From: Actinomycetes bacterium
GTDB taxonomy: Bacteria; Actinomycetota; Actinomycetes; Propionibacteriales; Propionibacteriaceae
NCBI GenBank assembly: GCA_021803025.1
Contig: JAJZQV010000001.1
Location: 38,441-102,440 of the forward strand
Length of the DNA: 64,000 bases
Reading direction: 5' to 3'
The notes below the pieces were generated by a model that made no database searches, was not told where the DNA came from, and saw only the letters and a list, made by a program, of their open reading frames with translations. The position numbers were made by a program, and so were the translations under genes. Shown here piece by piece: positions 1 through 64,000 of this stretch. Position 1 is the first letter of the stretch. Each line of letters begins with the position of its first letter.

Positions 1-389
1 TCTACACCGCGCCCGACCTCGCCTCGCCGGAGACCGCGCACGGTGTGAGCTGGCTGCTCGGCGGCAACCAGGACGGCCTGTACACGGTCGGCTGGCTCGA
101 CCTCTCGAAGGGTGCGCAGCTGCTGACGATCCCCGAGATGGGGACGCGCTACCACAACGTCGAGCTCGTCGTGCCGAGGACGGGCGTCGCGTTCGCCAAC
201 CTCAAGGCCGCCGGGACCTACGTCATCGTGCCGACCGGGACGAACGTGGCGGCGCCGGCCGGTGCCACCGTGCTCGAGTTCCCCGGCAAGCAGGTGCTCG
301 TCGCCGGCCGTACGTTCGTCGCGAACGACGCCGACCTCCCCGCCGCCCGCGCGCTCGCGCAGCAGATCACCGTCAGCCCGCTGCGCTAG
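1..389 (+). CDS. DUF1254-type protein, C-terminal part (5' end outside window)
   Basis: The reading frame is already open at the left edge (frame 3, starting Tyr-Thr-Ala-Pro) and runs to a TAG at 387-389, so about 128 C-terminal residues are visible. The stretch around QDGLYTVGWLDLSKG followed by LLTIPEMGTRYHNVELV resembles the DUF1254 domain, in which an Asn/Gln-x-Asp-x-Leu-Tyr segment precedes a WLDLSKGP-like strand. The biochemical role of that family is not well established. The frame is open upstream of the GTG at 45, so that codon is not taken as the start. It ends 37 bp before the stop of the convergent activase gene. Family assignment is moderate because most of the protein is missing. 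Confidence 0.55.
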   Translation, partial: YTAPDLASPETAHGVSWLLGGNQDGLYTVGWLDLSKGAQLLTIPEMGTRYHNVELVVPRTGVAFANLKAAGTYVIVPTGTNVAAPAGATVLEFPGKQVLVAGRTFVANDADLPAARALAQQITVSPLR

Positions 390-426
390 CGACCTCAGCG
401 ACCAGAGCCCGCCTGCGCTAGGCCCG

Positions 427-3400
427 TCAGCGGCGCGACCCCTCCCACACGTCGATCGGAGAGAGGGGCGCGGCGGCGTCACCGACGTCGAGCACGTACT
501 CTCCCGCGGCAGCGTGCCGCTTGTGAGCGGTCGCGACCATGAGCTTGATGCGGTTGAGCTGGTTCGTCTCCGACGCGCCAGGGTCGTAGTCGACGGAGAC
601 GACGTTCGCCTCGGGGTGGCGGCGGCGGAGCTCGGCGAACATCCCCTTGCCGACGACGTGGTTCGGCAGGCACGCGAACGGCTGCGCGCACACGATGTTC
701 GGCGCCCCGAGCTCGATGAGCTCGACCATCTCCGCGGTGAGCAGCCAGCCCTCGCCCGCCCGGGTGCCGATCGAGATGATCCCGTCCGCCTTGGCGGCCA
801 GGTCCTTCATCCGCGGCGGCACGTCGAACTTGCCGGTCTTCCTCAGTGCGGCCGCGACAGGCGCCTGGTACTTCTCGATGAGCCACGTCGCGAGCTTCTT
901 GACGTGGTGGGACCTCTTCCCGATGGCGAGAGTGTCGTACTGGAACTGCGACGAGTACAGCGGCATGAGGAAGAACTGGAGCATCCCGGGCAGTACGGCC
1001 TCGCAGCCCTCCGCCTCGACGACGTCGACGACGTGGTTGTTGGCGTCGGGGTGGAACTTCACGAGGATCTCGCCGACGATGCCGACCCGCGGCTTGCGCT
1101 CGACGTCTCGCAGCGGCAGCGCGTCGAAGTCGGCGACGATGGCCTTGATGAGGCTGCGGTAGCCGATGGTACGGCCCAGCCTCGCGCTGTAGCCCGAGTA
1201 CTGGAGGAACTCCTGGCAGACGACGTCCCACCTGTCGTACAGGGCCTTCGCGCTTCCGGGCACCGCCTCGTACGGGCGGACGCGCAGCACCACGGTCTGC
1301 AGCAAGTCGCCCAGCACGAGCGCCTGCAGCGCGGGGTGGATGAGGCCGGGGGTCATCTGGAACCCGGGGTTCTTCTCGAGCCCCTGGACGCTGATCGCCA
1401 GCACGGGCACCTGCGGGTAGCCGGCGTCGGCGAGCGCCTTGCGCAGGAGGCTCACGTAGTTCGTGGCCCGGCACATGCCGCCGGTCTGGGTGATCGCCAC
1501 TGACGTACGGTCGGGGTTCGCCTCGCCGGAGAGGATCTTGTTGACGAGCTGGCCGACGACCATGATCGCCGGGAAGCAGGCGTCGTTGTTGACGTACTTG
1601 AGGCCGATCTCGACGTCGGCCTGGCCCGCGTGCTCGAGCAGCTGGACGTTGATGCCGAGCTTGCGCAGCACCGGCACGATGAGCCGGAAGTGCATCGGCG
1701 CCATCTGCGGCGCGTACACGGTGTGCGTGTCGCGCGCCTCCTCGTCGAACAGGCGGCGCTCGAACAGCGGTCCGTACGTGCTCACGGTCGCTGACCCGCG
1801 CCTCTCGGCGGCTGCGGCCTTCATCGAGCGCAGCCGGATCGTGGCGGCGCCGAGGTTGGACACCTCGTCGATCTTGAGCAGCGTGTACATGTCGCCGGCG
1901 TGCTCGAGGATCTCGGCCACCTGGTCGGTCGTGATGGCGTCGACGCCGCACCCGAACGAGTTGAGCTGGACGAGGTGGAGCTCGGGCGTACGGGAGACGA
2001 TGGCGGCGCTCTCGTACAGGCGGGTGTGGTACGCCCACTGGTCGCGGACCCGGATCGGCCGCTCGAGCACCGACACCGCCGGGTCGACGATCGAGTCCTC
2101 GGTGAGCACGGCCATCCCGAGCCCGTTGATGAGGCTCGGGATGCCGTGGTGGACCTCCGGGTCCACGTGGTACGGGCGGCCCGCCAGCACGATGCCCTTG
2201 ATGCCGTGCTCCGCCATGTACGCGAGCGCCCGCTGCCCCTCTGCGCGTACGTCCGCCTTGACCTGGGCGTCCTCGCCGTACCCGGCCTGTACGGCGGCGG
2301 TCATCTCCTCGAGCCCGATGTGCCAGTCGGCGAACACCTCGACGAGCCGCGCGGCGAGCTTGACCGGGTCGTTGAGGTTGAGCATCGGCGACAGGAACCG
2401 CACCGAAGGGTCCTGGAGCCGGGGCAGGTTCCGCTCCAGCACCTGCGGGTAGAACGCGACGACCGGGCAGTTGAAGTGGTTGTCGGCGCCGGCGACGTCC
2501 TTCGCCTCGAGCGGCACGCAGGGGTAGAAGATCGTGCGGATGCCCTTGTCGAGCAGGTGCTCGACGTGGCCGTGCGCCAGCTTCGCCGGGTAGCAGACGT
2601 TCTCGCTGGGGATCGACTCCATGCCCTGCTCGAAGACCTCGTGGCTCGAGCGGCCGGACGGGATGACCCGGAAGCCGAGGTGGGTGAGGATCGTGAACCA
2701 CAGCGGGTAGTTCTCGTACATGTTGAGGACCCGCGGGATGCCGATCTCGCCACGTGTGGCCTGAAAATCGGTGAGCCGGCGGTAGCCGAACAGTCGCTTG
2801 TACTTGTAGTCGAACAGGTTCGGCAGCTCGGACTTCGGCGGCACCTTCTCCAGGCTGGCGCCGCGCTCGCACCGGTTGCCGGAGACGTGGCGGGTGCCGT
2901 CCCCGAACCGGGAAATGGTCAGCTGGCAGTGGTTCTGGCAGAGCCGGCACTCCTCGAGCCGGGTCTCGACGCTGAACCCGTCGAGCTCGTCGAGGCCCAG
3001 CGACTGGGACTTCTCCCCCACCTGCCAGTTGCGCTGGGCGGTGAGCGCCGCGCCGTACGCGCCCATGAGGCCGGCGATGTCCGGGCGGACCACCTGGGCG
3101 CCGGTCTGGAGCTCGAACGCCCGGAGCACGGCGTCGTTGAGGAAGGTGCCGCCCTGGACGACGACCTTGTCGCCGAGCTGCGAGGCGTCCTTGAGCTTGA
3201 TGACCTTGTACAGGGCGTTGCGGACGACCGAGTACGAGAGGCCTGCGGCGATGTCGCCCTGCGTCGCGCCCTCGCGCTGGGCCTGCTTCACCGACGAGTT
3301 CATGAAGACCGTGCAGCGGGTGCCGAGGTCGACGGGCTCCTCGGACGTGAGGGCGGTCGCGGCGAAGGATGCGACGTCGGTGCCCATCGAGGCCGCGAAC

Positions 3401-4770
3401 GTCTGGAGGAACGACCCGCACCCGGAGGAGCAGGCTTCGTTGACAGCGATCGAGTCGACGACGCCGCCCTTGACCGCCACGTACTTCATATCCTGGCCGC
3501 CGATGTCGATGACGCTCGTCACGCCCGGGCAGACCTTCTCGGCGGCCCGGTAGTGGGCCATCGTCTCGATCTCGCCGTCGTCGAGGCGGAGCGCCGCCCG
3601 GACGAGCCCCTCGCCGTACCCGGTCACGCAGGCACGCGCGAGGTACGCGCTGTCCGGGATCTCCTCCGACACGCGGCGCAGGATGCCGAGCGCGACGTGT
3701 ACGGGGTCGTTGCTGGGTTGGTAGTGGTCGAAGACGACCTCACCGGTCGCGGTGAGCAGGACGGCCTTGACGGTCGTCGAGCCCGCGTCGATGCCGAGGA
3801 ACAGCGGCCCGGAGGCCGTGGCGAGGTCGGCGCGCGGGACGGAGACCGCGTGGTGGCGTGCGGTGAAGGCGGTGCGCTCCTGGTCGTCGGCGAACAGCGG
3901 GCGCATGCGGGACGTGCCGAGGCTGAGGGTGACGCGCTCGCGGAGCCGGTCCTTCAGGGTGGCCGGGCGCTGAATGGTGCCGCGGAGCCCGGTGGTGCGC
4001 GCGGGCTGGGCGGCGAGCAGCGCGGCACCCATCGCGACGAACAGGTGCGCCTCGTCCGGCGTCGTGAACGAGGTGACCTGGGCGGCCAGCGTCCGCTCGT
4101 ACGCGGCCCTCAGCTGGGGCAGGAAATGGAGCGGCCCGCCGAGGAAGACGACGTTGCCGCGGATCGGGTGGCCGCAGGCGAGGCCGGCGATCGTCTGCGT
4201 AGCGACGGCCTGGAAGACGGAGGCTGCGAGGTCGGTGTGCGCGGCGCCCTGGTTGAGCAGCGGCTGGAGGTCCGACTTCGCGAAGACGCCGCAGCGGGAG
4301 GCGATCGGGTAGAGGTGGCTGTACGCGGCGGCGAGTGCGTCGAGACCGGCGGCGTCGGTGTGGAGCAGGCTGGCCATCTGGTCGATGAACGCGCCCGTAC
4401 CGCCGGCGCACGTGCCGTTCATCCGCTGCTCCACGACGGGGTGGAGGAACGTGATCTTCGCGTCCTCGCCGCCGAGCTCGATGACGACGTCGGCCCGCGG
4501 CTCGTAGCGCTCGATCGCGGCCGTGCCGGCGATGACCTCCTGGACGAACTCGACGCCCATGACGTCGGCCACGCCGAGACCGGCTGACCCCGTGACCGCG
4601 CAGTGGAACGGTTCGTCAGGGTAGGCGTCGACGACCTCGGAGAGGAGGGTACGAAGGGCGCCGCGGGCATCGGCGTTGTGACGCCTGTACGAACTCCACC
4701 GCAGTGTCTCGCCCTCGAGGACGACAGCCTTGACGGTCGTCGACCCCACGTCCAGCCCCAGCGACAGCAC
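427..4770 (-). CDS. Giant acyl-CoA dehydratase activase (double BcrAD/BadFG ATPase plus DUF2229)
   Basis: This 1447-residue protein belongs to the CoA-substrate-specific enzyme activase family, relatives of the ATP-dependent activators of 2-hydroxyacyl-CoA dehydratases and benzoyl-CoA reductases. Two ASKHA-type ATPase modules are visible: GLDVGSTTVKAVVL near residues 5-18 and FLGIDAGSTTVKAVLL near 322-337, each followed by a glycine/cysteine phosphate loop (CAGGTGAF near 123; CSSGCGSF further on). A cysteine cluster CRLCQNHC near residue 607 and a long C-terminal DUF2229 or dehydratase-like region follow, so iron-sulfur binding is likely. The frame stays open into the adjacent tRNA gene, but GTG at 4770 is chosen because GGAGGGG lies 3-9 nt upstream and the ATPase motif starts immediately. 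No dehydratase subunits are adjacent, so the substrate is unknown. Confidence 0.85.
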   Translation of the reverse strand: MLSLGLDVGSTTVKAVVLEGETLRWSSYRRHNADARGALRTLLSEVVDAYPDEPFHCAVTGSAGLGVADVMGVEFVQEVIAGTAAIERYEPRADVVIELGGEDAKITFLHPVVEQRMNGTCAGGTGAFIDQMASLLHTDAAGLDALAAAYSHLYPIASRCGVFAKSDLQPLLNQGAAHTDLAASVFQAVATQTIAGLACGHPIRGNVVFLGGPLHFLPQLRAAYERTLAAQVTSFTTPDEAHLFVAMGAALLAAQPARTTGLRGTIQRPATLKDRLRERVTLSLGTSRMRPLFADDQERTAFTARHHAVSVPRADLATASGPLFLGIDAGSTTVKAVLLTATGEVVFDHYQPSNDPVHVALGILRRVSEEIPDSAYLARACVTGYGEGLVRAALRLDDGEIETMAHYRAAEKVCPGVTSVIDIGGQDMKYVAVKGGVVDSIAVNEACSSGCGSFLQTFAASMGTDVASFAATALTSEEPVDLGTRCTVFMNSSVKQAQREGATQGDIAAGLSYSVVRNALYKVIKLKDASQLGDKVVVQGGTFLNDAVLRAFELQTGAQVVRPDIAGLMGAYGAALTAQRNWQVGEKSQSLGLDELDGFSVETRLEECRLCQNHCQLTISRFGDGTRHVSGNRCERGASLEKVPPKSELPNLFDYKYKRLFGYRRLTDFQATRGEIGIPRVLNMYENYPLWFTILTHLGFRVIPSGRSSHEVFEQGMESIPSENVCYPAKLAHGHVEHLLDKGIRTIFYPCVPLEAKDVAGADNHFNCPVVAFYPQVLERNLPRLQDPSVRFLSPMLNLNDPVKLAARLVEVFADWHIGLEEMTAAVQAGYGEDAQVKADVRAEGQRALAYMAEHGIKGIVLAGRPYHVDPEVHHGIPSLINGLGMAVLTEDSIVDPAVSVLERPIRVRDQWAYHTRLYESAAIVSRTPELHLVQLNSFGCGVDAITTDQVAEILEHAGDMYTLLKIDEVSNLGAATIRLRSMKAAAAERRGSATVSTYGPLFERRLFDEEARDTHTVYAPQMAPMHFRLIVPVLRKLGINVQLLEHAGQADVEIGLKYVNNDACFPAIMVVGQLVNKILSGEANPDRTSVAITQTGGMCRATNYVSLLRKALADAGYPQVPVLAISVQGLEKNPGFQMTPGLIHPALQALVLGDLLQTVVLRVRPYEAVPGSAKALYDRWDVVCQEFLQYSGYSARLGRTIGYRSLIKAIVADFDALPLRDVERKPRVGIVGEILVKFHPDANNHVVDVVEAEGCEAVLPGMLQFFLMPLYSSQFQYDTLAIGKRSHHVKKLATWLIEKYQAPVAAALRKTGKFDVPPRMKDLAAKADGIISIGTRAGEGWLLTAEMVELIELGAPNIVCAQPFACLPNHVVGKGMFAELRRRHPEANVVSVDYDPGASETNQLNRIKLMVATAHKRHAAAGEYVLDVGDAAAPLSPIDVWEGSRR

Positions 4771-4783
4771 GAGCCCCTCCGAC

Positions 4784-4799
4784 CAGAACGACCGTTCTG
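4784..4799. promoter_or_regulatory. 16-bp palindromic operator upstream of the activase
   Basis: CAGAACGACCGTTCTG is a perfect inverted repeat (7-bp arms, 2-bp centre) lying 14 bp upstream of the activase GTG and overlapping the place expected for its promoter. Arms of the AGAACG/CGTTCT type are common among TetR-family operators. No regulator gene is adjacent; the TetR gene in the window is 12 kb away and has a different upstream sequence, so the binding protein is unknown. Confidence 0.5.
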
Positions 4800-4879
4800 T
4801 ATGTCGTCGCAACGCTAACAGGGTCGGGATCCCCAGGACGCCGGGACCCCGGGAAGAGCGGCTCAAGTCCCCGTCAGGA

Positions 4880-4964
4880 GACGAGAGGCCAGTTCGTGCT
4901 GCGACACGCCGTACCGGCCGCGCGTGTCGTGGCCTCTCGTCGGAATGGGCTCGGGGAGAGAACC
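4880..4964. repeat. Composite dispersed hairpin repeat, copy 1
   Basis: Arms GACGAGAGGCCA (4880-4891) and TGGCCTCTCGTC (4930-4941) are perfect complements. A second stem, CGACACGC with GCGTGTCG, lies inside. The hairpin is followed by one copy of a short unit, GCTCGGGGAGAGAACC (4949-4964). The same order of elements recurs at 17923-18061. Copy 1 sits between the activase promoter and tRNA-Ser(CGA), facing the 3' end of the tRNA. Confidence 0.7.
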
Positions 4965-4979
4965 AGTCTGCCCCGATGG

Positions 4980-5064
4980 CGGTGGCGGTGGGATTTGAAC
5001 CCACGGAGGGTTGCCCCTCACACGCTTTCGAGGCGTGCTCCTTTGGCCGCTCGGACACGCCACC
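4980..5064 (-). tRNA. tRNA-Ser(CGA)
   Basis: The minus strand folds as a class II tRNA: acceptor GGTGGCG (5064-5058) pairs with CGCCACC (4987-4981), discriminator G at 4980. The anticodon loop CTCGAAA is closed by CACGC/GCGTG and gives anticodon CGA. A long variable arm, typical of tRNA-Ser, is present. CCA is encoded at 4979-4977. Confidence 0.95.
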
Positions 5065-5165
5065 GCCGGAGAGTGTAGCGGCGGGGTGAAGGGATCCGCG
5101 AATCGCCGACGGGGTCGGAGTGCGCCCCCGCGGCGCCTCCGTACGGGTCGTGGGACAGTGGGCGC

Positions 5166-5612
5166 ATGACCCGCTGGGACGACGCGATGCGCGAGGCGAT
5201 CGCGACCGCCCGTACGGCCGGGGGCGACGTCCCCATCGGGGCTGTCCTGCTGGACGCCTCCGGCGCCGTGGTCACGGCTGCGGCCAACGAGCGCGAGGCC
5301 ACCCACGACCCGACGGCACATGCGGAGGTGCTCGTGCTCCGCCGCCGGGCCGCCGAGCTCGGCACGTGGCGCCTCGACGGTCACACGCTCGTCGTGACGC
5401 TCGAGCCGTGCACGATGTGCGCCGGCGCGGCGGTGCTGGCTCGTGTCGACAGGGTCGTGTTCGGCGCGTACGACCCCAAAGCCGGGGCGGTCGCCTCGCT
5501 CTGGGACGTCGTACGGGACCCGCGGCTCAACCATCGTCCGGCCGTCGTCGGCGGCGTCCTCGCGGACGAGTGCGCCGCGCTCCTCAAGGACTACTTCGGG
5601 ACGAGGCGCTGA
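5166..5612 (+). CDS. tadA: tRNA-specific adenosine deaminase
   Basis: TadA deaminates adenosine 34 to inosine in the anticodon of tRNA-Arg(ACG). The 148-residue product has the zinc cytidine/adenosine deaminase signature: HAE near residue 57 (zinc His and catalytic Glu) and EPCTMC near 85 (the two zinc cysteines). Length is typical. Its ATG is 101 bp beyond the 5' end of the divergent tRNA-Ser gene. The expected substrate, tRNA-Arg(ACG), is also in this window at 39781-39853, and the TadA-associated gene lies at 7071-7706, separated from tadA by decayed genes. Confidence 0.95.
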   Translation: MTRWDDAMREAIATARTAGGDVPIGAVLLDASGAVVTAAANEREATHDPTAHAEVLVLRRRAAELGTWRLDGHTLVVTLEPCTMCAGAAVLARVDRVVFGAYDPKAGAVASLWDVVRDPRLNHRPAVVGGVLADECAALLKDYFGTRR

Positions 5613-5664
5613 GCCTCTCCTTCAGAAAGGCCGGAACGCCGAACCCCGGACCCAGCCCTCCGCC

Positions 5665-5727
5665 CGCATAAGTTCTCTCCCCCAGCGCATAAGTTCTCTC
5701 CCCGAGCGCACAGGTTCTCTCCCCGAG
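5665..5727. repeat. Three tandem 21-bp repeats (CGCATAAGTTCTCTCCCCGAG type)
   Basis: Units at 5665-5685, 5686-5706 and 5707-5727 differ at a few positions. Read on the other strand the unit is CGCTCGGGGAGAGAAC(C/T)TGTG-like, the same unit found singly at 4949 and in tandem at 17991-18061. They fill the gap between the stops of convergent tadA and the nnrD remnant. The units abut without spacers. Confidence 0.75.
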
Positions 5728-5737
5728 CGGGCCTCCC

Positions 5738-6409
5738 TCAGGCGTCGAGCTCGGTGAGCACCGCCGGCAGCTCGGAGAGGATCTCGCGCGCCAAGCCGAG
5801 CCGCCCGACCCGCGCGGCGAGCCGCTCGCCCGCGCTGGCGTGGACGTACTTCCCCCAGCAGGCGGCCTGGGACGGTGTGGCGCCCCTGGCAAGGAGACCG
5901 CCGACGATGCCGGACAGGACGTCGCCGCTGCCGTTGGTCGCCAGGCCCGAGTGACCCGTCTCGATGCGCCAGCTGCCTTCGTCCGGCTCGGCGATGACGT
6001 CGTGACAGGCCACGACAGCCTGGAAGCGCCGTCCGAGCTGAACGGAGTCCGCGGCGACGTCGTCGAGCGGCCGGCCCAGCAGCAGCTCGGCCTCCGGGTC
6101 GTTGGGCGTGAGGACGAGGCTGCCGGCCAGGGGGTCCAGCTGGTCCCCGAGCCGGGGCAGCGACCCCAAGGCGAACGCGTCGACGACGAGGAGAGTCCGG
6201 TCCCCCAGCAGGGGAAGCAGGCATCGGAGCAGCTGCTCCGTCGCCTCCGCGTCGTCGAGTCCCGGTCCGACGACGACAGCGTCCGCGTGGTCGAGCTCGG
6301 ACGCCAGGACGGACAGGTCACCGCCCTGTACGGATCCGGAGTCGCTCGTCGCCAGCCCGTACACGCCTGCCTCCGGTGTGGCGACGTCGAGACCCACGGC
6401 CGCCTCGGC
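5738..6409 (-). pseudogene. nnrD: 5'-truncated ADP-dependent NAD(P)H-hydrate dehydratase remnant
   Basis: The frame encodes the C-terminal two thirds of the YjeF-C/NnrD kinase-like fold, which repairs hydrated NAD(P)H using ADP. The conserved stretches PEAGVYGLA, VVVGPGL, TPNDPEAELLLG and the nucleotide-binding NGSGDVLSG are present. The expected N-terminal 60 or so residues are missing: upstream of about 6410 the sequence abruptly becomes part of a histidine phosphatase in another frame. A GTG at 6397 could start a 219-residue product. Loss of the N-terminal strands makes activity doubtful. A frame that has stayed open suggests the truncation is fairly recent or the fragment is still translated. 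Confidence 0.7.
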
Positions 6410-6916
6410 TGAACAGGACGATGCGGTCGGTGTGCGGCTCCGCGAGTGCCTCGTGGAGGAAGCTGCGCGGCCGCAGGGCCACGTCGGCCCACGACTCGCC
6501 GCCGGGCGGCCGGTGGTAGAACTTCCTGAGCCAGTGGCGCCTCGTCGCCTCCTGCGGAAGGCGGCGCTAAACCCCCAGCCAGGTCAGCAGGTCGAGGATC
6601 CCCAGCTCACGGTCGCGCAGCCGTTCGTCCAGCCGGACCGGTAGCGACGCCCCGGACGCTTGCAGCGCGATCTCGGCGGTCTGGACGGCACGCCGGTACG
6701 GGGAGGACCAGACCAGGGTCCGCTCGCCGCCGCCGAGGAGGTCGTCCATGCGGGTCCCGAGCGCGGTCGCCTACTCGACCCCGAGGCCCGAGAGCGGCAC
6801 GTCGGCATCGCGCTCTGCGATGCGGATGACCTCGTGGCCCTCGCGCTGCGCGGCGCTGGCGAGACGTTCCCGACGCTCTCCCCGTGCCGGATGAGCACGA
6901 GCTCGCGTGGGGTCAC
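6410..6916 (-). pseudogene. Decayed histidine phosphatase (phosphoglycerate mutase-like) gene
   Basis: The start MTPRELVLIRHGES carries the RHG catalytic motif. After codon 18 (about 6863) the frame shifts, and homologous sequence continues in another frame: REGHEVIRIAERDADVPLSG, then MDDLLGGGERTLVWSSPYRRA. In that frame there are TAG codons at 6773-6771, where Gln is expected, and at 6569-6567, where Glu is expected. The text resumes as RRHWLRKFYHRPPGGESW and stops at DRIVLFS, where it joins the nnrD remnant. One frameshift, two nonsense codons and a missing C-terminus, including the second catalytic histidine, make it non-functional. Confidence 0.75.
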
Positions 6917-7070
6917 GGTCGGCGACGCCTTCGCCGGGATCCAGGTCCCATGTGGTCCTCTCCCTCCACCACGGTCGTCCGTGGGTGGGACATATGTACC
7001 CGGAGGCGCTCCTGCGTAACCCGTCCGCGGGCGCGTCCGTGCACCGGCTCAGGAGCCGTCCGGCGCGACC

Positions 7071-7706
7071 TCAGCTGAAGCTGTCGGCGACCTTGCGGGC
7101 CTGCGGGCCGAAGTGGATCTCGTCGGCGATCTGAAGGGCCAGCGTGTCGGAGTCCTCGTCCCAGTCGGCGCAGATCGCCTCGAGGTCCATCTCGGAGAGC
7201 CCCTGGTCCGCGAACAGGTCGAGGTCGCCGACCAGGCCGTCCTCGTCGTCGTCCTCGGGGACGTCGATGCCGAGGAAGTCGACGATGTCCCTGGCCAGAG
7301 ACCAGTTCTCCGCCGCGTACACGTCACTGAGAACCATGTGGACATGGCGACCGCGGACCCGTACCGCCGCGAAGAACTCGCCCGAGATCGACACGAGCGC
7401 TGACGCGCCGTTGTCGCCGGGGAGCCGCTGGAGGTGGGCGATGAGGTCGTCGAGGTCGTTGGCGAGGTCGGTCTCCAACGGGGTGACGACGGGTACGCCG
7501 TCCTCCCTGTACAGAGCCATGATGAAGTCGATGTCGTCCTCGAGGGCGTCCTCGACGTCGTCGTCCTCGAGGGCGTCCTCGACGTCGTCGTCCTCGTCGT
7601 CGAGCTCTACGTCCTCGTCCACGAGGTCTGGATCCGCGTCCTCGAGGCCGGGACGGTCGTCGCCGCGGTCGCCGAGGTCGTACTCCTCGTCGCTGCTGTC
7701 GGCCAT
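7071..7706 (-). CDS. tRNA adenosine deaminase-associated protein
   Basis: This 211-residue protein matches the actinobacterial family found beside tadA (TIGR03941 type); its biochemical function is not established. The N-terminal 50 residues are extremely acidic and contain a duplicated DVEDALEDD, encoded by a 27-bp tandem repeat near 7540-7593. The conserved domain starts around [14 protein letters not shown], runs through the repetitive acidic centre, and ends with [22 protein letters not shown] at 7706 is chosen because AAGGAGG lies 7 nt upstream. tadA is about 1.5 kb away, beyond the decayed phosphatase/nnrD block, so decay or rearrangement seems to have split an ancestral neighbourhood. 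Confidence 0.85.
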
Positions 7707-7819
7707 CCGGAGGCCTCCTTCCACCAAGTCCCCATCGAATCACGTCTGGCCGCCCGGCGCACCAGCGGGGTCGTGCCCCGATGCGGAGTCGTTACGCGAC
7801 GTATGCCAATGTGTCGCCT

Positions 7820-8461
7820 GTGGAACTCCGTGTCATCAGTCATCCCCTCGTCTCCCACAAGCTGAGCCTCCTGCGCGACCGCCGTACCGACTCGCCGTCG
7901 TTCCGCCGCCTGGTCGAGGAGCTCGTCATGCTGCTCGCCTACGAGGCGACCGACCAGATCCGCGTCGAGCCCACCGAGATCGAGACCCCGATCCAGAAGA
8001 CGCTGGGCGTACGGCTGTCGAAGCCGAGGCCCCTGGTCGTCCCGATCCTGCGTGCGGGGCTCGGGATGCTCGACGGGATGACCCGGCTCATGCCGTCCGC
8101 CGAGGTCGGCTTCGTTGGCATGGTGCGCGACGAGGAGACGCTCGAGCCGTTCACGTACGCCGAGCGCCTCCCCCGCGACCTCAGCGGACGTCAGTGCTAC
8201 GTGCTGGACCCGATGCTGGCCACCGGCGGGTCGCTCGCCGGTACGGTCCAGTTCCTCGTCAACCGCGGGGCCGACCACATCACGTGCATCTGCCTCATCG
8301 CCGCGCCCGAGGGCATCGAGCGCATGCGGAACCTGCTGGCCGAGGTCGGCGTGCCCTGCACCCTGGTCGTGGCCGCCGTCGACGAGCGCCTCAACGAGGT
8401 CGGCTACATCGTCCCGGGCCTCGGCGACGCGGGCGACCGCCTGTACGGACGTGCCGAGTAG
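7820..8461 (+). CDS. upp: Uracil phosphoribosyltransferase
   Basis: Upp salvages uracil to UMP with PRPP. From GTG at 7820 the product is 213 residues, the family's usual size. [10 protein letters not shown] is the conserved N-terminus, [10 protein letters not shown] the flexible-loop region, and [12 protein letters not shown] the PRPP-binding loop; [12 protein letters not shown] is the conserved C-terminal uracil-binding segment. A longer frame from ATG 7781 exists, but homology begins at the GTG. No Shine-Dalgarno is visible, and a TATGCC-like hexamer lies about 20 nt upstream, so translation may be leaderless or nearly so. Confidence 0.93.
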
Positions 8462-8515
8462 ACCCCCACCGGCTTCGGGGCGCCCCCTGAACAGGCGCGC
8501 TCTCGCACGTCACCT

Positions 8516-8585
8516 CCATTGAGTGGCGGAAGTTGGGGTGCCGTGCCATATGCGCATCGGCGGCCCGGTATCTGCCACTGAATGG
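8516..8585. repeat. Dispersed 70-bp imperfect hairpin element, copy 1
   Basis: Arms CCATTGAGTG (8516-8525) and CACTGAATGG (8576-8585) are complementary except at one position. The right half (ATGCGCATCGGCGGCCCG, then TCTGCCACTGAATGG) is closely repeated at 22274-22343. It lies between the convergent stops of upp and the kinase gene, where a bidirectional terminator would be expected. Confidence 0.7.
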
Positions 8586-8627
8586 CGGTGACGCCTGCGA
8601 TCTCGTGCCGAACCAGGCCGTGGACCC

Positions 8628-9725
8628 TCAGGAGAGGCCCGCGACGAACGCGTTGAGCGACGACTCGTGCCGCTGCAGCGCCTTGACGAGGGCGATCTGC
8701 GTGCGGGCCCGGTCGAGGTTCTGGCCCGGGCGGCTGGTCTGGTAGTACGTGTCACCGGCGAGATGGTCACCGAGGAAGCGGTACGCCTGCTCGAGGGTCA
8801 TGACCTCGCCCGCCAGCACGAGGAGCTCCCGCTCAGCGGGGAGCAGCGCCGACCCCGCCCCGGAGAGGTAGCCCTCGGCGAGGGCCTCGAACATCGGCAC
8901 GTCCACGGCGACCTTCGAGGCGTCCGGGTCGTCCTCCGCCACCGTCGTGGCGCCCGAGCGGCACAGATCGGCGAAGTCGTACAGGCTGAGTCCCGGCATC
9001 ACCGTATCCAGGTCGAGGACGCAGACCGCCTCGCCGGTCGCGTCGTCGAGCAGCACGTTCGACAGCTTCGTGTCGTTGTGGGTGATGCGTTCCGGGAGGA
9101 CTCCCTCGGCCTGGAGCGACAGCATCGCCCCCGCGAGCTCGCGCTGCCCGAGCAGCCAGTCGGTCTCCTCCCGCACCTCGGCGGCACGCCCGCACGGGTC
9201 CGCGGCCACGACGGCGGCGAAGTCCGCGTACCGCTTCACCGTGTCGTGGAACCTCGGGATCGTCTCGTACAGACGGGGGCCTTCGTAGTCGGAGAGCTGC
9301 TGCTGGAAGCGGCCGAACGCGTACGCGGCCGTGTACGCCTGGCCCGGCTCCGAGACGACGTCGTGGCTTGTCGCACCGCCGATGAAGAGGAAGACGCGCC
9401 ACACCTGGCCGTCCGGGTCGACGTGCCAGTCGCTGCCGTCCCCGGTCGGCACGAGCGTCAGCACCCGGCGGTCGATGTCGGAGGCCCCGTCGGCGACGAG
9501 CCTCGCCCGTACGTGTCGGGTCACGCGGGAGACGTTCTCCATGAGCTCGAGGGGCCGCGGGAACACCGTGTCGTTGATGCGCTGCAGGATGTAGGCGCCA
9601 CGGCGTCCGGTCACGAGGTACGTGTCGTTGATGTGGCCGCCGCCGTACCGGCGCACGTCGAGGGGCTCCAGCTCGAAGACGTCGGCGACCGCGGCCGGCA
9701 GGTCGTCCGGCACGGCCCGCGTCAT
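8628..9725 (-). CDS. N-acetylhexosamine 1-kinase-like phosphotransferase (APH fold)
   Basis: This 365-residue protein has the aminoglycoside-phosphotransferase fold. YGGGHINDTYLV followed by YILQRIND at the N-terminus is characteristic of the bacterial N-acetylhexosamine 1-kinase (NahK) group rather than of resistance enzymes. The catalytic loop is ITHNDTKLSNVLLD and the metal-binding Asp is in VLDLDTVMPG. Its ATG at 9725 overlaps the TGA of the nucleotidyltransferase (ATGA), so the two are translationally coupled. The pair would make GlcNAc- or GalNAc-1-phosphate and then a nucleotide sugar. A GH20 hexosaminidase is encoded elsewhere in the window. The actual sugar is inference. Confidence 0.75.
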   Translation of the reverse strand: MTRAVPDDLPAAVADVFELEPLDVRRYGGGHINDTYLVTGRRGAYILQRINDTVFPRPLELMENVSRVTRHVRARLVADGASDIDRRVLTLVPTGDGSDWHVDPDGQVWRVFLFIGGATSHDVVSEPGQAYTAAYAFGRFQQQLSDYEGPRLYETIPRFHDTVKRYADFAAVVAADPCGRAAEVREETDWLLGQRELAGAMLSLQAEGVLPERITHNDTKLSNVLLDDATGEAVCVLDLDTVMPGLSLYDFADLCRSGATTVAEDDPDASKVAVDVPMFEALAEGYLSGAGSALLPAERELLVLAGEVMTLEQAYRFLGDHLAGDTYYQTSRPGQNLDRARTQIALVKALQRHESSLNAFVAGLS

Positions 9726-10612
9726 GCCCGCCATCCGAGCCGGGACGGGTACTCGCTGGCCGCGACGAGCTCGGCCAGCCGCGCGGCCACCATCGCGCGG
9801 TCCGCCGCGTACGTCATCCCGAACCAGGGGTCCGGCGAGGTGAGCACGTCCACGGTCGCGTGACCCCGTGCCACGAGGTCGTCGATGACGGCAGGCAGGT
9901 ACAGCTCGCTGCCCTGCTCCTGACCGTGCTCGTCGAGGAACGCGCCGAACGCCGCCTCGAGCCGCCCGAACACGTCCGGCAGCAGGCCCCAGAAGTTCAT
10001 GCTCACGAGCTCGCGACCGGTGAAGCGGGCGCCCGAGGCATCGAGGACGCCGTCCCCGTCGGCGCTGAGCCCGGTGTGCTCGACGACGCTGCGCAGCCGG
10101 CCGTCGACCACCTCGCACACGCCGCGCGACACGGAGCCGTTCTCTGACAGCGTGTTGACGAGGGGATACGCCACCATCGCGTACGAGCCGGGCGTCCGCT
10201 CGACGGCGAGCAGGGCGCCCAAGGCCGCGTACGCCTGGCGGCCGTAGAAGTCGTCGGCGTTGATGACGATGAACGGTGCGCTCACCACGTCGCCCGCGGC
10301 GAGGACGGCCTGACCCGTGCCCCAGGGCTTGGTGCGGCCCTGGGGCACGGTCCGGCCGGCCGGAAGGACGTCCAGCTCCTGGAACGCGTACGCGACGGGC
10401 AGCCGGCCGGAGTACCGGCTCCCGATCGTCGCCCGGAACGCCTCCTCGACGTCCCGCCGGATGACGAAGACGACCCGCTCGACACCCGCGCGGACGGCGT
10501 CGTAGACGGCGTAGTCCATGACGGTCTCGCCGCTCGGCCCGACCGGCTCGAGCTGCTTCATTCCTCCGAACCGCGACCCCATGCCCGCGGCCAGCACCAC
10601 GAGCTCCGTCAC
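9722..10612 (-). CDS. Sugar-1-phosphate nucleotidyltransferase
   Basis: The 296-residue protein begins MTELVVLAAGMGSRFGGMKQ, the nucleotide-binding signature GxGxRFGGxK of the sugar nucleotidyltransferase fold. INADDFYG is the metal- and substrate-binding Asp motif. It is the first gene of a two-gene operon with the kinase downstream (ATGA overlap), so it likely uses the kinase's sugar-1-phosphate and UTP or another NTP. Sugar and nucleotide specificity cannot be read from the sequence. Confidence 0.8.
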   Translation of the reverse strand: MTELVVLAAGMGSRFGGMKQLEPVGPSGETVMDYAVYDAVRAGVERVVFVIRRDVEEAFRATIGSRYSGRLPVAYAFQELDVLPAGRTVPQGRTKPWGTGQAVLAAGDVVSAPFIVINADDFYGRQAYAALGALLAVERTPGSYAMVAYPLVNTLSENGSVSRGVCEVVDGRLRSVVEHTGLSADGDGVLDASGARFTGRELVSMNFWGLLPDVFGRLEAAFGAFLDEHGQEQGSELYLPAVIDDLVARGHATVDVLTSPDPWFGMTYAADRAMVAARLAELVAASEYPSRLGWRA

Positions 10613-10647
10613 GACCTGGCCCCGCTCAGCTCACTCACCGCCGCGCC

Positions 10648-11541
10648 TCAGTAGTAGTAGGGGAAGGCCGACCAGTCGGGCGACCTCTTCTCGAGGAACG
10701 CGTCACGGCCTTCGGCCGCCTCGTCCGTCATGTACGCCAGGCGGGTCGCCTCACCGGCGAACACCTGCTGGCCGACCATGCCGTCGTCGACGGCGTTGAA
10801 CGCGAACTTGAGCATCCGGATCGCGGTCGGCGACTTCTCGCAGATCATGCGCGCCCAGTCGAGGCCGACCGTCTCGAGGTCCTCGTGGGGGACGACGGCG
10901 TTGACGGTCCCCATGGCGTACGCCTCGGCCGCGTCGTAGGTCTGGCCGAGGAAGAAGATCTGGCGGGCGAACTTCTGGCCGACCTGGCGGGCGAGGTAGG
11001 CCGAGCCGAAGCCCGCGTCGAACGAGCCCACGTCGGCGTCGGTCTGTTTGAACCGCGCGTGCTCGGCCGAGGCGATCGTGAGGTCGCACACAACGTGGAG
11101 GGAGTGCCCGCCGCCGGCCGCCCAGCCGCCGACAAGCGCGATCACGGGCTTGGGCATGAAGCGGATCTGGCGCTGGACCTCGAGGATGTGCAGGCGGCCG
11201 AGCTTCGCGGGGTCGACCTCCGCGGCCGTCTCCCCGTCGGCGTACTGGTAGCCGGCGCGTCCCCGGATGCGCTGGTCGCCGCCCGAGCAGAACGACCAGC
11301 CGCCGTCCTTGGGGGAGGGTCCGTTGCCGGTGAGAAGGACGCAGCCGACGTCCGAGGCGGTCCGGGCGTGGTCGAAGGCCACGAGCAGCTCGTCGACGGT
11401 GTGCGGGCGGAACGCGTTGCGCACCTCCGGCCGGTCGAGCGCGATCCGCACCGCAGGTACGTGCCGGGCACGGTGGTACGTGATGTCGCTGAACTCGAAG
11501 CCTGCGACGGGCTCCCACAACTCCGGCTGGAACGGGTTCAC
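10648..11541 (-). CDS. menB: 1,4-dihydroxy-2-naphthoyl-CoA synthase
   Basis: MenB closes the naphthoquinone ring from o-succinylbenzoyl-CoA in menaquinone synthesis. From GTG 11541 the crotonase-fold protein has 297 residues. Signature segments are DRPEVRNAFRPHTVDEL, CSGGDQRIRG with the oxyanion hole, VGGWAAGGGHSLHVVCDLTI, and the C-terminal SPDWSAFPYYY typical of MenB. Homology starts at NPFQPELW, which fixes the start shortly upstream. Other men genes are not nearby. Confidence 0.92.
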   Translation of the reverse strand: MNPFQPELWEPVAGFEFSDITYHRARHVPAVRIALDRPEVRNAFRPHTVDELLVAFDHARTASDVGCVLLTGNGPSPKDGGWSFCSGGDQRIRGRAGYQYADGETAAEVDPAKLGRLHILEVQRQIRFMPKPVIALVGGWAAGGGHSLHVVCDLTIASAEHARFKQTDADVGSFDAGFGSAYLARQVGQKFARQIFFLGQTYDAAEAYAMGTVNAVVPHEDLETVGLDWARMICEKSPTAIRMLKFAFNAVDDGMVGQQVFAGEATRLAYMTDEAAEGRDAFLEKRSPDWSAFPYYY

Positions 11542-11576
11542 CGGACCACCGTAGTGGGGACGGCCCCGGCGCGAGG

Positions 11577-12296
11577 TCAGAGGACCTTTCGCACCTCGTC
11601 CGGGCGGTTGCTGATCACCGCGTCCACGCCGAGGTCCGCCAGACGGCGGGCCGTCGAAGGGCTGTCGACCGTCCACACGTTGACGGCCAGCCCCGCGGCG
11701 TGACACCGCTCGACGGTCTCCGGCACGAGCTCCACGTAGCGCCAGTGGGGATGCAGCGCCGACACGTCCCGGTGCTCCGCGTAGTCCCACGGCTCGGCCA
11801 GGATGTCGGAGAACAGCAGCCCCACCCGGCTGGGCTGGAAGGACCGCGCCAGCCTCGTGGCGCTGATGTGGTTGAACGTCGAGTAGATGACCTTGTCTGC
11901 GAGACCCGCCGCCTCGACGAGCGAGACGACCGCGTCCTCGAGTCCGGGGTACGGCTCGACGCTGTTCTTGAGCTCGATGTTGACCGTCATGCCCGTGGGC
12001 GCCAGGAGCTCGAGGACCTCTTCGAGCAGCGGGATCCGCTCACCGCGGTACTCCTCGCGGCCGTACGAGGCGTCGAGGGCCCGGAGCGCGTCCAGGGTGC
12101 GCGAGCACACCGGCCCCTTCCCCGTCGTCGTCCTGTCGAGGGTCTCGTCATGGATCACGACGACGCGTCCGTCGACCGTGAGCTGGACATCGAGCTCGAC
12201 GCCGTCGGCTCCCACCTCGTGCGCGAGACGGAACGCCGCCAGCGTGTTCTCCGGCGCCTTCGCGCTTGCGCCGCGATGGGCCCAGACGGTCGTCAT
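11577..12296 (-). CDS. Glycerophosphodiester phosphodiesterase
   Basis: The 239-residue protein has the GDPD TIM-barrel motifs: AHRGASAKAPENTLAAF (catalytic HR and the ENT motif), ELDVQLTVDGRVVVIHDETLDRTT (metal Glu/Asp and general-acid His), NIELKN, and a C-terminal NVWTVDS. It hydrolyses glycerophosphodiesters to glycerol-3-phosphate and an alcohol. ATG 12296 is chosen because homology starts at once (MTTVWAHRG). No signal peptide is visible, so it is probably cytoplasmic. It is divergent from the M3 peptidase gene. Confidence 0.88.
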   Translation of the reverse strand: MTTVWAHRGASAKAPENTLAAFRLAHEVGADGVELDVQLTVDGRVVVIHDETLDRTTTGKGPVCSRTLDALRALDASYGREEYRGERIPLLEEVLELLAPTGMTVNIELKNSVEPYPGLEDAVVSLVEAAGLADKVIYSTFNHISATRLARSFQPSRVGLLFSDILAEPWDYAEHRDVSALHPHWRYVELVPETVERCHAAGLAVNVWTVDSPSTARRLADLGVDAVISNRPDEVRKVL

Positions 12297-12372
12297 GAGG
12301 CCTATTCTCGCCGCGACGACGCGGTTCTGTCTGTGGTTCCTGCCACGATTGGGGAGCTTGGAAGGAGCACCC

Positions 12373-14418
12373 TTGACCCCCAACCCCGTGGCCTCGACCG
12401 CGCTGCCCTACGCCCTGCACGACTTCGCCCGGATCTCCGCCGACGACTGGCGAGCCGCGATGCGTGACGGGATGGCCGCCCAGCTCGCCGAGCTCGACGC
12501 AGTCGCGACCGACACCTCCGCACCGACCGTCGAGAACGTGCTGGACGCCTGGGAACGGTCCGGGCAGCTGCTCAACCGGGCCGTCGCGGGATTCTGGACC
12601 CTCAAGGAGGCGGACACCACCGACGACCTCGACGCCATCGAGGAGGAGATGTCCCCCAAGCTGGCCGCTCACCACGACGCGATCCTGCTGGACAGGAGGC
12701 TGTACGACAGGCTGGTCACCCTGGACGCACGAGCCGCGGCAGGTGAGGTGACCCTGGACGAGCAAGCCGCATGGCTGCTCAGCGAGAAGCTCCGGGACTA
12801 CCGCCGGCTCGGCGTGAACCTCCCCGAGGACGAGCAGGCCACGCTGCGCGAGCTCAACGAGCGCATCGCCACGCTGGAGGCCAGATGGAGCTCCGTCGTC
12901 GTCGCCGGGCGCAACGAGGCGGCGCTGCACATCGAGGACGCCTCGCTGCTCACGGGACTCACCCCCGAGGACCTGCAGGCAGCTGAGGAGGCGGCCTCCC
13001 GCCGAGGGCTGGCCGGCTGGCTCCTCGAGGTCGTCAACACCACCGGCCAGCCCCTGCTCGACAGGCTCGAGAACCGGGACGTCCGGCGCCGCCTGTACGA
13101 GGCGTCTGTCGGACGCGGCCTGTCCGGGGAGAACGACACCCGGCCGCTCATCGTCGAGCTGGCGCGCCTGCGCTCCCAGCGCGCGCACGTCCTCGGGTTC
13201 GCCCACCACGCGGAGTTCGTCGCGGGCGACGGGTGCGCGAAGACGACCGAGGCGGTCAACGAGATCCTCCACCGCGTGGCAGGTCCCGCCGTCCGCAACG
13301 CCGAGCGTGAGGCAGCCGAGCTCCAGGAGGCGCTGTCCGCGGAGCACCCGGGTGAGACCCTCCAGCCGTGGGACTGGCAGTTCTACGCCGAGCGGCTGCG
13401 GGCGGCGAGGTTCTCGCTCGACGACGAGGTCCTGCGCCCGTACCTCGAATTCGAGCGCGTCCTCGCGGACGGCGTCTTCGCTGCCGCCACCGGCCTGTAC
13501 GGGATCACGTTCGTCCGCCGCACCGACCTGACGGGCTACACCGACGAGTGCCGGGTCTTCGAGGTCCACGACACCGACGGCCGGCCGATGGCGCTCGTGG
13601 TGATCGACCCGTACGCGCGTCCCACGAAGCAGGGCGGGGCCTGGATGACGTCGCTCGTCGACCAGAGCGAGCTGCTCGACCTGCTCCCCGTCGTGACGAA
13701 CAACTGCAACCTCGTCCGGCCGGCGCCGGGCAGGCCGACGCTCATGCCCTGGGACAGCGTCATCACGCTCTTCCACGAGTTCGGCCACGACCTCCACGGG
13801 CTGCTCTCGCAGGTCCGCTACCCGTCACGGTCCGGCACCGCGACACCGCGGGACTTCGTCGAGTACCCGAGCCAGGTGAACGAGATGTGGGCCTGGGACC
13901 CGGCGCTGATCAGGTCCTACGCGCGTCACTACGAGACGGGCGAGCCGGTACCTCAGGAGTGGGTGGACACGCTGCAGGCAGCCCGGCACGCGGGCCAGGG
14001 GTACGACGCGACCGAGATCTTCGGCGCGATGATCCTCGACCAGGTGTGGCACCAGACGCCGCTCGACGAGCTGCCGTCCTCGCCCGACGAGGTGGAGGAG
14101 TTCGAGAGGCGCGGCCTCGCCGCGTGGGGCATCAACGTGCCCCTCGTCCCGCCGCGCTACCGCACCACGTGCTTCTCCCACATCTGGAGCGGCAGCTACG
14201 CGGCCGGCTACTACTCGTACCTGTGGAGCGAGGTCATGGACGCCGACACCGTCGCCTGGTTCACCGAGAACGGCGGGATGACGAGGGCGAACGGCGACCA
14301 CTTCCGCGCGACCCTCCTGAGCAAGGGCAGCTCCGTCGACGTCATGGAGTCGTACCGGCGGTTCCGGGGCGCGGACCCCGACGTCCGGCACGTCCTCGAA
14401 CGCCGCGGGCTCGCCTGA
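12373..14418 (+). CDS. M3 family metallopeptidase (peptidyl-dipeptidase Dcp type)
   Basis: The 681-residue protein carries the thimet-oligopeptidase zinc motif HEFGHDLHG near residue 471, with the third ligand expected in EYPSQVNEMW. Length and the C-terminal SHIWSGSYAAGYYSYLWS fit Dcp-like M3A peptidases, cytoplasmic enzymes that finish peptide breakdown. TTG at 12373 is the chosen start because GAAGGAG lies 5 nt upstream. The frame is open further upstream, but that sequence is antisense to the phosphodiesterase gene. Confidence 0.9.
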   Translation: MTPNPVASTALPYALHDFARISADDWRAAMRDGMAAQLAELDAVATDTSAPTVENVLDAWERSGQLLNRAVAGFWTLKEADTTDDLDAIEEEMSPKLAAHHDAILLDRRLYDRLVTLDARAAAGEVTLDEQAAWLLSEKLRDYRRLGVNLPEDEQATLRELNERIATLEARWSSVVVAGRNEAALHIEDASLLTGLTPEDLQAAEEAASRRGLAGWLLEVVNTTGQPLLDRLENRDVRRRLYEASVGRGLSGENDTRPLIVELARLRSQRAHVLGFAHHAEFVAGDGCAKTTEAVNEILHRVAGPAVRNAEREAAELQEALSAEHPGETLQPWDWQFYAERLRAARFSLDDEVLRPYLEFERVLADGVFAAATGLYGITFVRRTDLTGYTDECRVFEVHDTDGRPMALVVIDPYARPTKQGGAWMTSLVDQSELLDLLPVVTNNCNLVRPAPGRPTLMPWDSVITLFHEFGHDLHGLLSQVRYPSRSGTATPRDFVEYPSQVNEMWAWDPALIRSYARHYETGEPVPQEWVDTLQAARHAGQGYDATEIFGAMILDQVWHQTPLDELPSSPDEVEEFERRGLAAWGINVPLVPPRYRTTCFSHIWSGSYAAGYYSYLWSEVMDADTVAWFTENGGMTRANGDHFRATLLSKGSSVDVMESYRRFRGADPDVRHVLERRGLA

Positions 14419-14469
14419 CCACGACACGCTGGCTTCGGCTCGATGGCCGCGGTTCACGCAGCCGCGCGG

Positions 14470-15171
14470 TCAGATGAGAGGCCAGGGCACCCGGCGACCG
14501 GTGGTGTCGACCGGCAGCACACGGGTGGTGAGCAGCCTCCGCACCCGCAGCTGGAGCGCCTGGACCTCGTCGCGGCCGAGCAGCGCGGCGAGCAGGCGCG
14601 GTACGGACGAGGCGAGCGGCTCGATGGCCGCCAGGTCCTCCTCGGGCACCTCGTCTCCGGCGAAGTCCCAGATCACCGTACGGAGCTTGAAGTCGGCGGC
14701 GAAGCACAGGCCGTGGTCGATCCCGTACACGTGGCCGTCGTCGCCGAGCAGCACGTGCCCGCTCTTGCGGTCGGTGTTGTTGGCGACGCAGTCGAACAGG
14801 GCGAGCCTTCGGAACGCGTCGTGCAGCTCGGGGCGGGTGTCGTACAGCGAGAAGTAGTGCTCGCGCTGGTCCGCCTCGACGAAGCGCTGCAGCGAGCCGA
14901 CCCCGGCCGGCCCGTCCTCGCGGACGACGGTCGGCGGCACGAGGCCCCAGCCGAGGTGGTCGGACAGCAGGTACGCGGCACGCTCCCGCTTGTACAGGCC
15001 GGGGTCGAAGTCCCACAGCGGGCGCTCTCCAGCCTGCGGCTTGTAGACGGCCGGCAGCTGCTCTCCGTCGAGGGTGACCTGCACCACGTACGTGGCGTTG
15101 CTGCTGTCGACCACCCGGCCGACGAGGTCGATCTCGCCGGCCTGCAGGACGGTCAGTTCATGCGGGGACAC
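14470..15171 (-). CDS. SCO1664 family protein (kinase-like fold)
   Basis: The 233-residue protein matches the actinobacterial SCO1664 family (TIGR03843 type). VYKPQAGERPLWDFDPGLYKRERAAYLLSD-like sequence, NNTDRKSGHVLL and VYGIDHGLCF resemble a phosphatidylinositol-kinase-like ATP site, but no reaction has been established. GTG 15171 begins 19 nt inside the upstream DUF3090 gene, an out-of-frame overlap that implies coupling. It is the last member of a three-gene block that travels together in Actinobacteria. Confidence 0.85.
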   Translation of the reverse strand: MSPHELTVLQAGEIDLVGRVVDSSNATYVVQVTLDGEQLPAVYKPQAGERPLWDFDPGLYKRERAAYLLSDHLGWGLVPPTVVREDGPAGVGSLQRFVEADQREHYFSLYDTRPELHDAFRRLALFDCVANNTDRKSGHVLLGDDGHVYGIDHGLCFAADFKLRTVIWDFAGDEVPEEDLAAIEPLASSVPRLLAALLGRDEVQALQLRVRRLLTTRVLPVDTTGRRVPWPLI

Positions 15172-15656
15172 AGGTGACCGTCGACGTTGATCGGGAGCTC
15201 GCACCACCGGCACAAGGGACGCCCGCCCGCGACCGCGTCGTCGCTCTGCTCGCAGAACGCCAGCGCCTGGGCCGGCGACAGGAGGACCCGCAGGTGTCCG
15301 CGCGGCGCGTCGGAGACCGGCTCGCCCTCGTCGTCGGTGGGCTCGGCCTCCTCGAGCTGGACCAGGACCCGCGAGCCCTCGGCCTCGAACCCCAGGCCGA
15401 TCTCGCCGAGCACGAACTCGGCGTCGAAGGGCGGGGTGATCGGCGTCGGCGTCGGCACCGCCTCGGCCTGGGGGAGGTCCTCGAGCGCTCGCCGCAGGTA
15501 CAGCGACATCGCCTGAGCCTGCTGCTTCTCGAGCTTGATCGTGATCCTCTCGTCGCCGTGGCGGCACTGCAGGAGGAACACGCGCTGTCCGGGCTCGCCC
15601 AGGGCTCCCACGGCGAACTCGTCGACGTCGTCGAACTCGGCATAGAGATCGCTCAT
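15153..15656 (-). CDS. DUF3090 family protein
   Basis: This 167-residue member of DUF3090 (TIGR03847 type) has FLLQCRHGDERITIKLEKQQ near the start. It ends with a likely zinc-binding CxWC-x9-C arrangement, CRWCELPINVDGHLC, at about residues 151-165. Function is not known. It lies between the phosphatase and the SCO1664-type gene, all three on one transcript: 10 bp after the phosphatase stop and overlapping the next gene. Confidence 0.88.
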   Translation of the reverse strand: MSDLYAEFDDVDEFAVGALGEPGQRVFLLQCRHGDERITIKLEKQQAQAMSLYLRRALEDLPQAEAVPTPTPITPPFDAEFVLGEIGLGFEAEGSRVLVQLEEAEPTDDEGEPVSDAPRGHLRVLLSPAQALAFCEQSDDAVAGGRPLCRWCELPINVDGHLCPRMN

Positions 15657-15666
15657 CGGTCGCTCC

Positions 15667-16350
15667 TCACGATGGTTTGAGCTCGGACAGGGACTGGGAG
15701 TTCACGGTCAGGACGACGGGGGCCTCGCCGGGCGAGAACGCGATCGCCGAGACCGAGCACGGGCTGACGACGACGCGCTGGAAGAGGTCCAGGTGCGTCC
15801 CCAGAGCGTACGCGACCGCGGCCTTGATGGGGTCGGCGTGGCTCACGCAGACGACCGTGCTGCCTTCGTGAGCCGTACGGATGCGCTCGATCGCCGTGAT
15901 GATCCGGAGCTGCATCTCGGGGAAGCTCTCGCCGCCCGGGAACCGGAACGTCGACGGCGCCCGCTGGACCGTGGACCACTCGGGCAGCTTGTACAAGTCG
16001 GTGAGCTCGGCGCCGGTCCACTCCCCGAAGTCGCACTCGAGCAGCCCCGCGTCGTGGATCGCCTCGAGCCCGAACGCCTCGGCGATGGGGGCGGCTGTCT
16101 CGACCGTGCGCTCGAGCGGCGAGCAGTACAGCGCGGCGACCTCGAGCCCCTCGAGGCGGGCGGCGACGGCCTCGGCCTGGGCCCGTCCGGAGTCGGCGAG
16201 GTGGAGCCCGGGGGCACGACCGGGCAGGACCTTGCCGGTCGTCGGCGTCTGCCCGTGGCGTACGAGCAGGATCGTCGTGACGGGCGGGGGGCCCTGGCGC
16301 GGCGCGTCCGGCTCGTTCCCGGTCGGCGTGTCGGCGTGCTGGTCGCTCAC
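15667..16350 (-). CDS. MSMEG_4193-type histidine phosphatase
   Basis: This 227-residue protein of the histidine phosphatase superfamily has ILLVRHGQTPTTGK (phospho-accepting His in RHG), the second catalytic region VVCVSHADPIKAA, and LLECDFGEWTG. It is the first gene of the conserved actinobacterial triad (TIGR03848, TIGR03847, TIGR03843 types). GTG 16350 is used; a GTG just before TTILLVRHG is an alternative. The substrate is unknown. Unlike the decayed homologue at 6410-6916 this copy is intact. Confidence 0.88.
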   Translation of the reverse strand: MSDQHADTPTGNEPDAPRQGPPPVTTILLVRHGQTPTTGKVLPGRAPGLHLADSGRAQAEAVAARLEGLEVAALYCSPLERTVETAAPIAEAFGLEAIHDAGLLECDFGEWTGAELTDLYKLPEWSTVQRAPSTFRFPGGESFPEMQLRIITAIERIRTAHEGSTVVCVSHADPIKAAVAYALGTHLDLFQRVVVSPCSVSAIAFSPGEAPVVLTVNSQSLSELKPS

Positions 16351-16453
16351 ACGTCCCCTATACACCCCTGGCTCAAGACGGAGGGACCCGCCGCACACCA
16401 GGGCGGCGCCACGTGCGGGCGCCAGGAGGCTGCCCAGACGCCGCCCGTGCCGG

Positions 16454-17053
16454 TCAGCGGGCGGCCGTCGCCCAGCCGCGAGCGACCATCCCGACCTGTG
16501 TCTCGTACATGCGGTCGAGCTGCTCCCGCGGAAGAGGGTCGTAGTAGTGGGAGAGCTCGAGCGAGACGAAGCCGTGGATCGAGGCCCAGATCAAGCCGAG
16601 GATGAGGTTGGTGTCGACGGCGGGGAACGTCCCGGCGTCGATGAGCCGGGTGATGACCTTGCGGATGGGGTCTGCCGACTCGGCCTCGGGCAGCGGCCCG
16701 TGGAGACGCATGTCGAGCGCCGGTGGGGTGAGGAGGACCTGGTACAGCGCCGGGTTCTCCAGCGCCCAGTCGCGGTACGCGTGGCAATGCGCCAGCAGGT
16801 CCTGGTACGGATCGTCGGTGACCGGGACGGCCTGCTGCGCGGCGAGGAAGCTCCTCCCGGCCTCGCGGCCGACCTCGTGCATGAGCCCCGCACGGTCCGA
16901 GAACATGGAGTAGATCGCGCTGGTGGACGTACCCTCGGCCCAGGCGACCTGCCGAAGCCCCAGGTTGCTGGGACCCCCCTCGGCCAGCATCTTCGTCGCC
17001 CTCGCCACGAGGCGGCGGCGCAGACCGTCGTCGTAGACCTTGGGGCGAGGCAT
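16454..17053 (-). CDS. TetR family transcriptional regulator
   Basis: The 199-residue protein has an N-terminal helix-turn-helix, LRQVAWAEGTSTSAIYSMFSDR at about residues 33-54, of the TetR type. Its C-terminal domain with GFVSLELSHYYDP resembles the WHG subgroup. The ligand is unknown. It is divergent from pyrE across a 169-bp gap that is locally AT-rich and holds short repeats, so it most plausibly regulates itself and possibly the neighbouring gene. Confidence 0.88.
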   Translation of the reverse strand: MPRPKVYDDGLRRRLVARATKMLAEGGPSNLGLRQVAWAEGTSTSAIYSMFSDRAGLMHEVGREAGRSFLAAQQAVPVTDDPYQDLLAHCHAYRDWALENPALYQVLLTPPALDMRLHGPLPEAESADPIRKVITRLIDAGTFPAVDTNLILGLIWASIHGFVSLELSHYYDPLPREQLDRMYETQVGMVARGWATAAR

Positions 17054-17072
17054 CCTTAGATTTTAGGACGAC

Positions 17073-17105
17073 TTGACAAAAGGAACCATAACCCAGTTCC
17101 ATAAC
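17073..17105. promoter_or_regulatory. TetR/pyrE divergent control region
   Basis: In an AT-rich island, TTGACA (17073-17078, plus strand) is a consensus -35 box, but no convincing -10 follows at 17 bp. GGAAC (17082-17086) and GTTCC (17096-17100) form an interrupted inverted repeat, and CATAAC occurs twice near it. It is the only candidate control element in the 17054-17222 gap. Confidence 0.35.
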
Positions 17106-17222
17106 TTCGTTGTGCATAGGGTGATGCCATGGCTTCCGCTTGGGGGAAGCCACTCCACCCTTGCGAGTCGCCCGCCTGGGGACCGTTCGCCGCGAGCTTG
17201 AGCGGCCCCTAGGCTGAGGCGC

Positions 17223-17864
17223 ATGCAGGCCTACCAGCTGGACTTCATCGAGCTCGCTCTCGCCCACAACGTACTGTCCTTCGGGCAGTTCACGCTCAAG
17301 TCGGGCCGCACGTCCCCGTACTTCTTCAATGCCGGACGCTTCGACAGCGGGGCGAAGCTCGCGGGTCTCGGTCGGGCGTACGCCTCGGCCATCCAGGCGT
17401 GGGGCCTCGACGTCAACGTGCTCCTCGGGCCTGCGTACAAGGGGATCCCGCTCGTAGCGGCGACGTCGGTGGAGCTCGCCGAGCAGTACGGGCGCGACCT
17501 GCGGTGGTCGTTCAACCGCAAGGAGGCGAAGGACCACGGCGAGGGGGGCCTGTTCGTCGGTGCGCCGGTCGCCGGGCGGGTGCTCGTCATCGACGACGTC
17601 ATCACGGCAGGCACGGCCATCCGGGAGGTCATCGACCTTGTCGCGGCGACGGGTGCGGAGCTCGCCGGTGTCATCGTCGCGATCGACCGGCAGGAGCGCG
17701 GTACGGGCGGGCTGTCCGCGATCGGGCAGGTCCGGGCCGACTTCGGCATCGACGTACGGGCGATCGTGACGCTCGACGACGTCGTCGAGTACGTCGCCGC
17801 CGACCCCGTGCTCGCCGTTCACCTCCCCGCGATGCGCGCCTACCGGGACCAGTACGGCGCCTGA
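17223..17864 (+). CDS. pyrE: Orotate phosphoribosyltransferase, E. coli-like type
   Basis: PyrE makes OMP from orotate and PRPP. The 213-residue product follows the E. coli enzyme almost block for block: [40 protein letters not shown] and the PRPP motif [16 protein letters not shown], ending at the same length. Most actinobacterial PyrE proteins are shorter (about 180 residues) and lack this close match, so acquisition from another phylum is plausible. Codon use looks like that of the neighbours. The nearest upstream gene is the divergent TetR regulator, and a hairpin repeat follows the stop. No other pyrimidine genes are adjacent. Confidence 0.93.
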
Positions 17865-17922
17865 GCGCTTCATCCGCTACGGCGAGCAGGTGCTCGGCCT
17901 GGGCGAGAGGCTCGTGCGAGTC

Positions 17923-18061
17923 GACGAGAGGCCAGTTCGTGCGCCGACACGCCGTACCGGCCGCGCGTGTCGCGGCCTTTCGATGCGCTCCGCTCGGGGA
18001 GAGGACCTGTGCGCTCGGGGAGAGGACCTGTGCGCTCGGAGAGAAGCACAGGTCCTCTCCC
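17923..18061. repeat. Composite dispersed hairpin repeat, copy 2, with 21-bp units
   Basis: 17923-17982 repeats the hairpin of 4880-4941 with few changes. It is followed by 21-bp units at 17991-18011 and 18012-18032 (CGCTCGGGGAGAGGACCTGTG) and a partial third. GGGAGAGGACCTGTG (18018-18032) pairs perfectly with CACAGGTCCTCTCCC (18047-18061), a 15-bp stem positioned to terminate pyrE transcription. Confidence 0.75.
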
Positions 18062-18149
18062 GGTGGGCCGAGTGCAGCCGCAGGCCCCTGAGGGACCTTC
18101 GCTGGAGATGGGGTGAGACGCCCGTTCGTGCTTGGCGGCCGGGGTTAGC

Positions 18150-19538
18150 GTGAAACACGTGGGCCAGCCAGGAATCCGTACAGTCGGCGAGCTTCGCGCG
18201 TCAGGGCACGAGCAGGAGTCGTTGCGGGAGGAGATCCGCAGGAACCTCCTCGCCGCGCTCGCAGAGGGCCGCGACCCCTGGCCCGGTATCCACGGCTTCG
18301 ACCGCACGGTCATCCCCCAGCTCGAGCGCGCCCTCATCGCGGGCCACGACGTCGTCCTCCTCGGCGAGCGGGGCCAGGGCAAGACCCGGCTCCTCCGCAC
18401 GCTCTCCGGGCTGCTCGACGAGTGGTCGCCGGTCATCGCCGGATCGGAGCTCGGCGAGCACCCGTACGATCCCATCACCGCCGAGTCCCGGCGCCGCGCC
18501 ATCGAGCTCGGCGACTCGCTGCCGGTAGCGTGGCGGCACCGGTCGGAGCGGTACGCCGAGAAGCTCGCCACCCCCGACACCTCTGTCGCGGACCTCATCG
18601 GCGACGTCGACCCGATGCGCGTCGCGGAAGGACGCCGCCTCGGCGACCCGGAGACGATCCACTTCGGCCTCATCCCCCGTAGCCACCGCGGCATCGTGGC
18701 GATCAACGAGCTCCCCGACCTCGCCGAGCGCATCCAGGTCTCGATGCTCAACGTCATGGAGGAGCGGGACATCCAGATCCGCGGGTACGTCCTGCGGCTG
18801 CCCCTCGACGTCCTCGTCGTCGCGTCCGCGAACCCTGAGGACTACACGAACCGCGGCCGCATCATCACGCCGCTCAAGGACCGCTTCGGCGCCGAGATCC
18901 GCACCCACTACCCGCTCGAGCTCGCCGACGAGATCGCCGTCATCCTCCAGGAGGCGAAGCTCGTCGCCGACCTGCCCGAGCCCCTCGTCGAGATCCTCGC
19001 GCGCTTCACACGCCAGCTCCGCTCCTCGCCCGCCGTGAACCAGCGCTCCGGTGTCTCCGCGCGGTTCGCGATCGCCGGCGCAGAGACCATCGCGGCGGCC
19101 GCCCGCCACAGGGCGACGCTCCGGGGCGAGGACGAGGCCGTCGCCCGGGTCGTCGACCTCGAGAGCGCCGTCGACGTGCTCGGCGGCAAGATCGAGTTCG
19201 AGTCCGGCGAGGAGGGCCGCGAGCGCGACATTCTCGACCACCTCCTGCGTATGGCGACCGCCGAGACCGTCCGCGAGCTGTACCGGGGCATCGACCTCGG
19301 CCCGCTCGTCGACGCGCTCGACGGGTCGATCACGGTGACGACCGGCGAGCAGGTGACCGCGAAGGAGTTCGTGGACACGCTGCCGCGACTCAACGGCACG
19401 TACGACGCCGTTGCCGAACGCTTCGGCGCGACGTCCGCGGGCGAGCGTGCGAGCGCGATCGAGCTGGCGCTCGAGGGGCTCTACCTCGCCCGCCGCATCT
19501 CGAAGGACTCCGGCGACGGAGAGACCTTGTATGGATAG
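18150..19538 (+). CDS. MoxR-like AAA+ ATPase (magnesium-chelatase ChlI related)
   Basis: The 462-residue AAA+ protein has Walker A GERGQGKTRLL near residue 76, an INELPDL segment in the Walker B region, and sensor segment VVASANPEDYTNRGR, typical of the MoxR/ChlI group. These ATPases usually act with a von Willebrand A partner to assemble or activate other proteins. The 3' end overlaps the VWA gene by 8 bp, so the two are coupled. GTG 18150 is chosen; GTG 18159 is equally possible and no clear Shine-Dalgarno decides. The target of the pair is unknown. Confidence 0.85.
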   Translation: MKHVGQPGIRTVGELRASGHEQESLREEIRRNLLAALAEGRDPWPGIHGFDRTVIPQLERALIAGHDVVLLGERGQGKTRLLRTLSGLLDEWSPVIAGSELGEHPYDPITAESRRRAIELGDSLPVAWRHRSERYAEKLATPDTSVADLIGDVDPMRVAEGRRLGDPETIHFGLIPRSHRGIVAINELPDLAERIQVSMLNVMEERDIQIRGYVLRLPLDVLVVASANPEDYTNRGRIITPLKDRFGAEIRTHYPLELADEIAVILQEAKLVADLPEPLVEILARFTRQLRSSPAVNQRSGVSARFAIAGAETIAAAARHRATLRGEDEAVARVVDLESAVDVLGGKIEFESGEEGRERDILDHLLRMATAETVRELYRGIDLGPLVDALDGSITVTTGEQVTAKEFVDTLPRLNGTYDAVAERFGATSAGERASAIELALEGLYLARRISKDSGDGETLYG

Positions 19539-21522
19539 GCGTCGCAGGCGGTCACGGTACGGGCGGTACGCGGGCGGCCCCGACCCGCTCGCGCCCCCGG
19601 TCGACCTGGCCGAGGCGCTCAAGGCGGTCACGGACGACGTCATGGCCGGCTACTCCCCCGAGGGAGCCCTCCGCGAGTACCTGCGGCGCGGGGGACGCGA
19701 GCAGCGCGGGCTCGACGACCTCGCCCGCGAGGTGCACCGCCGGCGCCAGGAGCTGCTGCGCAACCATCGCCTCGACGGGACGCTCGAGGAGGTGAAGCGG
19801 CTCCTCGACGCGGCCGTGCTGTCGGAGCGCAAGCAGCTCGCCCGCGACGCGACCATGGACGACGGCGACCGGGCGCTGCGCGAGATGACGCTCGACAGTC
19901 TCCCCAGCTCGACGGCGGCCGCGGTGAGCTCGCTCAGCTCGTACGACTGGCAGTCCTCGGACGCCCGCGAGTCGTACGACAAGATCAAGGACCTGCTCGG
20001 CCGCGAGATGCTCGACCAGCGCTTCGCCGGCATGAAGCAGGCGCTGGAGAACGCCACGGACGAGGACCGCCAGGCCGTCTCGGAGATGCTGTCGGACCTC
20101 AACCATCTCCTCGAGGCCCATAGGCGCGGGGAGGACACGCGCGAGATGATGCGCGACTTCATGGCGAAGCACGGACAGTTCTTCCCGGAGAACCCCCAGA
20201 CGGTCGAGGAGCTCATCGACGCGCTCGCTGAGCGCGCCGCCGCCGCCCAGCGCATGATGCGGTCGATGTCGCAGGAGCAGCGCGACGAGCTCATGGCCTT
20301 GTCGGCGCAGGCCTTCGGCTCGCCGGAGCTGGCCCAGCAGCTCGGCCGGCTCGACGCGAACCTCCAGGCGCTGCGGCCCGGTGGGGACTGGTCAGGACAG
20401 GAGTCGTTCAGCGGCGACGAGGGGCTCGGCCTGGGCGACGGGACCGGCGTGCTGCAGGACCTCGCGGAGCTCGAGTCGCTGGCCGAGCAGCTGGGCCAGG
20501 GGTACGGGGGTGCGCACCTCGACGACGTCGATGTCGACGCCCTCGCGCGGCAGCTCGGTGAGGAGGCTGCGATCTCCGCGCGACGACTGGCCGAGATCGA
20601 GCGTCAGATGCGGTCGTCAGGGCTTCTGCGCCGCACCCCGGACGGGTCGCTGCGCCTCTCCCCCGCCGCCATGCGCCGGCTCGGGAAGTCGCTCCTCGAG
20701 GACGCCGCGAAGCACCTGTCCGGACGTACGGGCTCCCGCGACACGCGGCTCGCCGGCGCCGCGGGCGACCAGACGGGCGCCAGCCGCGAGTGGGCGTTCG
20801 GCGACACCGAGCCGTGGGACGTCACCCGGACGATCACCAACGCCGTCCGCCGCACCGTCGTCGAGGGCGCCGACCCGAGCAAGGGCCTGCGCATCGACGT
20901 GCGCGACGTCGAGGTGGCCGAGACCGAGGCCCGTACCCAGTCGGCGGTCGCGCTGCTCGTCGACGTCTCGTACTCCATGGCGGCCGAGGGCCGGTGGGTG
21001 CCGATGAAGCGCACGGCGCTGGCGCTGCACCACCTCGTCTCGACCCGCTACCGCGGCGACCGGCTCGAGCTCGTGACGTTCGGCTACCTCGCGCAGACGA
21101 TGGACATCGACGAGCTCACGGGGCTGTCGGCGGTACGGGAGCAGGGCACCAACCTCCACCACGCCCTCCTTCTGGCCGAGAAGTTCTTCCGGGAGCACCC
21201 GACGATGCAGCCCGTCCTCCTCGTCGTGACCGATGGCGAGCCGACGGCCCACCTGACCGGCGAGGGCCACGCCTGGTTCGCGTACCCGCCCGACGACGAG
21301 ACGCTCCGTCTCACCATCCAGGCACTGGACCAGGTGGCGCGGCGCGGCACGCAGACGACGTTCTTCCGGCTCGGCGACGACCCCGGCCTCGCGCGGTTCA
21401 TGGGCACGCTCGCGGAGCGGGTCGACGGGCGCGTCGTCTCCCCGGAGCTCGACGAGCTGGGAACGGCCGTCGTCGACTCGTACCTACGGTCCCGCAGGGC
21501 CGCGCAGACCTGGTACGACTGA
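19531..21522 (+). CDS. VWA-domain protein partner of the MoxR-like ATPase
   Basis: The 663-residue protein starts with a very basic segment (MDRRRRRSRYGRY). A long, mostly helical acidic middle follows. The C-terminal von Willebrand A domain begins near residue 470 with the MIDAS-type DVSYSM and has the later TDGEPTAH. No signal peptide or membrane segment is seen, so it is cytoplasmic. ATG 19531 lies inside the end of the ATPase gene. The TGA at 21520-21522 is within the first of three GACTGAGC repeats. Confidence 0.85.
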   Translation: MDRRRRRSRYGRYAGGPDPLAPPVDLAEALKAVTDDVMAGYSPEGALREYLRRGGREQRGLDDLAREVHRRRQELLRNHRLDGTLEEVKRLLDAAVLSERKQLARDATMDDGDRALREMTLDSLPSSTAAAVSSLSSYDWQSSDARESYDKIKDLLGREMLDQRFAGMKQALENATDEDRQAVSEMLSDLNHLLEAHRRGEDTREMMRDFMAKHGQFFPENPQTVEELIDALAERAAAAQRMMRSMSQEQRDELMALSAQAFGSPELAQQLGRLDANLQALRPGGDWSGQESFSGDEGLGLGDGTGVLQDLAELESLAEQLGQGYGGAHLDDVDVDALARQLGEEAAISARRLAEIERQMRSSGLLRRTPDGSLRLSPAAMRRLGKSLLEDAAKHLSGRTGSRDTRLAGAAGDQTGASREWAFGDTEPWDVTRTITNAVRRTVVEGADPSKGLRIDVRDVEVAETEARTQSAVALLVDVSYSMAAEGRWVPMKRTALALHHLVSTRYRGDRLELVTFGYLAQTMDIDELTGLSAVREQGTNLHHALLLAEKFFREHPTMQPVLLVVTDGEPTAHLTGEGHAWFAYPPDDETLRLTIQALDQVARRGTQTTFFRLGDDPGLARFMGTLAERVDGRVVSPELDELGTAVVDSYLRSRRAAQTWYD

Positions 21523-21553
21523 GCCCCCGTCCCCGACTGAGCCCCCTGGTTGT

Positions 21554-21604
21554 GACTGAGCACCGTACGTGGCTGGTGCTCTGACACGCCCGCGGTGCTC
21601 AGTC
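21554..21604. terminator. Hairpin of GACTGAGCACCG repeats after the VWA gene
   Basis: GACTGAGCACCG (21554-21565) and CGGTGCTCAGTC (21593-21604) are perfect 12-bp complements. Two related GACTGAGCCCC copies precede them, one holding the VWA stop codon. No T-tract follows, so it is a stem-only terminator candidate or a repeat element. Confidence 0.5.
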
Positions 21605-21690
21605 GGCATCGACACGAGGGAACGCCACCGAGCTTGACGATGACGATCCTCATGAGTCCTCCTGGATGTTGGTCCTGTCACGGTATCTAG

Positions 21691-21706
21691 TGGATATCAA
21701 TATCCA
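21691..21706. promoter_or_regulatory. Palindromic operator upstream of the HxlR regulator
   Basis: TGGATATCAATATCCA is a perfect inverted repeat (7-bp arms) 20 bp before the HxlR GTG, in an AT-rich patch. It is the likely self-operator. On the minus strand, GGAGGACTC followed by ATG at 21653 (MRIVIVKLGG) looks like the start of a gene that is then interrupted, possibly the remains of the usual divergent target. Confidence 0.55.
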
Positions 21707-21726
21707 TAGACGGCTACAGTTCCCTT

Positions 21727-22101
21727 GTGAATAGCGAGCGGCTCCCCGACGTCATGGACCCGGACTGCCGGGAGGTGCTGCGGCGGATCGGCGAGCGGTG
21801 GACGCCTCTGGTCATCGAGGCGCTGAGCGGCGGCTCGCTGCGCTTCACCCGGCTCCGCGAGGCGGTCGGCGGGGTGACGCCCCGCGTGCTCACGGCGACA
21901 CTGCGAGGGCTGGAGCAGGACGGCCTCGTCACCCGGACGATCTATGCCGAGGTCCCTCCGCGCGTCGAGTACGCCCTGACGCCTCTGGGGTCGTCGCTCC
22001 TCGAGCCCATCCGCGTCAACCGCCGCTGGGCCGAGACCCACCTCGACGAGGTGCTCGCCGCCCGCGACCGCTGGGACGCCCGCGAGGAGTCACCGGTCTG
22101 A
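21727..22101 (+). CDS. HxlR family transcriptional regulator
   Basis: The 124-residue winged-helix protein has the HxlR features: a conserved CREVLRRIGERWTPLVIEAL segment near residues 14-33, LRFTRLREAVGGVTPRVLTATLRGLEQDGLV as recognition region, and a C-terminal LTPLGSSLLEPI. GTG 21727 is used. Such regulators often control a divergent oxidoreductase gene. Here only a very short minus-strand remnant is visible upstream, so its present target is unclear. Confidence 0.88.
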   Translation: MNSERLPDVMDPDCREVLRRIGERWTPLVIEALSGGSLRFTRLREAVGGVTPRVLTATLRGLEQDGLVTRTIYAEVPPRVEYALTPLGSSLLEPIRVNRRWAETHLDEVLAARDRWDAREESPV

Positions 22102-22152
22102 CACAGCGACCCGTACGCCTGGATCGGGGACGGCGTGGCTCAGGACCAGTCG

Positions 22153-22214
22153 GGGCGAAGGCGGGCTGCCGCACGGTCGGGCGAAGGCGGGCTGCCGCAC
22201 GGTCGGGCGAAGGC
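22153..22214. repeat. 26-bp tandem repeat, 2.4 copies
   Basis: GGGCGAAGGCGGGCTGCCGC plus ACGGTC repeats at 22153-22178 and 22179-22204, with a partial third copy, in the gap between the HxlR gene and the GH20 gene. The repeats are G+C rich and have no coding continuity. Confidence 0.7.
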
Positions 22215-22273
22215 CGGCCGCCGGTCGGGGCGCGGGTCGAGCCCGCTGGCGGGCTAGTCTCGCGGGTGGATCT

Positions 22274-22343
22274 CCATTCAGTGCACGTCAGGCGGCCGCC
22301 GATGCGCATGTGCACCGGCGACCCGCTGTCTGCCACTGAATGG
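22274..22343. repeat. Dispersed 70-bp hairpin element, copy 2
   Basis: Arms CCATTCAGTG (22274-22283) and CACTGAATGG (22334-22343) are perfect complements, and the inner sequence matches the element at 8516-8585. It again lies just beyond the stop of a minus-strand gene (GH20) and between convergent genes. Confidence 0.7.
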
Positions 22344-22364
22344 CGCAGAGGCGCCGCACCCGAC

Positions 22365-23603
22365 CTACGACAGGGGCCGATGCCCGATCCCGAGCGCTGC
22401 GAGCGCCTCGAGACGAGCGGGGAGGTTCGCGAGGAAGTCCTCGTAGGGCGGCCGGGTCGCTCCGTACCAGCCGATGTCGGCCACGGCCACGAGCCGCGGG
22501 AACGCCATGTACCAGAGGTGCTCGGGGCTCGGGATGTACTCGCTCCACAGCTGGGCCTGCAGCCCGAGGATGTGCGACGGCTCGACGCCCCCCTCATAGG
22601 GGTCGTACGCGTACACGTCGGCCAGCGTCGCGCCCGGCCCGATGGCCAGCGGCTCGCCGTCGTCGTCGCCGTGTGCGTGGTCGAAGTACAGGCGATCCGG
22701 GGCCTGGACGACGTCGAGGCCGGCCTGGGTGGCACGGCGCGCGGCCTCCGTCCAGCTCCGCCACGCGACGACGACCGGGTCGCCCTCGGGCACCCCCTCG
22801 TCGATGATCTCGTCCCACCCGACCAGGCGTCGGCCGCGTGACGCGAGGAAAGCGCCGATCCTGTTCGTGAACCAGCGCTGGAGCCCGCCCACACCGTCCA
22901 GCCCGAGGGCGCGGCACTGCGCCTGCGCCGTCGGCGACGCCTCCCACTCGACGAGCGGGCACTCGTCGCCGCCGATGTGCACGTACGGGCTGTCGAAGAC
23001 GTCGAGAACCTCGCCGAGGATGTCGGTGCAGAACGCGACCCCCGCCTCGTCCACCCGCAGCACCTCCGGGTAGATGCCCCAGCTCCGGCCCACTCCCAAC
23101 ACGTCGGGCTCGTACCCCAGCTCCGGATAGGCGGCCCGTGCGGCCCGCATGTGGCCGGGCATGTCGATCTCCGGCATCACGGTGATGCCCCGCTCGCGCG
23201 CGAAGGCGACGAGGTCCCGCAGCTCGTCCTGGGTGTAGAAGCCGCCGTGCCGGACGCCGTCGTAGCTGTTGAGGTCGTTCTCCGGATGCAGCGCGTGGTC
23301 GTGGTAGTTGCCGGGACGGCCGACGACCGTCTCGTCGCGCCAGGCGCCGACCTCGGTGAGCCGGGGCCAGGTCTTGGACTCGAACCGCCATCCCTGGTCG
23401 TCGGTGAGGTGCAGGTGGAGCACGTTGAGGCGCAGCAGCGACATGGCCTCGACGAGCCGCCGCACCTCCTCGATCGGCAGGAAGTGGCGGGCGACGTCGA
23501 GCATCACGCCTCTCCACGCGAAGGCGGGTGTGATGGCGGCGGGGTCGACCGGAGCAGGCGGGGGCGAAGCGCCCGGGACGGCGGGCTGGGCTGAGGCGGT
23601 CAC
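22365..23603 (-). CDS. Beta-N-acetylhexosaminidase, glycoside hydrolase family 20
   Basis: The 412-residue protein is a GH20 catalytic barrel: WRGVMLDVARHFLP at the start, LHLHLTDDQGWR, EIDMPGHM, and the catalytic Asp-Glu pair in HIGGDECP. It would release terminal GlcNAc or GalNAc. The N-terminal GH20b domain is absent, and the first 27 residues are Pro/Ala rich rather than a signal peptide, suggesting a cytoplasmic enzyme acting on imported oligosaccharides. The GTG at 23603 overlaps the TGA of the upstream quinone reductase (GTGA). It could feed the hexosamine kinase at 8628-9725, though they are not linked. Confidence 0.9.
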   Translation of the reverse strand: MTASAQPAVPGASPPPAPVDPAAITPAFAWRGVMLDVARHFLPIEEVRRLVEAMSLLRLNVLHLHLTDDQGWRFESKTWPRLTEVGAWRDETVVGRPGNYHDHALHPENDLNSYDGVRHGGFYTQDELRDLVAFARERGITVMPEIDMPGHMRAARAAYPELGYEPDVLGVGRSWGIYPEVLRVDEAGVAFCTDILGEVLDVFDSPYVHIGGDECPLVEWEASPTAQAQCRALGLDGVGGLQRWFTNRIGAFLASRGRRLVGWDEIIDEGVPEGDPVVVAWRSWTEAARRATQAGLDVVQAPDRLYFDHAHGDDDGEPLAIGPGATLADVYAYDPYEGGVEPSHILGLQAQLWSEYIPSPEHLWYMAFPRLVAVADIGWYGATRPPYEDFLANLPARLEALAALGIGHRPLS

Positions 23604-24583
23604 GGTACGAGGATCACCTTTCCCGTGGTCGCCCGCCCTTCGAGCGCGCGGTGTGCCTCGACGGCGTCGGCCAGCGTGTACCGCGCTCCGATGCGGACGG
23701 TGAGCTTCCCGGTCCGTACGGCCTCGAACACCTCGCCGCCTCGCCAGCGGAGCTCCTGGGTCGTGGCGACGTAGTGGCCGAGCGTCGGGCGGGTGAGGAA
23801 CAGCGAGCCGCCGGCGTTGAGCCGCTGGATGTCGAAGGGGGGCACCTGCCCGCTGGAGCCGCCGAAGAGGACCATCATGCCGCGGGGGCGCAGGCTCGCG
23901 AGCGAGGCGTCGAAGGTGGCCTTGCCCACCCCGTCGTACACCGCCGCGACGCCCTCGCCCGCCGTCACCTCGCGGACGCGCGGTGGCAGGTCCTTGGTGA
24001 GGTCGTCGAGCTGGTCGTAGCGGATGACGATGTCGGCACCCGCCTCGTGCGCGAGCCCGGCCTTGAGGTCGGTGGAGACCGTACCGATGACGCGGCCGCC
24101 GCGCGCGACGACGAGCTGGGTGAGCAGCAGGCCGACACCGCCCGCGGCGGCGTGGATGAGCACGGTGTCACCGGGCTGTACGGGGTAGGTGGAGGAGCAG
24201 AGGTAGTGGGCGGTCATGCCCTGCAGCGGCAGCGCACCGGCCGTCTCGAGGTCAACCTCGTCCGGCACGGGGAGCAGCCTGTCGGCGGGGACGACGACGA
24301 GGTCTGCGTACGAGCCGGGGGCGTCCGACCACGCGACGCGGTCGCCGACCGAGACGCCGCCCACCCCGGGGCCGAGCGCGACCACCTCACCCGCACCCTC
24401 GCTGCCCACGATGTGGGGGAAGGGCACCTGGTAGATGCCGCTGCGCCGGTACGTGTCGATGAAGTTGACGCCCGCGGCCGCCACCTTCACCAGCACCTGG
24501 CCGCGCCCCGGTGTGGGGTCTGCCACCTCAACGAGTTCCAGAACCTCGGGTCCGCCCGCCTCGCGGGCCTGCACTGCACGCAT
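23600..24583 (-). CDS. qor: NADPH:quinone oxidoreductase, zeta-crystallin type
   Basis: The 327-residue medium-chain reductase lacks the catalytic-zinc cysteines. It has VLVKVAAAGVNFIDTYRRSGIY, the Qor-type N-terminal segment, and an NADPH site in HAAAGGVGLLLTQL. ATG at 24583 starts the homologous MRAVQAREAGGPEVLEL. It is translationally coupled to the GH20 gene downstream. A second member of the family is at 43352-44323. Confidence 0.88.
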   Translation of the reverse strand: MRAVQAREAGGPEVLELVEVADPTPGRGQVLVKVAAAGVNFIDTYRRSGIYQVPFPHIVGSEGAGEVVALGPGVGGVSVGDRVAWSDAPGSYADLVVVPADRLLPVPDEVDLETAGALPLQGMTAHYLCSSTYPVQPGDTVLIHAAAGGVGLLLTQLVVARGGRVIGTVSTDLKAGLAHEAGADIVIRYDQLDDLTKDLPPRVREVTAGEGVAAVYDGVGKATFDASLASLRPRGMMVLFGGSSGQVPPFDIQRLNAGGSLFLTRPTLGHYVATTQELRWRGGEVFEAVRTGKLTVRIGARYTLADAVEAHRALEGRATTGKVILVP

Positions 24584-24916
24584 GAAGCCGACTGTACGAC
24601 GCGACACGGTCCGGGTCCGGTCAGTCCCGCGCGCGTCGGGCGTCAGAGGCCCGCGATGATGTGCCCATGGCTGATGAGCGCCCCCTCGCCCGGACCCGCC
24701 GTGAGTGTGACCTCTCACGATTCGGTAACGAAAGTCGTCACGGTGACCGCGTTCCGCTCCTGGGTCGTGGGCGAGGCGGGGACGCTCCGCGAGGGTGAGC
24801 GCCGCCATCCCCGGCCGACGCTGGAGGCCCGACGACGTGCCGTCTCGCTCCCGCGCGGTTCAGGAGAGGGCGCGCGGCCACTCCCACATGACAAGGGGAT
24901 TCGCGGGAAGGACTGC
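24584..24916. other. Host intergenic gap left of the prophage
   Basis: There are 333 bases between the quinone reductase start and attL. I see no RNA gene and no convincing CDS. An ATG at 24667 opens 43 codons without a Shine-Dalgarno or recognisable sequence. Before integration this region lay just downstream of tRNA-Arg(ACG), so it could hold that gene's terminator. Confidence 0.4.
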
Positions 24917-24955
24917 TGGCGCGCTCGGAGGGACTCGAACCCCCAACCTGCTGAT
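24917..24955. mobile_element. attL: 39-bp core, displaced 3' half of tRNA-Arg
   Basis: This is identical over 39 bp to 39778-39816. On the minus strand it reads from the 3' side of the anticodon arm through the T arm and acceptor to the encoded CCA. It is the original chromosomal 3' half, cut off from its 5' half by integration, and cannot form a tRNA alone. Confidence 0.93.
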
Positions 24956-25057
24956 TGGGAGTCGCCGGCGGTCGTGCTGTCCTTCCCAGCGGCCGTTATG
25001 GCGCGTGAGGCCGGCCTCGAGCGTCGGGCCTACGTCCTCGAGGCGGTGGCCTCGTGA
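24956..25057 (+). other. Phage-side codons for the repressor C-terminal extension (used only in the circular form)
   Basis: Immediately after the attL core, 33 sense codons and TGA (25055-25057) follow in the same frame in which the attR core is read by the repressor. The peptide begins WESPAVVLSF and ends RRAYVLEAVAS. In the prophage these codons have no phage start upstream. When attL and attR recombine to attP they become residues 97-129 of the repressor. Confidence 0.75.
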
Positions 25058-25109
25058 AGGCCACGCGCAACCCCCTTGTCCTAGACCTGTTCACACGGGA
25101 GCGTGTCGC

Positions 25110-25370
25110 GTGAGCGCCATGGCAGAGCTGGCCGCCGCGCCAGTCGTACCCACACTGAGTTACCCCGACGCCGACGCGCTGGCCGATGTCATGGCGCTGA
25201 TCTCGGCCGGCTGCACCCTAGACGATATCGAGCCGTCGACCCGCGAACTCGCGGGGCGAGCACTGACGGCGCTCTGCGATGCCATGGCGGAGACGATGGC
25301 CGATCTCAAGGCCGGCTGGGCGGCGTCAGGCGCGGCGCTGATCGAGTCCCAATCGGGTGATCTGTCGTGA
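25110..25370 (+). CDS. Small phage protein between attP and integrase
   Basis: This 86-residue acidic, alanine-rich, mainly helical protein has a TLSYPDADALADVMALISAG segment. No family is recognised. GTG 25110 is preferred over ATG 25119 because GGGAG lies 8 nt upstream. In the circular phage it would follow the repressor stop by 52 bp on the same strand. An excisionase or accessory recombination role is possible from position only. Confidence 0.6.
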   Translation: MSAMAELAAAPVVPTLSYPDADALADVMALISAGCTLDDIEPSTRELAGRALTALCDAMAETMADLKAGWAASGAALIESQSGDLS

Positions 25371-25612
25371 GTTTGGACACCGACCCGGCCGGCGCTGTCT
25401 TGGGGGCAGCGCCGGCCTCATGGTGGGACGAGGCCGCGCAGCTCGCGGACGAGGCCGAGGCGCTACGGCACCGGATCGTCGGACTGACGGGCCGGGCGTC
25501 GAGGCACTACGGCGGTCATGACAGCGTGCTCGGATGCCAGGCCACGGAGGCCGGTCAGGTCGCGGCGGCGGGCCTGCTCGGGCTGCGGCGCCTGCTCGCC
25601 GCGACCCGCTAA
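25367..25612 (+). CDS. Small phage protein upstream of integrase
   Basis: This is an 81-residue helical protein (WWDEAAQLADEAEALRHRI), not recognised. Its GTG overlaps the TGA of the preceding gene (GTGA), so it is translationally coupled, and the integrase ATG follows 37 bp after its stop. It belongs to the repressor-integrase transcription unit of the circular phage. Confidence 0.6.
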   Translation: MSLDTDPAGAVLGAAPASWWDEAAQLADEAEALRHRIVGLTGRASRHYGGHDSVLGCQATEAGQVAAAGLLGLRRLLAATR

Positions 25613-25649
25613 GACTGCGTCAAGATTCTGTTACTAGGCTGTCAGACCG

Positions 25650-26486
25650 ATGTCCGACGACCCCCGCTCCCTGCCCATCCCGGACGGGTGGGCCGAGGCG
25701 CTGGCGTCCTGGGAGGACCTCCTCAGGGCGGGCGGGGCGACAGGGCCGACGATCGCGACGCGGACAGACCACGGCCGGCGAGTCGCCCGGGCGCTGGGCG
25801 GCACGCCGGCGGCCGTGACGGCCGCTGACCTCCTCGCGTGGGTCGGCGGGCAGTCGTGGGCGCGGGAGACGCGGCGGAGCGTCTACGCCTCGCTGAGGTC
25901 GCTGTGGCGGCACCTGCTTGCGGCCGGATTTGTCGAGAGCGACCCGACCACTGCACTGCCCAAGGTGAGGCCTGCACCGGCCCATGCACGGCCGATCGGG
26001 GAGCGGGCCTACCGGAGGGCTGTGGCGGCCGCTACGGGGCGCGTGGCGCTCATCCTGAGGCTTGCGGGCGAGGCAGGGCTACGGCGCGAGGAGATCGCCA
26101 AGGTTCACGCCTCCGACCTGCTCGAGGACCTCGCCGGCCGGTCGCTGGTGGTCCACGGGAAGGGCGGCAAGGATCGCGTAGTGCCACTGTCGGACGACGT
26201 CGCGCGCCTGGTCGCCCGGGAATGCCTCGCCGGCGGCGGGTGGGCGCTGCCGGGCGGCGTCGACGGGCACTTGTCTGCGAGGTACGTGGGCAAGCTTGCG
26301 GCCGACGCGCTGGCGTCGGCGACGCTGCACCAGCTGCGGCACCGGTTCGCCACGGTCGCCTACGGCGGCACGCGTGACCTGCTCGCGGTCCAGCTGCTGC
26401 TCGGGCACACGTCGCCGGCGACGACGCAGCGATACGTACGGCCACCCGATGACGCGTTGCGGGCGGCGATGCTCGCGGCGTGCTAG
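25650..26486 (+). CDS. int: Tyrosine recombinase (phage integrase)
   Basis: This 278-residue integrase catalyses attP x attB recombination in tRNA-Arg(ACG). An N-terminal SAM-like core-binding domain spans roughly residues 8-105. The catalytic domain shows R145 (GEAGLRREE), K171/K174 (GKGGKDR), the box HQLRHRF with H227 and R230, H253 (LLGHTSP) and nucleophile Y262 (TTQRYV). It lacks an N-terminal arm-binding domain of the lambda type, so it is a small integrase. The C-terminus AAMLAAC is reminiscent of SsrA-like degradation tags. It is transcribed toward the lytic operon and overlaps the lipoprotein gene tail to tail by 4 bp. Confidence 0.95.
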   Translation: MSDDPRSLPIPDGWAEALASWEDLLRAGGATGPTIATRTDHGRRVARALGGTPAAVTAADLLAWVGGQSWARETRRSVYASLRSLWRHLLAAGFVESDPTTALPKVRPAPAHARPIGERAYRRAVAAATGRVALILRLAGEAGLRREEIAKVHASDLLEDLAGRSLVVHGKGGKDRVVPLSDDVARLVARECLAGGGWALPGGVDGHLSARYVGKLAADALASATLHQLRHRFATVAYGGTRDLLAVQLLLGHTSPATTQRYVRPPDDALRAAMLAAC

Positions 26487-26875
26487 AGCTGCGTGTCGAT
26501 GATCGTCAGCCGTAGGCCGGCGTCCGGGTGGTATGTCCACCGGGCCTTGTAGCCGGCCCACTCGTCGGTCTGTGTGCCGTCGAGCGCGCGTGTCTGGCCG
26601 ATGTGGTCGGACACGTAAGCCGGCGCGTCGGTCAGGCTGAGCATGCACGTGACAGTCGCCATGGGGTCGCCGCTGGAGTCTTTGGTGCCCTTCGTGTCGA
26701 GGAACACGGACGCGCCCTTGTCCTGCACGCGCGGGCCGATCCCGCAGTCCAGGGCTGCCTTGGCGAGGCGGGGCAGCGCTGGAGTCGGCGTCGGCGTGGG
26801 GGTGAGCATGGCCGCCGGCGCGGCTGAGCAGCCGGCGGCCATGAGCGCGAGCGCAACGAGGGCGGGTCGGATCAT
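26483..26875 (-). CDS. Phage-encoded lipoprotein
   Basis: The 130-residue protein has a lipoprotein signal peptide with lipobox LMAAGC (Cys at residue 16), then a Thr-Pro repeat linker (TPTPTPTP) and a roughly 90-residue extracytoplasmic domain with an internal Cys. No family is recognised. It is the last gene of the lytic operon, coupled to the holin by ATGA. Surface lipoproteins of phages can block superinfection or interfere with the wall, but nothing here shows which. Confidence 0.75.
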   Translation of the reverse strand: MIRPALVALALMAAGCSAAPAAMLTPTPTPTPALPRLAKAALDCGIGPRVQDKGASVFLDTKGTKDSSGDPMATVTCMLSLTDAPAYVSDHIGQTRALDGTQTDEWAGYKARWTYHPDAGLRLTIIDTQL

Positions 26876-27231
26876 GAGACGAGGGTAGAACCGCCCACGG
26901 TCGCGTCGGTCTTCGGGGTGACGGTCTGGCTCACGTCGCCCTGAGCCTGTCTGGTGCGTGCGGCGTCACGGGCCGCGAGCTGACTCGCCACGGCCTGAGT
27001 AGCGGCCGCATACATGCGGTCGTACATCGTGCCGTTGGTTTGAGTCGCCGCGGTCTGGGACGCGGTGATGGCCTGCCCGATCCGGTCGCCGATGAACAGT
27101 GCGCCGACGACGGGGGTAACGACGGCCCACAGGATCGTCGTATCGATGCCGTGGGCCTCGCCCCACAGCCACGTCGGCAGCGTAAGGCCGAACACGACCA
27201 CGCCCACGATCATGCTGGTGGTGGTCCTCAT
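26872..27231 (-). CDS. Putative holin
   Basis: The 119-residue protein has two hydrophobic segments, about residues 6-24 (MIVGVVVFGLTLPTWLWG) and 33-50 (ILWAVVTPVVGALFIGDR), followed by a long charged hydrophilic tail. Its position directly after the endolysin (ATGA overlap) and its topology fit a holin, which times lysis by permeabilising the membrane. No family signature is recognised. Confidence 0.7.
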   Translation of the reverse strand: MRTTTSMIVGVVVFGLTLPTWLWGEAHGIDTTILWAVVTPVVGALFIGDRIGQAITASQTAATQTNGTMYDRMYAAATQAVASQLAARDAARTRQAQGDVSQTVTPKTDATVGGSTLVS

Positions 27232-27980
27232 GCCTGGGCCTGCTTCGGGGTGATCGTGATTGTCGCGCCTTGGGCGAGGGCCGCGGCAACGATCTCCTGG
27301 GCGGCCGGCGGGGTTGGGTTCGCTAGCGACTGGGCAATCTCGTCGAGGCGGGCGGCAATCGCGTCGACACGCTGCGGCAGCGTCGCCGGCCCTACGTCAC
27401 CGCCGGGGACATACATCATGGCGTAGGTACTGAACAACTGATTTGCCTGGGCGGCGTCCATGTCGGGATCCTCTCGGGGTGTGGTGGCGGGGGCCGGCAT
27501 ACCAGCCCGTACCCACGCGTACAGGGGTACGCCTGGGCAGTCGGTGGGGTAGCCGTCGCGGTGGCCGAGCCGGGCCAGTGGCCGGGCCGCGTGGCGGGTC
27601 GCTTCGGCGTACAGGGCGATGGCCGAGTCCATGGCCGCGGCAGAGGGCTGCTCGTCGCCGCCGATGTGGATTTGGATCCCGACCGCGGATCGGTTGTGGC
27701 CGGGGCAGTGTGCGCCGATGAGGTCCCAGCCGCGGCCTTCGTAGATCACGCCGGCTTGGTCGATGACGAAGCTGTAGCCGATACCAGCCCAGCCGCGGAC
27801 GAGCTTGTGAAACGCGTGGATGGCGCGGATCATGGCCGGCCCGGTCTGGTCGCCTACCGGGGTGCCGCCGTCGTAGTGCAGCATGTACTCGTGGCGCTCG
27901 GTGGGCGATACCGGGACGGGGGCGACCCCGTCGCGCCAGCCGTCGAACCCCCACGCGGCCCGGGGAACGATCGTCACCAT
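27228..27980 (-). CDS. Endolysin, N-acetylmuramoyl-L-alanine amidase (amidase_2/PGRP fold)
   Basis: The 250-residue endolysin has its amidase domain in residues 1-155: LHYDGGTP with zinc ligand H35, YSFVIDQAGVIYEGRGW, HNRSAVGIQIHIGG, and LGHRDGYPTDCPG with H140 and C148 as the other zinc ligands. It cleaves the amide bond between MurNAc and the stem peptide. The last 80 residues are helical, without a known wall-binding repeat. There is no signal peptide, so release depends on the adjacent holin. Confidence 0.9.
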   Translation of the reverse strand: MVTIVPRAAWGFDGWRDGVAPVPVSPTERHEYMLHYDGGTPVGDQTGPAMIRAIHAFHKLVRGWAGIGYSFVIDQAGVIYEGRGWDLIGAHCPGHNRSAVGIQIHIGGDEQPSAAAMDSAIALYAEATRHAARPLARLGHRDGYPTDCPGVPLYAWVRAGMPAPATTPREDPDMDAAQANQLFSTYAMMYVPGGDVGPATLPQRVDAIAARLDEIAQSLANPTPPAAQEIVAAALAQGATITITPKQAQA

Positions 27981-28345
27981 TAGCCGGCCGCCGTGGTCGG
28001 GGTCATCTGCCGGGCCTCCCAGTGCACGGCGTGGGTCTCGGTGATGTTGTTCCCGGCCGGCGTCCAGTCGATGAGCGTGCAGCCGTTCGCCGTGATGGCG
28101 GTGGCGCGGGCGACAGTGGCGAACCCGCCGGTGGGGTTGCAGGTCACGATGGGGGGCACGGTGAACCTGCCGGCCGGAAACGTGATGTTGGCCGTTGCCA
28201 CGTTGGACGCGGCGAAGGTGACGTCCACCGAGCCGGCGGCCACGGCGTAGGGGATGTGGTCGGCCGTGGTCGGGTTGAGTGCGTTGTTGTACTGGTCAGC
28301 GTCCACGTATTCGTTGTTCACGAACGTCTTGTGAAGGGTCGTCAT
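27980..28345 (-). CDS. Tail fibre or receptor-binding-like protein (H-type lectin-like domain)
   Basis: The 121-residue protein has an N-terminal FVNNEYVDADQYN segment common at the start of phage fibre proteins. A beta-rich domain with VTFAASNVATANITFPAGRF and PPIVTCNPTGG follows, reminiscent of H-type lectin domains. It lies between the tail hub gene and the endolysin, the usual place for receptor-binding proteins. Stop and start overlap with the endolysin (TAATG). Function is from position and fold resemblance. Confidence 0.6.
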   Translation of the reverse strand: MTTLHKTFVNNEYVDADQYNNALNPTTADHIPYAVAAGSVDVTFAASNVATANITFPAGRFTVPPIVTCNPTGGFATVARATAITANGCTLIDWTPAGNNITETHAVHWEARQMTPTTAAG

Positions 28346-28359
28346 GCTCGGGTCTCCTA

Positions 28360-29607
28360 CTAGGTGGTGCGGACGGTGGTTGTCATCAGGCCGGTGTCGA
28401 GGTCGACTCGGTATTCGGATGCGACCCCGTCCACGGTGACGCCGGGAAGGGTCGTGATCCTGACGGGGTCGCGGGGCTTGAGCCACCAGGCGGCGCGGGT
28501 GGTGATGAGCCATCGCCGGTCCCGGGCGCGGGCCGCGGTGATCGCGCGGGTAGCCATCTGTGAATACATGTTCACGCCGCCGGCGGGGGTCAGGTCACCG
28601 GGCGAGGCTTGGAACTCGGCCGCGCCGAGGTGCTGGCGGGGGGTCGCGTCGGGCCAGTCTCGGGTGCCGATCTTGGCCGCGCCGAGCGGGGTCACGCCGA
28701 GCTGGAATGGCGCATCGGGGTACGACACGCCGTTGGCGCTGGTGTCTCCACTGGTGACCGACAGCCGTAGCGCGGTCGCGGCTTCGCTGAGGTCGGCCTG
28801 CTGCTCACAGCGGGACCAGACCGGCGACCAGTAGGCGGTGCTGGTGAACTCGGAGCGGTGCCGGAGGGTGAACGGGACAGACCAGCCATCCGGGGTTGTG
28901 GCCTGGTCGACCCATAGCAGCATGGTGTTGGCGTCAGGCTTGAGAGCCGAGGCGACCAGGACCAGGTAGTCCAAGATCCGGTCGCCGGTCTTGAGTACCC
29001 GGCTTGGGAGGTCGGGGTCTGCCAGCATGGCGTACCCGCCGAGGGAGAGTGTGAACTTGACCGGGAGGAAGTGCTGCGTCAGTGACTTGGGCGTGTAGGT
29101 GGGGTCGGTGAACGACGTGTACAGGTCCGGGCTGGGCGGGGTCCAGTCGGGCTCGGTGTAGACGATGCTGTCTAGCAGCGCGTCGAACGTCGCCCATCTG
29201 GTCGCGTAGCTGAGGGTCGCGGCGGTGCTGGTGGCGGCGGTGTCGTTGCCCTCGAGAACCAGCGTGGCGGACTGTAGGACGCCGTGAAAGATCGGCGCGT
29301 CGAACGCGGCCAGGCCGGGCCGGTCGTAGCCGGCGAAGATGCGCAGCGCTGTTTTGGACAGCGGTGAGGCGAGCGCCGTGGCGACCGCGGCGGGCGGGTT
29401 GTGGATCGTGATTTCTGCCGAGCCAATGGGGTAGGACCGCTCCGATAGGGTCACCACGCCGCCCGAGGTCGCCACGTCGGTCCAGGTCCATACGCCAAAG
29501 GCGGACAGGGTGCCGACCTGGGCTCGGCTGGTCGGGGTGACGGCCGCGGCGGTGGCGATGTAGTCGGCGCTGTCTGCCGGCCAAGGGGACGGGTTGAGCC
29601 CTGCCAT
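28360..29607 (-). CDS. Minor tail protein, baseplate hub-like
   Basis: The 415-residue protein is encoded immediately after the distal-tail-like gene (TAATG overlap) and before the fibre gene. Beta-rich sequence and the C-terminal WWLKPRDPVRITTLPGVTVDGVASEYRVDLDTG-like strand pattern (split here: PVRITTLPGVTVDG, EYRVDLDTGLM) fit the siphophage tail-tip hub proteins. ATG 29607 is chosen over upstream codons because it overlaps the previous stop. It probably forms the distal tail structure that contacts the host. Confidence 0.65.
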   Translation of the reverse strand: MAGLNPSPWPADSADYIATAAAVTPTSRAQVGTLSAFGVWTWTDVATSGGVVTLSERSYPIGSAEITIHNPPAAVATALASPLSKTALRIFAGYDRPGLAAFDAPIFHGVLQSATLVLEGNDTAATSTAATLSYATRWATFDALLDSIVYTEPDWTPPSPDLYTSFTDPTYTPKSLTQHFLPVKFTLSLGGYAMLADPDLPSRVLKTGDRILDYLVLVASALKPDANTMLLWVDQATTPDGWSVPFTLRHRSEFTSTAYWSPVWSRCEQQADLSEAATALRLSVTSGDTSANGVSYPDAPFQLGVTPLGAAKIGTRDWPDATPRQHLGAAEFQASPGDLTPAGGVNMYSQMATRAITAARARDRRWLITTRAAWWLKPRDPVRITTLPGVTVDGVASEYRVDLDTGLMTTTVRTT

Positions 29608-29984
29608 TACTGGGCTTCCTCTGCGGTGACGGTGAGCTCCCACCAGGGCAGCCGGTCGGGCCGCTTGATGGGGCTGTATCGGAGCGACCCAACGGCCTGG
29701 TGGCGCCAGGTCAGGCCGAGGTCGGTGTCTGTCAGGACGACGACCAGGCCGGTGCCGTACATGGTGCGCAGCGTGGTCAGGTCGGACAGCGAGCCGAGCA
29801 GGATTGTCAGCATGGCCTTGGGTTTGCCGACGGTGCCGAGCTGCAGCCGGGTGTACGCGTCTCGGACGGGCTGGAAGGCCGTACGGTTGAGCGGCTGCTC
29901 CCAGTCGAGACCGTCGACCATGAGCGGCGTGAGGGTCGTTGCGGTCGACCCGTCGCCGTTCACTGTCTTGAGTGTCGTGGTCAT
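29607..29984 (-). CDS. Distal tail-like protein
   Basis: The 125-residue, beta-rich protein directly follows the tape measure gene (3-bp gap), the canonical place of a distal tail (Dit-like) protein in siphophages. Features are MVDGLDWEQPLNRTAFQPV near residue 22 and a C-terminal WWELTVTAEEAQ. No catalytic motif is seen. Assignment rests on synteny. Confidence 0.55.
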   Translation of the reverse strand: MTTTLKTVNGDGSTATTLTPLMVDGLDWEQPLNRTAFQPVRDAYTRLQLGTVGKPKAMLTILLGSLSDLTTLRTMYGTGLVVVLTDTDLGLTWRHQAVGSLRYSPIKRPDRLPWWELTVTAEEAQ

Positions 29985-29987
29985 GTG

Positions 29988-31457
29988 CTATCCGATCGCT
30001 GGAGTCATGCCGACGAATCGGGCTTTGATATTCACCATGGGAATGGCCGCGGCGGCCTCCTGTGCCTGGCGCTGGAGGTCGAGCTTGTCGAGCTGGGCCC
30101 GTACGTGCAGGGCCCGCGGCTTGGCGTTCGCTGCGTCCACGGCCTGGTCTACGGCGCTGGTCAGGTTGAGATCGGCGATGAATGAATCCTTGGCCGTACG
30201 GCCGAGCACGGCCCAGTTGGCGGCGGTGCGCTGTTTCTGGGCCAGCGGGGCATCGATGTAGGCCTGGAGCAGCGGCGCCGCGGCCGGCCCGAGGGCCTGG
30301 ATATAGGCCAGGGCTTCGCCAGACAGGGCCTGTGACGCGGTGCGCAGGTTGGACTCGTACTTGACGATGGCGGCCCGCTCCGACTCAATGGCCTTGTTGT
30401 ACTCGGCCAGGTTCACTTTGCCCTTGGTGATGTAGTCCTCCCACGACTGGCCGGCGCCGTCGAGGGCCGTCTGTACGGCGCGCGTGTAGTCGCTGGTGGC
30501 GGTCGACGCGGCCGGCAGCGTCTCGGTGGTTGTCGTCGTCACGCCACCAATAGCCTCTTGCATCGTGCGGTACATGTCCGAGGCGGCCGCTACGCTGCCC
30601 GCCTGCCGGGTCAGCTCGTCACGCAGCGCGGTCAGCGCGGCAAGGTCAGGCTGGGCCGCCTGCCACTCGGCGCCACCGCCGGCGGTCTGAACATAGGTGG
30701 CGTTCAGCCTGTTTATCTGCTCGTCCAGCTGCCGGGTGACCCGCTCGAGAGCTCCCATGTCCCCGGTCGACGACCGGGCCATGTCGGCAATCGATAGGCC
30801 GTACTGCTTGGCGGCCTTGCTCCACTGCTCGAGCCGTGTCTTGGGCTGGTCCTGCCAGAACTCCCACCATTCTTTGGTGTCGACAATCTCCGACAGCTGC
30901 GTGCGCAGCTTCGCGGCCCAGTCGAGGGCCGCCGGGTTGCCCTTGACGTCTGCCAGCTCGCCGGCTAGGTCAATGGTCGCCTGTTTCGTGGCGGCCGCCG
31001 CGTCGGCCGCGTCCTGTAGTCCTTTGATGAGCAGCCCGATACCGGCCGCGGCCGCGGCGCCGGCGGCCAGCCCGGCCGGCCCGAACCCCTCGAACGCGTT
31101 GGCGAGGACCTCTTGGATGAGGTCGCCCACGTCGGAGAATTCGCCCGAGAACGACGCGGCGGCCTCCTTGGCCGAGGACTTGGCTTCGCCCTTGAAGTCG
31201 TCGACGCCTTCGGCGGCCTTGCGGGTGCCGTCGTGGATGTCGTCACCGATGGCCTTACCGGTCTTGGACGACTCGGTCCGTACGGTCTTGTACGCGTCGG
31301 TGAACTTGGTTTCGAGGGTGTCGGCGCCGGCCTTCGATTCGGTGGCGACCTGGTCGAGACTGTCGGCCACCTGCTCGAGCTGGTCGGCCACGTCACGGCC
31401 GGCGCGCAGGAATCCCCGCGCGTCGCCCACTAGGTCGATCTTGAACGGCTTCGCCAT
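29988..31457 (-). CDS. Tape measure protein
   Basis: The 489-residue, strongly helical protein is rich in Ala, Lys, Glu and Ser. Its N-terminus, FKIDLVGDARGFLRAGRDVA, is like that of tape measure proteins. A hydrophobic stretch AGLAAGAAAAAGIGLLIKGL near residues 131-150 can insert in membrane. It is the longest tail gene, between the tail-completion and distal tail genes. By the usual rule of about 1.5 angstrom per residue it predicts a tail near 70 nm, short for a siphophage and consistent with the tiny genome. Confidence 0.8.
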   Translation of the reverse strand: MAKPFKIDLVGDARGFLRAGRDVADQLEQVADSLDQVATESKAGADTLETKFTDAYKTVRTESSKTGKAIGDDIHDGTRKAAEGVDDFKGEAKSSAKEAAASFSGEFSDVGDLIQEVLANAFEGFGPAGLAAGAAAAAGIGLLIKGLQDAADAAAATKQATIDLAGELADVKGNPAALDWAAKLRTQLSEIVDTKEWWEFWQDQPKTRLEQWSKAAKQYGLSIADMARSSTGDMGALERVTRQLDEQINRLNATYVQTAGGGAEWQAAQPDLAALTALRDELTRQAGSVAAASDMYRTMQEAIGGVTTTTTETLPAASTATSDYTRAVQTALDGAGQSWEDYITKGKVNLAEYNKAIESERAAIVKYESNLRTASQALSGEALAYIQALGPAAAPLLQAYIDAPLAQKQRTAANWAVLGRTAKDSFIADLNLTSAVDQAVDAANAKPRALHVRAQLDKLDLQRQAQEAAAAIPMVNIKARFVGMTPAIG

Positions 31458-31461
31458 GGTG

Positions 31462-31974
31462 CTAGCTCCTGGTCTCGGCGGCGTCGAGCCATGCCCGGAT
31501 TACGGACTGCACCCAGTAGGACGCCACACGGGGCAGGACAGCCCGAGCGGCCGGGCCGAGAACACGGCCGCCCGGGGTCCTACGTGGCCGGCCAGCGGTC
31601 ACGTTGCGGGTTACCTGGTGGGTGCGGCCGCGGCGTGGCCGGCGGGTGTACGTGACGACCTTGGGGCCCGCCCCGTACTCCCACCCGGGCCAGTCCCGGG
31701 TCGGCACCAGCCCACCACCGTGGCCCTTGACGCGCTTGCCCGAGCCGGCCACGAACGTGGGCGGGTTGCCGCCGGCGATCCTGGCGCCCTGGGCGAGCAC
31801 GATGCGGTCCTGGGGCAGCCTCGAGCGGCCGGCGATCTCGTCCCGCCATACCGAATTGAACTCGGTACGGGTGCGGGTGTTCACGTCGCGGCGTATGTCC
31901 TTGTCGGCTGTGCGCATGGCAAGGACGGCCGCGCGCAGCTCACGCGGCGCGTCCTTGCTCATCAGTGACAGCAC
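31462..31974 (-). CDS. Phage tail-region protein, possibly HK97 gp10-like
   Basis: The 170-residue basic protein begins MLSLMSKDAPRELRAAVLAM and carries DRIVLAQGARIAGGNPPTF and a Gly-rich loop, reminiscent of HK97 gp10-type neck or tail-completion proteins. It sits between the major tail and tape measure genes rather than before the major tail gene, which lowers confidence. GTG 31974 is preferred because GAGAGG is 7 nt upstream; ATG 31962 is the alternative. Confidence 0.5.
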   Translation of the reverse strand: MLSLMSKDAPRELRAAVLAMRTADKDIRRDVNTRTRTEFNSVWRDEIAGRSRLPQDRIVLAQGARIAGGNPPTFVAGSGKRVKGHGGGLVPTRDWPGWEYGAGPKVVTYTRRPRRGRTHQVTRNVTAGRPRRTPGGRVLGPAARAVLPRVASYWVQSVIRAWLDAAETRS

Positions 31975-31991
31975 GACAGGGCCTCTCAGCG

Positions 31992-32432
31992 TCAGACGAT
32001 CGGCGCCGAGAACGCGGGCTTGCCGTCAGCGGCGAACGTGACCGAGCTGGTGGCGATCGCGGACGCCTTGCCGCCGATGCCGGCCGAGGACAGGGTCACG
32101 GTCAGCACTCCCTCGTCGGTGTCGTCGCTGGCGAACTTGGCGCGCAGTTCGGCCTTCGTGCCGCTGTTGGCGAGCAGCCAGCGCAGGAATCCGTCCGGGT
32201 CGCGGTCCTGCACCAGGTTGAGGGTCGCGGCCCAGGTCTCCTGTCCGGGGTCCTGGATCGTGGCGCCGTTGACGGCCACGAACGTCGAGCCGCCCGACTG
32301 TGACGGGGTGTATGTGATTTCGTCGATCGCGTCGCTGTGGTCGACGTAGTCGAGGGCGCCGGCGAGCTTGAACAGCACGCGGGTGGTGCGCATCGTGACG
32401 GGTGCCGTCACGGGGGTCTTGATCGTTGCCAT
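31992..32432 (-). CDS. Major tail protein
   Basis: The 146-residue beta-rich protein has alternating strands (ITYTPSQSGGSTFVAVNG, ETWAATLNLVQDRDPDG) and the C-terminal VTFAADGKPAFSAPIV, typical of siphophage tail-tube subunits. Position between the connector/terminator genes and the tape measure supports it. Confidence 0.75.
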   Translation of the reverse strand: MATIKTPVTAPVTMRTTRVLFKLAGALDYVDHSDAIDEITYTPSQSGGSTFVAVNGATIQDPGQETWAATLNLVQDRDPDGFLRWLLANSGTKAELRAKFASDDTDEGVLTVTLSSAGIGGKASAIATSSVTFAADGKPAFSAPIV

Positions 32433-32444
32433 GGTTCAGCCTTC

Positions 32445-32813
32445 CTAGGTGAGCTTGCACACAACGGTGAGCGGGATTGTCCAGCCTTCGAACGTGTCAT
32501 CTATGGCCGTACGGGTCGCGGTCGTCCAGGCGATCGCGTCGTCAGGCTCGAGCAGCTCGAGGACCTCGAGCAGGGCCGCGTCCAGCGCGGGGTCGAGCTT
32601 GTCCGCCCGGGTCTCGCGGACGACCACGACCAGGTCGACGGTCTCGACCAGGTGGCGGATACTGCCGCGCATGGCCCGGTCGACGTGGTCGGTGTAGGCC
32701 AGGGCCACGTTGCGGCTGTTGCTGTCGGGCCGCTGCCCGGTCGTGGGGACCAGCCAGCGGGCCGGGTCGAGTCCAGCGGCGAGAACGGCCAGGACGTGGT
32801 CGCGGCCGTTCAC
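32445..32813 (-). CDS. Tail terminator or minor tail protein
   Basis: The 122-residue protein precedes the major tail gene. DLVVVVRETRADKLDPALDA and the C-terminal WTIPLTVVCKLT fit the compact alpha/beta tail terminator fold seen at this position in siphophages. No motif is diagnostic. Its ATG overlaps the stop of the connector gene. Confidence 0.5.
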   Translation of the reverse strand: MNGRDHVLAVLAAGLDPARWLVPTTGQRPDSNSRNVALAYTDHVDRAMRGSIRHLVETVDLVVVVRETRADKLDPALDAALLEVLELLEPDDAIAWTTATRTAIDDTFEGWTIPLTVVCKLT

Positions 32814-33139
32814 TGCACGACCGGCTTACCGGGTGGGCGCAGTAGCGCCTTCACGGCCCAGTCCATGGGCCACAGCGTCACCTGGGGGCCGAGGTCAGAC
32901 TGTCCGTTGTTGTCGCCCGTGATCCCGAGCCGGGATAGCGCGCGGGCCTGGTACGCCTGGGCCATCAGGTAGTTGACCGGGGCCCCGACCGTGTCGGCCG
33001 GCAGGGCCGGCGCGAACGCTTCGCACTGGACCCGTGCCGGCTCGAGCACGGCCTGCAGGTCGCCCGTGAGCATGTCGGCGGCCGCCGGCCACCACACGGG
33101 CAGCCGGGGGTCGTCGAACGTGAGCCAGGTAGTGGTCAT
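32810..33139 (-). CDS. Head-tail connector protein (gp6-like)
   Basis: The 109-residue helical protein is encoded right after the capsid gene: FDDPRLPVWWPAAADMLTG, VNYLMAQAYQARALSR. Position and helical pattern fit head completion or adaptor proteins of HK97-type phages. It overlaps the next gene by 4 bp. Confidence 0.55.
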   Translation of the reverse strand: MTTTWLTFDDPRLPVWWPAAADMLTGDLQAVLEPARVQCEAFAPALPADTVGAPVNYLMAQAYQARALSRLGITGDNNGQSDLGPQVTLWPMDWAVKALLRPPGKPVVQ

Positions 33140-33141
33140 CG

Positions 33142-34629
33142 TCAGAGCGTGGTGACCTTGGCCAGGCCGGCCGCGTCGTGGACGTTCACGGCGTAGTACC
33201 CGAAGACGCCTTCGTCGACGCCGCCGCGGCTCACGTCGAGGGACTCCACCCGGATGGGTGCGTCGCCGCCGAGTTCGTGGACGGTCGCCGCGGAGCGGGT
33301 GCCCACCAGCACGTCGGTGGCGGCGAGCGCGCCGGACGGCAGCATCTTGAACGTGTTCAGCTCGCCGTTCTCGAACCCCAGGGCGGCGTTGAGGTAGGCG
33401 AGGCGGTCCTGCTCGCGGGTGAGCAGCAGGTCACGCCACAGCGTGGTCGAGACCACGGCCCAGTCGGGCATCGTGTCGGTGTCGTCGAGGATCGCCACGA
33501 CACCGTCGACGATCGCGGACAGGGCCTTGCTCACGTTGGCCGGGACCGCGCCGGGCGCCACGACCGTCGACGCGGCGAGCGCCTCTGTGAGCACGGCCAC
33601 GTCGGACACGCGCTTGTAGGACTCCGTCATGGCGGCGAAGTAGGCGGCGAAGAACGCCGTATCGTTGAAGTCGCGGAACTTGCGGTCGATGTCGTGCGCG
33701 CCGGCGATCCTCTTGGCGTCGATCTCGACTGCCATGGTCGCGATCGCCGCGGACGGGACCGCGGTCTTGCCGCCGGTCCAGGCGGCGACAGCCGGCCGGG
33801 TGACCCAACGCCAGCCGGACACCTTGAAGCTGGTGAGGTCGGCGTGGTTGAACAGTGGCACGTAGCGGCGCTGGTAGGCCGTCCCGGACCACAGCTCGCC
33901 CACGTACTGGGGCTGTTCGAGGCCGAGGATGTTGGCCGGGATGACGTCGGCCAGGGCCGCGAGCAGGGTGGGGGTGCGGTGGCCGCCGTTGTACGCGGCG
34001 AGGACCCGGTACAGCTCGTCGGTTCCGAACTCGAGCCGGCGGCCGGCGCCGGTGGTGGCGGTCAGGCCGGCGTCGGGCACGGACGCGGTCAGGACGGGGG
34101 CGGGCTCGACGGCCGCCGTGGGCTCGGACATGTTTTCTCCTTCGGTGGCCGTGGCGGGCGCCACGGGGTCGGTGGGTGGGGTGTCGGGGTGCAGTGAGGC
34201 GGCCAGGCGGGCCGAGTCGAACGCAGGATGGACGACCTGTGCGGCGCCGACCAGGACGCCGGACATGAGCCGGCCGCCCGAGATCACGGGCTGGTCAACC
34301 TCGAAGGACAGGCCGGTGCGGACGCCTTCGGCGGCCTCCACCAGGGCGTCGTCGCCGGCGCTGGTGGCGATCACGCGGAACGTGGCGTCGATCCCGGACG
34401 CGGTCTCGACCACGGACGTTCCCAGGCCGATGGGCGTTAATGCGTCGTGCTCGCGGTTGAGGACCAGCGCCGCCGGGTCGGCCGGCAGGGTGAGCACGCC
34501 GGCGTCGACGGTGAGCGCGCCGAGGTTTGTGTAGCCGACCTGCCCGAACGGCACCAGCTGGCCGGACAGGGTCCGCTCGGCCGCCGAGGCGGTCAGCCGG
34601 CCGTTGGGGTAGGTGACGGTGAGCGGCAT
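33142..34629 (-). CDS. Fused HK97-type prohead protease and major capsid protein
   Basis: The 495-residue product has two parts. Residues 1 to about 145 match the HK97 prohead protease family: VLNREHDALTPIGLG with H61, and VRTGLSFEVDQP with S108 as candidate catalytic residues. After a Pro/Ala linker, residues 167-495 form a phage capsid of the HK97 fold (NILGLEQPQYVGELWSG, TSFKVSGWRWVTRPAVAAWT, VHDAAGLAKVTTL). At codon 167 an ATG (34131-34129) has AAGGAG 6 nt upstream, so a separate 329-residue capsid protein could also be made from the same message. Fusion of the two functions is a genome-compaction feature. Confidence 0.88.
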   Translation of the reverse strand: MPLTVTYPNGRLTASAAERTLSGQLVPFGQVGYTNLGALTVDAGVLTLPADPAALVLNREHDALTPIGLGTSVVETASGIDATFRVIATSAGDDALVEAAEGVRTGLSFEVDQPVISGGRLMSGVLVGAAQVVHPAFDSARLAASLHPDTPPTDPVAPATATEGENMSEPTAAVEPAPVLTASVPDAGLTATTGAGRRLEFGTDELYRVLAAYNGGHRTPTLLAALADVIPANILGLEQPQYVGELWSGTAYQRRYVPLFNHADLTSFKVSGWRWVTRPAVAAWTGGKTAVPSAAIATMAVEIDAKRIAGAHDIDRKFRDFNDTAFFAAYFAAMTESYKRVSDVAVLTEALAASTVVAPGAVPANVSKALSAIVDGVVAILDDTDTMPDWAVVSTTLWRDLLLTREQDRLAYLNAALGFENGELNTFKMLPSGALAATDVLVGTRSAATVHELGGDAPIRVESLDVSRGGVDEGVFGYYAVNVHDAAGLAKVTTL

Positions 34630-34632
34630 GTC

Positions 34633-35691
34633 TCAGTCCTTCCCGGTGGGGGTCGTGGCCGGCTCGTCGAGCGCGGCGAGCTGGGCCATGTCGAATCGGA
34701 TGGAGCGGCCGGGCTCGATCATGTCGTCGAGCGACAGCCGGCCCTCGAACGGGCTCGACCAGTAGGTCAGCGACAGGCTCGACAGCTCGTTGCGCTTGGT
34801 CGCGGTCGTCGAGTAGGTCAGCGACGCAGTGGCTAGGGCGCCCTCGAGCAGCGCGGACGGCAGCGACAGGTAGTTGGCCACGTCCAGCCGGATCGCGTTA
34901 CGGCCCTGCACGTACAGGTCGGTGGCGGTGGTGCCGTGCGGGATCACCTGGATAGCGGCCGGGGTGTACGCGGTGCCGCCGGTCTTGCGCTTGGCCTCCC
35001 ACGATGCGACCAGGTCGGCGGACTCGGTCTCGGTTAGCGGCATGTTCGGGTCGGTGTTGTGCAGCTCGACCAGGGGCACGGGCGCGGCGACCCGCTGAGC
35101 CCACGCGGCCTCGAGGTCGAGGCCGGCCCGGATCGTATCGGCGGCGATCGTCAGCAGCCCCTCCTGGGGGCCTTCGATCAGGACGACCTCACCGGGTGCG
35201 GCGGGCCGCCACCTGGCGGTCGTGCTGTCGCGCAGCTCGATGCGCATGTTCTCGATGCGCCACAGCTCCGGGTGCCGGCGGTTCGCGGCGAGGATGCGGC
35301 CGCGGATGTCGCGGCTGGTATTCCACAGCGACACGCCGTAGAACATCAGGTCGTCCAGTGTCCACAGGGTCCGGGCGCGGGGCGACATCAGCCCATCGGT
35401 GCGGTACAGCCATGTGGGTTGGTCGGGATCGGACAGCCGGTTCTCGCCTTCGAACGCGACCAGCGGCAGCTGTGACAGCTGGCCGACGATCAGGGCGCGG
35501 CCGCGGGCGATCGACGGCACGCGCATGGCGTCGGCCCGGGTCACGCCGGGAGCCTTCGTTCCGGTCACGTCGGACCAGACCACACGGCTCAGGTCGTTAC
35601 TCGACCAGGGCGTGGTGAGGGCCGCGCCACTGTCGCCGGCGATCGCGGCCACTGCCGAGCTGCTCAGCCCGAGCCAGTCCATGAGTCCCAC
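34633..35691 (-). CDS. Phage portal protein
   Basis: The 352-residue protein has the HK97-type portal pattern: a short helical start, VTRADAMRVPSIARGRALIVGQLSQLPL near residues 50-77, WTLDDLMFYGVSLW, and NYLSLPSALLEGALATASLTYSTT in the later half. It forms the dodecameric DNA gate at a head vertex. It is shorter than many portals (400 or more residues), consistent with the small phage. Its stop is 3 bp before the protease-capsid gene. Confidence 0.85.
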   Translation of the reverse strand: MGLMDWLGLSSSAVAAIAGDSGAALTTPWSSNDLSRVVWSDVTGTKAPGVTRADAMRVPSIARGRALIVGQLSQLPLVAFEGENRLSDPDQPTWLYRTDGLMSPRARTLWTLDDLMFYGVSLWNTSRDIRGRILAANRRHPELWRIENMRIELRDSTTARWRPAAPGEVVLIEGPQEGLLTIAADTIRAGLDLEAAWAQRVAAPVPLVELHNTDPNMPLTETESADLVASWEAKRKTGGTAYTPAAIQVIPHGTTATDLYVQGRNAIRLDVANYLSLPSALLEGALATASLTYSTTATKRNELSSLSLTYWSSPFEGRLSLDDMIEPGRSIRFDMAQLAALDEPATTPTGKD

Positions 35692-35727
35692 GACCGGAAC
35701 TCTCCACCGGGGGACCGGACAAACGGC

Positions 35728-35943
35728 CTAGTTGCCTGACACGGATCGGCGTGTCCGCTCCCGGGCGCGGGCTTTCTGGGCGGCTTTCTGGGCCGGGTTC
35801 ACCACTCCGGGATGGGTTCGCGCGACGTGGCGGGCGAGGGCCTCCTGTGCGGCTTGGCGCGACACGGTCAGGATTCGCACCGTGCAGTCGCCTTCCTCAC
35901 AGATGGCCAGTACGGGGGCGTTCGGCAGGCCGGCGTCGATCAT
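35728..35943 (-). CDS. Small zinc-finger-like phage protein
   Basis: The 71-residue basic protein has CEEGDC near residue 17 and HVARTH near 41, giving a C-x4-C...H-x3-H spacing compatible with one zinc finger. Its C-terminus is very basic (KAAQKARARERTRRS). It lies between terminase and portal. A DNA-binding role is plausible only by composition. Confidence 0.6.
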   Translation of the reverse strand: MIDAGLPNAPVLAICEEGDCTVRILTVSRQAAQEALARHVARTHPGVVNPAQKAAQKARARERTRRSVSGN

Positions 35944-35957
35944 GGTTTGAGGTCCTC

Positions 35958-37525
35958 TCAGGCGTAGGTGATTACTGGGCGTTCGCGTCGTGCGCGTTCG
36001 TCGTACTGCCACAGGGCGACTGAGGCGGCGACCAGGGGGGACACGTCAGCGGTCGACGCCTTGCGGGCGAACAGCCGGCCCCCGTCTCCTTGGGTGCGCC
36101 ATGCGGCGCCGGCCACGGCCGCGTCGAGGTCGTCCTGTCCGTAGTGGCGCAGGTTCCCGGACTCGATCTCGCGGACCAGCCGCGCGGCCGCGCCTTGCAT
36201 GGCCTTGAGCGTCAGGCCGGCGACCCGCACCCGGGAGCGGGTGAGCACGTCGGCCACGTCCTGGTTAGCGCCGATCTGGTCGTATCCGGCCGGGACGCGG
36301 AACTTGAGCGCGGCCCGCTCGGCCGCGGCCGGCAGCCAGTCGGTGCCGGGCCGGTAGCCGACCAGCTCGAGCACGGCACGGCCGGTGGCGTCGCGCCATG
36401 CGAGGACCAGCGAGGCGGTGCTGCTGTCGGGTGCCACGTCCCACCCGATGCCGACCTGGTCGGGCCGGTCGGGCAGGGGCAGCGGGGCGCCGGCGTCGTC
36501 GACGGCCCGGCAGCCGCGCCACGCGGCCGGCGAGATCGCGGCCACCGACGCGTCGAGGGGCCAGCGGCAGCCGTACTCGGCTTCGAACTTGGTACGCGTC
36601 ATCTGGTTGTCGAGCAGCCGGGAGGCAATCAGGTCGTACGTGGTGAGGGTGCCGATCCCGGGGTGCACGCGGCGCAGCATGTTGCGGTCGAGCCCTAGCC
36701 GGCCATCGTCGTCGACGGTGACCATTTCCTCGTCGTCGCGCAGCCGGTAGGTGAGTAGGCCGGCCTTCGCCTTCGGCTTGAGCGCGAGCTGTAGCCGGTC
36801 CCACAGCAGCCCGGACCGGGTCTCGCCCGGGGTGCCGGTGATGATGATTTGGCCCGTGGGCCGGGTGTCCATGAGCGGCAGCGCGCCGGCGACCAACCGT
36901 TCTGAGAGGTCGTCGGACAGCTCGCCGGCCTCGTCGAGGATGATGCGATCCGCGGCGGCCGATCGGAACGCGCCAGGCTCGGGCTTGACGACCCAGATAC
37001 GCGACCCGTTGTTGAACTCGATCGCCTCGCTACCGGCCGACCAGAACAGCCGGCCCATGCGGTTGGCCGGGTTGCGTGCGCCCTCGAAGTCGCGCAGCTC
37101 GAGCACGCGCATGAACTCGCGGATGATCGCCCGGCCGCGCAGCCCGTCCTGAGCCGCGGTCACACAGCGCCACCCGGGGATCGTGGCGGCCTTGCCGAGA
37201 GTGTCGGACCAAATCGCGGTGGTCTTCGACGCGCGGCGCGGCTCGAGGATCACGGCCTCCTGGTACAGCGGCAGCCCCTTGACGTTCTCGGCGTTGAGCA
37301 GCGCGGCGACCTCCTCGCCCTGACGGTGCAGCGGCATGCCGAGCAGCTCGGCGCCGTGGCGCGCGGTGGCGATGTTCGTACCCGCGGGATGCGGCTTAGT
37401 TCGGTCGGGCGTGCGATTCGTCGCACCGTCGCGGCCCCGTAGGGAGAAAACGGGAGGGGCCGCGGTAGCGTGGGCTGTCCGGCGTGCTCAAAAGACTCGA
37501 CGAGAGCGGGCTGGTTCGTATTCAC
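35958..37525 (-). CDS. Terminase large subunit, apparently frameshifted near its N-terminus
   Basis: From ATG 37337 the frame encodes 459 residues with Walker A-like EPRRASKTT (32-40), Walker B RIILDEAG (131-138), the coupling motif ITGTPG, and nuclease Asp in GIGWDVAPDSS. It translocates and cuts phage DNA. Homologous-looking sequence continues upstream of 37337 (PHPAGTNIATARHGAELLG) to a stop at 37490-37488 with no ATG, GTG or TTG. A GTG at 37525 with GAGGT 10 nt upstream, 13 bp after the HNH stop, opens another frame (NTNQPALVESFEHAGQPTL, PLPFSPYGAATVRRIARPT). Joining them needs a -1 shift between about 37487 and 37340. This could be mutation, sequence error or programmed shifting. Confidence 0.8.
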
Positions 37526-37538
37526 CTGGTGACGTACC

Positions 37539-37844
37539 TCACAGTCCTCTGATGTTGCGGTCTCGGTCGGTGGTGCGCTGTTCGATTCGCCGCCGGCCGT
37601 TGGTGATCTCGGCGCCGCGTCGGCCGCCGGCTCGCATGTTGCACTCCGAGTGAGCGGGCGCAGTCTCGGTCCCACCGTCCTCACGCGAGATCGGCCAGTG
37701 GTCGACCTGCCAGCCGTCGGCCGGCAGCCACGGGCGGGGCACGACCGGCCGGCCACATCGGCAGCACAGCCACGGCAGTCGCGACTTCCATGCGGCCCGG
37801 GCTCGCCGGACGGTCGACCCCGACCAGGGCGTGGGCGCGTTCAC
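37539..37844 (-). CDS. Phage HNH endonuclease
   Basis: The 101-residue protein has the HNH fold: zinc cysteines in CCRCGRPV, the catalytic segment GWQVDHWPISREDGG, and SECNMRAGGRRGAE with the second metal-binding residues. HNH proteins next to the terminase large subunit help cut cos ends in many siphophages, which suggests cos packaging here. GTG 37844 overlaps the stop of the upstream gene (GTGA). Confidence 0.85.
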   Translation of the reverse strand: MNAPTPWSGSTVRRARAAWKSRLPWLCCRCGRPVVPRPWLPADGWQVDHWPISREDGGTETAPAHSECNMRAGGRRGAEITNGRRRIEQRTTDRDRNIRGL

Positions 37845-38227
37845 AGTCGGCGGCTCGCCACGCGTGCGAGGACGTAGCCGGGTACGTGCTTGGTCTCGAC
37901 TGGCGACGTGCGGCGACGGCCGAGGGTGACCATGAGGGTTTCGAGCTGGAGGCGTGCCTGCTCGCGCCACCAGGCCAGGGTGTGAGAGTCCCACTCGGGC
38001 ACGGGCAGCACGACGCCGAGCAGTCCCGAGGTTGTCAGGGTCTCGGGTGTCGGTGACGGGCAGCCGGCGAGCATGCTTGCCCAGTCCGGCACTCGCACGT
38101 CCTCGTTGCTGCTTGTCACCCGACGCCGAGCAGGACGCGAGGCGGTCGCGTGCTCGAGGTCTGCCGACTTGTCCACAGCCATCGCGCGCGCGTCGCTACC
38201 TTCCGCGCTTACTAGGTGTCCTCTCAT
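37841..38227 (-). CDS. Hypothetical phage protein
   Basis: The 128-residue protein is not recognised. It contains VRVPDWASMLAGCPSPTPE and a C-terminal half with WWREQARLQLETLMVTLGRRR. It starts with AGAGGAAG directly before ATG 38227 and is coupled to the HNH gene. It belongs to the early-to-packaging part of the lytic operon. Confidence 0.55.
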   Translation of the reverse strand: MRGHLVSAEGSDARAMAVDKSADLEHATASRPARRRVTSSNEDVRVPDWASMLAGCPSPTPETLTTSGLLGVVLPVPEWDSHTLAWWREQARLQLETLMVTLGRRRTSPVETKHVPGYVLARVASRRL

Positions 38228-38254
38228 CTTCCTCTGTCTTCCTCTTGAGTTCTC

Positions 38255-38737
38255 TTATCTAGGGCCAACGTTTTGTTGCCCCTGAGGGCCAACGTTTTGT
38301 TGGGTCTGAGGGCCAACGTTTTGTTGGGTCTGAGGGCCAACGTTTCGTTGCCCCTGGGGTGCCCGGCGGGTGGCGATGCTGACCACGTTGTCCACAGGTG
38401 GGCGGTCGTCGACGCCGGGGAGCGGCAGGGCGTCCACGTGCAGCTCGTAGACGGCGCGTGAGCCGTTGACGGCCTCGCGGGCGCGGGTCACGGCGCCGGC
38501 GCGGACGAGGGACGCGACAGCGCGGCGGACGGTCTCCTTGTCGGTTGCGTACGTGGGGCCAGCGGGGTCGTGGTGGCGCCCGATGGTGGCCAGGACGAGC
38601 GCGGCCGATCCTCCGAAGTACATGGGCCGGGTGTCGTCGTCGCGGGCCTGTAGGGCCATGGCGACGAGCGTGAGTGTCTCTCGGGGGGTCAGCACCCGGG
38701 ACCAGAGCATGGCCCGGGTGGCTAGCTGGTAACCCAT
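38255..38737 (-). CDS. HTH-domain replication-type protein with repeated C-terminus
   Basis: The 160-residue protein has a winged-helix-like region (MALQARDDDTRPMYFGGS, then TYATDKETVRRAVASLVRAGAV) like the N-terminal domain of actinophage and plasmid replication or helix-turn-helix proteins. The C-terminus is four repeats of about eight residues (QQNVGPQ type), encoded by the tandem 24-bp units at 38262-38357. ATG 38737 follows the previous stop by one base; the longer upstream frame overlaps that gene and is not used. It may bind an origin that lies in its own gene, by analogy with iteron-containing initiators. That is inference. Confidence 0.65.
   Translation of the reverse strand: MGYQLATRAMLWSRVLTPRETLTLVAMALQARDDDTRPMYFGGSAALVLATIGRHHDPAGPTYATDKETVRRAVASLVRAGAVTRAREAVNGSRAVYELHVDALPLPGVDDRPPVDNVVSIATRRAPQGQRNVGPQTQQNVGPQTQQNVGPQGQQNVGPR
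38262..38357. repeat. Four tandem 24-bp iteron-like repeats, each with an inverted repeat
   Basis: Units start at 38262, 38286, 38310 and 38334 with consensus GGGCCAACGTTTTGTTGGGT plus CTGA. Units 2 and 3 contain the perfect palindrome CCAAC-GTTTT-GTTGG; units 1 and 4 keep CAAC...GTTG. Spacing is about two helical turns plus. They lie within the 3' coding end of the HTH protein. Confidence 0.8.
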
Positions 38738-38738
38738 G

Positions 38739-38999
38739 TCAAGCGGCCACCACAGGACAGCCCTGCCAGTGGAGCGCGTCGCCGCGGCCGCATGAGCGGC
38801 ACCGGCCGGGCAGGGTGACCGCCACGGCCCACCAGCGCCAGAACACGGGCTGTCCGTCGTCACGGCTCAGGGTCTCGCCGGTACGCGTGTTCAGGACCTC
38901 GCCAAGGTGGACGACCAGGCCGTCGACGGTCGGCATAGTCTGGGCCTCGCTCGGCCCTGAGCGGCGGCCAGGTACCCAGTCGCGGCCATGCCTCTTCAC
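38739..38999 (-). CDS. Small phage protein with a zinc-ribbon-like motif
   Basis: The 86-residue protein ends with CRSCGRGDALHWQGC, giving C-x2-C and a later H/C pair that could bind zinc. The N-terminal half is beta-rich (GLVVHLGEVLNTRTGE). It is coupled to both neighbours in the early operon. Function unknown. Confidence 0.6.
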   Translation of the reverse strand: MKRHGRDWVPGRRSGPSEAQTMPTVDGLVVHLGEVLNTRTGETLSRDDGQPVFWRWWAVAVTLPGRCRSCGRGDALHWQGCPVVAA

Positions 39000-39199
39000 G
39001 GTCGGACCCCGAGCCGACCGTATGCCTTGGCGGCTGCCGCGAGTCGGTTGGTGAGTCGCGTCAGCTCCTGGTGCTCGGCGTAGGTCATGCCGGGAAGGTT
39101 GATGCTGAGGCAGGTCTTGTACTCCTCGAGCGCGATCGCGGCCTCAGCAAGATCGATCAGCCGGGCGGCCGCGTCGGCGAAGTTTGGCGCGTCGGTCAT
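38996..39199 (-). CDS. Small early phage protein
   Basis: The 67-residue, helical, acidic protein (MTDAPNFADAAARLIDLAEA) is not recognised. ATG 39199 overlaps the cro stop (ATGA), placing it second in the lytic operon. Its end overlaps the next gene by 4 bp. Confidence 0.6.
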   Translation of the reverse strand: MTDAPNFADAAARLIDLAEAAIALEEYKTCLSINLPGMTYAEHQELTRLTNRLAAAAKAYGRLGVRP

Positions 39200-39429
39200 G
39201 CTGCCGCCGCCATGGCCGCGTCGAGAACGGCAGCGGTGGGCAGGATGTCGAGCAGCGAGGGGTACGCCTCGCACAGGCGCACGATCTCGCCCCAGCGCCA
39301 CTCTGTCTTGCCGGTGAAGCGATCAGAGACAGCCCGAACCGATAGGCCGAGCAGGGCGGCAACGCGTAGCTGCGTATGGCCGGCCTTGGCGAGCTCGCCG
39401 CGCAGGTGCGCGGTCACGGTGTAAGTCAT
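39196..39429 (-). CDS. Cro-like HTH regulator, first gene of the lytic operon
   Basis: This 77-residue helix-turn-helix protein has HTH LRVAALLGLSVRAVSDRFTGKTEWRW around residues 21-46. It is divergent from the repressor across 99 bp and resembles it in the recognition region (both have a DR-x2-GKT-x-W pattern), so the two appear paralogous and likely bind the same palindromes. No Shine-Dalgarno precedes ATG 39429, and AATGAT lies 6 nt upstream, so transcription may start at the ATG. By position it is the Cro that favours lytic growth. Confidence 0.8.
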   Translation of the reverse strand: MTYTVTAHLRGELAKAGHTQLRVAALLGLSVRAVSDRFTGKTEWRWGEIVRLCEAYPSLLDILPTAAVLDAAMAAAA

Positions 39430-39441
39430 GGCGCGATCATT

Positions 39442-39509
39442 GCGGAATCTCCGCTATCGACAGGTGCGACACGCTGAGGAATCCCTCAGATGTCAGCGGG
39501 ATACCCGCT
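39442..39509. promoter_or_regulatory. Immunity operators: three palindromes between cro and repressor
   Basis: GCGGAATCTCCGC (39442-39454) and AGCGGGATACCCGCT (39495-39509) share the context GCGG.AT..CCGCTATCG. Between them CTGAGGAATCCCTCAG (39474-39489) is a related palindrome. The outer two sit just upstream of AATGAT (toward cro) and TACCTT (toward the repressor), each 6 nt before an ATG, as expected if they cover both promoters. Confidence 0.65.
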
Positions 39510-39528
39510 ATCGCTGTACCTTGACTGC

Positions 39529-39822
39529 ATGCCGAGACCACGAACCTTCGTCCCAGCCGATGAGTCCACGATGCCGGGACTCGTCGCGTCCAACATCCGA
39601 GCCCTGGCTAGTCGGCGGGGCCTCAGTCAGGTGCAGCTAGCGAAGGCCATGGGCATGTCGGCGCGCACGTTGGCGGACCGCTGGTGGGGCAAGACGCAGT
39701 GGCAGCTCGAGGACTTGGACGCGGCCGCGGCGGTGCTGGGCGTCACGCCATGGGACCTGTGTACGCCAGACGATCTATGGCGCGCTCGGAGGGACTCGAA
39801 CCCCCAACCTGCTGATCCGTAG
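39529..39822 (+). CDS. Immunity repressor, short prophage form ending inside attR
   Basis: The 97-residue protein has an XRE-type helix-turn-helix at about residues 24-52 (RALASRRGLSQVQLAKAMGM). It would keep the lytic operon off by binding the palindromes just upstream. Residues 84-96 (WRARRDSNPQPAD) are encoded by the attR core, that is by tRNA-Arg DNA, and the next codons are CCG TAG from the host side. In the excised circle the same frame continues through attL for 33 codons to TGA at 25055-25057, giving a 129-residue form. ATG 39529 is preferred to ATG 39490 because homology begins later and a TACCTT hexamer lies 6 nt upstream; no Shine-Dalgarno is present. Confidence 0.85.
   Translation: MPRPRTFVPADESTMPGLVASNIRALASRRGLSQVQLAKAMGMSARTLADRWWGKTQWQLEDLDAAAAVLGVTPWDLCTPDDLWRARRDSNPQPADP
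39778..39816. mobile_element. attR: 39-bp core inside tRNA-Arg and inside the repressor gene
   Basis: This is identical to 24917-24955. It restores the 3' half and CCA of tRNA-Arg(ACG) with phage DNA and at the same time encodes repressor residues 84-96. The crossover lies within these 39 bp. Confidence 0.95.
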
Positions 39823-39853
39823 TCAGCTGCTCTATCCATTGAGCCACGAGCGC
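39781..39853 (-). tRNA. tRNA-Arg(ACG), prophage attachment site
   Basis: The minus strand gives acceptor GCGCTCG (39853-39847) paired with CGAGCGC, discriminator G at 39781 and encoded CCA at 39780-39778. The anticodon loop CTACGGA gives ACG, the tRNA whose A34 TadA converts to inosine. The 5' half is host DNA; the 3' half from 39816 down was supplied by the phage and keeps the gene intact. Confidence 0.95.
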
Positions 39854-39873
39854 TTGGGTGAAACCGAAGTGTG

Positions 39874-39904
39874 AGTCTATCCCACCGCCACCGGAGGCGT
39901 CCAA
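39874..39904 (-). promoter_or_regulatory. Candidate tRNA-Arg promoter
   Basis: On the minus strand TTGGAC (39904-39899) and TAGACT (39879-39874) lie 19 bp apart, with TAGACT 20 bp before the tRNA 5' end. Spacing is slightly long; no better pair is seen in the 181-bp gap to pckG. Confidence 0.45.
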
Positions 39905-40034
39905 ATGGCGCCGCGGGACTGCTTCTTGCCTTGTCAGAACGAGAACCGAAAGCGGAGGCCCCGGGGACGGCGAGATCTGTCGCACCGCCTACAGTTGCGC
40001 CATATCCCTCGATGCAGAGGACACGGAGGCCGAG

Positions 40035-41873
40035 ATGACCGCTGACGCGACGACTGCCATAACCGCACCCCCCGAGGCGCCCGAGGATCTGGTCGCCTGG
40101 GTGGAGAGGATCGCCGAGCTGACCCAGCCCGACGACGTCCACTGGTGCGACGGCTCCATCGAGGAGCGCGACGCCCTCTACGCCGAGATGGTCGAGGCTG
40201 GCACCCTCATCAAGCTCAACCCTGACAAGCGTCCCGGGAGCTACCTGGCCCGCTCCGCACCATCCGACGTGGCCCGGGTCGAGGCCCGTACCTTCATCTG
40301 CTCCGTGAGGCCCGAGGACGCCGGCCCCACGAACAACTGGGCGGCCCCCGACGAGATGCGCGAGACGCTCCACGGCGTGTTCGCCGGGTCGATGCGGGGC
40401 CGCACCATGTACGTGATCCCGTTCTCCATGGGGCCGCTCGGCGGGACGATCTCCAGGCTCGGCGTCGAGGTCACCGACTCGCCGTACGTGGTCGTCAACA
40501 TGCGCATCATGACCCGAATGGGCACGCCGGCCCTCGAGCTCATCGCCGAGACCGGCGACTGGGTGCCCGCCGTACACTCCGTCGGCTACCCGCTCGTCGA
40601 CGCCGACGGCACGACCCGCGAGGACGTCGCGTGGCCGTGCAGCGACGAGAAGTACATCACCCACTTCCCGGAGACCCGCGAGATCTGGTCGTACGGGTCG
40701 GGCTACGGTGGCAACGCCCTGCTCGGCAAGAAGTGCTACGCGCTGCGCATCGCCTCGGTGCTGGCCCGTGACGAGGGCTGGCTCGCGGAGCACATGCTGG
40801 TGCTCAAGATCACCGGCCCCGACGGCCGCATCTACCACCTCACCGCCGCATTCCCGAGCGCCTGTGGCAAGACCAACCTCGCGATGCTCCGCCCCACGAT
40901 CCCCGGCTGGAGGGTCGAGACGGTCGGCGACGACATCGCGTGGATGAGACCGGGCCCGGACGGGCGACTGTACGCGATCAACCCCGAGGCCGGTTTCTTC
41001 GGCGTCGCCCCGTACACGTCGCTCAGGACGAACCCCACGGCCCTTCTCGCGCTCGACCACGACACGATCTTCACGAACGTCGCGCTCACCGACGACGGCG
41101 ACGTGTGGTGGGAGGGCATGACCGACGAGACTCCCGAGCACCTCGTCGACTGGACCGGACAGGACTGGACGCCGGGGTCCCCGACGCCGGCTGCGCACCC
41201 GAACAGCCGTTTCACGGTGCGGGCGGACCAGATCTCCTCGATCGCCGACGACTGGGAGAACCCAGCAGGCGTCCCGGTCGACGTCATCCTCTTCGGCGGG
41301 CGCCGGGCCACGAACATCCCGCTCGTCAGCGAAGCGTACGACTGGGAGCACGGCGTCTTCGTCGGCGCGACGGTCGCCTCGGAGCAGACGGCCGCCGCGG
41401 AAGGCACGGTCGGCGCGCTGCGCCGGGACCCGTTCGCCATGCTGCCGTTCTGCGGCTACAACATGGCCGACTACTGGGCCCACTGGCTGCGGATGGGCAA
41501 GGTTCTCGGGGACAAGGCGCCCCGCATCTTCCAGGTGAACTGGTTCCGCAAGGACAGCGACGGCTCGTACCTGTGGCCGGGCTTCGGCGAGAACTCCCGA
41601 CCGATCGAGTGGGCGCTGCGCCGGATCAATGGCGAGGTCGGCGCGGTCGACGCCATCAGCGGCCGGATCCCCGCTGTCGAGGACCTCAACCTCGCGGGCC
41701 TCGACCTCACCCGGCAGCAGGTCGAGAAGCTGTTCGCGTTCGACGACGAGGCCTGGTCGGCCGAGGCCGACGTCACCGCCGAGTACTTCGCTCAGTTCGG
41801 GGACCACACGCCCGCCGAGCTGTACGAACAGCTCGACAAGCTCAGGGCGCGGATCGCCGCCCACAAGGGCTGA
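40035..41873 (+). CDS. pckG: Phosphoenolpyruvate carboxykinase (GTP)
   Basis: The 612-residue GTP-dependent PEPCK interconverts oxaloacetate and PEP. Diagnostic elements are the cysteine-containing P-loop [29 protein letters not shown] preceding the substrate region, and the nucleotide-binding [11 protein letters not shown] and NWFRKD segments. Length is typical. ATG 40035 has GGAGG 5 nt upstream. Homology-free sequence further upstream in frame is the tRNA/pck intergenic region. The phage repressor is encoded on the same strand upstream, so read-through could reach pckG. Confidence 0.96.
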
Positions 41874-41953
41874 GAGGGGCTGGGGGCTGGCGTCCGGCCG
41901 TCCCGCAGCGCGCTGTCCTGGCCCGCCGGCCCGCAACGTACGACGAGACGACG

Positions 41954-41982
41954 ACGGCCCCGACCGGGTGGGTCGGGGCCGT
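41954..41982 (+). terminator. Strong hairpin terminator after pckG
   Basis: ACGGCCCCGACC (41954-41965) and GGTCGGGGCCGT (41971-41982) form a perfect 12-bp stem with a 5-nt loop, 80 bp after the pckG stop. No T-tract follows. It lies directly beyond the 3' end of tRNA-Ser(GCT), so it could also end transcription from that side. Confidence 0.7.
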
Positions 41983-41991
41983 GACGTCTGG

Positions 41992-42082
41992 CGGAGGCGG
42001 CGGGATTTGAACCCGCGATGGGATTTGTGTCCCAAACCCGCTTAGCAGGCGGGCGCCATAGACCGTACTAGGCGACGCCTCC
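41992..42082 (-). tRNA. tRNA-Ser(GCT)
   Basis: Acceptor GGAGGCG (42082-42076) pairs with CGCCTCC (41999-41993), discriminator G at 41992, encoded CCA at 41991-41989. Anticodon loop CTGCTAA closed by CCCGC/GCGGG gives GCT. It has a long class II variable arm. Confidence 0.95.
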
Positions 42083-42256
42083 TTTGTGCCGTGGGAATGC
42101 TACCGGTCGTCGCCATGCGCCACCAACTAGGGCGGCGACGAGCCACGGCGATGACGGCCAGGCGTTGAGGTGCCGTGACCCGGCGGCGTACATGCCACTT
42201 CCACCGGCCACAGCCGGTGCGATTACGATGTCGCCAACCCCCTCAGAGAGGCGACG

Positions 42257-42721
42257 ATGACCCAGTCGTACGAGTCCTCCGGCGCGCGGCGCGCGGTTCC
42301 GATCGAGGACGAGGAGGACGTCACCACGTTCACGGGCGCCGTGGGCTGGACGATCGCCGGCACGCTTCTCCCCGGTCTCGGCTTCCTCAAGGCGCGGCGC
42401 TGGCCCGAGGGCGTCGTCACGCTCCTCTTCTTCCTGACCCTCGTCGGCGGCGTCGGCTACCTCCTCTACCAGCGCAGCTTCCTCACCCTTCTCACGTCCA
42501 GCCCCATCACGCTGACGGGCCTCGCGCTGTTGTGCGGGCTGCTCGGACTCATGATCACGGGGATCATCATCGGCACGTACCTCGCCCTCCGCCCCCACGT
42601 CGTGTCCAGGGGCCAGCGGCTGCTGGGCGCTCTGCTGGTGGTCGTGCTGACGTTCGTCGTCTGCACGCCGTTGGCGCTCGCCATCGGCGCGAGCCTCAGC
42701 CGCGCCGGACTCGTACGCTGA
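42257..42721 (+). CDS. Small membrane protein resembling the membrane part of LytR-CpsA-Psr proteins
   Basis: The 154-residue protein has an acidic N-terminal 22 residues and then four hydrophobic segments, roughly 27-44, 53-71, 81-105 and 120-145. The IAGTLLPGLGFLKARRW segment is like the start of the membrane domain that precedes the LCP catalytic domain in several actinobacterial LytR-CpsA-Psr proteins. No LCP domain follows; the frame ends at 42721 and the next gene is on the other strand. It may be an independent membrane protein or a remnant. Confidence 0.65.
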   Translation: MTQSYESSGARRAVPIEDEEDVTTFTGAVGWTIAGTLLPGLGFLKARRWPEGVVTLLFFLTLVGGVGYLLYQRSFLTLLTSSPITLTGLALLCGLLGLMITGIIIGTYLALRPHVVSRGQRLLGALLVVVLTFVVCTPLALAIGASLSRAGLVR

Positions 42722-42729
42722 CGCTCGGT

Positions 42730-43164
42730 CTACTGGCCGGCCGCCCTGCCGTACCCGCGGTTCATGTCGAGGTAGCGCACGACGTCGCTCTCGAGCGAGC
42801 TCACGTCCCTTCCGATGAGCACCAGCCGCCGGTCCGGGCCCTCGTGGAACACCAGCTGGGTGCCGTCCTCTGACCGCGTCACCCGCGTCACCGAGTCCCA
42901 CGTCCCGCGGACGTCGCCGTCTCGACTGTGGACGACGTAGCCGTTCTCGTCGAGGTCGACCGCCACCCGTGCCCGCCGCGAGCTGATCCTCATGACGACC
43001 AGCAGCACCAGGCCGTCCGCCAGGACGAGCGCCCCGAACAGGAACAGCCACAGGTTGGCTCCGAGCCGCGAGCCGAGAAGCATCGCCACGCCGAGGACGG
43101 CGAGGACGGCCGCCACGACGTAGGAGCGCAGCGGCGGCGCAGGCCGCAGTACGTGCGTCGTCAT
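42730..43164 (-). CDS. Small membrane protein of unknown function
   Basis: The 144-residue protein has two membrane segments, about residues 15-31 (YVVAAVLAVLGVAMLLG) and 37-57. A cytoplasmic PH-like beta-rich domain follows, with RVAVDLDENGYVVHSRDGDV and LVFHEGPDRRLVLIGRDVSSL. The architecture suggests a membrane-anchored accessory protein. Not recognised further. Confidence 0.7.
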   Translation of the reverse strand: MTTHVLRPAPPLRSYVVAAVLAVLGVAMLLGSRLGANLWLFLFGALVLADGLVLLVVMRISSRRARVAVDLDENGYVVHSRDGDVRGTWDSVTRVTRSEDGTQLVFHEGPDRRLVLIGRDVSSLESDVVRYLDMNRGYGRAAGQ

Positions 43165-43183
43165 CGCTCTCCTCCCCCAAGCG

Positions 43184-43268
43184 CGGCGAGGGTGGGATTC
43201 GAACCCACGAGACGTCTCCGCCCGGCCGCTTTCAAGGCGGCTGCACTAGACCACTATGCGACCTCGCC
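43184..43268 (-). tRNA. tRNA-Ser(TGA)
   Basis: Acceptor GGCGAGG (43268-43262) pairs with CCTCGCC (43191-43185), discriminator G at 43184. Anticodon loop CTTGAAA closed by GCCGC/GCGGC gives TGA. Unlike the other three tRNAs in the window, the CCA end is not encoded (CGC follows). Confidence 0.95.
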
Positions 43269-43351
43269 AGCCGGCGCCCCCTGCCGGTTCCCGTTCATCG
43301 TACTGGTCTCGGGGCCCTGCTCCGCAGAGCCGGCTGTGACAGGCTGTGCCC

Positions 43352-44323
43352 ATGCGCGCCGTTGTCGTCACCGAGCCCGGGGGGCCCGACCAGCTCACGA
43401 TCGGCGAGGTCCCGGACCCCGTCGCCGGGGCCGGGGAGATGCTCATCCGTGTCGTGGCCGCGGGCGTCAACCGGGCCGACCTGCTTCAGCGCCAGGGGCT
43501 CTACCCCCCGCCGCCCGGGATCTCGGACGTCATCGGCCTGGAGGTGTCGGGGCATGTGGAGGCGCTCGGCGAGGGTGTCACGGGATGGTCGGTGGGCGAT
43601 GAGGTCGTCGCGCTCCTCGCGGGTGGCGGCTACGCCGAGCTGGCGGTCGCGCCGGCCGGACAGTGCTGCCGGCCCCCGCACGGGGTCGACCTCGTCACTG
43701 CCGCCGGCCTGCTCGAGGTCGCGGCGACCGTCGTGTCGAACCTGGACCGTGTCGGGTACCGCGACGGCGAGTCCTTCCTCGTCCACGGAGGCACGGGCGG
43801 CATCGGCGCGTTCGCGATCCAGTACGTGGCGGCGCGAGGAGGACGCGTCCTCACCACGGCCGGCTCGCCGGAGAAGCTCGCCACGTGCCGGGCGCTCGGC
43901 GCCCACGTCGCCATCGACTACCACGAGGACTGGGCGGCAGCCGTCAAGGACGCCACGGGGGGCAAGGGCGTCGACGTGCTGCTGGACGTGATGGGCGGGA
44001 AGTACCTCGAGGCCAACGTGGCGTCCCTCGCCCGCAACGGCCGGCTCGTCGTCATCGGCCTGCAGGGCGGGCGCAAGGGGACGCTCGACCTCAACGCACT
44101 GCTCACGAAGAACGCCCTGGTCACGGCCACCTCGCTGCGCTTCAGCCCGGTCGAGCGGAAGACCGACATCGTCGCGATGGTGGCTCGCGACGTCTGGCCC
44201 ATGTACGAGTCGGGCCGGATCGCGCTCCCCGCCGAGACGCGGTTCCCGCTCGAGGACGTGCGTCGCGCCCACGAGTGGCTCGAGTCCGGCAGCGCGAGCG
44301 GCAAGGCCGTCCTCGTGGTCTGA
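43352..44323 (+). CDS. NAD(P)H quinone oxidoreductase, PIG3 type
   Basis: The 323-residue medium-chain reductase of the TP53I3/PIG3-like group has MRAVVVTEPGGPDQL, VVAAGVNRADLLQRQGLYPPPPG (the hallmark is ADLLQRQGLYPPPPG) and coenzyme site VHGGTGGIGAFAIQ. No zinc-site cysteines are seen. ATG 43352 begins homology. It differs from the Qor-type gene at 23600. Confidence 0.9.
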   Translation: MRAVVVTEPGGPDQLTIGEVPDPVAGAGEMLIRVVAAGVNRADLLQRQGLYPPPPGISDVIGLEVSGHVEALGEGVTGWSVGDEVVALLAGGGYAELAVAPAGQCCRPPHGVDLVTAAGLLEVAATVVSNLDRVGYRDGESFLVHGGTGGIGAFAIQYVAARGGRVLTTAGSPEKLATCRALGAHVAIDYHEDWAAAVKDATGGKGVDVLLDVMGGKYLEANVASLARNGRLVVIGLQGGRKGTLDLNALLTKNALVTATSLRFSPVERKTDIVAMVARDVWPMYESGRIALPAETRFPLEDVRRAHEWLESGSASGKAVLVV

Positions 44324-44398
44324 CCGGTGACGGGAAAAGGGCGTGCGGCGCTGGCCGTACGACTGGGAGGCTGGGGGAAGACCATCAGGGGGTGAGGC

Positions 44399-45574
44399 GT
44401 GTTCGGCAGGTACGCGGCGGTGCTTCGCGTACCGGCGTTCCGCAAGGCGGAGCTGATCTCCCTCATCGCACGACTGCCCCAGTACGGCTTCGGGGTGACG
44501 CTCACGCTCCACGTCGTCACCACCCTTGGCATGAGCTACACCGCAGCCGGCGTCGTCGCGGCGGTGTACACGGTGGCGGCTTCGATCGCCGCACCCTGGC
44601 GCGGGCGGCTGCTCGACCGGCACGGGCTGCGGCGGACCGTGGCGCCGTCCCTCGTCATCGTGCCCCTCGTGTGGGGGGTGGCGCCGTTCCTCTCGTACTG
44701 GATGCTCATCATCGCCTGCGCCGTCGGCGGCCTGTTCTCCCTGCCCCTGTTCTCCCTCATCAGGCAGATCATCGTGGCGGCTGCGCCGGAGGGCGTGCGA
44801 CGTACGGCGCTGTCGCTCGACTCCGTCATCGTGGAGCTCAACTTCATGATCGGGCCGCTGCTGGCGATCGTCGCGGTCACGACGTTCGGCACCCGGCCCA
44901 CGCTCGTCGCGCTCACCCTGCTCACCTCGCTCGGGGGGGTGCTGCTTGCGATCGTCAACCCGCCGCTCGTCTCGGGGGCCGGGCGGACTGGGCCCACCGA
45001 GTCGACCGGTCGACGCTGGGCATCGCCTGCGGTGGTCGGCGTGTACGGGGCGGTCCTCGCCGCGGGCATCGTGCTCGGAGGCACCGAGGTGTCCCTCGTC
45101 GCGGCCTTGAGGACGTTCGGGCACACCGAGCTCCTCGGCCTCGTCATCACCGTGTGGAGCGCGGGCTCAGCGGTCGGAGGACTCGCCTACGGCGCGTGGC
45201 ACCGCTCGATCCCTTCGGGCGCCCTCCTCACGGGGCTCGCCGCGTTGACGCTTCCGGTCGCGCTCGCGCCGAACGTGCCGACTGTGTTCCTCATCGTCGC
45301 CGTCTCGGGCTTCTTCTGCGCGCCCCTGATCTCCGCGACCGTCGACGAGCTCAACGGCCGCGTGCCCGAGTCGGTCCGGGGTGAGGCGATGGGATGGCAC
45401 GGGTCGGCCCTCACTGCAGGCTCGTCCCTCGGTCCGCCCGTGGTCGGCATCATGCTCGACGCGTTCGGCTGGCGCGCCGGCTTCCTCACCGCTGGGAGCG
45501 TCGGGCTGGCCATCGCTGCGGTCGTCGTGCTCGTGACGAGCCGTCGCCTCAGGACGGCCCTGCCCGACGCCTGA
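44399..45574 (+). CDS. Major facilitator superfamily transporter
   Basis: The 391-residue protein has about twelve hydrophobic segments. The loop between segments 2 and 3 is GRLLDRHGLRRTV, the MFS motif A region, and the second half repeats the fold. The C-terminal domain ends RRLRTALPDA. Substrate cannot be told. GTG 44399 is used. It converges on the DUF2249 gene with stops only 9 bp apart. Confidence 0.85.
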   Translation: MFGRYAAVLRVPAFRKAELISLIARLPQYGFGVTLTLHVVTTLGMSYTAAGVVAAVYTVAASIAAPWRGRLLDRHGLRRTVAPSLVIVPLVWGVAPFLSYWMLIIACAVGGLFSLPLFSLIRQIIVAAAPEGVRRTALSLDSVIVELNFMIGPLLAIVAVTTFGTRPTLVALTLLTSLGGVLLAIVNPPLVSGAGRTGPTESTGRRWASPAVVGVYGAVLAAGIVLGGTEVSLVAALRTFGHTELLGLVITVWSAGSAVGGLAYGAWHRSIPSGALLTGLAALTLPVALAPNVPTVFLIVAVSGFFCAPLISATVDELNGRVPESVRGEAMGWHGSALTAGSSLGPPVVGIMLDAFGWRAGFLTAGSVGLAIAAVVVLVTSRRLRTALPDA

Positions 45575-45590
45575 GGCCTGCGGTCAGGCG
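45568..45590. terminator. Hairpin containing both convergent stop codons
   Basis: CGCCTGA (45568-45574) and TCAGGCG (45584-45590) form a 7-bp stem with a 9-nt loop. The TGA stops of the MFS gene and of the DUF2249 gene are the two inner ends of the stem. An alternative stem uses GCCTCAGG (45546-45553) with CCTGAGGC (45571-45578). Confidence 0.45.
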
Positions 45591-45877
45591 GTCGTCTCTG
45601 CGAGGCGCGTGATCCGTACGTGCCACGCGGTCGGGCCCTCCGTGAGGTACTCGACCTCGATGGGGGCCCGCTGCGAGAGCTGCTGCAGCAGGGGCAGCGG
45701 GGCGTGGGGCGCGACGATGACGATGGAGCCGTTCGGCTGGATCGCGTCGAAGGCGCCGAACACCGCGGCGTGACGGATCGCATGAGGGATGGTCCGTACG
45801 TCGAGGACGATGTCCTCGGCGCTGTCGTGGCCGCATGCGCAGCCGCCCGTGTGCCCCGAAACCTGCGTGATCTCCAT
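45584..45877 (-). CDS. DUF2249 domain protein
   Basis: The 97-residue protein has a small N-terminal CACGH motif followed by the DUF2249 domain (DVRTIPHAIRHAAVFGAFDA, then PNGSIVIVAPHAPLPLLQQL). The family resembles SirA/TusA-like folds and often occurs near nitrogen-oxide or anaerobic metabolism genes, which is not the case here. ATG 45877 has GGAAGGA upstream. The AT-rich stretch upstream (about 45915-45950) is the probable promoter. Confidence 0.8.
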   Translation of the reverse strand: MEITQVSGHTGGCACGHDSAEDIVLDVRTIPHAIRHAAVFGAFDAIQPNGSIVIVAPHAPLPLLQQLSQRAPIEVEYLTEGPTAWHVRITRLAETTA

Positions 45878-46017
45878 CTGGGTCCTTCCGACCACCGGCG
45901 ACGTGCGTCGACGCCGGTTCTTATTTTCACAAGATTGTCGTATAAACCACTCCACTGTCCACCTTCGTCTCATGTCCGCTCCCTCGGACACGGCACTGAA
46001 TCGAGATGCGTCCGTGA

Positions 46018-46130
46018 GTCGTTCCATCGAAGTGCTGGTTGCCAGCAGGGCCGTGCAGAAAGGACGTCGTTCCATCGAAGTGCAGGTTCTTTGTGCCCTG
46101 AGGGCTCCATGCATTTCGCTGGAATGGGCC
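46018..46130. repeat. Intergenic cluster of 23-bp repeats
   Basis: GTCGTTCCATCGAAGTGC-(A/T)-GGTT occurs at 46018-46040 and 46066-46088, 48 bp apart, and an inverted relative (GCATTTCGCTGGAATGGG) at 46111-46128. This lies in the 495-bp gap 45878-46372 between the DUF2249 gene and ligase. The rest of the gap shows an AT-rich promoter-like patch near 45915-45950 and no convincing gene. Confidence 0.65.
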
Positions 46131-46372
46131 TTCACGGAGAGGTCGGCCAATGACGCGTTCGATCGACGGCCGAGAGCCCGCATCATCGAGGTTGTCCCTA
46201 TGGCGTGGTCGGGGGGTGACGAGGAGCTGCCAGGCGCGCCACGGGGCGCGCGTGACGTTTGCCGGCCACCTGACCCCACGGCACGGCGGAGGCGTCGCCA
46301 CGCACGGACGGCGGCCGTCCCGGGCTGGCGGATGGCCTGAGAAGTGTCAGGGCCCGGTGGGAGGATCCTCGC

Positions 46373-47917
46373 ATGCAGCTCGCAACCCTCGTCGCGGCTT
46401 CGGCCACGGTGGCCGGCACGCGGTCCCGCACGGCCAAGGTCGCCGAGCTCGCACGTCTCCTCCGGCTCGCGGCCGCCGACGGCGAGCGGGAGGTGCTGCT
46501 GGTCACGGCCTTCCTGTCGGGCCGGGTGCCGCAGGGGCGGCTGGGGGTGGGCTACCGCACGGTCGCCGACCTGCCTCCTCCGGCCGCCGCGCCCTCGCTG
46601 ACGCTCGCGGACGTCGATGCGGCGTTCTCCGCACTCGCCACGGCGAGCGGCGCCGGGTCCGCGGCCTCGCGCCGGGCGACCATCGCGGGCCTGTTCTCGG
46701 CGGCGACTGCCTCCGAGCGGGACTTCCTCGCCGGCCTCATGACGGGCGAGGTCCGGCAGGGAGCGCTCGACGGGGTCATGCAGCTCGCGGTGGCGCAGGC
46801 CGCAGACGTGCCGCTCGACGCAGTACGGCGTGCCGCGATGCTGGCCGGGACGCTCGACGCCGTGGCCGCGGTGGCGCTCCGCCACGGCGCGGACGGGCTG
46901 GAGTCGTTCGTCCTCGAGGTGCTGCGGCCCGTCTCCCCGATGCTGGCGGCGTCCGCGCCGAGCATCGAGGCGGCGGCGACGATGCCCGCGCCCTGGTCGG
47001 TCGAGCGCAAGCTCGACGGGATCCGCATCCAGGCCCACAAGCACGGCGGCGAGGTCCGGGTGTTCACGCGTTCACTCGACGACATCACCGATCGACTGCC
47101 CGAGGTCGTCGAGGTGGTCGCCGCCCTGCCCGCCGAGACCCTCGTCCTCGACGGGGAGGCGATCGCGCTGCGCGCTGACGGGCGGCCGGAGCCGTTCCAG
47201 GTGACGGGCGCCCGGACGGCCTCCACGAGGGACCCGGCCCAGCTGCGCGCGCAGACTCCGCTGACGACGTACGTCTTCGACGTCCTGCACCATGACGGCC
47301 AGTCGCTCCTCGACGAGCCGTTGAGCGAGCGGCGGGAGCTCCTGGCGCGGCTCGTCGCCCCCGAGAACCGGGTCGCGTCGGTGACGACCAGCGACGCCGC
47401 GGAGGCGCAGCGGTTCTTCGAGAGCCAGGTCGCCGCCGGTCACGAGGGCGTCGTCATGAAGGACCTGTCGGCCCCCTATGCGGCGGGCCGTCGGGGCAGT
47501 GCCTGGGTCAAGGTCAAGCCCCGGCACACGTTGGACCTGGTCGTGCTCGCGGTCGAGCGAGGCTCCGGCCGGCGGCGGGGCACGCTGTCGAACATCCACC
47601 TGGGCGCTCGCGACGGCGACGGCTTCGTCATGCTCGGCAAGACGTTCAAGGGGATGACCGACGAGATGCTCGCCTGGCAGACGGACCGGTTCACCGAGCT
47701 CGCGACCAGCGACAACGGCTGGGTGGTGACCGTACGTCCCGAGCAGGTCGTCGAGGTCGCCTTCGACGGCCTGCAGCGGTCGTCGCGATATCCGGGCGGG
47801 CTGGCGCTGCGCTTCGCCCGGGTCCTGCGGTACCGCGACGACAAGCCGGCCGCGGAGGCGGACACGATCGAGACCGTACGTGCGCTCGCCGGCCCGGTCA
47901 CCGACGAGGCGCCATGA
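46373..47917 (+). CDS. ligB: ATP-dependent DNA ligase (LigB, Rv3062 type)
   Basis: The 514-residue ligase has an N-terminal DNA-binding domain of about 200 residues. The adenylation domain has the nucleophile lysine in SVERKLDGIRIQAH (motif I KLDG), LVLDGEAIAL (motif III region), EGVVMKDLSAPYAAG (motif IV) and WVKVKPRH (motif V). The OB-fold follows. It matches the actinobacterial non-essential LigB; it is distinct from the NAD-dependent replicative ligase. The TGA overlaps the next ATG (ATGA). Confidence 0.93.
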   Translation: MQLATLVAASATVAGTRSRTAKVAELARLLRLAAADGEREVLLVTAFLSGRVPQGRLGVGYRTVADLPPPAAAPSLTLADVDAAFSALATASGAGSAASRRATIAGLFSAATASERDFLAGLMTGEVRQGALDGVMQLAVAQAADVPLDAVRRAAMLAGTLDAVAAVALRHGADGLESFVLEVLRPVSPMLAASAPSIEAAATMPAPWSVERKLDGIRIQAHKHGGEVRVFTRSLDDITDRLPEVVEVVAALPAETLVLDGEAIALRADGRPEPFQVTGARTASTRDPAQLRAQTPLTTYVFDVLHHDGQSLLDEPLSERRELLARLVAPENRVASVTTSDAAEAQRFFESQVAAGHEGVVMKDLSAPYAAGRRGSAWVKVKPRHTLDLVVLAVERGSGRRRGTLSNIHLGARDGDGFVMLGKTFKGMTDEMLAWQTDRFTELATSDNGWVVTVRPEQVVEVAFDGLQRSSRYPGGLALRFARVLRYRDDKPAAEADTIETVRALAGPVTDEAP

Positions 47918-48792
47918 CCGTACGTGTCGGCCTCGTGGGCGCCGGAGCGATCGCCCACGCGCACGCGCAGTCCTGCTGGGACCTCGGGCTGCCGTTCGGC
48001 GTGTACGCCCGCGGGCACGCGGGGGACTTCGCACGCCGGTGGTCGGTCGAAGAGTACGGAACGTACGACTCACTGCTCGATGCCTGCGACATCGTGCTCG
48101 TCGCCACCCCAACGCCCAGTCACGAGGATCTGGTCCTCGCAGCCCTCGGCCATGGACGCGACGTCATCTGCGAGAAGCCGTTGACGCTCGAGGGCGCCTC
48201 GGCACAGCGCCTCGCAGACGCCGCCGCGGCGGCCGGGCGACGCCTGTTCCCGGCGCACGTCGTGCGATGGTTCCCCGCGTACGCGGCCGTCAAGGCCAGG
48301 GTCGCGGCCGGCGAGCTGGGCGGCCTCATCGCCCTCCGGCTCTTCCGGGGCGGCACCTCGCCCTGGCAGTCGTGGTTCCACGAGGAGTCGGGAGGCGGGC
48401 TCGCGACCGACCTCATGATCCACGACTACGACCAGGCGATGTGGCTGGCCGGAGAGGTGGAGGCGGTCACGGCGAGCCAGTGGTACGACGACGGGGAGCA
48501 CGTGCACGTCCTGCTCACCCACCCCGGCGGTGTCGTCAGCGAGGTCGACGGAACCTGGGGGCCTCCCGGGACCCCGTTCTTCAGCGGCATCGACGTCACG
48601 GGCGAGCTGGGCGCCCTGCACCACGACTCCCGGGACCCGGCCGAGCCGTACGAGAGCCCGTACACGGCCCAGCTCCGTGACCTGGTCAGCGCCTGTACGG
48701 AGGGAACGATCCCTCGGGTGACACTCGAGGACGGGATCCGTGCCGTCCGCGTCGCCGAGGCCGTGCGGGCGGCCCTCCGCAACCGCGCCTGA
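47914..48792 (+). CDS. Gfo/Idh/MocA family oxidoreductase
   Basis: The 292-residue protein has an N-terminal Rossmann fold (VGLVGAGAIAHAHAQS) and the catalytic-loop segment DVICEKPLTLEG with the conserved EKP. GGGLATDLMIHDYDQAMW carries the substrate-binding HD-type residues. It would oxidise or reduce a cyclic polyol or sugar with NAD(P). It is coupled to the ligase gene by ATGA, without an obvious functional link. Confidence 0.88.
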   Translation: MTVRVGLVGAGAIAHAHAQSCWDLGLPFGVYARGHAGDFARRWSVEEYGTYDSLLDACDIVLVATPTPSHEDLVLAALGHGRDVICEKPLTLEGASAQRLADAAAAAGRRLFPAHVVRWFPAYAAVKARVAAGELGGLIALRLFRGGTSPWQSWFHEESGGGLATDLMIHDYDQAMWLAGEVEAVTASQWYDDGEHVHVLLTHPGGVVSEVDGTWGPPGTPFFSGIDVTGELGALHHDSRDPAEPYESPYTAQLRDLVSACTEGTIPRVTLEDGIRAVRVAEAVRAALRNRA

Positions 48793-48853
48793 CTCCACCT
48801 GCCCCGAGTCGCCCTGAGCGCTCGCTGTCCGCTCTGGTCGAGGACTCCTCCGC

Positions 48854-50188
48854 CTACCGCGAGACCGGGTTGTAGCGCAGCAGGTTCGGGGCGCCGCTGC
48901 ACTCGGGCCCGATCCGAAGAGAGCCCAGGCGTCCGTGGTCACGCAGCTCGTACAGCCGGGGCACGATCCGGTCGCGGAGACCCATCGGGTCGATGGTGTT
49001 GAGGTAGACCTTCGTGCCGCCCTCGAACCCGGCGAGCGTGGACACGCGCCACTTGAGAAGGATCCGCCACGGCATGGACAGGTCGACGTCGACCGGGCGG
49101 TGATGCCACTCCTCGTTCGTGGGCACATCCGTACCTGTCGCCGCGTGCATCGCGTGGAGCAGGTCGGACACGCCCGCCACCTCCTCGTCCGTGTGGTCCC
49201 ACGGCCACGCGTGCTCCGACTTCGAGTAGATCTCGATGGACGGATACCGGTGGCCGAACCCGGCGAACGCCACCGCGTGGTCGTTCTCGGCGACGAGCAG
49301 GTTGTGGTAGCTCGCGTAGTTGACCGCCGCATCGTTGTACAGGTTGGGGTTTGTACGCAGCCGCTGGATCGCGAGCTCGTTCTGCACGCCGCGCTCGTCG
49401 ATCGCCACGAGCTGCTTGTGCAGGTGGTCGAAGGACGCCCCCGCCGGCTTGAGCCAGTTCTGGAAGACCGCCACGTACGGCGCGTACCGGTTGATCTCGT
49501 ACAGGCGGCGCAGCGACTCGACCGTGAAGGCCATGTACCGGTAGTGCTCCTCGGGCGTCAGCGTGCCCGACGCGGCGAGGTCGGCCGTCGTCGTGGCCCC
49601 GTCGACGAAGTGCCGGCGGGCGATGATGACGTCGTGGCCGCCCCCGAAGAAGCCGGACGCGTAGTCGATGATCGCCTCCTCCGTCATCTGGGCGATCGCC
49701 TCCGGCGTGCGCCCCGCGGCGCGGAGCTTGGTCGTCGCCACGGAGAGCACGTGCGCCCGCCCGGCGGGACTCTCCAGGTAGCTGCGCCTCCGCTCGGCGA
49801 TGTCCTCAGGGATCTCGTACGCGTAGTTGGCGTGCCAGTAGTCGTACGAGAGGATCTCGAACAGGTTGGGGACGCGACGGAACTCGGCGACCGTGTCGAA
49901 GAGCGCCTCGGCAGGCGTGCGGTAGATGGTGTACCAGCCGCGCGCGTCCCTGATGACGCGGGACTTCTCGGGCGGCGTCTCGAGGTAGGCGCCTTCGCAG
50001 AACGAGCAGTAGTGACCGCGGGCGCTCGGGTCGATGGGGGTCGGCTGCGCGGGCGCGATCCCGAGCGGACGGTTGCCCCGGCCCGGAACGGTCCACACCT
50101 CGGTGCCGGAGAACGGGTTGAGCTGCTTGACCGTGCCGTCGCGCATGGTGGTGATGTAGTTCGGGTTCGGCACGTACGGCAGGAGCAT
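48854..50188 (-). CDS. DUF4921 family protein (GalT/HIT-like)
   Basis: The 444-residue protein is related to galactose-1-phosphate uridylyltransferases. CSFCEGAYLETPPEK looks like the N-terminal zinc-binding CxxC. GASFDHLHKQLVAI is the histidine-triad nucleophile region (H-x-H-x-Q pattern), and the C-terminal half has HHRPVDVDLSMPWRILLKWRV. This fits the DUF4921 group, whose substrate is unproven. ATG 50188 is used. No galactose genes are adjacent. Confidence 0.78.
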   Translation of the reverse strand: MLLPYVPNPNYITTMRDGTVKQLNPFSGTEVWTVPGRGNRPLGIAPAQPTPIDPSARGHYCSFCEGAYLETPPEKSRVIRDARGWYTIYRTPAEALFDTVAEFRRVPNLFEILSYDYWHANYAYEIPEDIAERRRSYLESPAGRAHVLSVATTKLRAAGRTPEAIAQMTEEAIIDYASGFFGGGHDVIIARRHFVDGATTTADLAASGTLTPEEHYRYMAFTVESLRRLYEINRYAPYVAVFQNWLKPAGASFDHLHKQLVAIDERGVQNELAIQRLRTNPNLYNDAAVNYASYHNLLVAENDHAVAFAGFGHRYPSIEIYSKSEHAWPWDHTDEEVAGVSDLLHAMHAATGTDVPTNEEWHHRPVDVDLSMPWRILLKWRVSTLAGFEGGTKVYLNTIDPMGLRDRIVPRLYELRDHGRLGSLRIGPECSGAPNLLRYNPVSR

Positions 50189-50304
50189 GACGTCAGGCTA
50201 ATGCCGCTCCGGGCGGCGCGACGGCGGCGCACGGGACGGTGCGAAGAGGCCCGGAGACCTGCCTCGGGTGGGAGACTGGACCTCTCGGGCGGAAGGTGGC
50301 AGTC

Positions 50305-50829
50305 ATGCAACATCGCAACCTCGGTACGGAAGTCCTGCAAGTGATCTTCAGCGTGTTCCTGGGCCTGGTCGTGGTCGCGTTCGTGGGCATCGCGGTGAGC
50401 ACGGTCTACCCGGAGCCCCCGTCCGGCCCGGACACGCCGTACAACGAGAGCGCCTGGCAGTCCTGGCGGCTCGTCACCGGTGTGTGGCTCCTCGTCTGCG
50501 CGACGCTGGTGATGGTCGCCTCGATGGTCATCCGCTTCGAGCGGGTGCCGGTGATCGGCAACGGGGTCCTGCTCGGCGGGCTGTTCACGATGATCTACGC
50601 CGTGGGCACGGCGCTGTCGGCACCGAACGAGTGGCCCCGGCTCGCGGTGGTGGCCGTGGCGCTCGCCGTCACCGTGGGCCTCGGCTACTGGAAGTTCGCC
50701 ACCCGGCGCGCCACGACTCGCGCCCCGCTCGCTGACGCGACCAGCGGCCCCGCAGACGCGCTCCTCAGCGCACGGGTGGACGCCGTCGAGAAGACCCTCG
50801 ACGGCCTGCGCCGCGTGCTCAGCGACTGA
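50305..50829 (+). CDS. Membrane protein of unknown function
   Basis: The 174-residue protein has four hydrophobic segments, near residues 14-33, 55-74, 85-102 and 113-130. An extracytoplasmic loop rich in Pro (TVYPEPPSGPDTPYN) follows segment 1, and a C-terminal coiled-coil-like tail ends it (ARVDAVEKTLDGLRRVLSD). Not recognised. ATG 50305 lies 9 nt after a GGAAGGTGG stretch. Confidence 0.7.
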   Translation: MQHRNLGTEVLQVIFSVFLGLVVVAFVGIAVSTVYPEPPSGPDTPYNESAWQSWRLVTGVWLLVCATLVMVASMVIRFERVPVIGNGVLLGGLFTMIYAVGTALSAPNEWPRLAVVAVALAVTVGLGYWKFATRRATTRAPLADATSGPADALLSARVDAVEKTLDGLRRVLSD

Positions 50830-50902
50830 CCGTCGACGGCGTCCCGGGCAACGGCGCCCGCTGCCGATGCGGTCGAGCGACAGCATCGGCAGGGCAGCCG
50901 TG

Positions 50903-51688
50903 TCAGAACCAGCGCAGAAGCTCCTCGGCGGTGCCGCCGTCGGCGAACGACGCCGTGACGTGGTCGGCGGCTGCCGACACCGCCTCGGGTGCGCCGCCGA
51001 GCGCGACCCCGCGACCGGCCCAGCGCAGCATCTCGATGTCGTTGAAGCCGTCGCCGAGGGCGAGCACGTCCTCGGCCCCCACCCCGTACCGCTCGCAGGC
51101 GACGGCGAGCCCCGCCGCCTTGTCGACGCCCTCGGGAGCGATGTCGAGCCAGCACTTCCAGCCCACGAAGTAGCTCACCCCGTGGAGGCCGAGCCGCTCG
51201 GCGAGGTCGAAGAACTCGTCCTCGTCGCCCTCGGGGTCGCGCACGATGACGCGCGACACCGGCCGCGATTTCAGCGACTCGATCGACTCGTGCACCGTGT
51301 GCCCGTACAGCTCGCCATCGGGGAACGCCGCGCTCACGCGGAAGCCGCGGCCGATCTCCTCGACGGCGATGAGCGCGTTCGTCTCGGCGACGACCCGGTC
51401 GATGACGGGCCCCGGGTCGAACGTCACGTGGCGTACGAGCTCGAAGGGCGGGTAGTCGACGACGACCGCACCGTTCGAGCAGACGTGGAGGGCCGGTGGC
51501 AGGTCGAGCGCCTCGACGATGACCTGGGCCGCCAACCAGCTCCGGCCGGTGGACATGACGACGGGGACGCCGGCGTCGACGACGCGTCGGACGGCCTCGC
51601 GGACCGAGCCCGGCAGGACCCCCTCGTAGTCGACGAGGGTCCCGTCGATGTCGAGCGCGACCAGCTTGGGCCGCCAGGTCGACGCCAC
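50903..51688 (-). CDS. HAD superfamily hydrolase (Cof type)
   Basis: The 261-residue protein has LVALDIDGTLVD (nucleophile Asp), VVMSTGRSW, and ALGDGFNDIEMLRWAGRGVAL, the motifs of Cof-type HAD phosphatases with a C2 cap. It probably dephosphorylates a sugar phosphate or similar metabolite. Its GTG lies 3 bp after the serS stop, a conserved-looking pairing. Confidence 0.88.
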   Translation of the reverse strand: MASTWRPKLVALDIDGTLVDYEGVLPGSVREAVRRVVDAGVPVVMSTGRSWLAAQVIVEALDLPPALHVCSNGAVVVDYPPFELVRHVTFDPGPVIDRVVAETNALIAVEEIGRGFRVSAAFPDGELYGHTVHESIESLKSRPVSRVIVRDPEGDEDEFFDLAERLGLHGVSYFVGWKCWLDIAPEGVDKAAGLAVACERYGVGAEDVLALGDGFNDIEMLRWAGRGVALGGAPEAVSAAADHVTASFADGGTAEELLRWF

Positions 51689-51691
51689 CGG

Positions 51692-52963
51692 CTAGACCGG
51701 GAGTAGGCGGTCGCGACCACCCAGGTACGGACGCAGTGCCTCGGGCACGGTCACGGACCCGTCGGCCTGCTGGTGGTTCTCGAGCAGCAGGATGATCATG
51801 CGGGTCATCGCGCACAGCGTGCCGTTGAGGGTGGCGACCGGCCCCACGCCCCCCTCGTACCGCGCCCGCGTGTTGAGGCGCCGCGACTGGAACTCGGTGC
51901 AGTTCGACGTCGACGTGATCTCGCGGAACTTGCCCTGGCTCGGCACCCACCCGTAGCAGTCGTACTTGCGGGCGGCGGACAGCCCGAGGTCGCCGGCCGC
52001 GACCTCCAGCACCTGGAAGGGCAGCCCGAGCAGCGAGAGGAACTCCTTCTCGTAGCCGAGGAGGCGCTGGTGCTGCGCGTGGGCGTCCTCCGGCGCGCAG
52101 TAGACGAACATCTCGACCTTGTCGAACCAGTGGACCCGGAAGATGCCCCTGGTGTCCTTCCCGTACGACCCCGCCTCACGCCGGAAGCATGGGCTGTACC
52201 CCGCGTACGAGATGGGCAGCCGCGCTGCGTCGAGGATCTCCTCCGAGTGATACGCGGCGAGCGCGACCTCGCTCGTCCCGACGAGGTACAGGTCGTCGGC
52301 GGGCAGGTGGTAGACGTCCTGGGCCGCCTGGCCGAGGAAGCCGGTGCCCTCCATCGCCGAGGGCTTGACGAGTGCCGGCGGCAGGACCGGCGTGAAGCCC
52401 CACTCCAGCGCCTTCGCCATGGCGAGCTGAGTGAGGGCGAGCTCGAGCTGCGCTCCTTGTCCGGTGAGGAAGTAGAACCGGGAACCCGACACCTTCGCGC
52501 CGCGCTCCATGTCGATGGCACCCAGCAGCTGGCCGATCTCGAGGTGGTCGCGCGGCGTGAACCCCTCGGCGGCGAAGTCGCGGGGGGACCCGACCTGCTC
52601 GACGACCACGAAGTCGTCCTCACCACCGCGCGGAACGTCGTCGAAGACGGGGTTCGGAAGCTGCAGCATGAGGGCGTCGAAGGTCGACCCTGCCTCGTCG
52701 GAGGCGGCCTGTGCGTCCTTGACCTGGGCGGCCAGCCCCTTCGTCCGTGCAAGGAGCTCCTTCTTCTCGTCGGCGCTCGCCCTGGGGATGAGCGCCCCGA
52801 GCTCCTTCTGCTCGGCCCGCAGCCTCTCGAACGCGGCGATCGAGCTGCGACGCGCCTCGTCGGCCGACAGGAGCTGGTCGATGAGATCCGGGGACTCCCC
52901 CCGAGCTTCCTGAGCACGACGTAGACGGTCCGGGTCGGTGCGCAGCAGCTTGGGATCGATCAC
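51692..52963 (-). CDS. serS: Seryl-tRNA synthetase
   Basis: The 423-residue class II synthetase charges tRNA-Ser; three of its substrates are encoded in this window. The N-terminal coiled-coil arm, which grips the long variable arm, spans about residues 30-100. Class II motif 2 is [26 protein letters not shown] (here [20 protein letters not shown]). Motif 3 includes [22 protein letters not shown] 52963 is chosen because homology starts MIDPKLLR; GTG 52969 is 2 codons earlier. A TAGTCT hexamer ends 6 nt before 52963, suggesting a leaderless message. Confidence 0.95.
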
Positions 52964-53062
52964 GGGCACAGACTATCGAGCCGCGGGTGAGCGCTCCTCG
53001 CCGTTCCGCGACGCTCTGGAGAGACGGCGTGCGGCACTATGGCGGCCAGGCAAGAATGAGGC

Positions 53063-54643
53063 ATGGCTCACAGAGGGCGCAGACTGACCTGGCTCGCCGC
53101 CGCACTCACGGCCGCGGGCTTCCTGCTCTGGTCAGTGCTGCGGGCGGTGGGCGCCCTCGACGGCCTCGACCGGGCGCTGCTGCCGGGCAGGATCCCGCAG
53201 CGCTCGCCGTTCGGGCAGATCCTCGAGGCGATCTCCATCGTGGCCCACCCGATCGTCGTGTTCATCGCGGTGCTCGGCCTCGCCCTGTGGTCCGGCGCCC
53301 GGCGGCTGCGGCGCCTCTCGATGGCCATCATCGGGGCGGTCATCGTCGGCTGGACGGGGTACGAGCTCCTCAAGCTCTCCTTCCGCCTGCCGCGGCCGAC
53401 CTCGGGGTTCAGCGACGCCATCACGTACTCCGGGTACTCGTACCCGTCGGGTCACGTCGTGGCGGCGACGATCGCCTCGGCGACGGTCGTCACCGTCGTC
53501 ACGCTGCAGCGCCTCTCGACGACCTCGATCTGGCTGACCCGGGCCGCCGGCGCACTGTTCGTCCTCGCGGTCTCCGCGGACCGGCTGCTCCTGCGCCACC
53601 ACTGGTTCAGCGACATCGTCGGAGGGGCGCTGTTCGGCGGCGCGGTGATCCTCAGTGCCCTCATCCTCGCAGGGCTCGACACGATGGCCGAGTCGCTCGG
53701 CCTCCTGCGCCGACCGCAGGTGCACGTCGACAAGAGGGCCGCGATCATCTACAACCCGTCGAAGGTGACGGACTTCGACTTCTTCCGGAACCGCGTCGAG
53801 TACGAGCTGCGCGAGCGCGGGTGGAAGCCGCCGCTGTGGCTGGAGACCGAGGAGGACGACCCGGGCCACCAGATGGCGCGCGACGCCATGGCGAAGAACG
53901 TCGACCTCGTCCTCGTCGCCGGCGGGGACGGGACCGTACGGGTCGTCTGCTCGGAGCTCGTCGGCAGCGACATCCCGGTCGCCCTGGTCCCTGCGGGCAC
54001 GGGCAACCTCCTCGCCCGGAACCTCGGGGTGCCGCTCGACGAGCAGAAGGCGTTCGACGTGGCGTTCGAGGGCGTCGCATCGCCGATCGACGTCGTCCGG
54101 TTCACCGCAGGCGAGCACACGGAGCACTTCGTCGTCATGAGCGGCATGGGCGGCGACGCCGAGGTCATGGCCGACACGAACCCCGAGCTCAAGAAGGTCG
54201 TCGGCTCCGCCGCCTACTTCCTCGCGGCGGCGCAGAAGGTCGGCTCAACCCCCTACGACATCACCGTCACGCTCGACGACCACGAGCCCGTCAAGCGCAG
54301 CGCGATGCTCGCCGTCGTGGGCAACGTCGGGACGCTCCAGGGCGGCATCCGCCTGTTCCCGCAGGCGGACCCGCGCGACGGTCGGCTCGACGTGCTCATC
54401 GGCAGCCCCAACGGCGTCTCGGACTGGGCGAAGGTGGCCTCCGGGCTCCTCGGAGGGGGCCACGTCGAGCCACTCGAGTACGCGCAGGGCACGCGGGTCG
54501 TGTTCGAGTCGCCCCAGCCCGTCCCCTACCAGCTCGACGGCGACGCCAGCGGCGACACGTCGCGCTTCGAGGCCGAGATCGTTCCGGTCAGCCTGCGCGT
54601 CATGGTGGCCCGGGAGGACAAGCGGAGCGACGCCGAGGCGTGA
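53063..54643 (+). CDS. PAP2 phosphatase fused to a diacylglycerol/lipid kinase domain
   Basis: The 526-residue protein has an N-terminal membrane PAP2 domain with the phosphatase motifs KLSFRLPRP, YPSGH and a last motif ADRLLLRHHWFSD in about residues 1-215. A DAGK catalytic domain follows from about residue 228 (AAIIYNPSK, VAGGDGTVR, PAGTGNLLARNLGVPL). Kinase and phosphatase for lipid phosphates in one chain could interconvert or recycle polyprenyl or diacyl lipids. Which substrate each half uses is not shown. Confidence 0.9.
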   Translation: MAHRGRRLTWLAAALTAAGFLLWSVLRAVGALDGLDRALLPGRIPQRSPFGQILEAISIVAHPIVVFIAVLGLALWSGARRLRRLSMAIIGAVIVGWTGYELLKLSFRLPRPTSGFSDAITYSGYSYPSGHVVAATIASATVVTVVTLQRLSTTSIWLTRAAGALFVLAVSADRLLLRHHWFSDIVGGALFGGAVILSALILAGLDTMAESLGLLRRPQVHVDKRAAIIYNPSKVTDFDFFRNRVEYELRERGWKPPLWLETEEDDPGHQMARDAMAKNVDLVLVAGGDGTVRVVCSELVGSDIPVALVPAGTGNLLARNLGVPLDEQKAFDVAFEGVASPIDVVRFTAGEHTEHFVVMSGMGGDAEVMADTNPELKKVVGSAAYFLAAAQKVGSTPYDITVTLDDHEPVKRSAMLAVVGNVGTLQGGIRLFPQADPRDGRLDVLIGSPNGVSDWAKVASGLLGGGHVEPLEYAQGTRVVFESPQPVPYQLDGDASGDTSRFEAEIVPVSLRVMVAREDKRSDAEA

Positions 54644-54680
54644 CCACGCGTCCCATTGCGTCGGCGGGTCCGGGTGGGCG

Positions 54681-55268
54681 TCACGTCCGGCGACGGAGCC
54701 GCCTGTACGTGAGGGCGGCGAGACCGACGCCGAGCGCCCCGAGGATGGCGGCGCCGATGCTCACGGCCAGGACGACGGTGGCGACGAGTGCGACCCAGGC
54801 CGCACGTCGCCCCCAGCCGGGTGCTCGGCCGCGAGCGGGGCCACAGCCTCCCAGCCCGCGAACGCCCACACGAGCGCGCCGGCCGCCGTGAGGACCGCGG
54901 TCCAGCCGTGCGGGGCGAACGGCCCGGTCGCCGCAGGACGCGCGTGCGGCGCCGCGACGAGGACGGTCGACACGATGCGGGCGACGAGGAGCGCGGCGAG
55001 CCCCACCTGGGCGCGGCCCGAGACGCGTACCCCTCGCGCCGAGGCTGGCGAACGTCGCGGCCAGCGGGATGGAGACGAGCACGAGCAGCACCCAGGAGAG
55101 GATGCTGGCGGGGCCTGCGATCCGTACGGCCAGTGCCGGCAGCGTGATGACACCGGTCCCGAGGACTGCACCCGTCGTGAGTGCGGCGCCCTGCAGCATG
55201 GGCAGGTGGTCCCGGGCCGCTGAGATCGCCGGGGCGGCGGCCAGTGGCGGGGATCCGGTCGTGTCCAT
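54681..55268 (-). pseudogene. Decayed amino-acid permease (APC family)
   Basis: The start, LPMLQGAALTTGAVLGTGVITLPALAV, is the first membrane segment of an APC permease. After SLGARG the sequence continues in another frame (VGLAALLVARIVSTVLVAA, GWTAVLTAAGALVWAFAGWEA) and then returns to the first frame (RAAWVALVATVVLAVSIG). A large part of the expected 12-segment protein is missing. At least two frameshifts and internal deletion make it a pseudogene. It is divergent from the decayed MocR gene. Confidence 0.75.
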
Positions 55269-55365
55269 GCGGACGATCCTCCAGTTTCAGTGGCACAACT
55301 GACCGGGCTCCTGGTGGCCCCGGAGCCTGGGCCACTTCACCGGCGTGCGGTCGTACGATCCCGGC

Positions 55366-56632
55366 ATGGAGCCCTCGATCGAGGTCGGACCCGCCGAGGA
55401 GCTCGTCGAGTCCCGCCCCGGTTCGGGCACGTACGTCCCGCGCCAGGTCGTCCCCGCGCCGCGCCGGGCCGCGCCTCACGGGCCCCGCGTCACGCCGCGG
55501 CGCGTGTGGTCGAGCTTGCCGGCGGCTGTTCCGTAGTCGACAGGCTGCGCGTACGACCTGTCGGTCGGCGGTCCCGACCCCGCCCTCTTCCCGCTGCCCG
55601 ACTGGCGCCGGCTCATGTCCGAGGCGCTGCGGCCGTCGCTCACCGCCACGGACGCATACGCCGCAGAGGGACACCCCGCGCTGCAGGCCGCGGTGGCCGG
55701 CTACCTCGGCAGGTCACGGTCGGTGGTGGCCGACGGCCCGGACATCCTCCTCACGAACGGCGCGTAGCAGGCGTTCGACCTCGTCGCGCGCGTCCTCGTG
55801 GCACCCGGCGACACGGTGGCGACCGAGGACCCGCGTACACCGGCGTCGTCCGGCTGCTCGCCTCGCACGGGGCCCGGGTCACCGGCGTGCCCGTCGAACG
55901 AGGGCATCGTGGTGGACGCGCTCCCGAGCAACGCCAAGGTCGTGTACGTCACGCCGTCGCACCAGTTCCCCACCGGCGTCGTCATGTCGCTGCCGCGGCG
56001 GATCGCGCTGCTCGAGTGGGCGGCACGGCACGGCGCCGTCGTCATCGAGGACGACTACGACTCGGAGTTCCGCTATGCGGACCGCCCGCTGGAGCCGCTC
56101 CAGCGGCTCGACGCCGAGGGGTACGTGGTCTACGTCGTTCTCGAAGATCCTGTCCCCGATCCTGCGGGTCGGCTACCTCGTGGCCCCCGCGGCCTTGCAG
56201 CCCGCTCTCCGCACCGCGAGAAGGCTCACCGACTGGCGCGGCGACCTCGCCACGCAGACCACGCTCGCGCGGTTCATCGACGACGGCGACCTCGCGAGCC
56301 AGCTGTGGCGTACGACCCGGGTGTACGCGGGACGGCGCCGGGCCCTCCTCGACGCACTCGCCGGGGTGGACGGTCTCGAGGTGGTCCCGTCGGTCGCAGG
56401 GCTGCGCATCGCCGCCTGGTTCCGGGACCCCCGCCTCGACGATGTGGCGGTGGCCAGGACGGCCGCGGGGCTCGGCGTCGGCGTCGAGCCCCTGCCCGTA
56501 CGGTTCGTCACCCAGCCCGCCCGCCACGGCCTCGCTCTCGGACTGGGGCGGATCGACGACGGCAGGGTCCCCGAGGCGGTCACCCGGATCGCGAGCGCGA
56601 TGGCTCGGATGTCGTCCGCCCCTGCTCGATAA
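55366..56632 (+). pseudogene. Decayed MocR/PdxR-type regulator (GntR-aminotransferase)
   Basis: Pieces of a MocR protein are spread over three frames: VESRPGSGTYVPRQ (end of the GntR domain), DLSVGGPDPALFPLPDWRRL, then VVIEDDYDSEFRYADRPLEPL. The PLP-lysine segment FSKILSPILRVGYLVAP and an intact C-terminal domain ending near 56632 follow. TAG codons interrupt at 55534-55536 and 55765-55767, and the frame shifts near 55835, 55893 and 56135. The N-terminal DNA-binding part is missing. Such regulators often sit divergent from the transporter they control, as here. Confidence 0.8.
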
Positions 56633-56646
56633 GGGAGGATGTCGGT

Positions 56647-57417
56647 GTGATCGAGGTGTTGACCCCTGCCCAGGTCGAAGCCGCGCGCCCTGCAGGACGG
56701 TTCGTCGGGGCGACGCTCGCCGAGCTCCGCCGCCGCACCGAGCCTGGCACGAACCTCCTCGACATCGACCGATGGGCCGCGGAGCTCATCGCCCAGCGCG
56801 GGGCCGTCTCGTGCTATGTCGACTACGCGCCGTCGTTCGGTCGGGGCCCGTTCGGCAAGGTGATCTGCACCTCTGTCAACGACGCCGTCCTCCATGGTCT
56901 GCCCCACGACTACGCGCTGGCCGACGGGGACCTCCTGAGCCTGGACTTCGCGGTGAGCATCGACGGCTGGGTCGCGGACGCCGCGGTGAGCTTCGTCGTC
57001 GGCGACGCCGTGGACCCGGCCGACCAGCGCATGATCGACACAACCCGCGACGCGCTGGCGGCGGGCATCGCCGCGGCCGGTACGGGCCGGAAGGTGGGCG
57101 ACATCTCCCACGCCATAGGGCACGTGCTCACGGGGGCGGGCTACCGGGTCAACACCGAGTTCGGCGGCCACGGCGTCGGCAGCACGATGCACCAGGACCC
57201 GCACGTGGCGAACAACGGCCTGCGCGGTCGCGGGTACCCGCTGAGACCCGGCCTGCTGCTCGCGATCGAGCCTTGGGTCATGGCCGACACCGACCGCCTG
57301 CGGATGGACGAGGACGGCTGGACGCTCCGCAGCGCCACCGGCTGCCGTACCGCCCACACCGAGCACACGATCGCCCTCACGGAGAACGGCCCGGAGATCC
57401 TCACGCTGCCGGAGTGA
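56647..57417 (+). CDS. map: Methionine aminopeptidase
   Basis: The 256-residue type I methionine aminopeptidase removes initiator Met. Metal ligands are visible in LLSLDFAVSIDGWVADAAVSF (two Asp), FGGHGVGSTMHQDP (His), LLAIEPWVM (Glu) and the final HTEHTIALTE (Glu). GTG 56647 has GGGAGGA 7 nt upstream. It starts 14 bp after the decayed MocR gene and may have its own promoter inside it. The substitutions around MHQDPHV are as in actinobacterial Map paralogues. Confidence 0.9.
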   Translation: MIEVLTPAQVEAARPAGRFVGATLAELRRRTEPGTNLLDIDRWAAELIAQRGAVSCYVDYAPSFGRGPFGKVICTSVNDAVLHGLPHDYALADGDLLSLDFAVSIDGWVADAAVSFVVGDAVDPADQRMIDTTRDALAAGIAAAGTGRKVGDISHAIGHVLTGAGYRVNTEFGGHGVGSTMHQDPHVANNGLRGRGYPLRPGLLLAIEPWVMADTDRLRMDEDGWTLRSATGCRTAHTEHTIALTENGPEILTLPE

Positions 57418-57479
57418 TCACACCTCGCATCCCCGGAGTGCGCGGCGCGCGCGGGACGCGCTCGCACGACGTCGGGCTT

Positions 57480-57652
57480 CGCGACTTCCGTGAGGACGTG
57501 GTTATCAGGATGTTGGACGCGAGTCAGCAGCTCCACTTCCGCGAACTCGTTGTTATGAGGCCTTCGCACGGTCCCAGAACGACAAACTCACGGAAGTGAC
57601 CGCGGAGAGAGGTCGCGCCCGTCGCGATAACCACCACATCACGGAAGTCGCG
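57480..57652. repeat. Four-copy repeat cluster, two direct and two inverted
   Basis: Plus-strand copies at 57480-57506 and 57533-57557 and minus-strand copies at 57573-57600 and 57626-57652 share ACTTCCGTGA-N-GT-GTTATC-like sequence. The outer pair is nearly perfect over 27 bp. The cluster lies in the 309-bp gap between map and pheA stops and can fold into a long nested hairpin. Confidence 0.75.
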
Positions 57653-57726
57653 ACCAGACGCGCACGCGGCCCTCGACCAAGCCCGTGCACGCCCGGCTCA
57701 GAGGGCATCCGACGACGCGGCCGGTC

Positions 57727-58632
57727 CTAGCGTGCGAGGCCCTTGAGCCAGGAGGCAGCCTTCTCGTAGTCCGACTCGCGGAAGCCCTTGTCGACCGTGG
57801 GCTCCACCTTGTCAGCCCGGGGGTACGAGCCGAGGAAGTCGACCCGCTTGCAGATCCGGTGCAGGCCCATGAGCGCCTCGGCCATGCGGGCGTCGGCGAG
57901 GTGGCCCTCGGCGTCGATGGCGAAGCAGTACGAGCCGAGCCGCTCCTTGGTGGGGCGCGACTCGATGCGGCACAGGTTCACGCCGCGCGACGCGAACTGC
58001 TCGAGGATCTCGAGCAGCGCGCCCGAGCGGTCCTCGCGCATGTACGCGACGAGGCTGGTCTTGTCGTGACCCGTCCGCTCCGCCGGCGCGGCGGGCCGGC
58101 CCACCAGGATGAAGCGGGTCACGGCGTCGGGGTTGTCGGCGATGTCGGACGCGAGGGGCTCCAGCCCGTACAGCTCGCCCGCCACGGGCGCGCACACCGC
58201 CGCGTCGAACGCCGACCCGGGGCTCGCCACCTCCTCGGCGGCTCCCGCCGTCGACCCGCGCTCGGTGACGGTGGCTCCGGGCAGGTGGGTGGCGAGCCAG
58301 GTACGGACCTGCGCCGCGGCGTGCGGGTGCGTGACGACGCGCCTCACGTCCGCAAGACGGCTGCCGACCCGTCCGTACAGCCCGAACTGCACGTTGAGAA
58401 GCACCTCGCCGGTGATGACGAGCGGCTTGCCCGCAGAGAGGTTGTCGAGGGTCACGGACACCCCGCCCTCGACCGAGTTCTCGATGGGGACCAGGCCGGC
58501 CCGTACGGACCCCTCGCGCACCGCGTCGAGCGTGGCCGCGACGGACGGGTACGGGCGGGCCTGGTCGTCGAGCGCCAGCGACAGGAGCGCCTGGTGCGTG
58601 AAGGTCCCCTCGGGGCCGAAGTATCCGAGCAC
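57727..58632 (-). CDS. pheA: Prephenate dehydratase
   Basis: The 301-residue monofunctional enzyme converts prephenate to phenylpyruvate for phenylalanine. The catalytic domain has GYFGPEGTFTHQA, VPIENSVEGGVSVTLD and the TRF motif in DAVTRFILVG. The C-terminal ACT domain has NLCRIESRPTKERLGSYCF with the ESRP phenylalanine-binding motif, so feedback inhibition by Phe is expected. GTG 58632 starts at the conserved residues. Confidence 0.95.
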   Translation of the reverse strand: MLGYFGPEGTFTHQALLSLALDDQARPYPSVAATLDAVREGSVRAGLVPIENSVEGGVSVTLDNLSAGKPLVITGEVLLNVQFGLYGRVGSRLADVRRVVTHPHAAAQVRTWLATHLPGATVTERGSTAGAAEEVASPGSAFDAAVCAPVAGELYGLEPLASDIADNPDAVTRFILVGRPAAPAERTGHDKTSLVAYMREDRSGALLEILEQFASRGVNLCRIESRPTKERLGSYCFAIDAEGHLADARMAEALMGLHRICKRVDFLGSYPRADKVEPTVDKGFRESDYEKAASWLKGLAR

Positions 58633-58686
58633 GCCGACAGGCTATCGGGGGCGTGCGCGACGCCGGCCCTCGACGTCCAGCGGCCT

Positions 58687-59439
58687 TCAGTCCTGCGCGA
58701 GGGCCTCCATGAGGTCGATCATGAACGCTGCGTCGTCCGGCGTGAGGCGCTCCCAGCCGTACGGCGCGCCGAGCCCGGCCAGCAGCTCCGCCGAGTCAGG
58801 GTCGTCGTTCATGGACTCGAGCCCTGCCCAGATCGCGTCGACGTCGGCCGCGATCGCGGGACTGGCGAGGATCGCGTTGCGGACGACGTAGATCTTGCTC
58901 GCGACCAGCACGCGCAGCTGGTTCCTGACCATGGCCGAGAGGTGGTCGTACGCGTCCTGGGGCAAGAAGCCGACCTGCGCCTCGTGCCACAGGACGGCCC
59001 TGGCGACGAGGACCGGGTTGGGCTTCACCTCGATCGTGAGGTCGTCCGGCCCGAGGTTCGCCGGCTCCAGGAGGATGCGGCAGATGCGCTCGACGTCGGG
59101 CGCGCTCGTCGAGGCGACGCGCAGGGCGCCCGGCAGGTCCGACAACGCGCGGAGGGGTCCGTCCGCGGCCGCCACGACGACCGCCTCCTTCGACACCCCG
59201 GAGGCCGCCGCGACGGGCAGGTAGCCCTTGTCCCGTACGAGCATGGCCGTGTCCGCGGCGTTCGCGTAGACGAGGTCGGCCCGCCCCTCGTCGTACGCCT
59301 TGTGCAGCTCCGCGAAGTCGCTGTACGCGGTCGCGTGGAACGCCTTGCCCGTCATCCGCTGCACCTTGGTGTTGAGGATGAACCAGTCGGCGACGTGACG
59401 GATGTTGACGTCGGGCGAGATCGCGAAGTGCCGCGTCAC
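58687..59439 (-). CDS. PhnD-like substrate-binding protein without signal peptide
   Basis: The 250-residue protein has the periplasmic-binding-protein type II fold of the PhnD family: FAELHKAYDEGRADLVYANAAD, VASTSAPDVERICR, VGFLPQDAYDHLS. No signal peptide or lipobox is seen, so it probably works in the cytoplasm, perhaps as a ligand sensor. GTG 59439 is preferred because AGGAGG lies 8 nt upstream; GTG 59463 overlapping the PAS stop is possible. It is the last gene of a roadblock-PAS-binding-protein operon. No ABC permease is near. Confidence 0.75.
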   Translation of the reverse strand: MTRHFAISPDVNIRHVADWFILNTKVQRMTGKAFHATAYSDFAELHKAYDEGRADLVYANAADTAMLVRDKGYLPVAAASGVSKEAVVVAAADGPLRALSDLPGALRVASTSAPDVERICRILLEPANLGPDDLTIEVKPNPVLVARAVLWHEAQVGFLPQDAYDHLSAMVRNQLRVLVASKIYVVRNAILASPAIAADVDAIWAGLESMNDDPDSAELLAGLGAPYGWERLTPDDAAFMIDLMEALAQD

Positions 59440-59459
59440 CGACCCCTCCTCCTGATGCG

Positions 59460-59960
59460 TCACGCCCGTACCTCCTCGTCGCGCATCGTCGCGTACACGG
59501 CGGCCAGCTGTCTGACCTTCTCGCGGCTCGGCTCGCGACGTACGGAGGTGTGGCCGACCACGACGCCGTCGACGACCTTGGGGATGACCGTCGCGTACAC
59601 CCAGTAGAATCCGCCGTCGCGGCGGAGGTTCTTCACGTACCCGCTCCACCGGGTGCCCTGCTCGACCGTCGACCAGAGGTCCGCGAACGCCGCACGCGGC
59701 ATGTCGGGGTGACGCAGGATCGCGTGGGGCGACCCGATGAGCTCGTCACGGCTGTACCCGGACATGTGCACGAACGCCTCGTTGCACATCGTGATGATCC
59801 CGTCGACGTCGGTCTGGGACACGATGAGCTCCCCTGTCGGGAACCGCGTCTCCACGTCGGTCACGAGGAGTCGCCGGCTCGTCCCGTCGAAGTACGTCCA
59901 CGTGCACTCGCGCCACTCGCCCCGGACGTCCTCGTGGCGCATGTCGGGCAGGGCGCTCAT
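59460..59960 (-). CDS. Stand-alone PAS domain protein (Aer-like)
   Basis: The 166-residue protein has a single PAS domain with MCNEAFVHMSGYSRDELIGSPHAILRHPDMP and WSGYVKNLRRDGGFYWVYATV, the pattern of Aer-type redox-sensing PAS domains. No kinase, cyclase or methyl-accepting domain is attached. The ATG overlaps the roadblock stop (ATGA). It may sense redox state or a small ligand and pass the signal by protein contact. Confidence 0.85.
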   Translation of the reverse strand: MSALPDMRHEDVRGEWRECTWTYFDGTSRRLLVTDVETRFPTGELIVSQTDVDGIITMCNEAFVHMSGYSRDELIGSPHAILRHPDMPRAAFADLWSTVEQGTRWSGYVKNLRRDGGFYWVYATVIPKVVDGVVVGHTSVRREPSREKVRQLAAVYATMRDEEVRA

Positions 59961-60325
59961 CCGAGCTCCCGAGCGATGTCGCGCGCGGCGAGCTTCATCT
60001 CGTACAGGAGCATGCCCAGCTTGGCCTCTCCCGTGGAGATGGCCGCCAGCACCGTGTCAGCGCCCGAGGCGATGATGACGACATAGCCTGAGTCGCCTTT
60101 GACGAGCACCTGCTCCAGGGTGCCCCGGCGCAGCTCGGCGGTGGTGCGCGCGCCCATCGAGAGGGCGGCGGCGACCATGGCGGCGACGCGGTCCTCGTCG
60201 GCCCCCTGCGGCAGCGCGGACGCGAGGGGCAGCCCGTCGAGCGTCACGAGCATCGCGCCCTCGACGTCCTGGGAGCGCCGGACGAGTCCCTGGAGGATGT
60301 AGAGGATCTGGTCGTTGCGTGACAT
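59957..60325 (-). CDS. Roadblock/LC7 domain protein
   Basis: The 122-residue protein has the roadblock fold: ILQGLVRRSQDVEGAMLVTLDGLPLAS at the start and GYVVIIASGADTVLAAIST in the core. Bacterial roadblock proteins pair with small GTPases (as MglB with MglA) or dimerise in signalling complexes; no GTPase gene is adjacent. ATG 60325 is chosen because AAGGAG lies 9 nt upstream. It is the first gene of the operon with the PAS and PhnD-like genes. Confidence 0.85.
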   Translation of the reverse strand: MSRNDQILYILQGLVRRSQDVEGAMLVTLDGLPLASALPQGADEDRVAAMVAAALSMGARTTAELRRGTLEQVLVKGDSGYVVIIASGADTVLAAISTGEAKLGMLLYEMKLAARDIARELG

Positions 60326-60505
60326 CAGTCGCTGCTCCTTGACGGGCGCCTGCATGGACCCCCTGTGATTATGGTGGCGTGCAGGGGCCCCGGTCGGGGC
60401 GGATGACAGACCTCCAATGTCCTTGCGCACGTGACCTTTTCCGCTCATCGGTGCGGGCGTGAGCAGCGCCAGGGCGGCTCCGGTCCGATCTGGGAGGATT
60501 CACCG

Positions 60506-61708
60506 GTGAGACTCCCGAAGGCGTCGCGGTTCGCGTGGTTCGGCGCCTTCGCGGTCGCCGTCATCGCGGTGATCCTCCGCCCCGGAGCCACATCCATCGG
60601 GCCCGTCCTGGCCGAGATCACGGCCGGCCTCGGCCTCACCTCGACGACGGCGGGTGCGCTCACCGCTCTGCCCGGCTTCTGCTTCGCCGTCGCCGGCGCG
60701 ACGGCCGTGACCTTGTCCAACAAGCTCGGTACGGCGGGGACGCTCACGCTCGGAGCCACCGCGGCGGCGATCGGCCTCATCGCCCGCTCGCTCGTCAGCG
60801 ACAAGACCTCGTTCCTCGTCCTGTCAGTGCTGGCCCTGCTCGGCGCGGGGGTGGGCAACATCCTCGTGCCGGTCTTCATCAAGCGCTTCTACCCGAACCG
60901 GCAGTCCGTCCTCATGATGGTGTACGTCGTGGGTCTCACCACCGGCGCGACGGTGCCCGGTCTCGTGACGCCCCTGATCGTCACGACGTCAGGTGGCTGG
61001 CGCGCCGCCCTGGGGATCTGGGGCGTCCTCTCCGCGGTCACGGTCGTGCCCTGGGTGGCGCTGACCATCCGAGAGCGGCGCCGCTCGGGCGCGGCCATGG
61101 GTCCCCGCAGCAGCATCTTCTCCGTCATCCGGTCCCGCCGCGCGCTGGGGCTCGCGCTGTTCTTCGGCATCCAGTCGATGCAGGCGTACGTGACGTTCGG
61201 CTGGCTCGCGCAGATCCTTCGCGATGCGGGTGTCTCGGCGTCGCACGCGAGCCTGCTGCTCTCGTACAACTCAGCCCTGGGCTTCCCCGCGGCGCTCATC
61301 ATGCCCCTCGTGGTGGCCCGGTCGAGAGACCTGCGCCCGTACGTCGTGGTGTTCGCGGTCTTCCTCGCGACGGGCTTCGCGGGCCTGTGGCTCGCGCCGC
61401 TCTGGTCGCCGGTGCTGTGGGTGACGCTCATCGCCGTCGCGGGGTTCTCGTTCCCCATGGCGCTCGCGCTCATCACGGCACGTACCCGCGACCCGCACGT
61501 CACTGGCGGCCTGTCGGGCCTCACCCAGTCGGTCGGCTACATCTTCTCCGGCCTCGGGCCGCTCCTCGTCGGCATCCTGCACCAGGCAACCGGGGGCTGG
61601 TCGGTGCCGCTGCTCATGGTCGCAGGCTCGGCCGTGCTGCTGCTGCTCGGGGGCCTCACGATCGCGAAGCCGGGCTACGTCGACGACGACCTGGCCGTAC
61701 GAGGCTGA
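60506..61708 (+). CDS. MFS transporter of the CynX/NimT type
   Basis: The 400-residue protein has twelve predicted membrane segments. RPGATSIGPVLAEITAGLGLTSTTAGALTALP near the N-terminus is the CynX/NimT hallmark, as is LLGAGVGNILVPVFIKRFYP. Members have been linked to cyanate or nitroimidazole traits, but the substrate here is unknown. GTG 60506 has GGGAGGA 8 nt upstream. It is divergent from the roadblock operon. Confidence 0.88.
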   Translation: MRLPKASRFAWFGAFAVAVIAVILRPGATSIGPVLAEITAGLGLTSTTAGALTALPGFCFAVAGATAVTLSNKLGTAGTLTLGATAAAIGLIARSLVSDKTSFLVLSVLALLGAGVGNILVPVFIKRFYPNRQSVLMMVYVVGLTTGATVPGLVTPLIVTTSGGWRAALGIWGVLSAVTVVPWVALTIRERRRSGAAMGPRSSIFSVIRSRRALGLALFFGIQSMQAYVTFGWLAQILRDAGVSASHASLLLSYNSALGFPAALIMPLVVARSRDLRPYVVVFAVFLATGFAGLWLAPLWSPVLWVTLIAVAGFSFPMALALITARTRDPHVTGGLSGLTQSVGYIFSGLGPLLVGILHQATGGWSVPLLMVAGSAVLLLLGGLTIAKPGYVDDDLAVRG

Positions 61709-61756
61709 GGGCCCCTCACCGCCCGGTCACACGCGGCTCACGGGCGCAAGGCCCTG

Positions 61757-61804
61757 CCCAGGGGTCACCGGACCCTCGGCCCCAGGGGTCACCGGCCCCT
61801 CGCC
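61757..61804. repeat. Two tandem 24-bp repeats between convergent genes
   Basis: CCCAGGGGTCACCGG followed by (A/C)CCCTCG and GC or CC occurs at 61757-61780 and 61781-61804, between the stops of the MFS gene and cysK. The unit contains GGTCACC, itself palindromic. Confidence 0.65.
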
Positions 61805-61829
61805 GACCGACCGCAGCAGCCCCCGGAGC

Positions 61830-62762
61830 TCAGTCGACGAGGCCGTCGAAGAGGATCGTGGACAGGTAGCGCTCGCCGAAGTCGCACGTGATGGCGACGA
61901 TCGTCTTGCCCTTGCTCTCGGGACGCGCGGCGATGTCGAGGGCGGCCTTGAGGATCGCGCCGGACGAGATGCCAGCCAGGATGCCCTCCTTGGTGGCCAT
62001 CTCCCGGGCGACGGCGACGGCGTCGTCGCCGGTCACCGTGACGACCTCGTCGTAGATGCTGCGGTCGAGGACCGTAGGGACGAAGTTGGCGCCGAGACCC
62101 TGGATCTTGTGGGGGCCCGGGTTGCCGCCGGACAGGATCGGCGACTCGGCCGGCTCCACGGCGACGACCTTGATGTCGGGGTTCTGCTCCTTGAGGTACC
62201 TGCCGGCCCCGGTGATCGTCCCGCCGGTACCCACGCCGGACACGAAGATGTCGACCTTGCCGTCGCTCGCCTGCCAGATCTCGGGACCGGTCGTCTTGTA
62301 GTGGATCCTCGGGTTCGCCGGGTTCTCGAACTGGCGGGCGAGGATGGCGCCTGGCCGCTCCGCGGCGATGGCCTCCGCCCGCTCCACGGCCCCGCGCATG
62401 CCCTCCGCCGGCGGCGTGAGGATGAGCTCCGCGCCGAACGCGCGCAGCAGAGCGCGCCGCTCCTTCGACATGGACTCGGGCATCGTGAGCACGAGCTTGT
62501 ACCCGCGCGCGGCGGCGACCATTGCGAGCGCGATGCCGGTGTTCCCGCTGGTCGCCTCGACGATCGTGCCGCCCGGGGTGAGGCTGCCGTCGGCCTCGGC
62601 GGCGTCGATGATGGCCGCTCCGATGCGGTCCTTGACCGAGTTGGCCGGGTTGTAGAACTCCAGCTTGACCGCGATGGTGGCATCGAGCCCCTCCGCGAGG
62701 CGGTTGATGCGTACCAGCGGCGTGTTCCCGATGGCTTCGGTGATGTTGGCGAGAACGGGCAT
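61830..62762 (-). CDS. cysK: Cysteine synthase A
   Basis: The 310-residue PLP enzyme makes cysteine from O-acetylserine and sulfide. PLP lysine is in [11 protein letters not shown], the substrate loop is [12 protein letters not shown], and the phosphate-binding glycine loop is [19 protein letters not shown] 62762 has GGAGG 5 nt upstream. The upstream partner cysE is not in the 84-bp gap, and the next gene is the YigZ protein. Confidence 0.95.
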
Positions 62763-62846
62763 CGCGACCTCCAGGAGAGTGACCGGCCTGGGTCGCAGGC
62801 TAGTCGAGTGGGGGACGTTTCTCCATGGCTGGTTGGCTTGCCGCAG

Positions 62847-63479
62847 TCAGCCCGGCCGCTCCACCTCGGAGGTCACCTCGCCGGCGCGCTCCACCTCGCC
62901 GACCCCCTGGGTCAGCGCCGCCAACACCGCTCGTACATCGCATCCGGGCTCCGCAGTGACAAGGAGTGACGCCTCCGCCCCGTACTCGGGGAGCACGTCG
63001 AGGCCGCGGGTCGAGAGGTCGTCGACGAGGCGCCCGAGCCGCGCGTACGGGACGTGGACGCGCCACTGGGGCCGCAGGACCTGCTCCACGCGGGGGGCCT
63101 GGAAGAGGGCGAGGCCCGCAGCGTCCCCGTACGCCCTCGCGAGGGGCCCGGCCCCGAGCTTGACGCCGCCGAACCACCGGGTGACGACGCAGACCACGTC
63201 GACGAGGCGGGAGCCGTGGAGCGCCGCAAGGATCGGCATCCCGCCCGTCCCCGCCGGCTCGCCGTCGTCCGAGGACCGCTCCACCGGCCGGCCGCCCTCG
63301 ACCGACACGACGAACGCGGAGCAGTGGTGGCGTGCGTCGGGGTACGCACGGCGCGCGGCGGCCACGACCGTTCGTGCAGCCTCTTCGTCGTCGACCCGGG
63401 CGACCTCTGCCAGGAACACCGACCGCTTCACCTCGAGGGTCGCGGAGCCCGAGTAGCCCCTGGGCAGGAGCAGCGTCAT
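62847..63479 (-). CDS. YigZ/IMPACT family protein
   Basis: The 210-residue protein has the UPF0029 (Impact) N-terminal domain: RHHCSAFVVS, SSDDGEPAGTGGMPIL and VTRWFGGVKLGAGPLARAY, which are its hallmark segments. A C-terminal DUF1949-like domain follows. Function is unsettled; the eukaryotic homologue modulates translation control. It starts 4 bp after the membrane protein stop. Confidence 0.9.
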   Translation of the reverse strand: MTLLLPRGYSGSATLEVKRSVFLAEVARVDDEEAARTVVAAARRAYPDARHHCSAFVVSVEGGRPVERSSDDGEPAGTGGMPILAALHGSRLVDVVCVVTRWFGGVKLGAGPLARAYGDAAGLALFQAPRVEQVLRPQWRVHVPYARLGRLVDDLSTRGLDVLPEYGAEASLLVTAEPGCDVRAVLAALTQGVGEVERAGEVTSEVERPG

Positions 63480-63483
63480 GGCC

Positions 63484-64000
63484 TCACCCGACGCCGACGC
63501 CGAGACTCAGCCGGGCGGCCTCGCGACGGGTCCGCACGTACCACCAGACGATGGCCACGAGGACGAGCACCTGAGCGATGACGCAGGCCGTGTCGCGGAC
63601 ACGGGCGCCGAAGGTGGCGAGCCCGTACGCGTAGGGGATCGCGCGACCCGTCACGAACGCTGCCGACAGCCAGGTCGTGCGCCACAGCATCAAGCCGTCC
63701 AGGCGGCTCGCCGCGGCGAGCGCGAGCGGCGTCCAGGCCATGAGGTCGTACCAGCTGAACGAGTTCGGCGTCGTGATGAGCCACGACGCGTACAGGACCG
63801 CGGCCGTACGGACGGCGACGGACGTGGGGTCCTTCATGGGGTCGAGGACGTGGTCGGCGATCCCCGGCAGCGGGCGGACCTCGACGAGCCGGAACAGCAT
63901 CCACGCGACGACCGCCCACATGGCCAGGCCGATCACGTTGATGATGATCTTCGCCGCGTTCCACACGAGGAACTGCGAGAGGAGCCCGAAGACGGGCCCG
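63484..64000 (-). CDS. MptB-like mannosyltransferase, C-terminal part (5' end outside window)
   Basis: The frame is open to the right edge (Gly-Pro-Val-Phe-Gly-Leu-Leu-Ser...), so the GTG at 63966 is not necessarily the start; 171 codons are visible. Membrane segments are seen near NVIGLAMWAVVAWMLFRLV, in the centre and at VIAQVLVLVAIVWWYV. The segment LITTPNSFSWYDLMAWTPLALA resembles the C-terminal membrane domain of MptA/MptB polyprenol-phosphomannose alpha-1,6-mannosyltransferases, which act in lipomannan synthesis. Identification is moderate because the catalytic N-terminal half is missing. Confidence 0.55.
   Translation of the reverse strand, partial: GPVFGLLSQFLVWNAAKIIINVIGLAMWAVVAWMLFRLVEVRPLPGIADHVLDPMKDPTSVAVRTAAVLYASWLITTPNSFSWYDLMAWTPLALAAASRLDGLMLWRTTWLSAAFVTGRAIPYAYGLATFGARVRDTACVIAQVLVLVAIVWWYVRTRREAARLSLGVGVG

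Follow-up and report, generated by a model that had tools for sequence, protein, structure and literature searches.

The window analysed here, a stretch of 64,000 nucleotides from a genome of the Propionibacteriaceae, contains a small prophage that sits in a tRNA gene and whose repressor gene runs into one of its attachment sites. Its features, in the numbering of the window, are the following.

24917..39816, no strand: prophage, about 14.9 kb between the att cores, in tRNA-Arg(ACG) (direct repeat, empty site in three congeners, phage genes inside)
24917..24955, no strand: attL core, 39 bp (exact repeat)
24956..25057, plus strand: separated 3′ part of the gene for the viral repressor, with 33 codons, an EAVAS end and then TGA (in silico excision)
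25054..25113, plus strand: ORF of 19 residues, VKATRNPLVLDLFTRERVA, overlapping the stop of the tail (GTGA)
25110..25370, plus strand: small ORF, 86 aa, unmatched in NCBIfam; read in its shorter version, 25113-25370, it is unmatched in PHROG and Pfam
25367..25612, plus strand: small ORF, 81 aa, unmatched in PHROG, Pfam and NCBIfam
25650..26486, plus strand: tyrosine integrase, 278 aa, XerC-like (PF00589, phrog_1)
27228..27980, minus strand: endolysin, an amidase (phrog_1493)
33142..34629, minus strand: major capsid protein, resembling the fused capsid-protease proteins known from compact actinophages (phrog_2263; best matches BlueFeather, Whytu, Yavru)
34633..35691, minus strand: portal protein (phrog_12)
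35958..37337, minus strand: terminase large subunit (phrog_9)
39196..39429, minus strand: Cro-like gene with an HTH, divergent from the repressor, which matches the same family (phrog_4583)
39430..39528, no strand: control region; candidate operators at 39442-39454, 39474-39489 and 39495-39509, with TACCTT at 39517-39522 as a candidate -10 box
39529..39822, plus strand: prophage form of the repressor gene, 97 aa, with the att core as codons 84-96 and its TAG in the host tRNA gene (PHROG, Pfam, repeat analysis)
39778..39816, no strand: attR core, 39 bp, antisense to the 3′ part of tRNA-Arg (exact repeat, ARAGORN)
39778..39853, minus strand: host tRNA-Arg(ACG), intact at attR (ARAGORN)

The two att cores are copies of a 39-bp exact repeat (24917-24955 and 39778-39816), the longest common to both junction regions, and the 64-kb window holds no further copy on either strand. 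The core is the 3′ part of tRNA-Arg(ACG) in antisense (tRNA at 39778-39853, minus strand, by ARAGORN) and is in frame with the repressor gene, codon 84 being its first and codon 96 its last. In the integrated state the core is followed by CCG TAG, which gives a repressor of 97 residues whose stop codon lies inside the host tRNA. On the attL side the same frame continues for 33 codons to a TGA at 25055-25057, and excision in silico joins the two parts into a repressor of 129 residues that ends in EAVAS. An earlier interpretation of this DNA from its letters alone (the sequence-only reading) had assigned the core to repressor residues 84-96 and the prophage form to 97 residues, which is correct to the base, and its 33-codon frame at attL, TGA at 25055-25057 and 129-residue excised form were reproduced in silico. 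The gene order that it gave for the circle holds from the repressor, through attP in its 3′ end, to the integrase, and requires amendment in one place, as three small ORFs rather than two lie before the integrase.

In three genomes of the same genus that we aligned (G391, G202 and G381), a homolog of the left flank is joined directly to an undisturbed tRNA-Arg and the right flank, and the tRNA adjoins the PEPCK gene also in G342, outside the three-genome alignment. The oxidoreductase gene of the left flank has a homolog in 6 of 7 congeneric genomes, counting that of the window; on the same contig it lies about 4.4 kb from the tRNA in G381 and about 2.7 kb in G202, so that the intervening genes differ. 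Elsewhere in the order, five genomes (G002, G004, G008, G009 and G013) carry a second, partial copy of the tRNA-Arg(ACG) 3′ end, 43-47 bp long and roughly 5-12 kb from the full gene, which suggests that other small elements are integrated at this site.

The repressor matches HTH_31, HTH_26 and HTH_3, as well as phrog_4583 (transcriptional repressor). The divergent Cro-like protein is 29% identical to it over 51 residues and, judging from this resemblance, is likely its paralog. Two palindromes, CTGAGGAATCCCTCAG and AGCGGGATACCCGCT, lie together with one imperfect site, GCGGAATCTCCGC, in the control region between the two genes (39430-39528), where the 18 bases from 39442 match those from 39496 at 15 of 18 positions. 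The palindrome count of this region is mildly above chance, being reached in 18 of 300 shuffles, and the operators thus stay candidates only. The operator pattern GMGGRATNYCCKC occurs twice without mismatch, both times in the control region; as a search pattern for the whole window with 2 mismatches it was discarded, with 96 matches against 115 expected and hence no excess. A scan of 39380-39600 for a consensus sigma-70 promoter gave no match. The hexamer TACCTT (39517-39522) lies six bases before the ATG at 39529, and TACCGT stands likewise (by eye) before the repressor start of a related prophage, G308, described below. The protein database starts the repressor at Met15 (83 aa, P0007); the spacing TACCNT-6 nt-ATG that is common to the two prophages favours the start that gives 97 residues. 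In the light of what is known of actinobacterial -10 boxes, TACCTT may be the -10 box of a leaderless repressor promoter.

Three successive GTGA overlaps lead from the tail to the ORF at 25054-25113, on to 25110-25370 and then to 25367-25612, followed by a gap of 37 nt before the integrase, and this chain suggests that in the circle the genes from the repressor to the integrase form one coupled operon. The 19-residue ORF ends in VLDLFTRERVA, and the viral tail of G308 has a similar end, VYDITTGRRVA (a score reached in 7 of 1000 shuffles). The best NCBIfam match of the integrase, XerC (TIGR02224), falls below its cut-off; from its length, the enzyme likely lacks an arm-binding domain, and its C-terminus reads ...AAMLAAC. 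It matches 311 records of the phage collection (163 Mycobacterium, 118 Gordonia, 12 Arthrobacter and others), all at less than 60% identity, and the best 25 of the 311 are all Mycobacterium phages, Angel included, at 47% identity. These 25 relatives we take to be cluster G, with BPs. What we take to be the catalytic residues of tyrosine recombinases fall among the invariant columns of the integrase alignment.

The capsid protein matches 87 phage records (63 Arthrobacter, 17 Gordonia), the best 25 of which are records of 14.6-17.1 kb, are 30-36% identical and are mostly annotated as capsid-protease fusions. With 14.9 kb between its cores, the element has the dimensions of the compact actinophages of the Gordonia CW and Arthrobacter FE type (about 14-18 kb, with a fused capsid-protease gene). 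The capsid and integrase relationships together point to the body of a compact actinophage with a lysogeny module akin to that of BPs.

The anatomy of the locus also agrees with the features given for integration-dependent immunity systems in the available part of PMC9934374: the common core of attP lies within the repressor coding sequence, the prophage repressor is shortened by a bacterial stop codon at the junction (97 versus 129 codons), a tyrosine integrase lies downstream of the repressor in the circle with three small ORFs between, and a divergent cro-like gene is present with the control region between it and the repressor. The element is thus likely a member of these systems in the Propionibacteriaceae.

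Over the 33-codon tail, GC content by codon position is 0.76/0.56/0.85, the pattern expected of a coding frame, and one of the other two frames is open as well. By a shuffle test the chance of a frame staying open for 33 codons is 0.52, and since such a frame is expected about half the time, the argument rests on relatives instead. Chance as a full explanation was considered and rejected, with the case moved to those relatives from the openness of the frame, which carries no evidence.

Among 391 genomes of the order, evenly drawn from a larger group, the repressor has matches at 1e-8 in 3 and the integrase at 1e-25 in 34, the window's own genome included in both counts, and the capsid has matches at 1e-30 in 2 of 198 genomes of the family, the window's own and G308. 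Two of the 12 stretches fetched around relatives in other genomes (tblastn) contain a repressor homolog, L039 and L040. The first comes from G308, of another genus, where a prophage of 15 kb occupies the same tRNA-Arg, with a core that is similar by eye; its repressor is 44% identical to that of the window over 63 residues, its integrase 51% and its terminase 47%. The G308 repressor has 88 residues when integrated and 130 in the joined circle, with the core read in a different frame, and the stop of its viral tail overlaps the next ATG. At the second (L040/L071, G164:C6 ~51900-57500), a homolog of the repressor extends in antisense into tRNA-Arg(ACG); another copy of the core lies 5.4 kb away, and no integrase was found in the 70 kb searched. 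The G164 element is likely a decayed prophage that kept its repressor.

The uninterrupted form of the gene can be seen in viral contigs. L209, a contig of 15,748 bp with a 141-bp terminal repeat and thus an implied circle of 15,607 bp, has homologs of the repressor, cro, integrase, terminase, portal and capsid genes, and L195 has the same genes in its available stretch. In both, an uninterrupted long repressor runs through the core to an -LAA end. A structure model of the L209 repressor, of high confidence in the HTH region (block means of 85-96 for residues 21-80) and of low confidence in the tail (43-61), is uninformative on degradation. A search of the viral contigs for the exact core-tail junction of the present phage gave 0 matches, and among 136 candidates the 129-residue form found the window's own record only.

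A scan of the viral contigs with a single integrase protein matched 15 stretches, none of which was confirmed, and the integrase alignment (A1) worked in its place. We applied a mechanical rule to those 31 of the 80 viral loci from the A1 search that had at least 1.5 kb before the integrase. A coding-like ORF with an antisense-tRNA peptide was found upstream of the integrase in 18 of the 31, a count in which the ORFs of L176 and L186 are in a frame other than that of the repressor, L189 is placed by the rule alone and L217 stands without the HTH test. The rule found nothing in 13 loci, including L154 and L193; L193 does have a long repressor, which the rule missed, and in L154, with the closest integrase (61%), no antisense-tRNA repressor was present among the upstream ORFs of the stretch read. 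In L233 (2098-2514), a repressor-like HTH ORF upstream of the integrase ends in AMAVSS, with an ATGA overlap and without the antisense-tRNA peptide.

We compared the C-termini of 21 long repressors, hand-picked from 18 viral contigs and from Angel, Emperor and McGonagall, several of them close kin; all 21 match HTH_31. The last residue is Ala in 16 of them, whereas 3 have AS and 2 have VK or VR at the end, and Ala occurs in the last two residues of 19 of the 21, versus 120 of 295 (41%) coding-like ORFs of the compared loci, a comparison whose binomial figure is indicative only, its members being hand-picked and non-independent. The two long forms without the usual Ala, L161:9557-9964 and L164:3930-4337, contain the antisense-tRNA peptide, end in LVK or LVR, and may rely on a different signal or on no signal at all. 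Among five pairs of relatives, the bodies are identical at 76/95, 65/83, 68/106, 100/102 and 75/99 positions (64-98%) and the tails at 22/53, 20/53, 17/27, 7/50 and 7/25 (14-63%), while the last residues are of the same type; L176 and L186 have near-identical bodies and quite different tails, ending in KAS and EAA. A conserved body, a drifting tail and an end whose type is kept are what a C-terminal degradation signal predicts. The viral tail of the present phage ends in VAS, compared with KAS in Angel and the canonical -AA. According to part of PMC8092301, several repressors that lack an ssrA-like tag presumably depend on other signals, in a way similar to BPs, and the present phage would join that group.

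The juxtaposition of core and repressor could be explained in other ways. First, the overlap could be incidental, with the tRNA 3′ end reused as an att site at the edge of the repressor and both forms equally stable and active. A frame that opens by chance about half the time and a tail without the canonical -AA would fit this, as would the finding, from the available part of PMC4557955, that the long and short forms of the BPs repressor bind DNA similarly. Yet this arrangement is seen repeatedly, with tails that differ and with the tRNA read in more than one frame, the end residues keep their type while the tail drifts or is replaced, and integrase relatives of tested function do use the switch, all of which makes mere coincidence improbable. 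In a variant of the switch with a similarly small chance of being right, the tail would stop at its GTGA overlap and pass the ribosome on to the 19-residue ORF, which could be a split-off tag, reaching the repressor by frameshifting only, or a separate peptide coupled to translation of the repressor; by eye, no classical slippery heptamer was seen at the GTGA overlap between the tail and this ORF. If true, integration would remove the repressor tail and the peptide together, adding a second layer to the known switch. As a second rival, integration could act mainly by disconnecting the integrase and the 19-residue peptide from a translationally coupled operon, rather than on repressor stability. 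The chain of GTGA overlaps, three in all, that reaches from the tail as far as 25367, with the integrase following after a gap of 37 nt, is what such coupling would look like, and ATGA or GTGA stands at the stop of 13 of the 21 long forms (the gene start there was checked for some); in the other 8 of the 21 the overlap is absent, and the enrichment of Ala at the tail ends would be left unexplained. We consider this quite unlikely as the main effect, and the two effects are compatible, neither excluding the other. Finally, that the prophage is decayed or the frame misread, so that the repressor is not made or not functional, is very improbable despite the database start at Met15 and the decayed look of the related G164 copy (core copy 5.4 kb away, no integrase found), because the terminase, portal, capsid, endolysin and integrase genes are long open frames with family matches, the HTH region of the repressor aligns with viral-contig repressors at 23-39%, and the presumed catalytic residues are invariant in the integrase alignment.

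We therefore favour, with a probability of roughly 0.87, the reading in which the repressor has an integrated form of 97 codons and a predicted circular form of 129, and in which the 33-residue tail likely marks the viral form for proteolysis, with immunity only after integration. By analogy with its homologs, one leaderless promoter in the infecting circle would drive the repressor, the three small genes and the integrase; the -AS end would expose the long repressor to degradation, and the Cro-like side would then be free. Should the integrase prevail, the tail would be lost by recombination at tRNA-Arg, and the stable repressor, 32 residues shorter, would act on the candidate operators at 39442-39509. 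Integration would also separate the integrase from the repressor promoter. An unstable viral form and a stable prophage form are what the sequence-only reading had proposed; the anatomy and the homology to tested systems support this, with the degradation step expected by analogy, and on these grounds the mechanism is very likely right.

If so, a simple decision switch, in which the insertion of DNA edits the end of a repressor, likely extends to the Propionibacteriaceae, where it occurs in a tailed phage of very small size. From the comparisons, the design seems to be reusable: the body of the repressor is conserved, its tail diverges or is exchanged, the end residues stay of constant type, and the stop can come from one or the other of two reading frames of a single tRNA gene. 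The comparisons also provide sequence features by which such switches could be recognised in prophages and the form of a repressor that would confer immunity predicted.

Integration-dependent immunity was reportedly first described in a 2013 paper. The switch has been demonstrated by experiment in BPs-type mycobacteriophages, where the BPs repressor gp33 has 136 residues and the substitution A135E stabilises the protein (PMC4557955, available part). In Angel, gp33 is also of 136 aa, ends in KAS and has a GTGA overlap with the next gene. BPs and Angel (gp33/gp32) resemble the present phage in having the attP core inside the repressor coding sequence, with a tRNA-derived core that is similar by eye; an HTH repressor that is shortened by about 33 residues, with an -AS tail and a GTGA overlap with the next gene; a divergent gene at the same place (annotated as an RDF in Angel and Cro-like in BPs); and a related integrase (47%, Angel and kin). 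However, the relatedness shown for the repressors extends to the HTH fold, the present phage has three small ORFs before the integrase and reads its core in another frame, and it measures 14.9 kb compared with 41 kb, in a host that is likely not a mycobacterium.

Placement of attP is not uniform among phages: it lies outside the repressor in Galaxy (PMC5513430, available part), and for P. freudenreichii phages the accessible text of PMC5831693 describes attP upstream of the integrase and names no integration-dependent switch. Among the matches listed from the open-licence literature, there was no report of integration-dependent immunity in the Propionibacteriaceae. In the M. abscessus prophages MabB, MabC, MabH, MabK, MabN and MabO, which have other hosts, attP is described as lying in the repressor, with 20-35 residues lost on integration and the integrase directly downstream or 3-5 genes away, and some lack an -AA tag; several integration-dependent systems have an integrase without a C-terminal degradation tag (PMC8092301, as far as available).

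The novelty that the sequence-only reading had implied is not supported: the switch has been published before for compact phages (PMC5559632 and PMC6109161, from the parts available). The Gordonia phages of cluster CW (McGonagall, Jeanie, GMA5 and GRU3) and Emperor share with the present phage genomes of about 17 kb, a related capsid and an integrase, and McGonagall and Emperor also have an HTH repressor with an antisense-tRNA peptide and a -VAA end. Cluster CW is described as compact phages with integration-dependent immunity at tRNA-Lys (PMC5559632, available part); it differs in this site and in its host, and the Gordonia capsids among the matches listed are 32-36% identical. The Bifidobacterium prophages Bb423phi2 and 689b-1 are likewise small by description, with the integrase at attL, the repressor at attR and a longer viral repressor with an ssrA-like tag, and differ in their tRNA-Met site and in having 18 extra residues (PMC6109161, available part). 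Thus, the present phage is a further case of the published switch, in a further virus and host.
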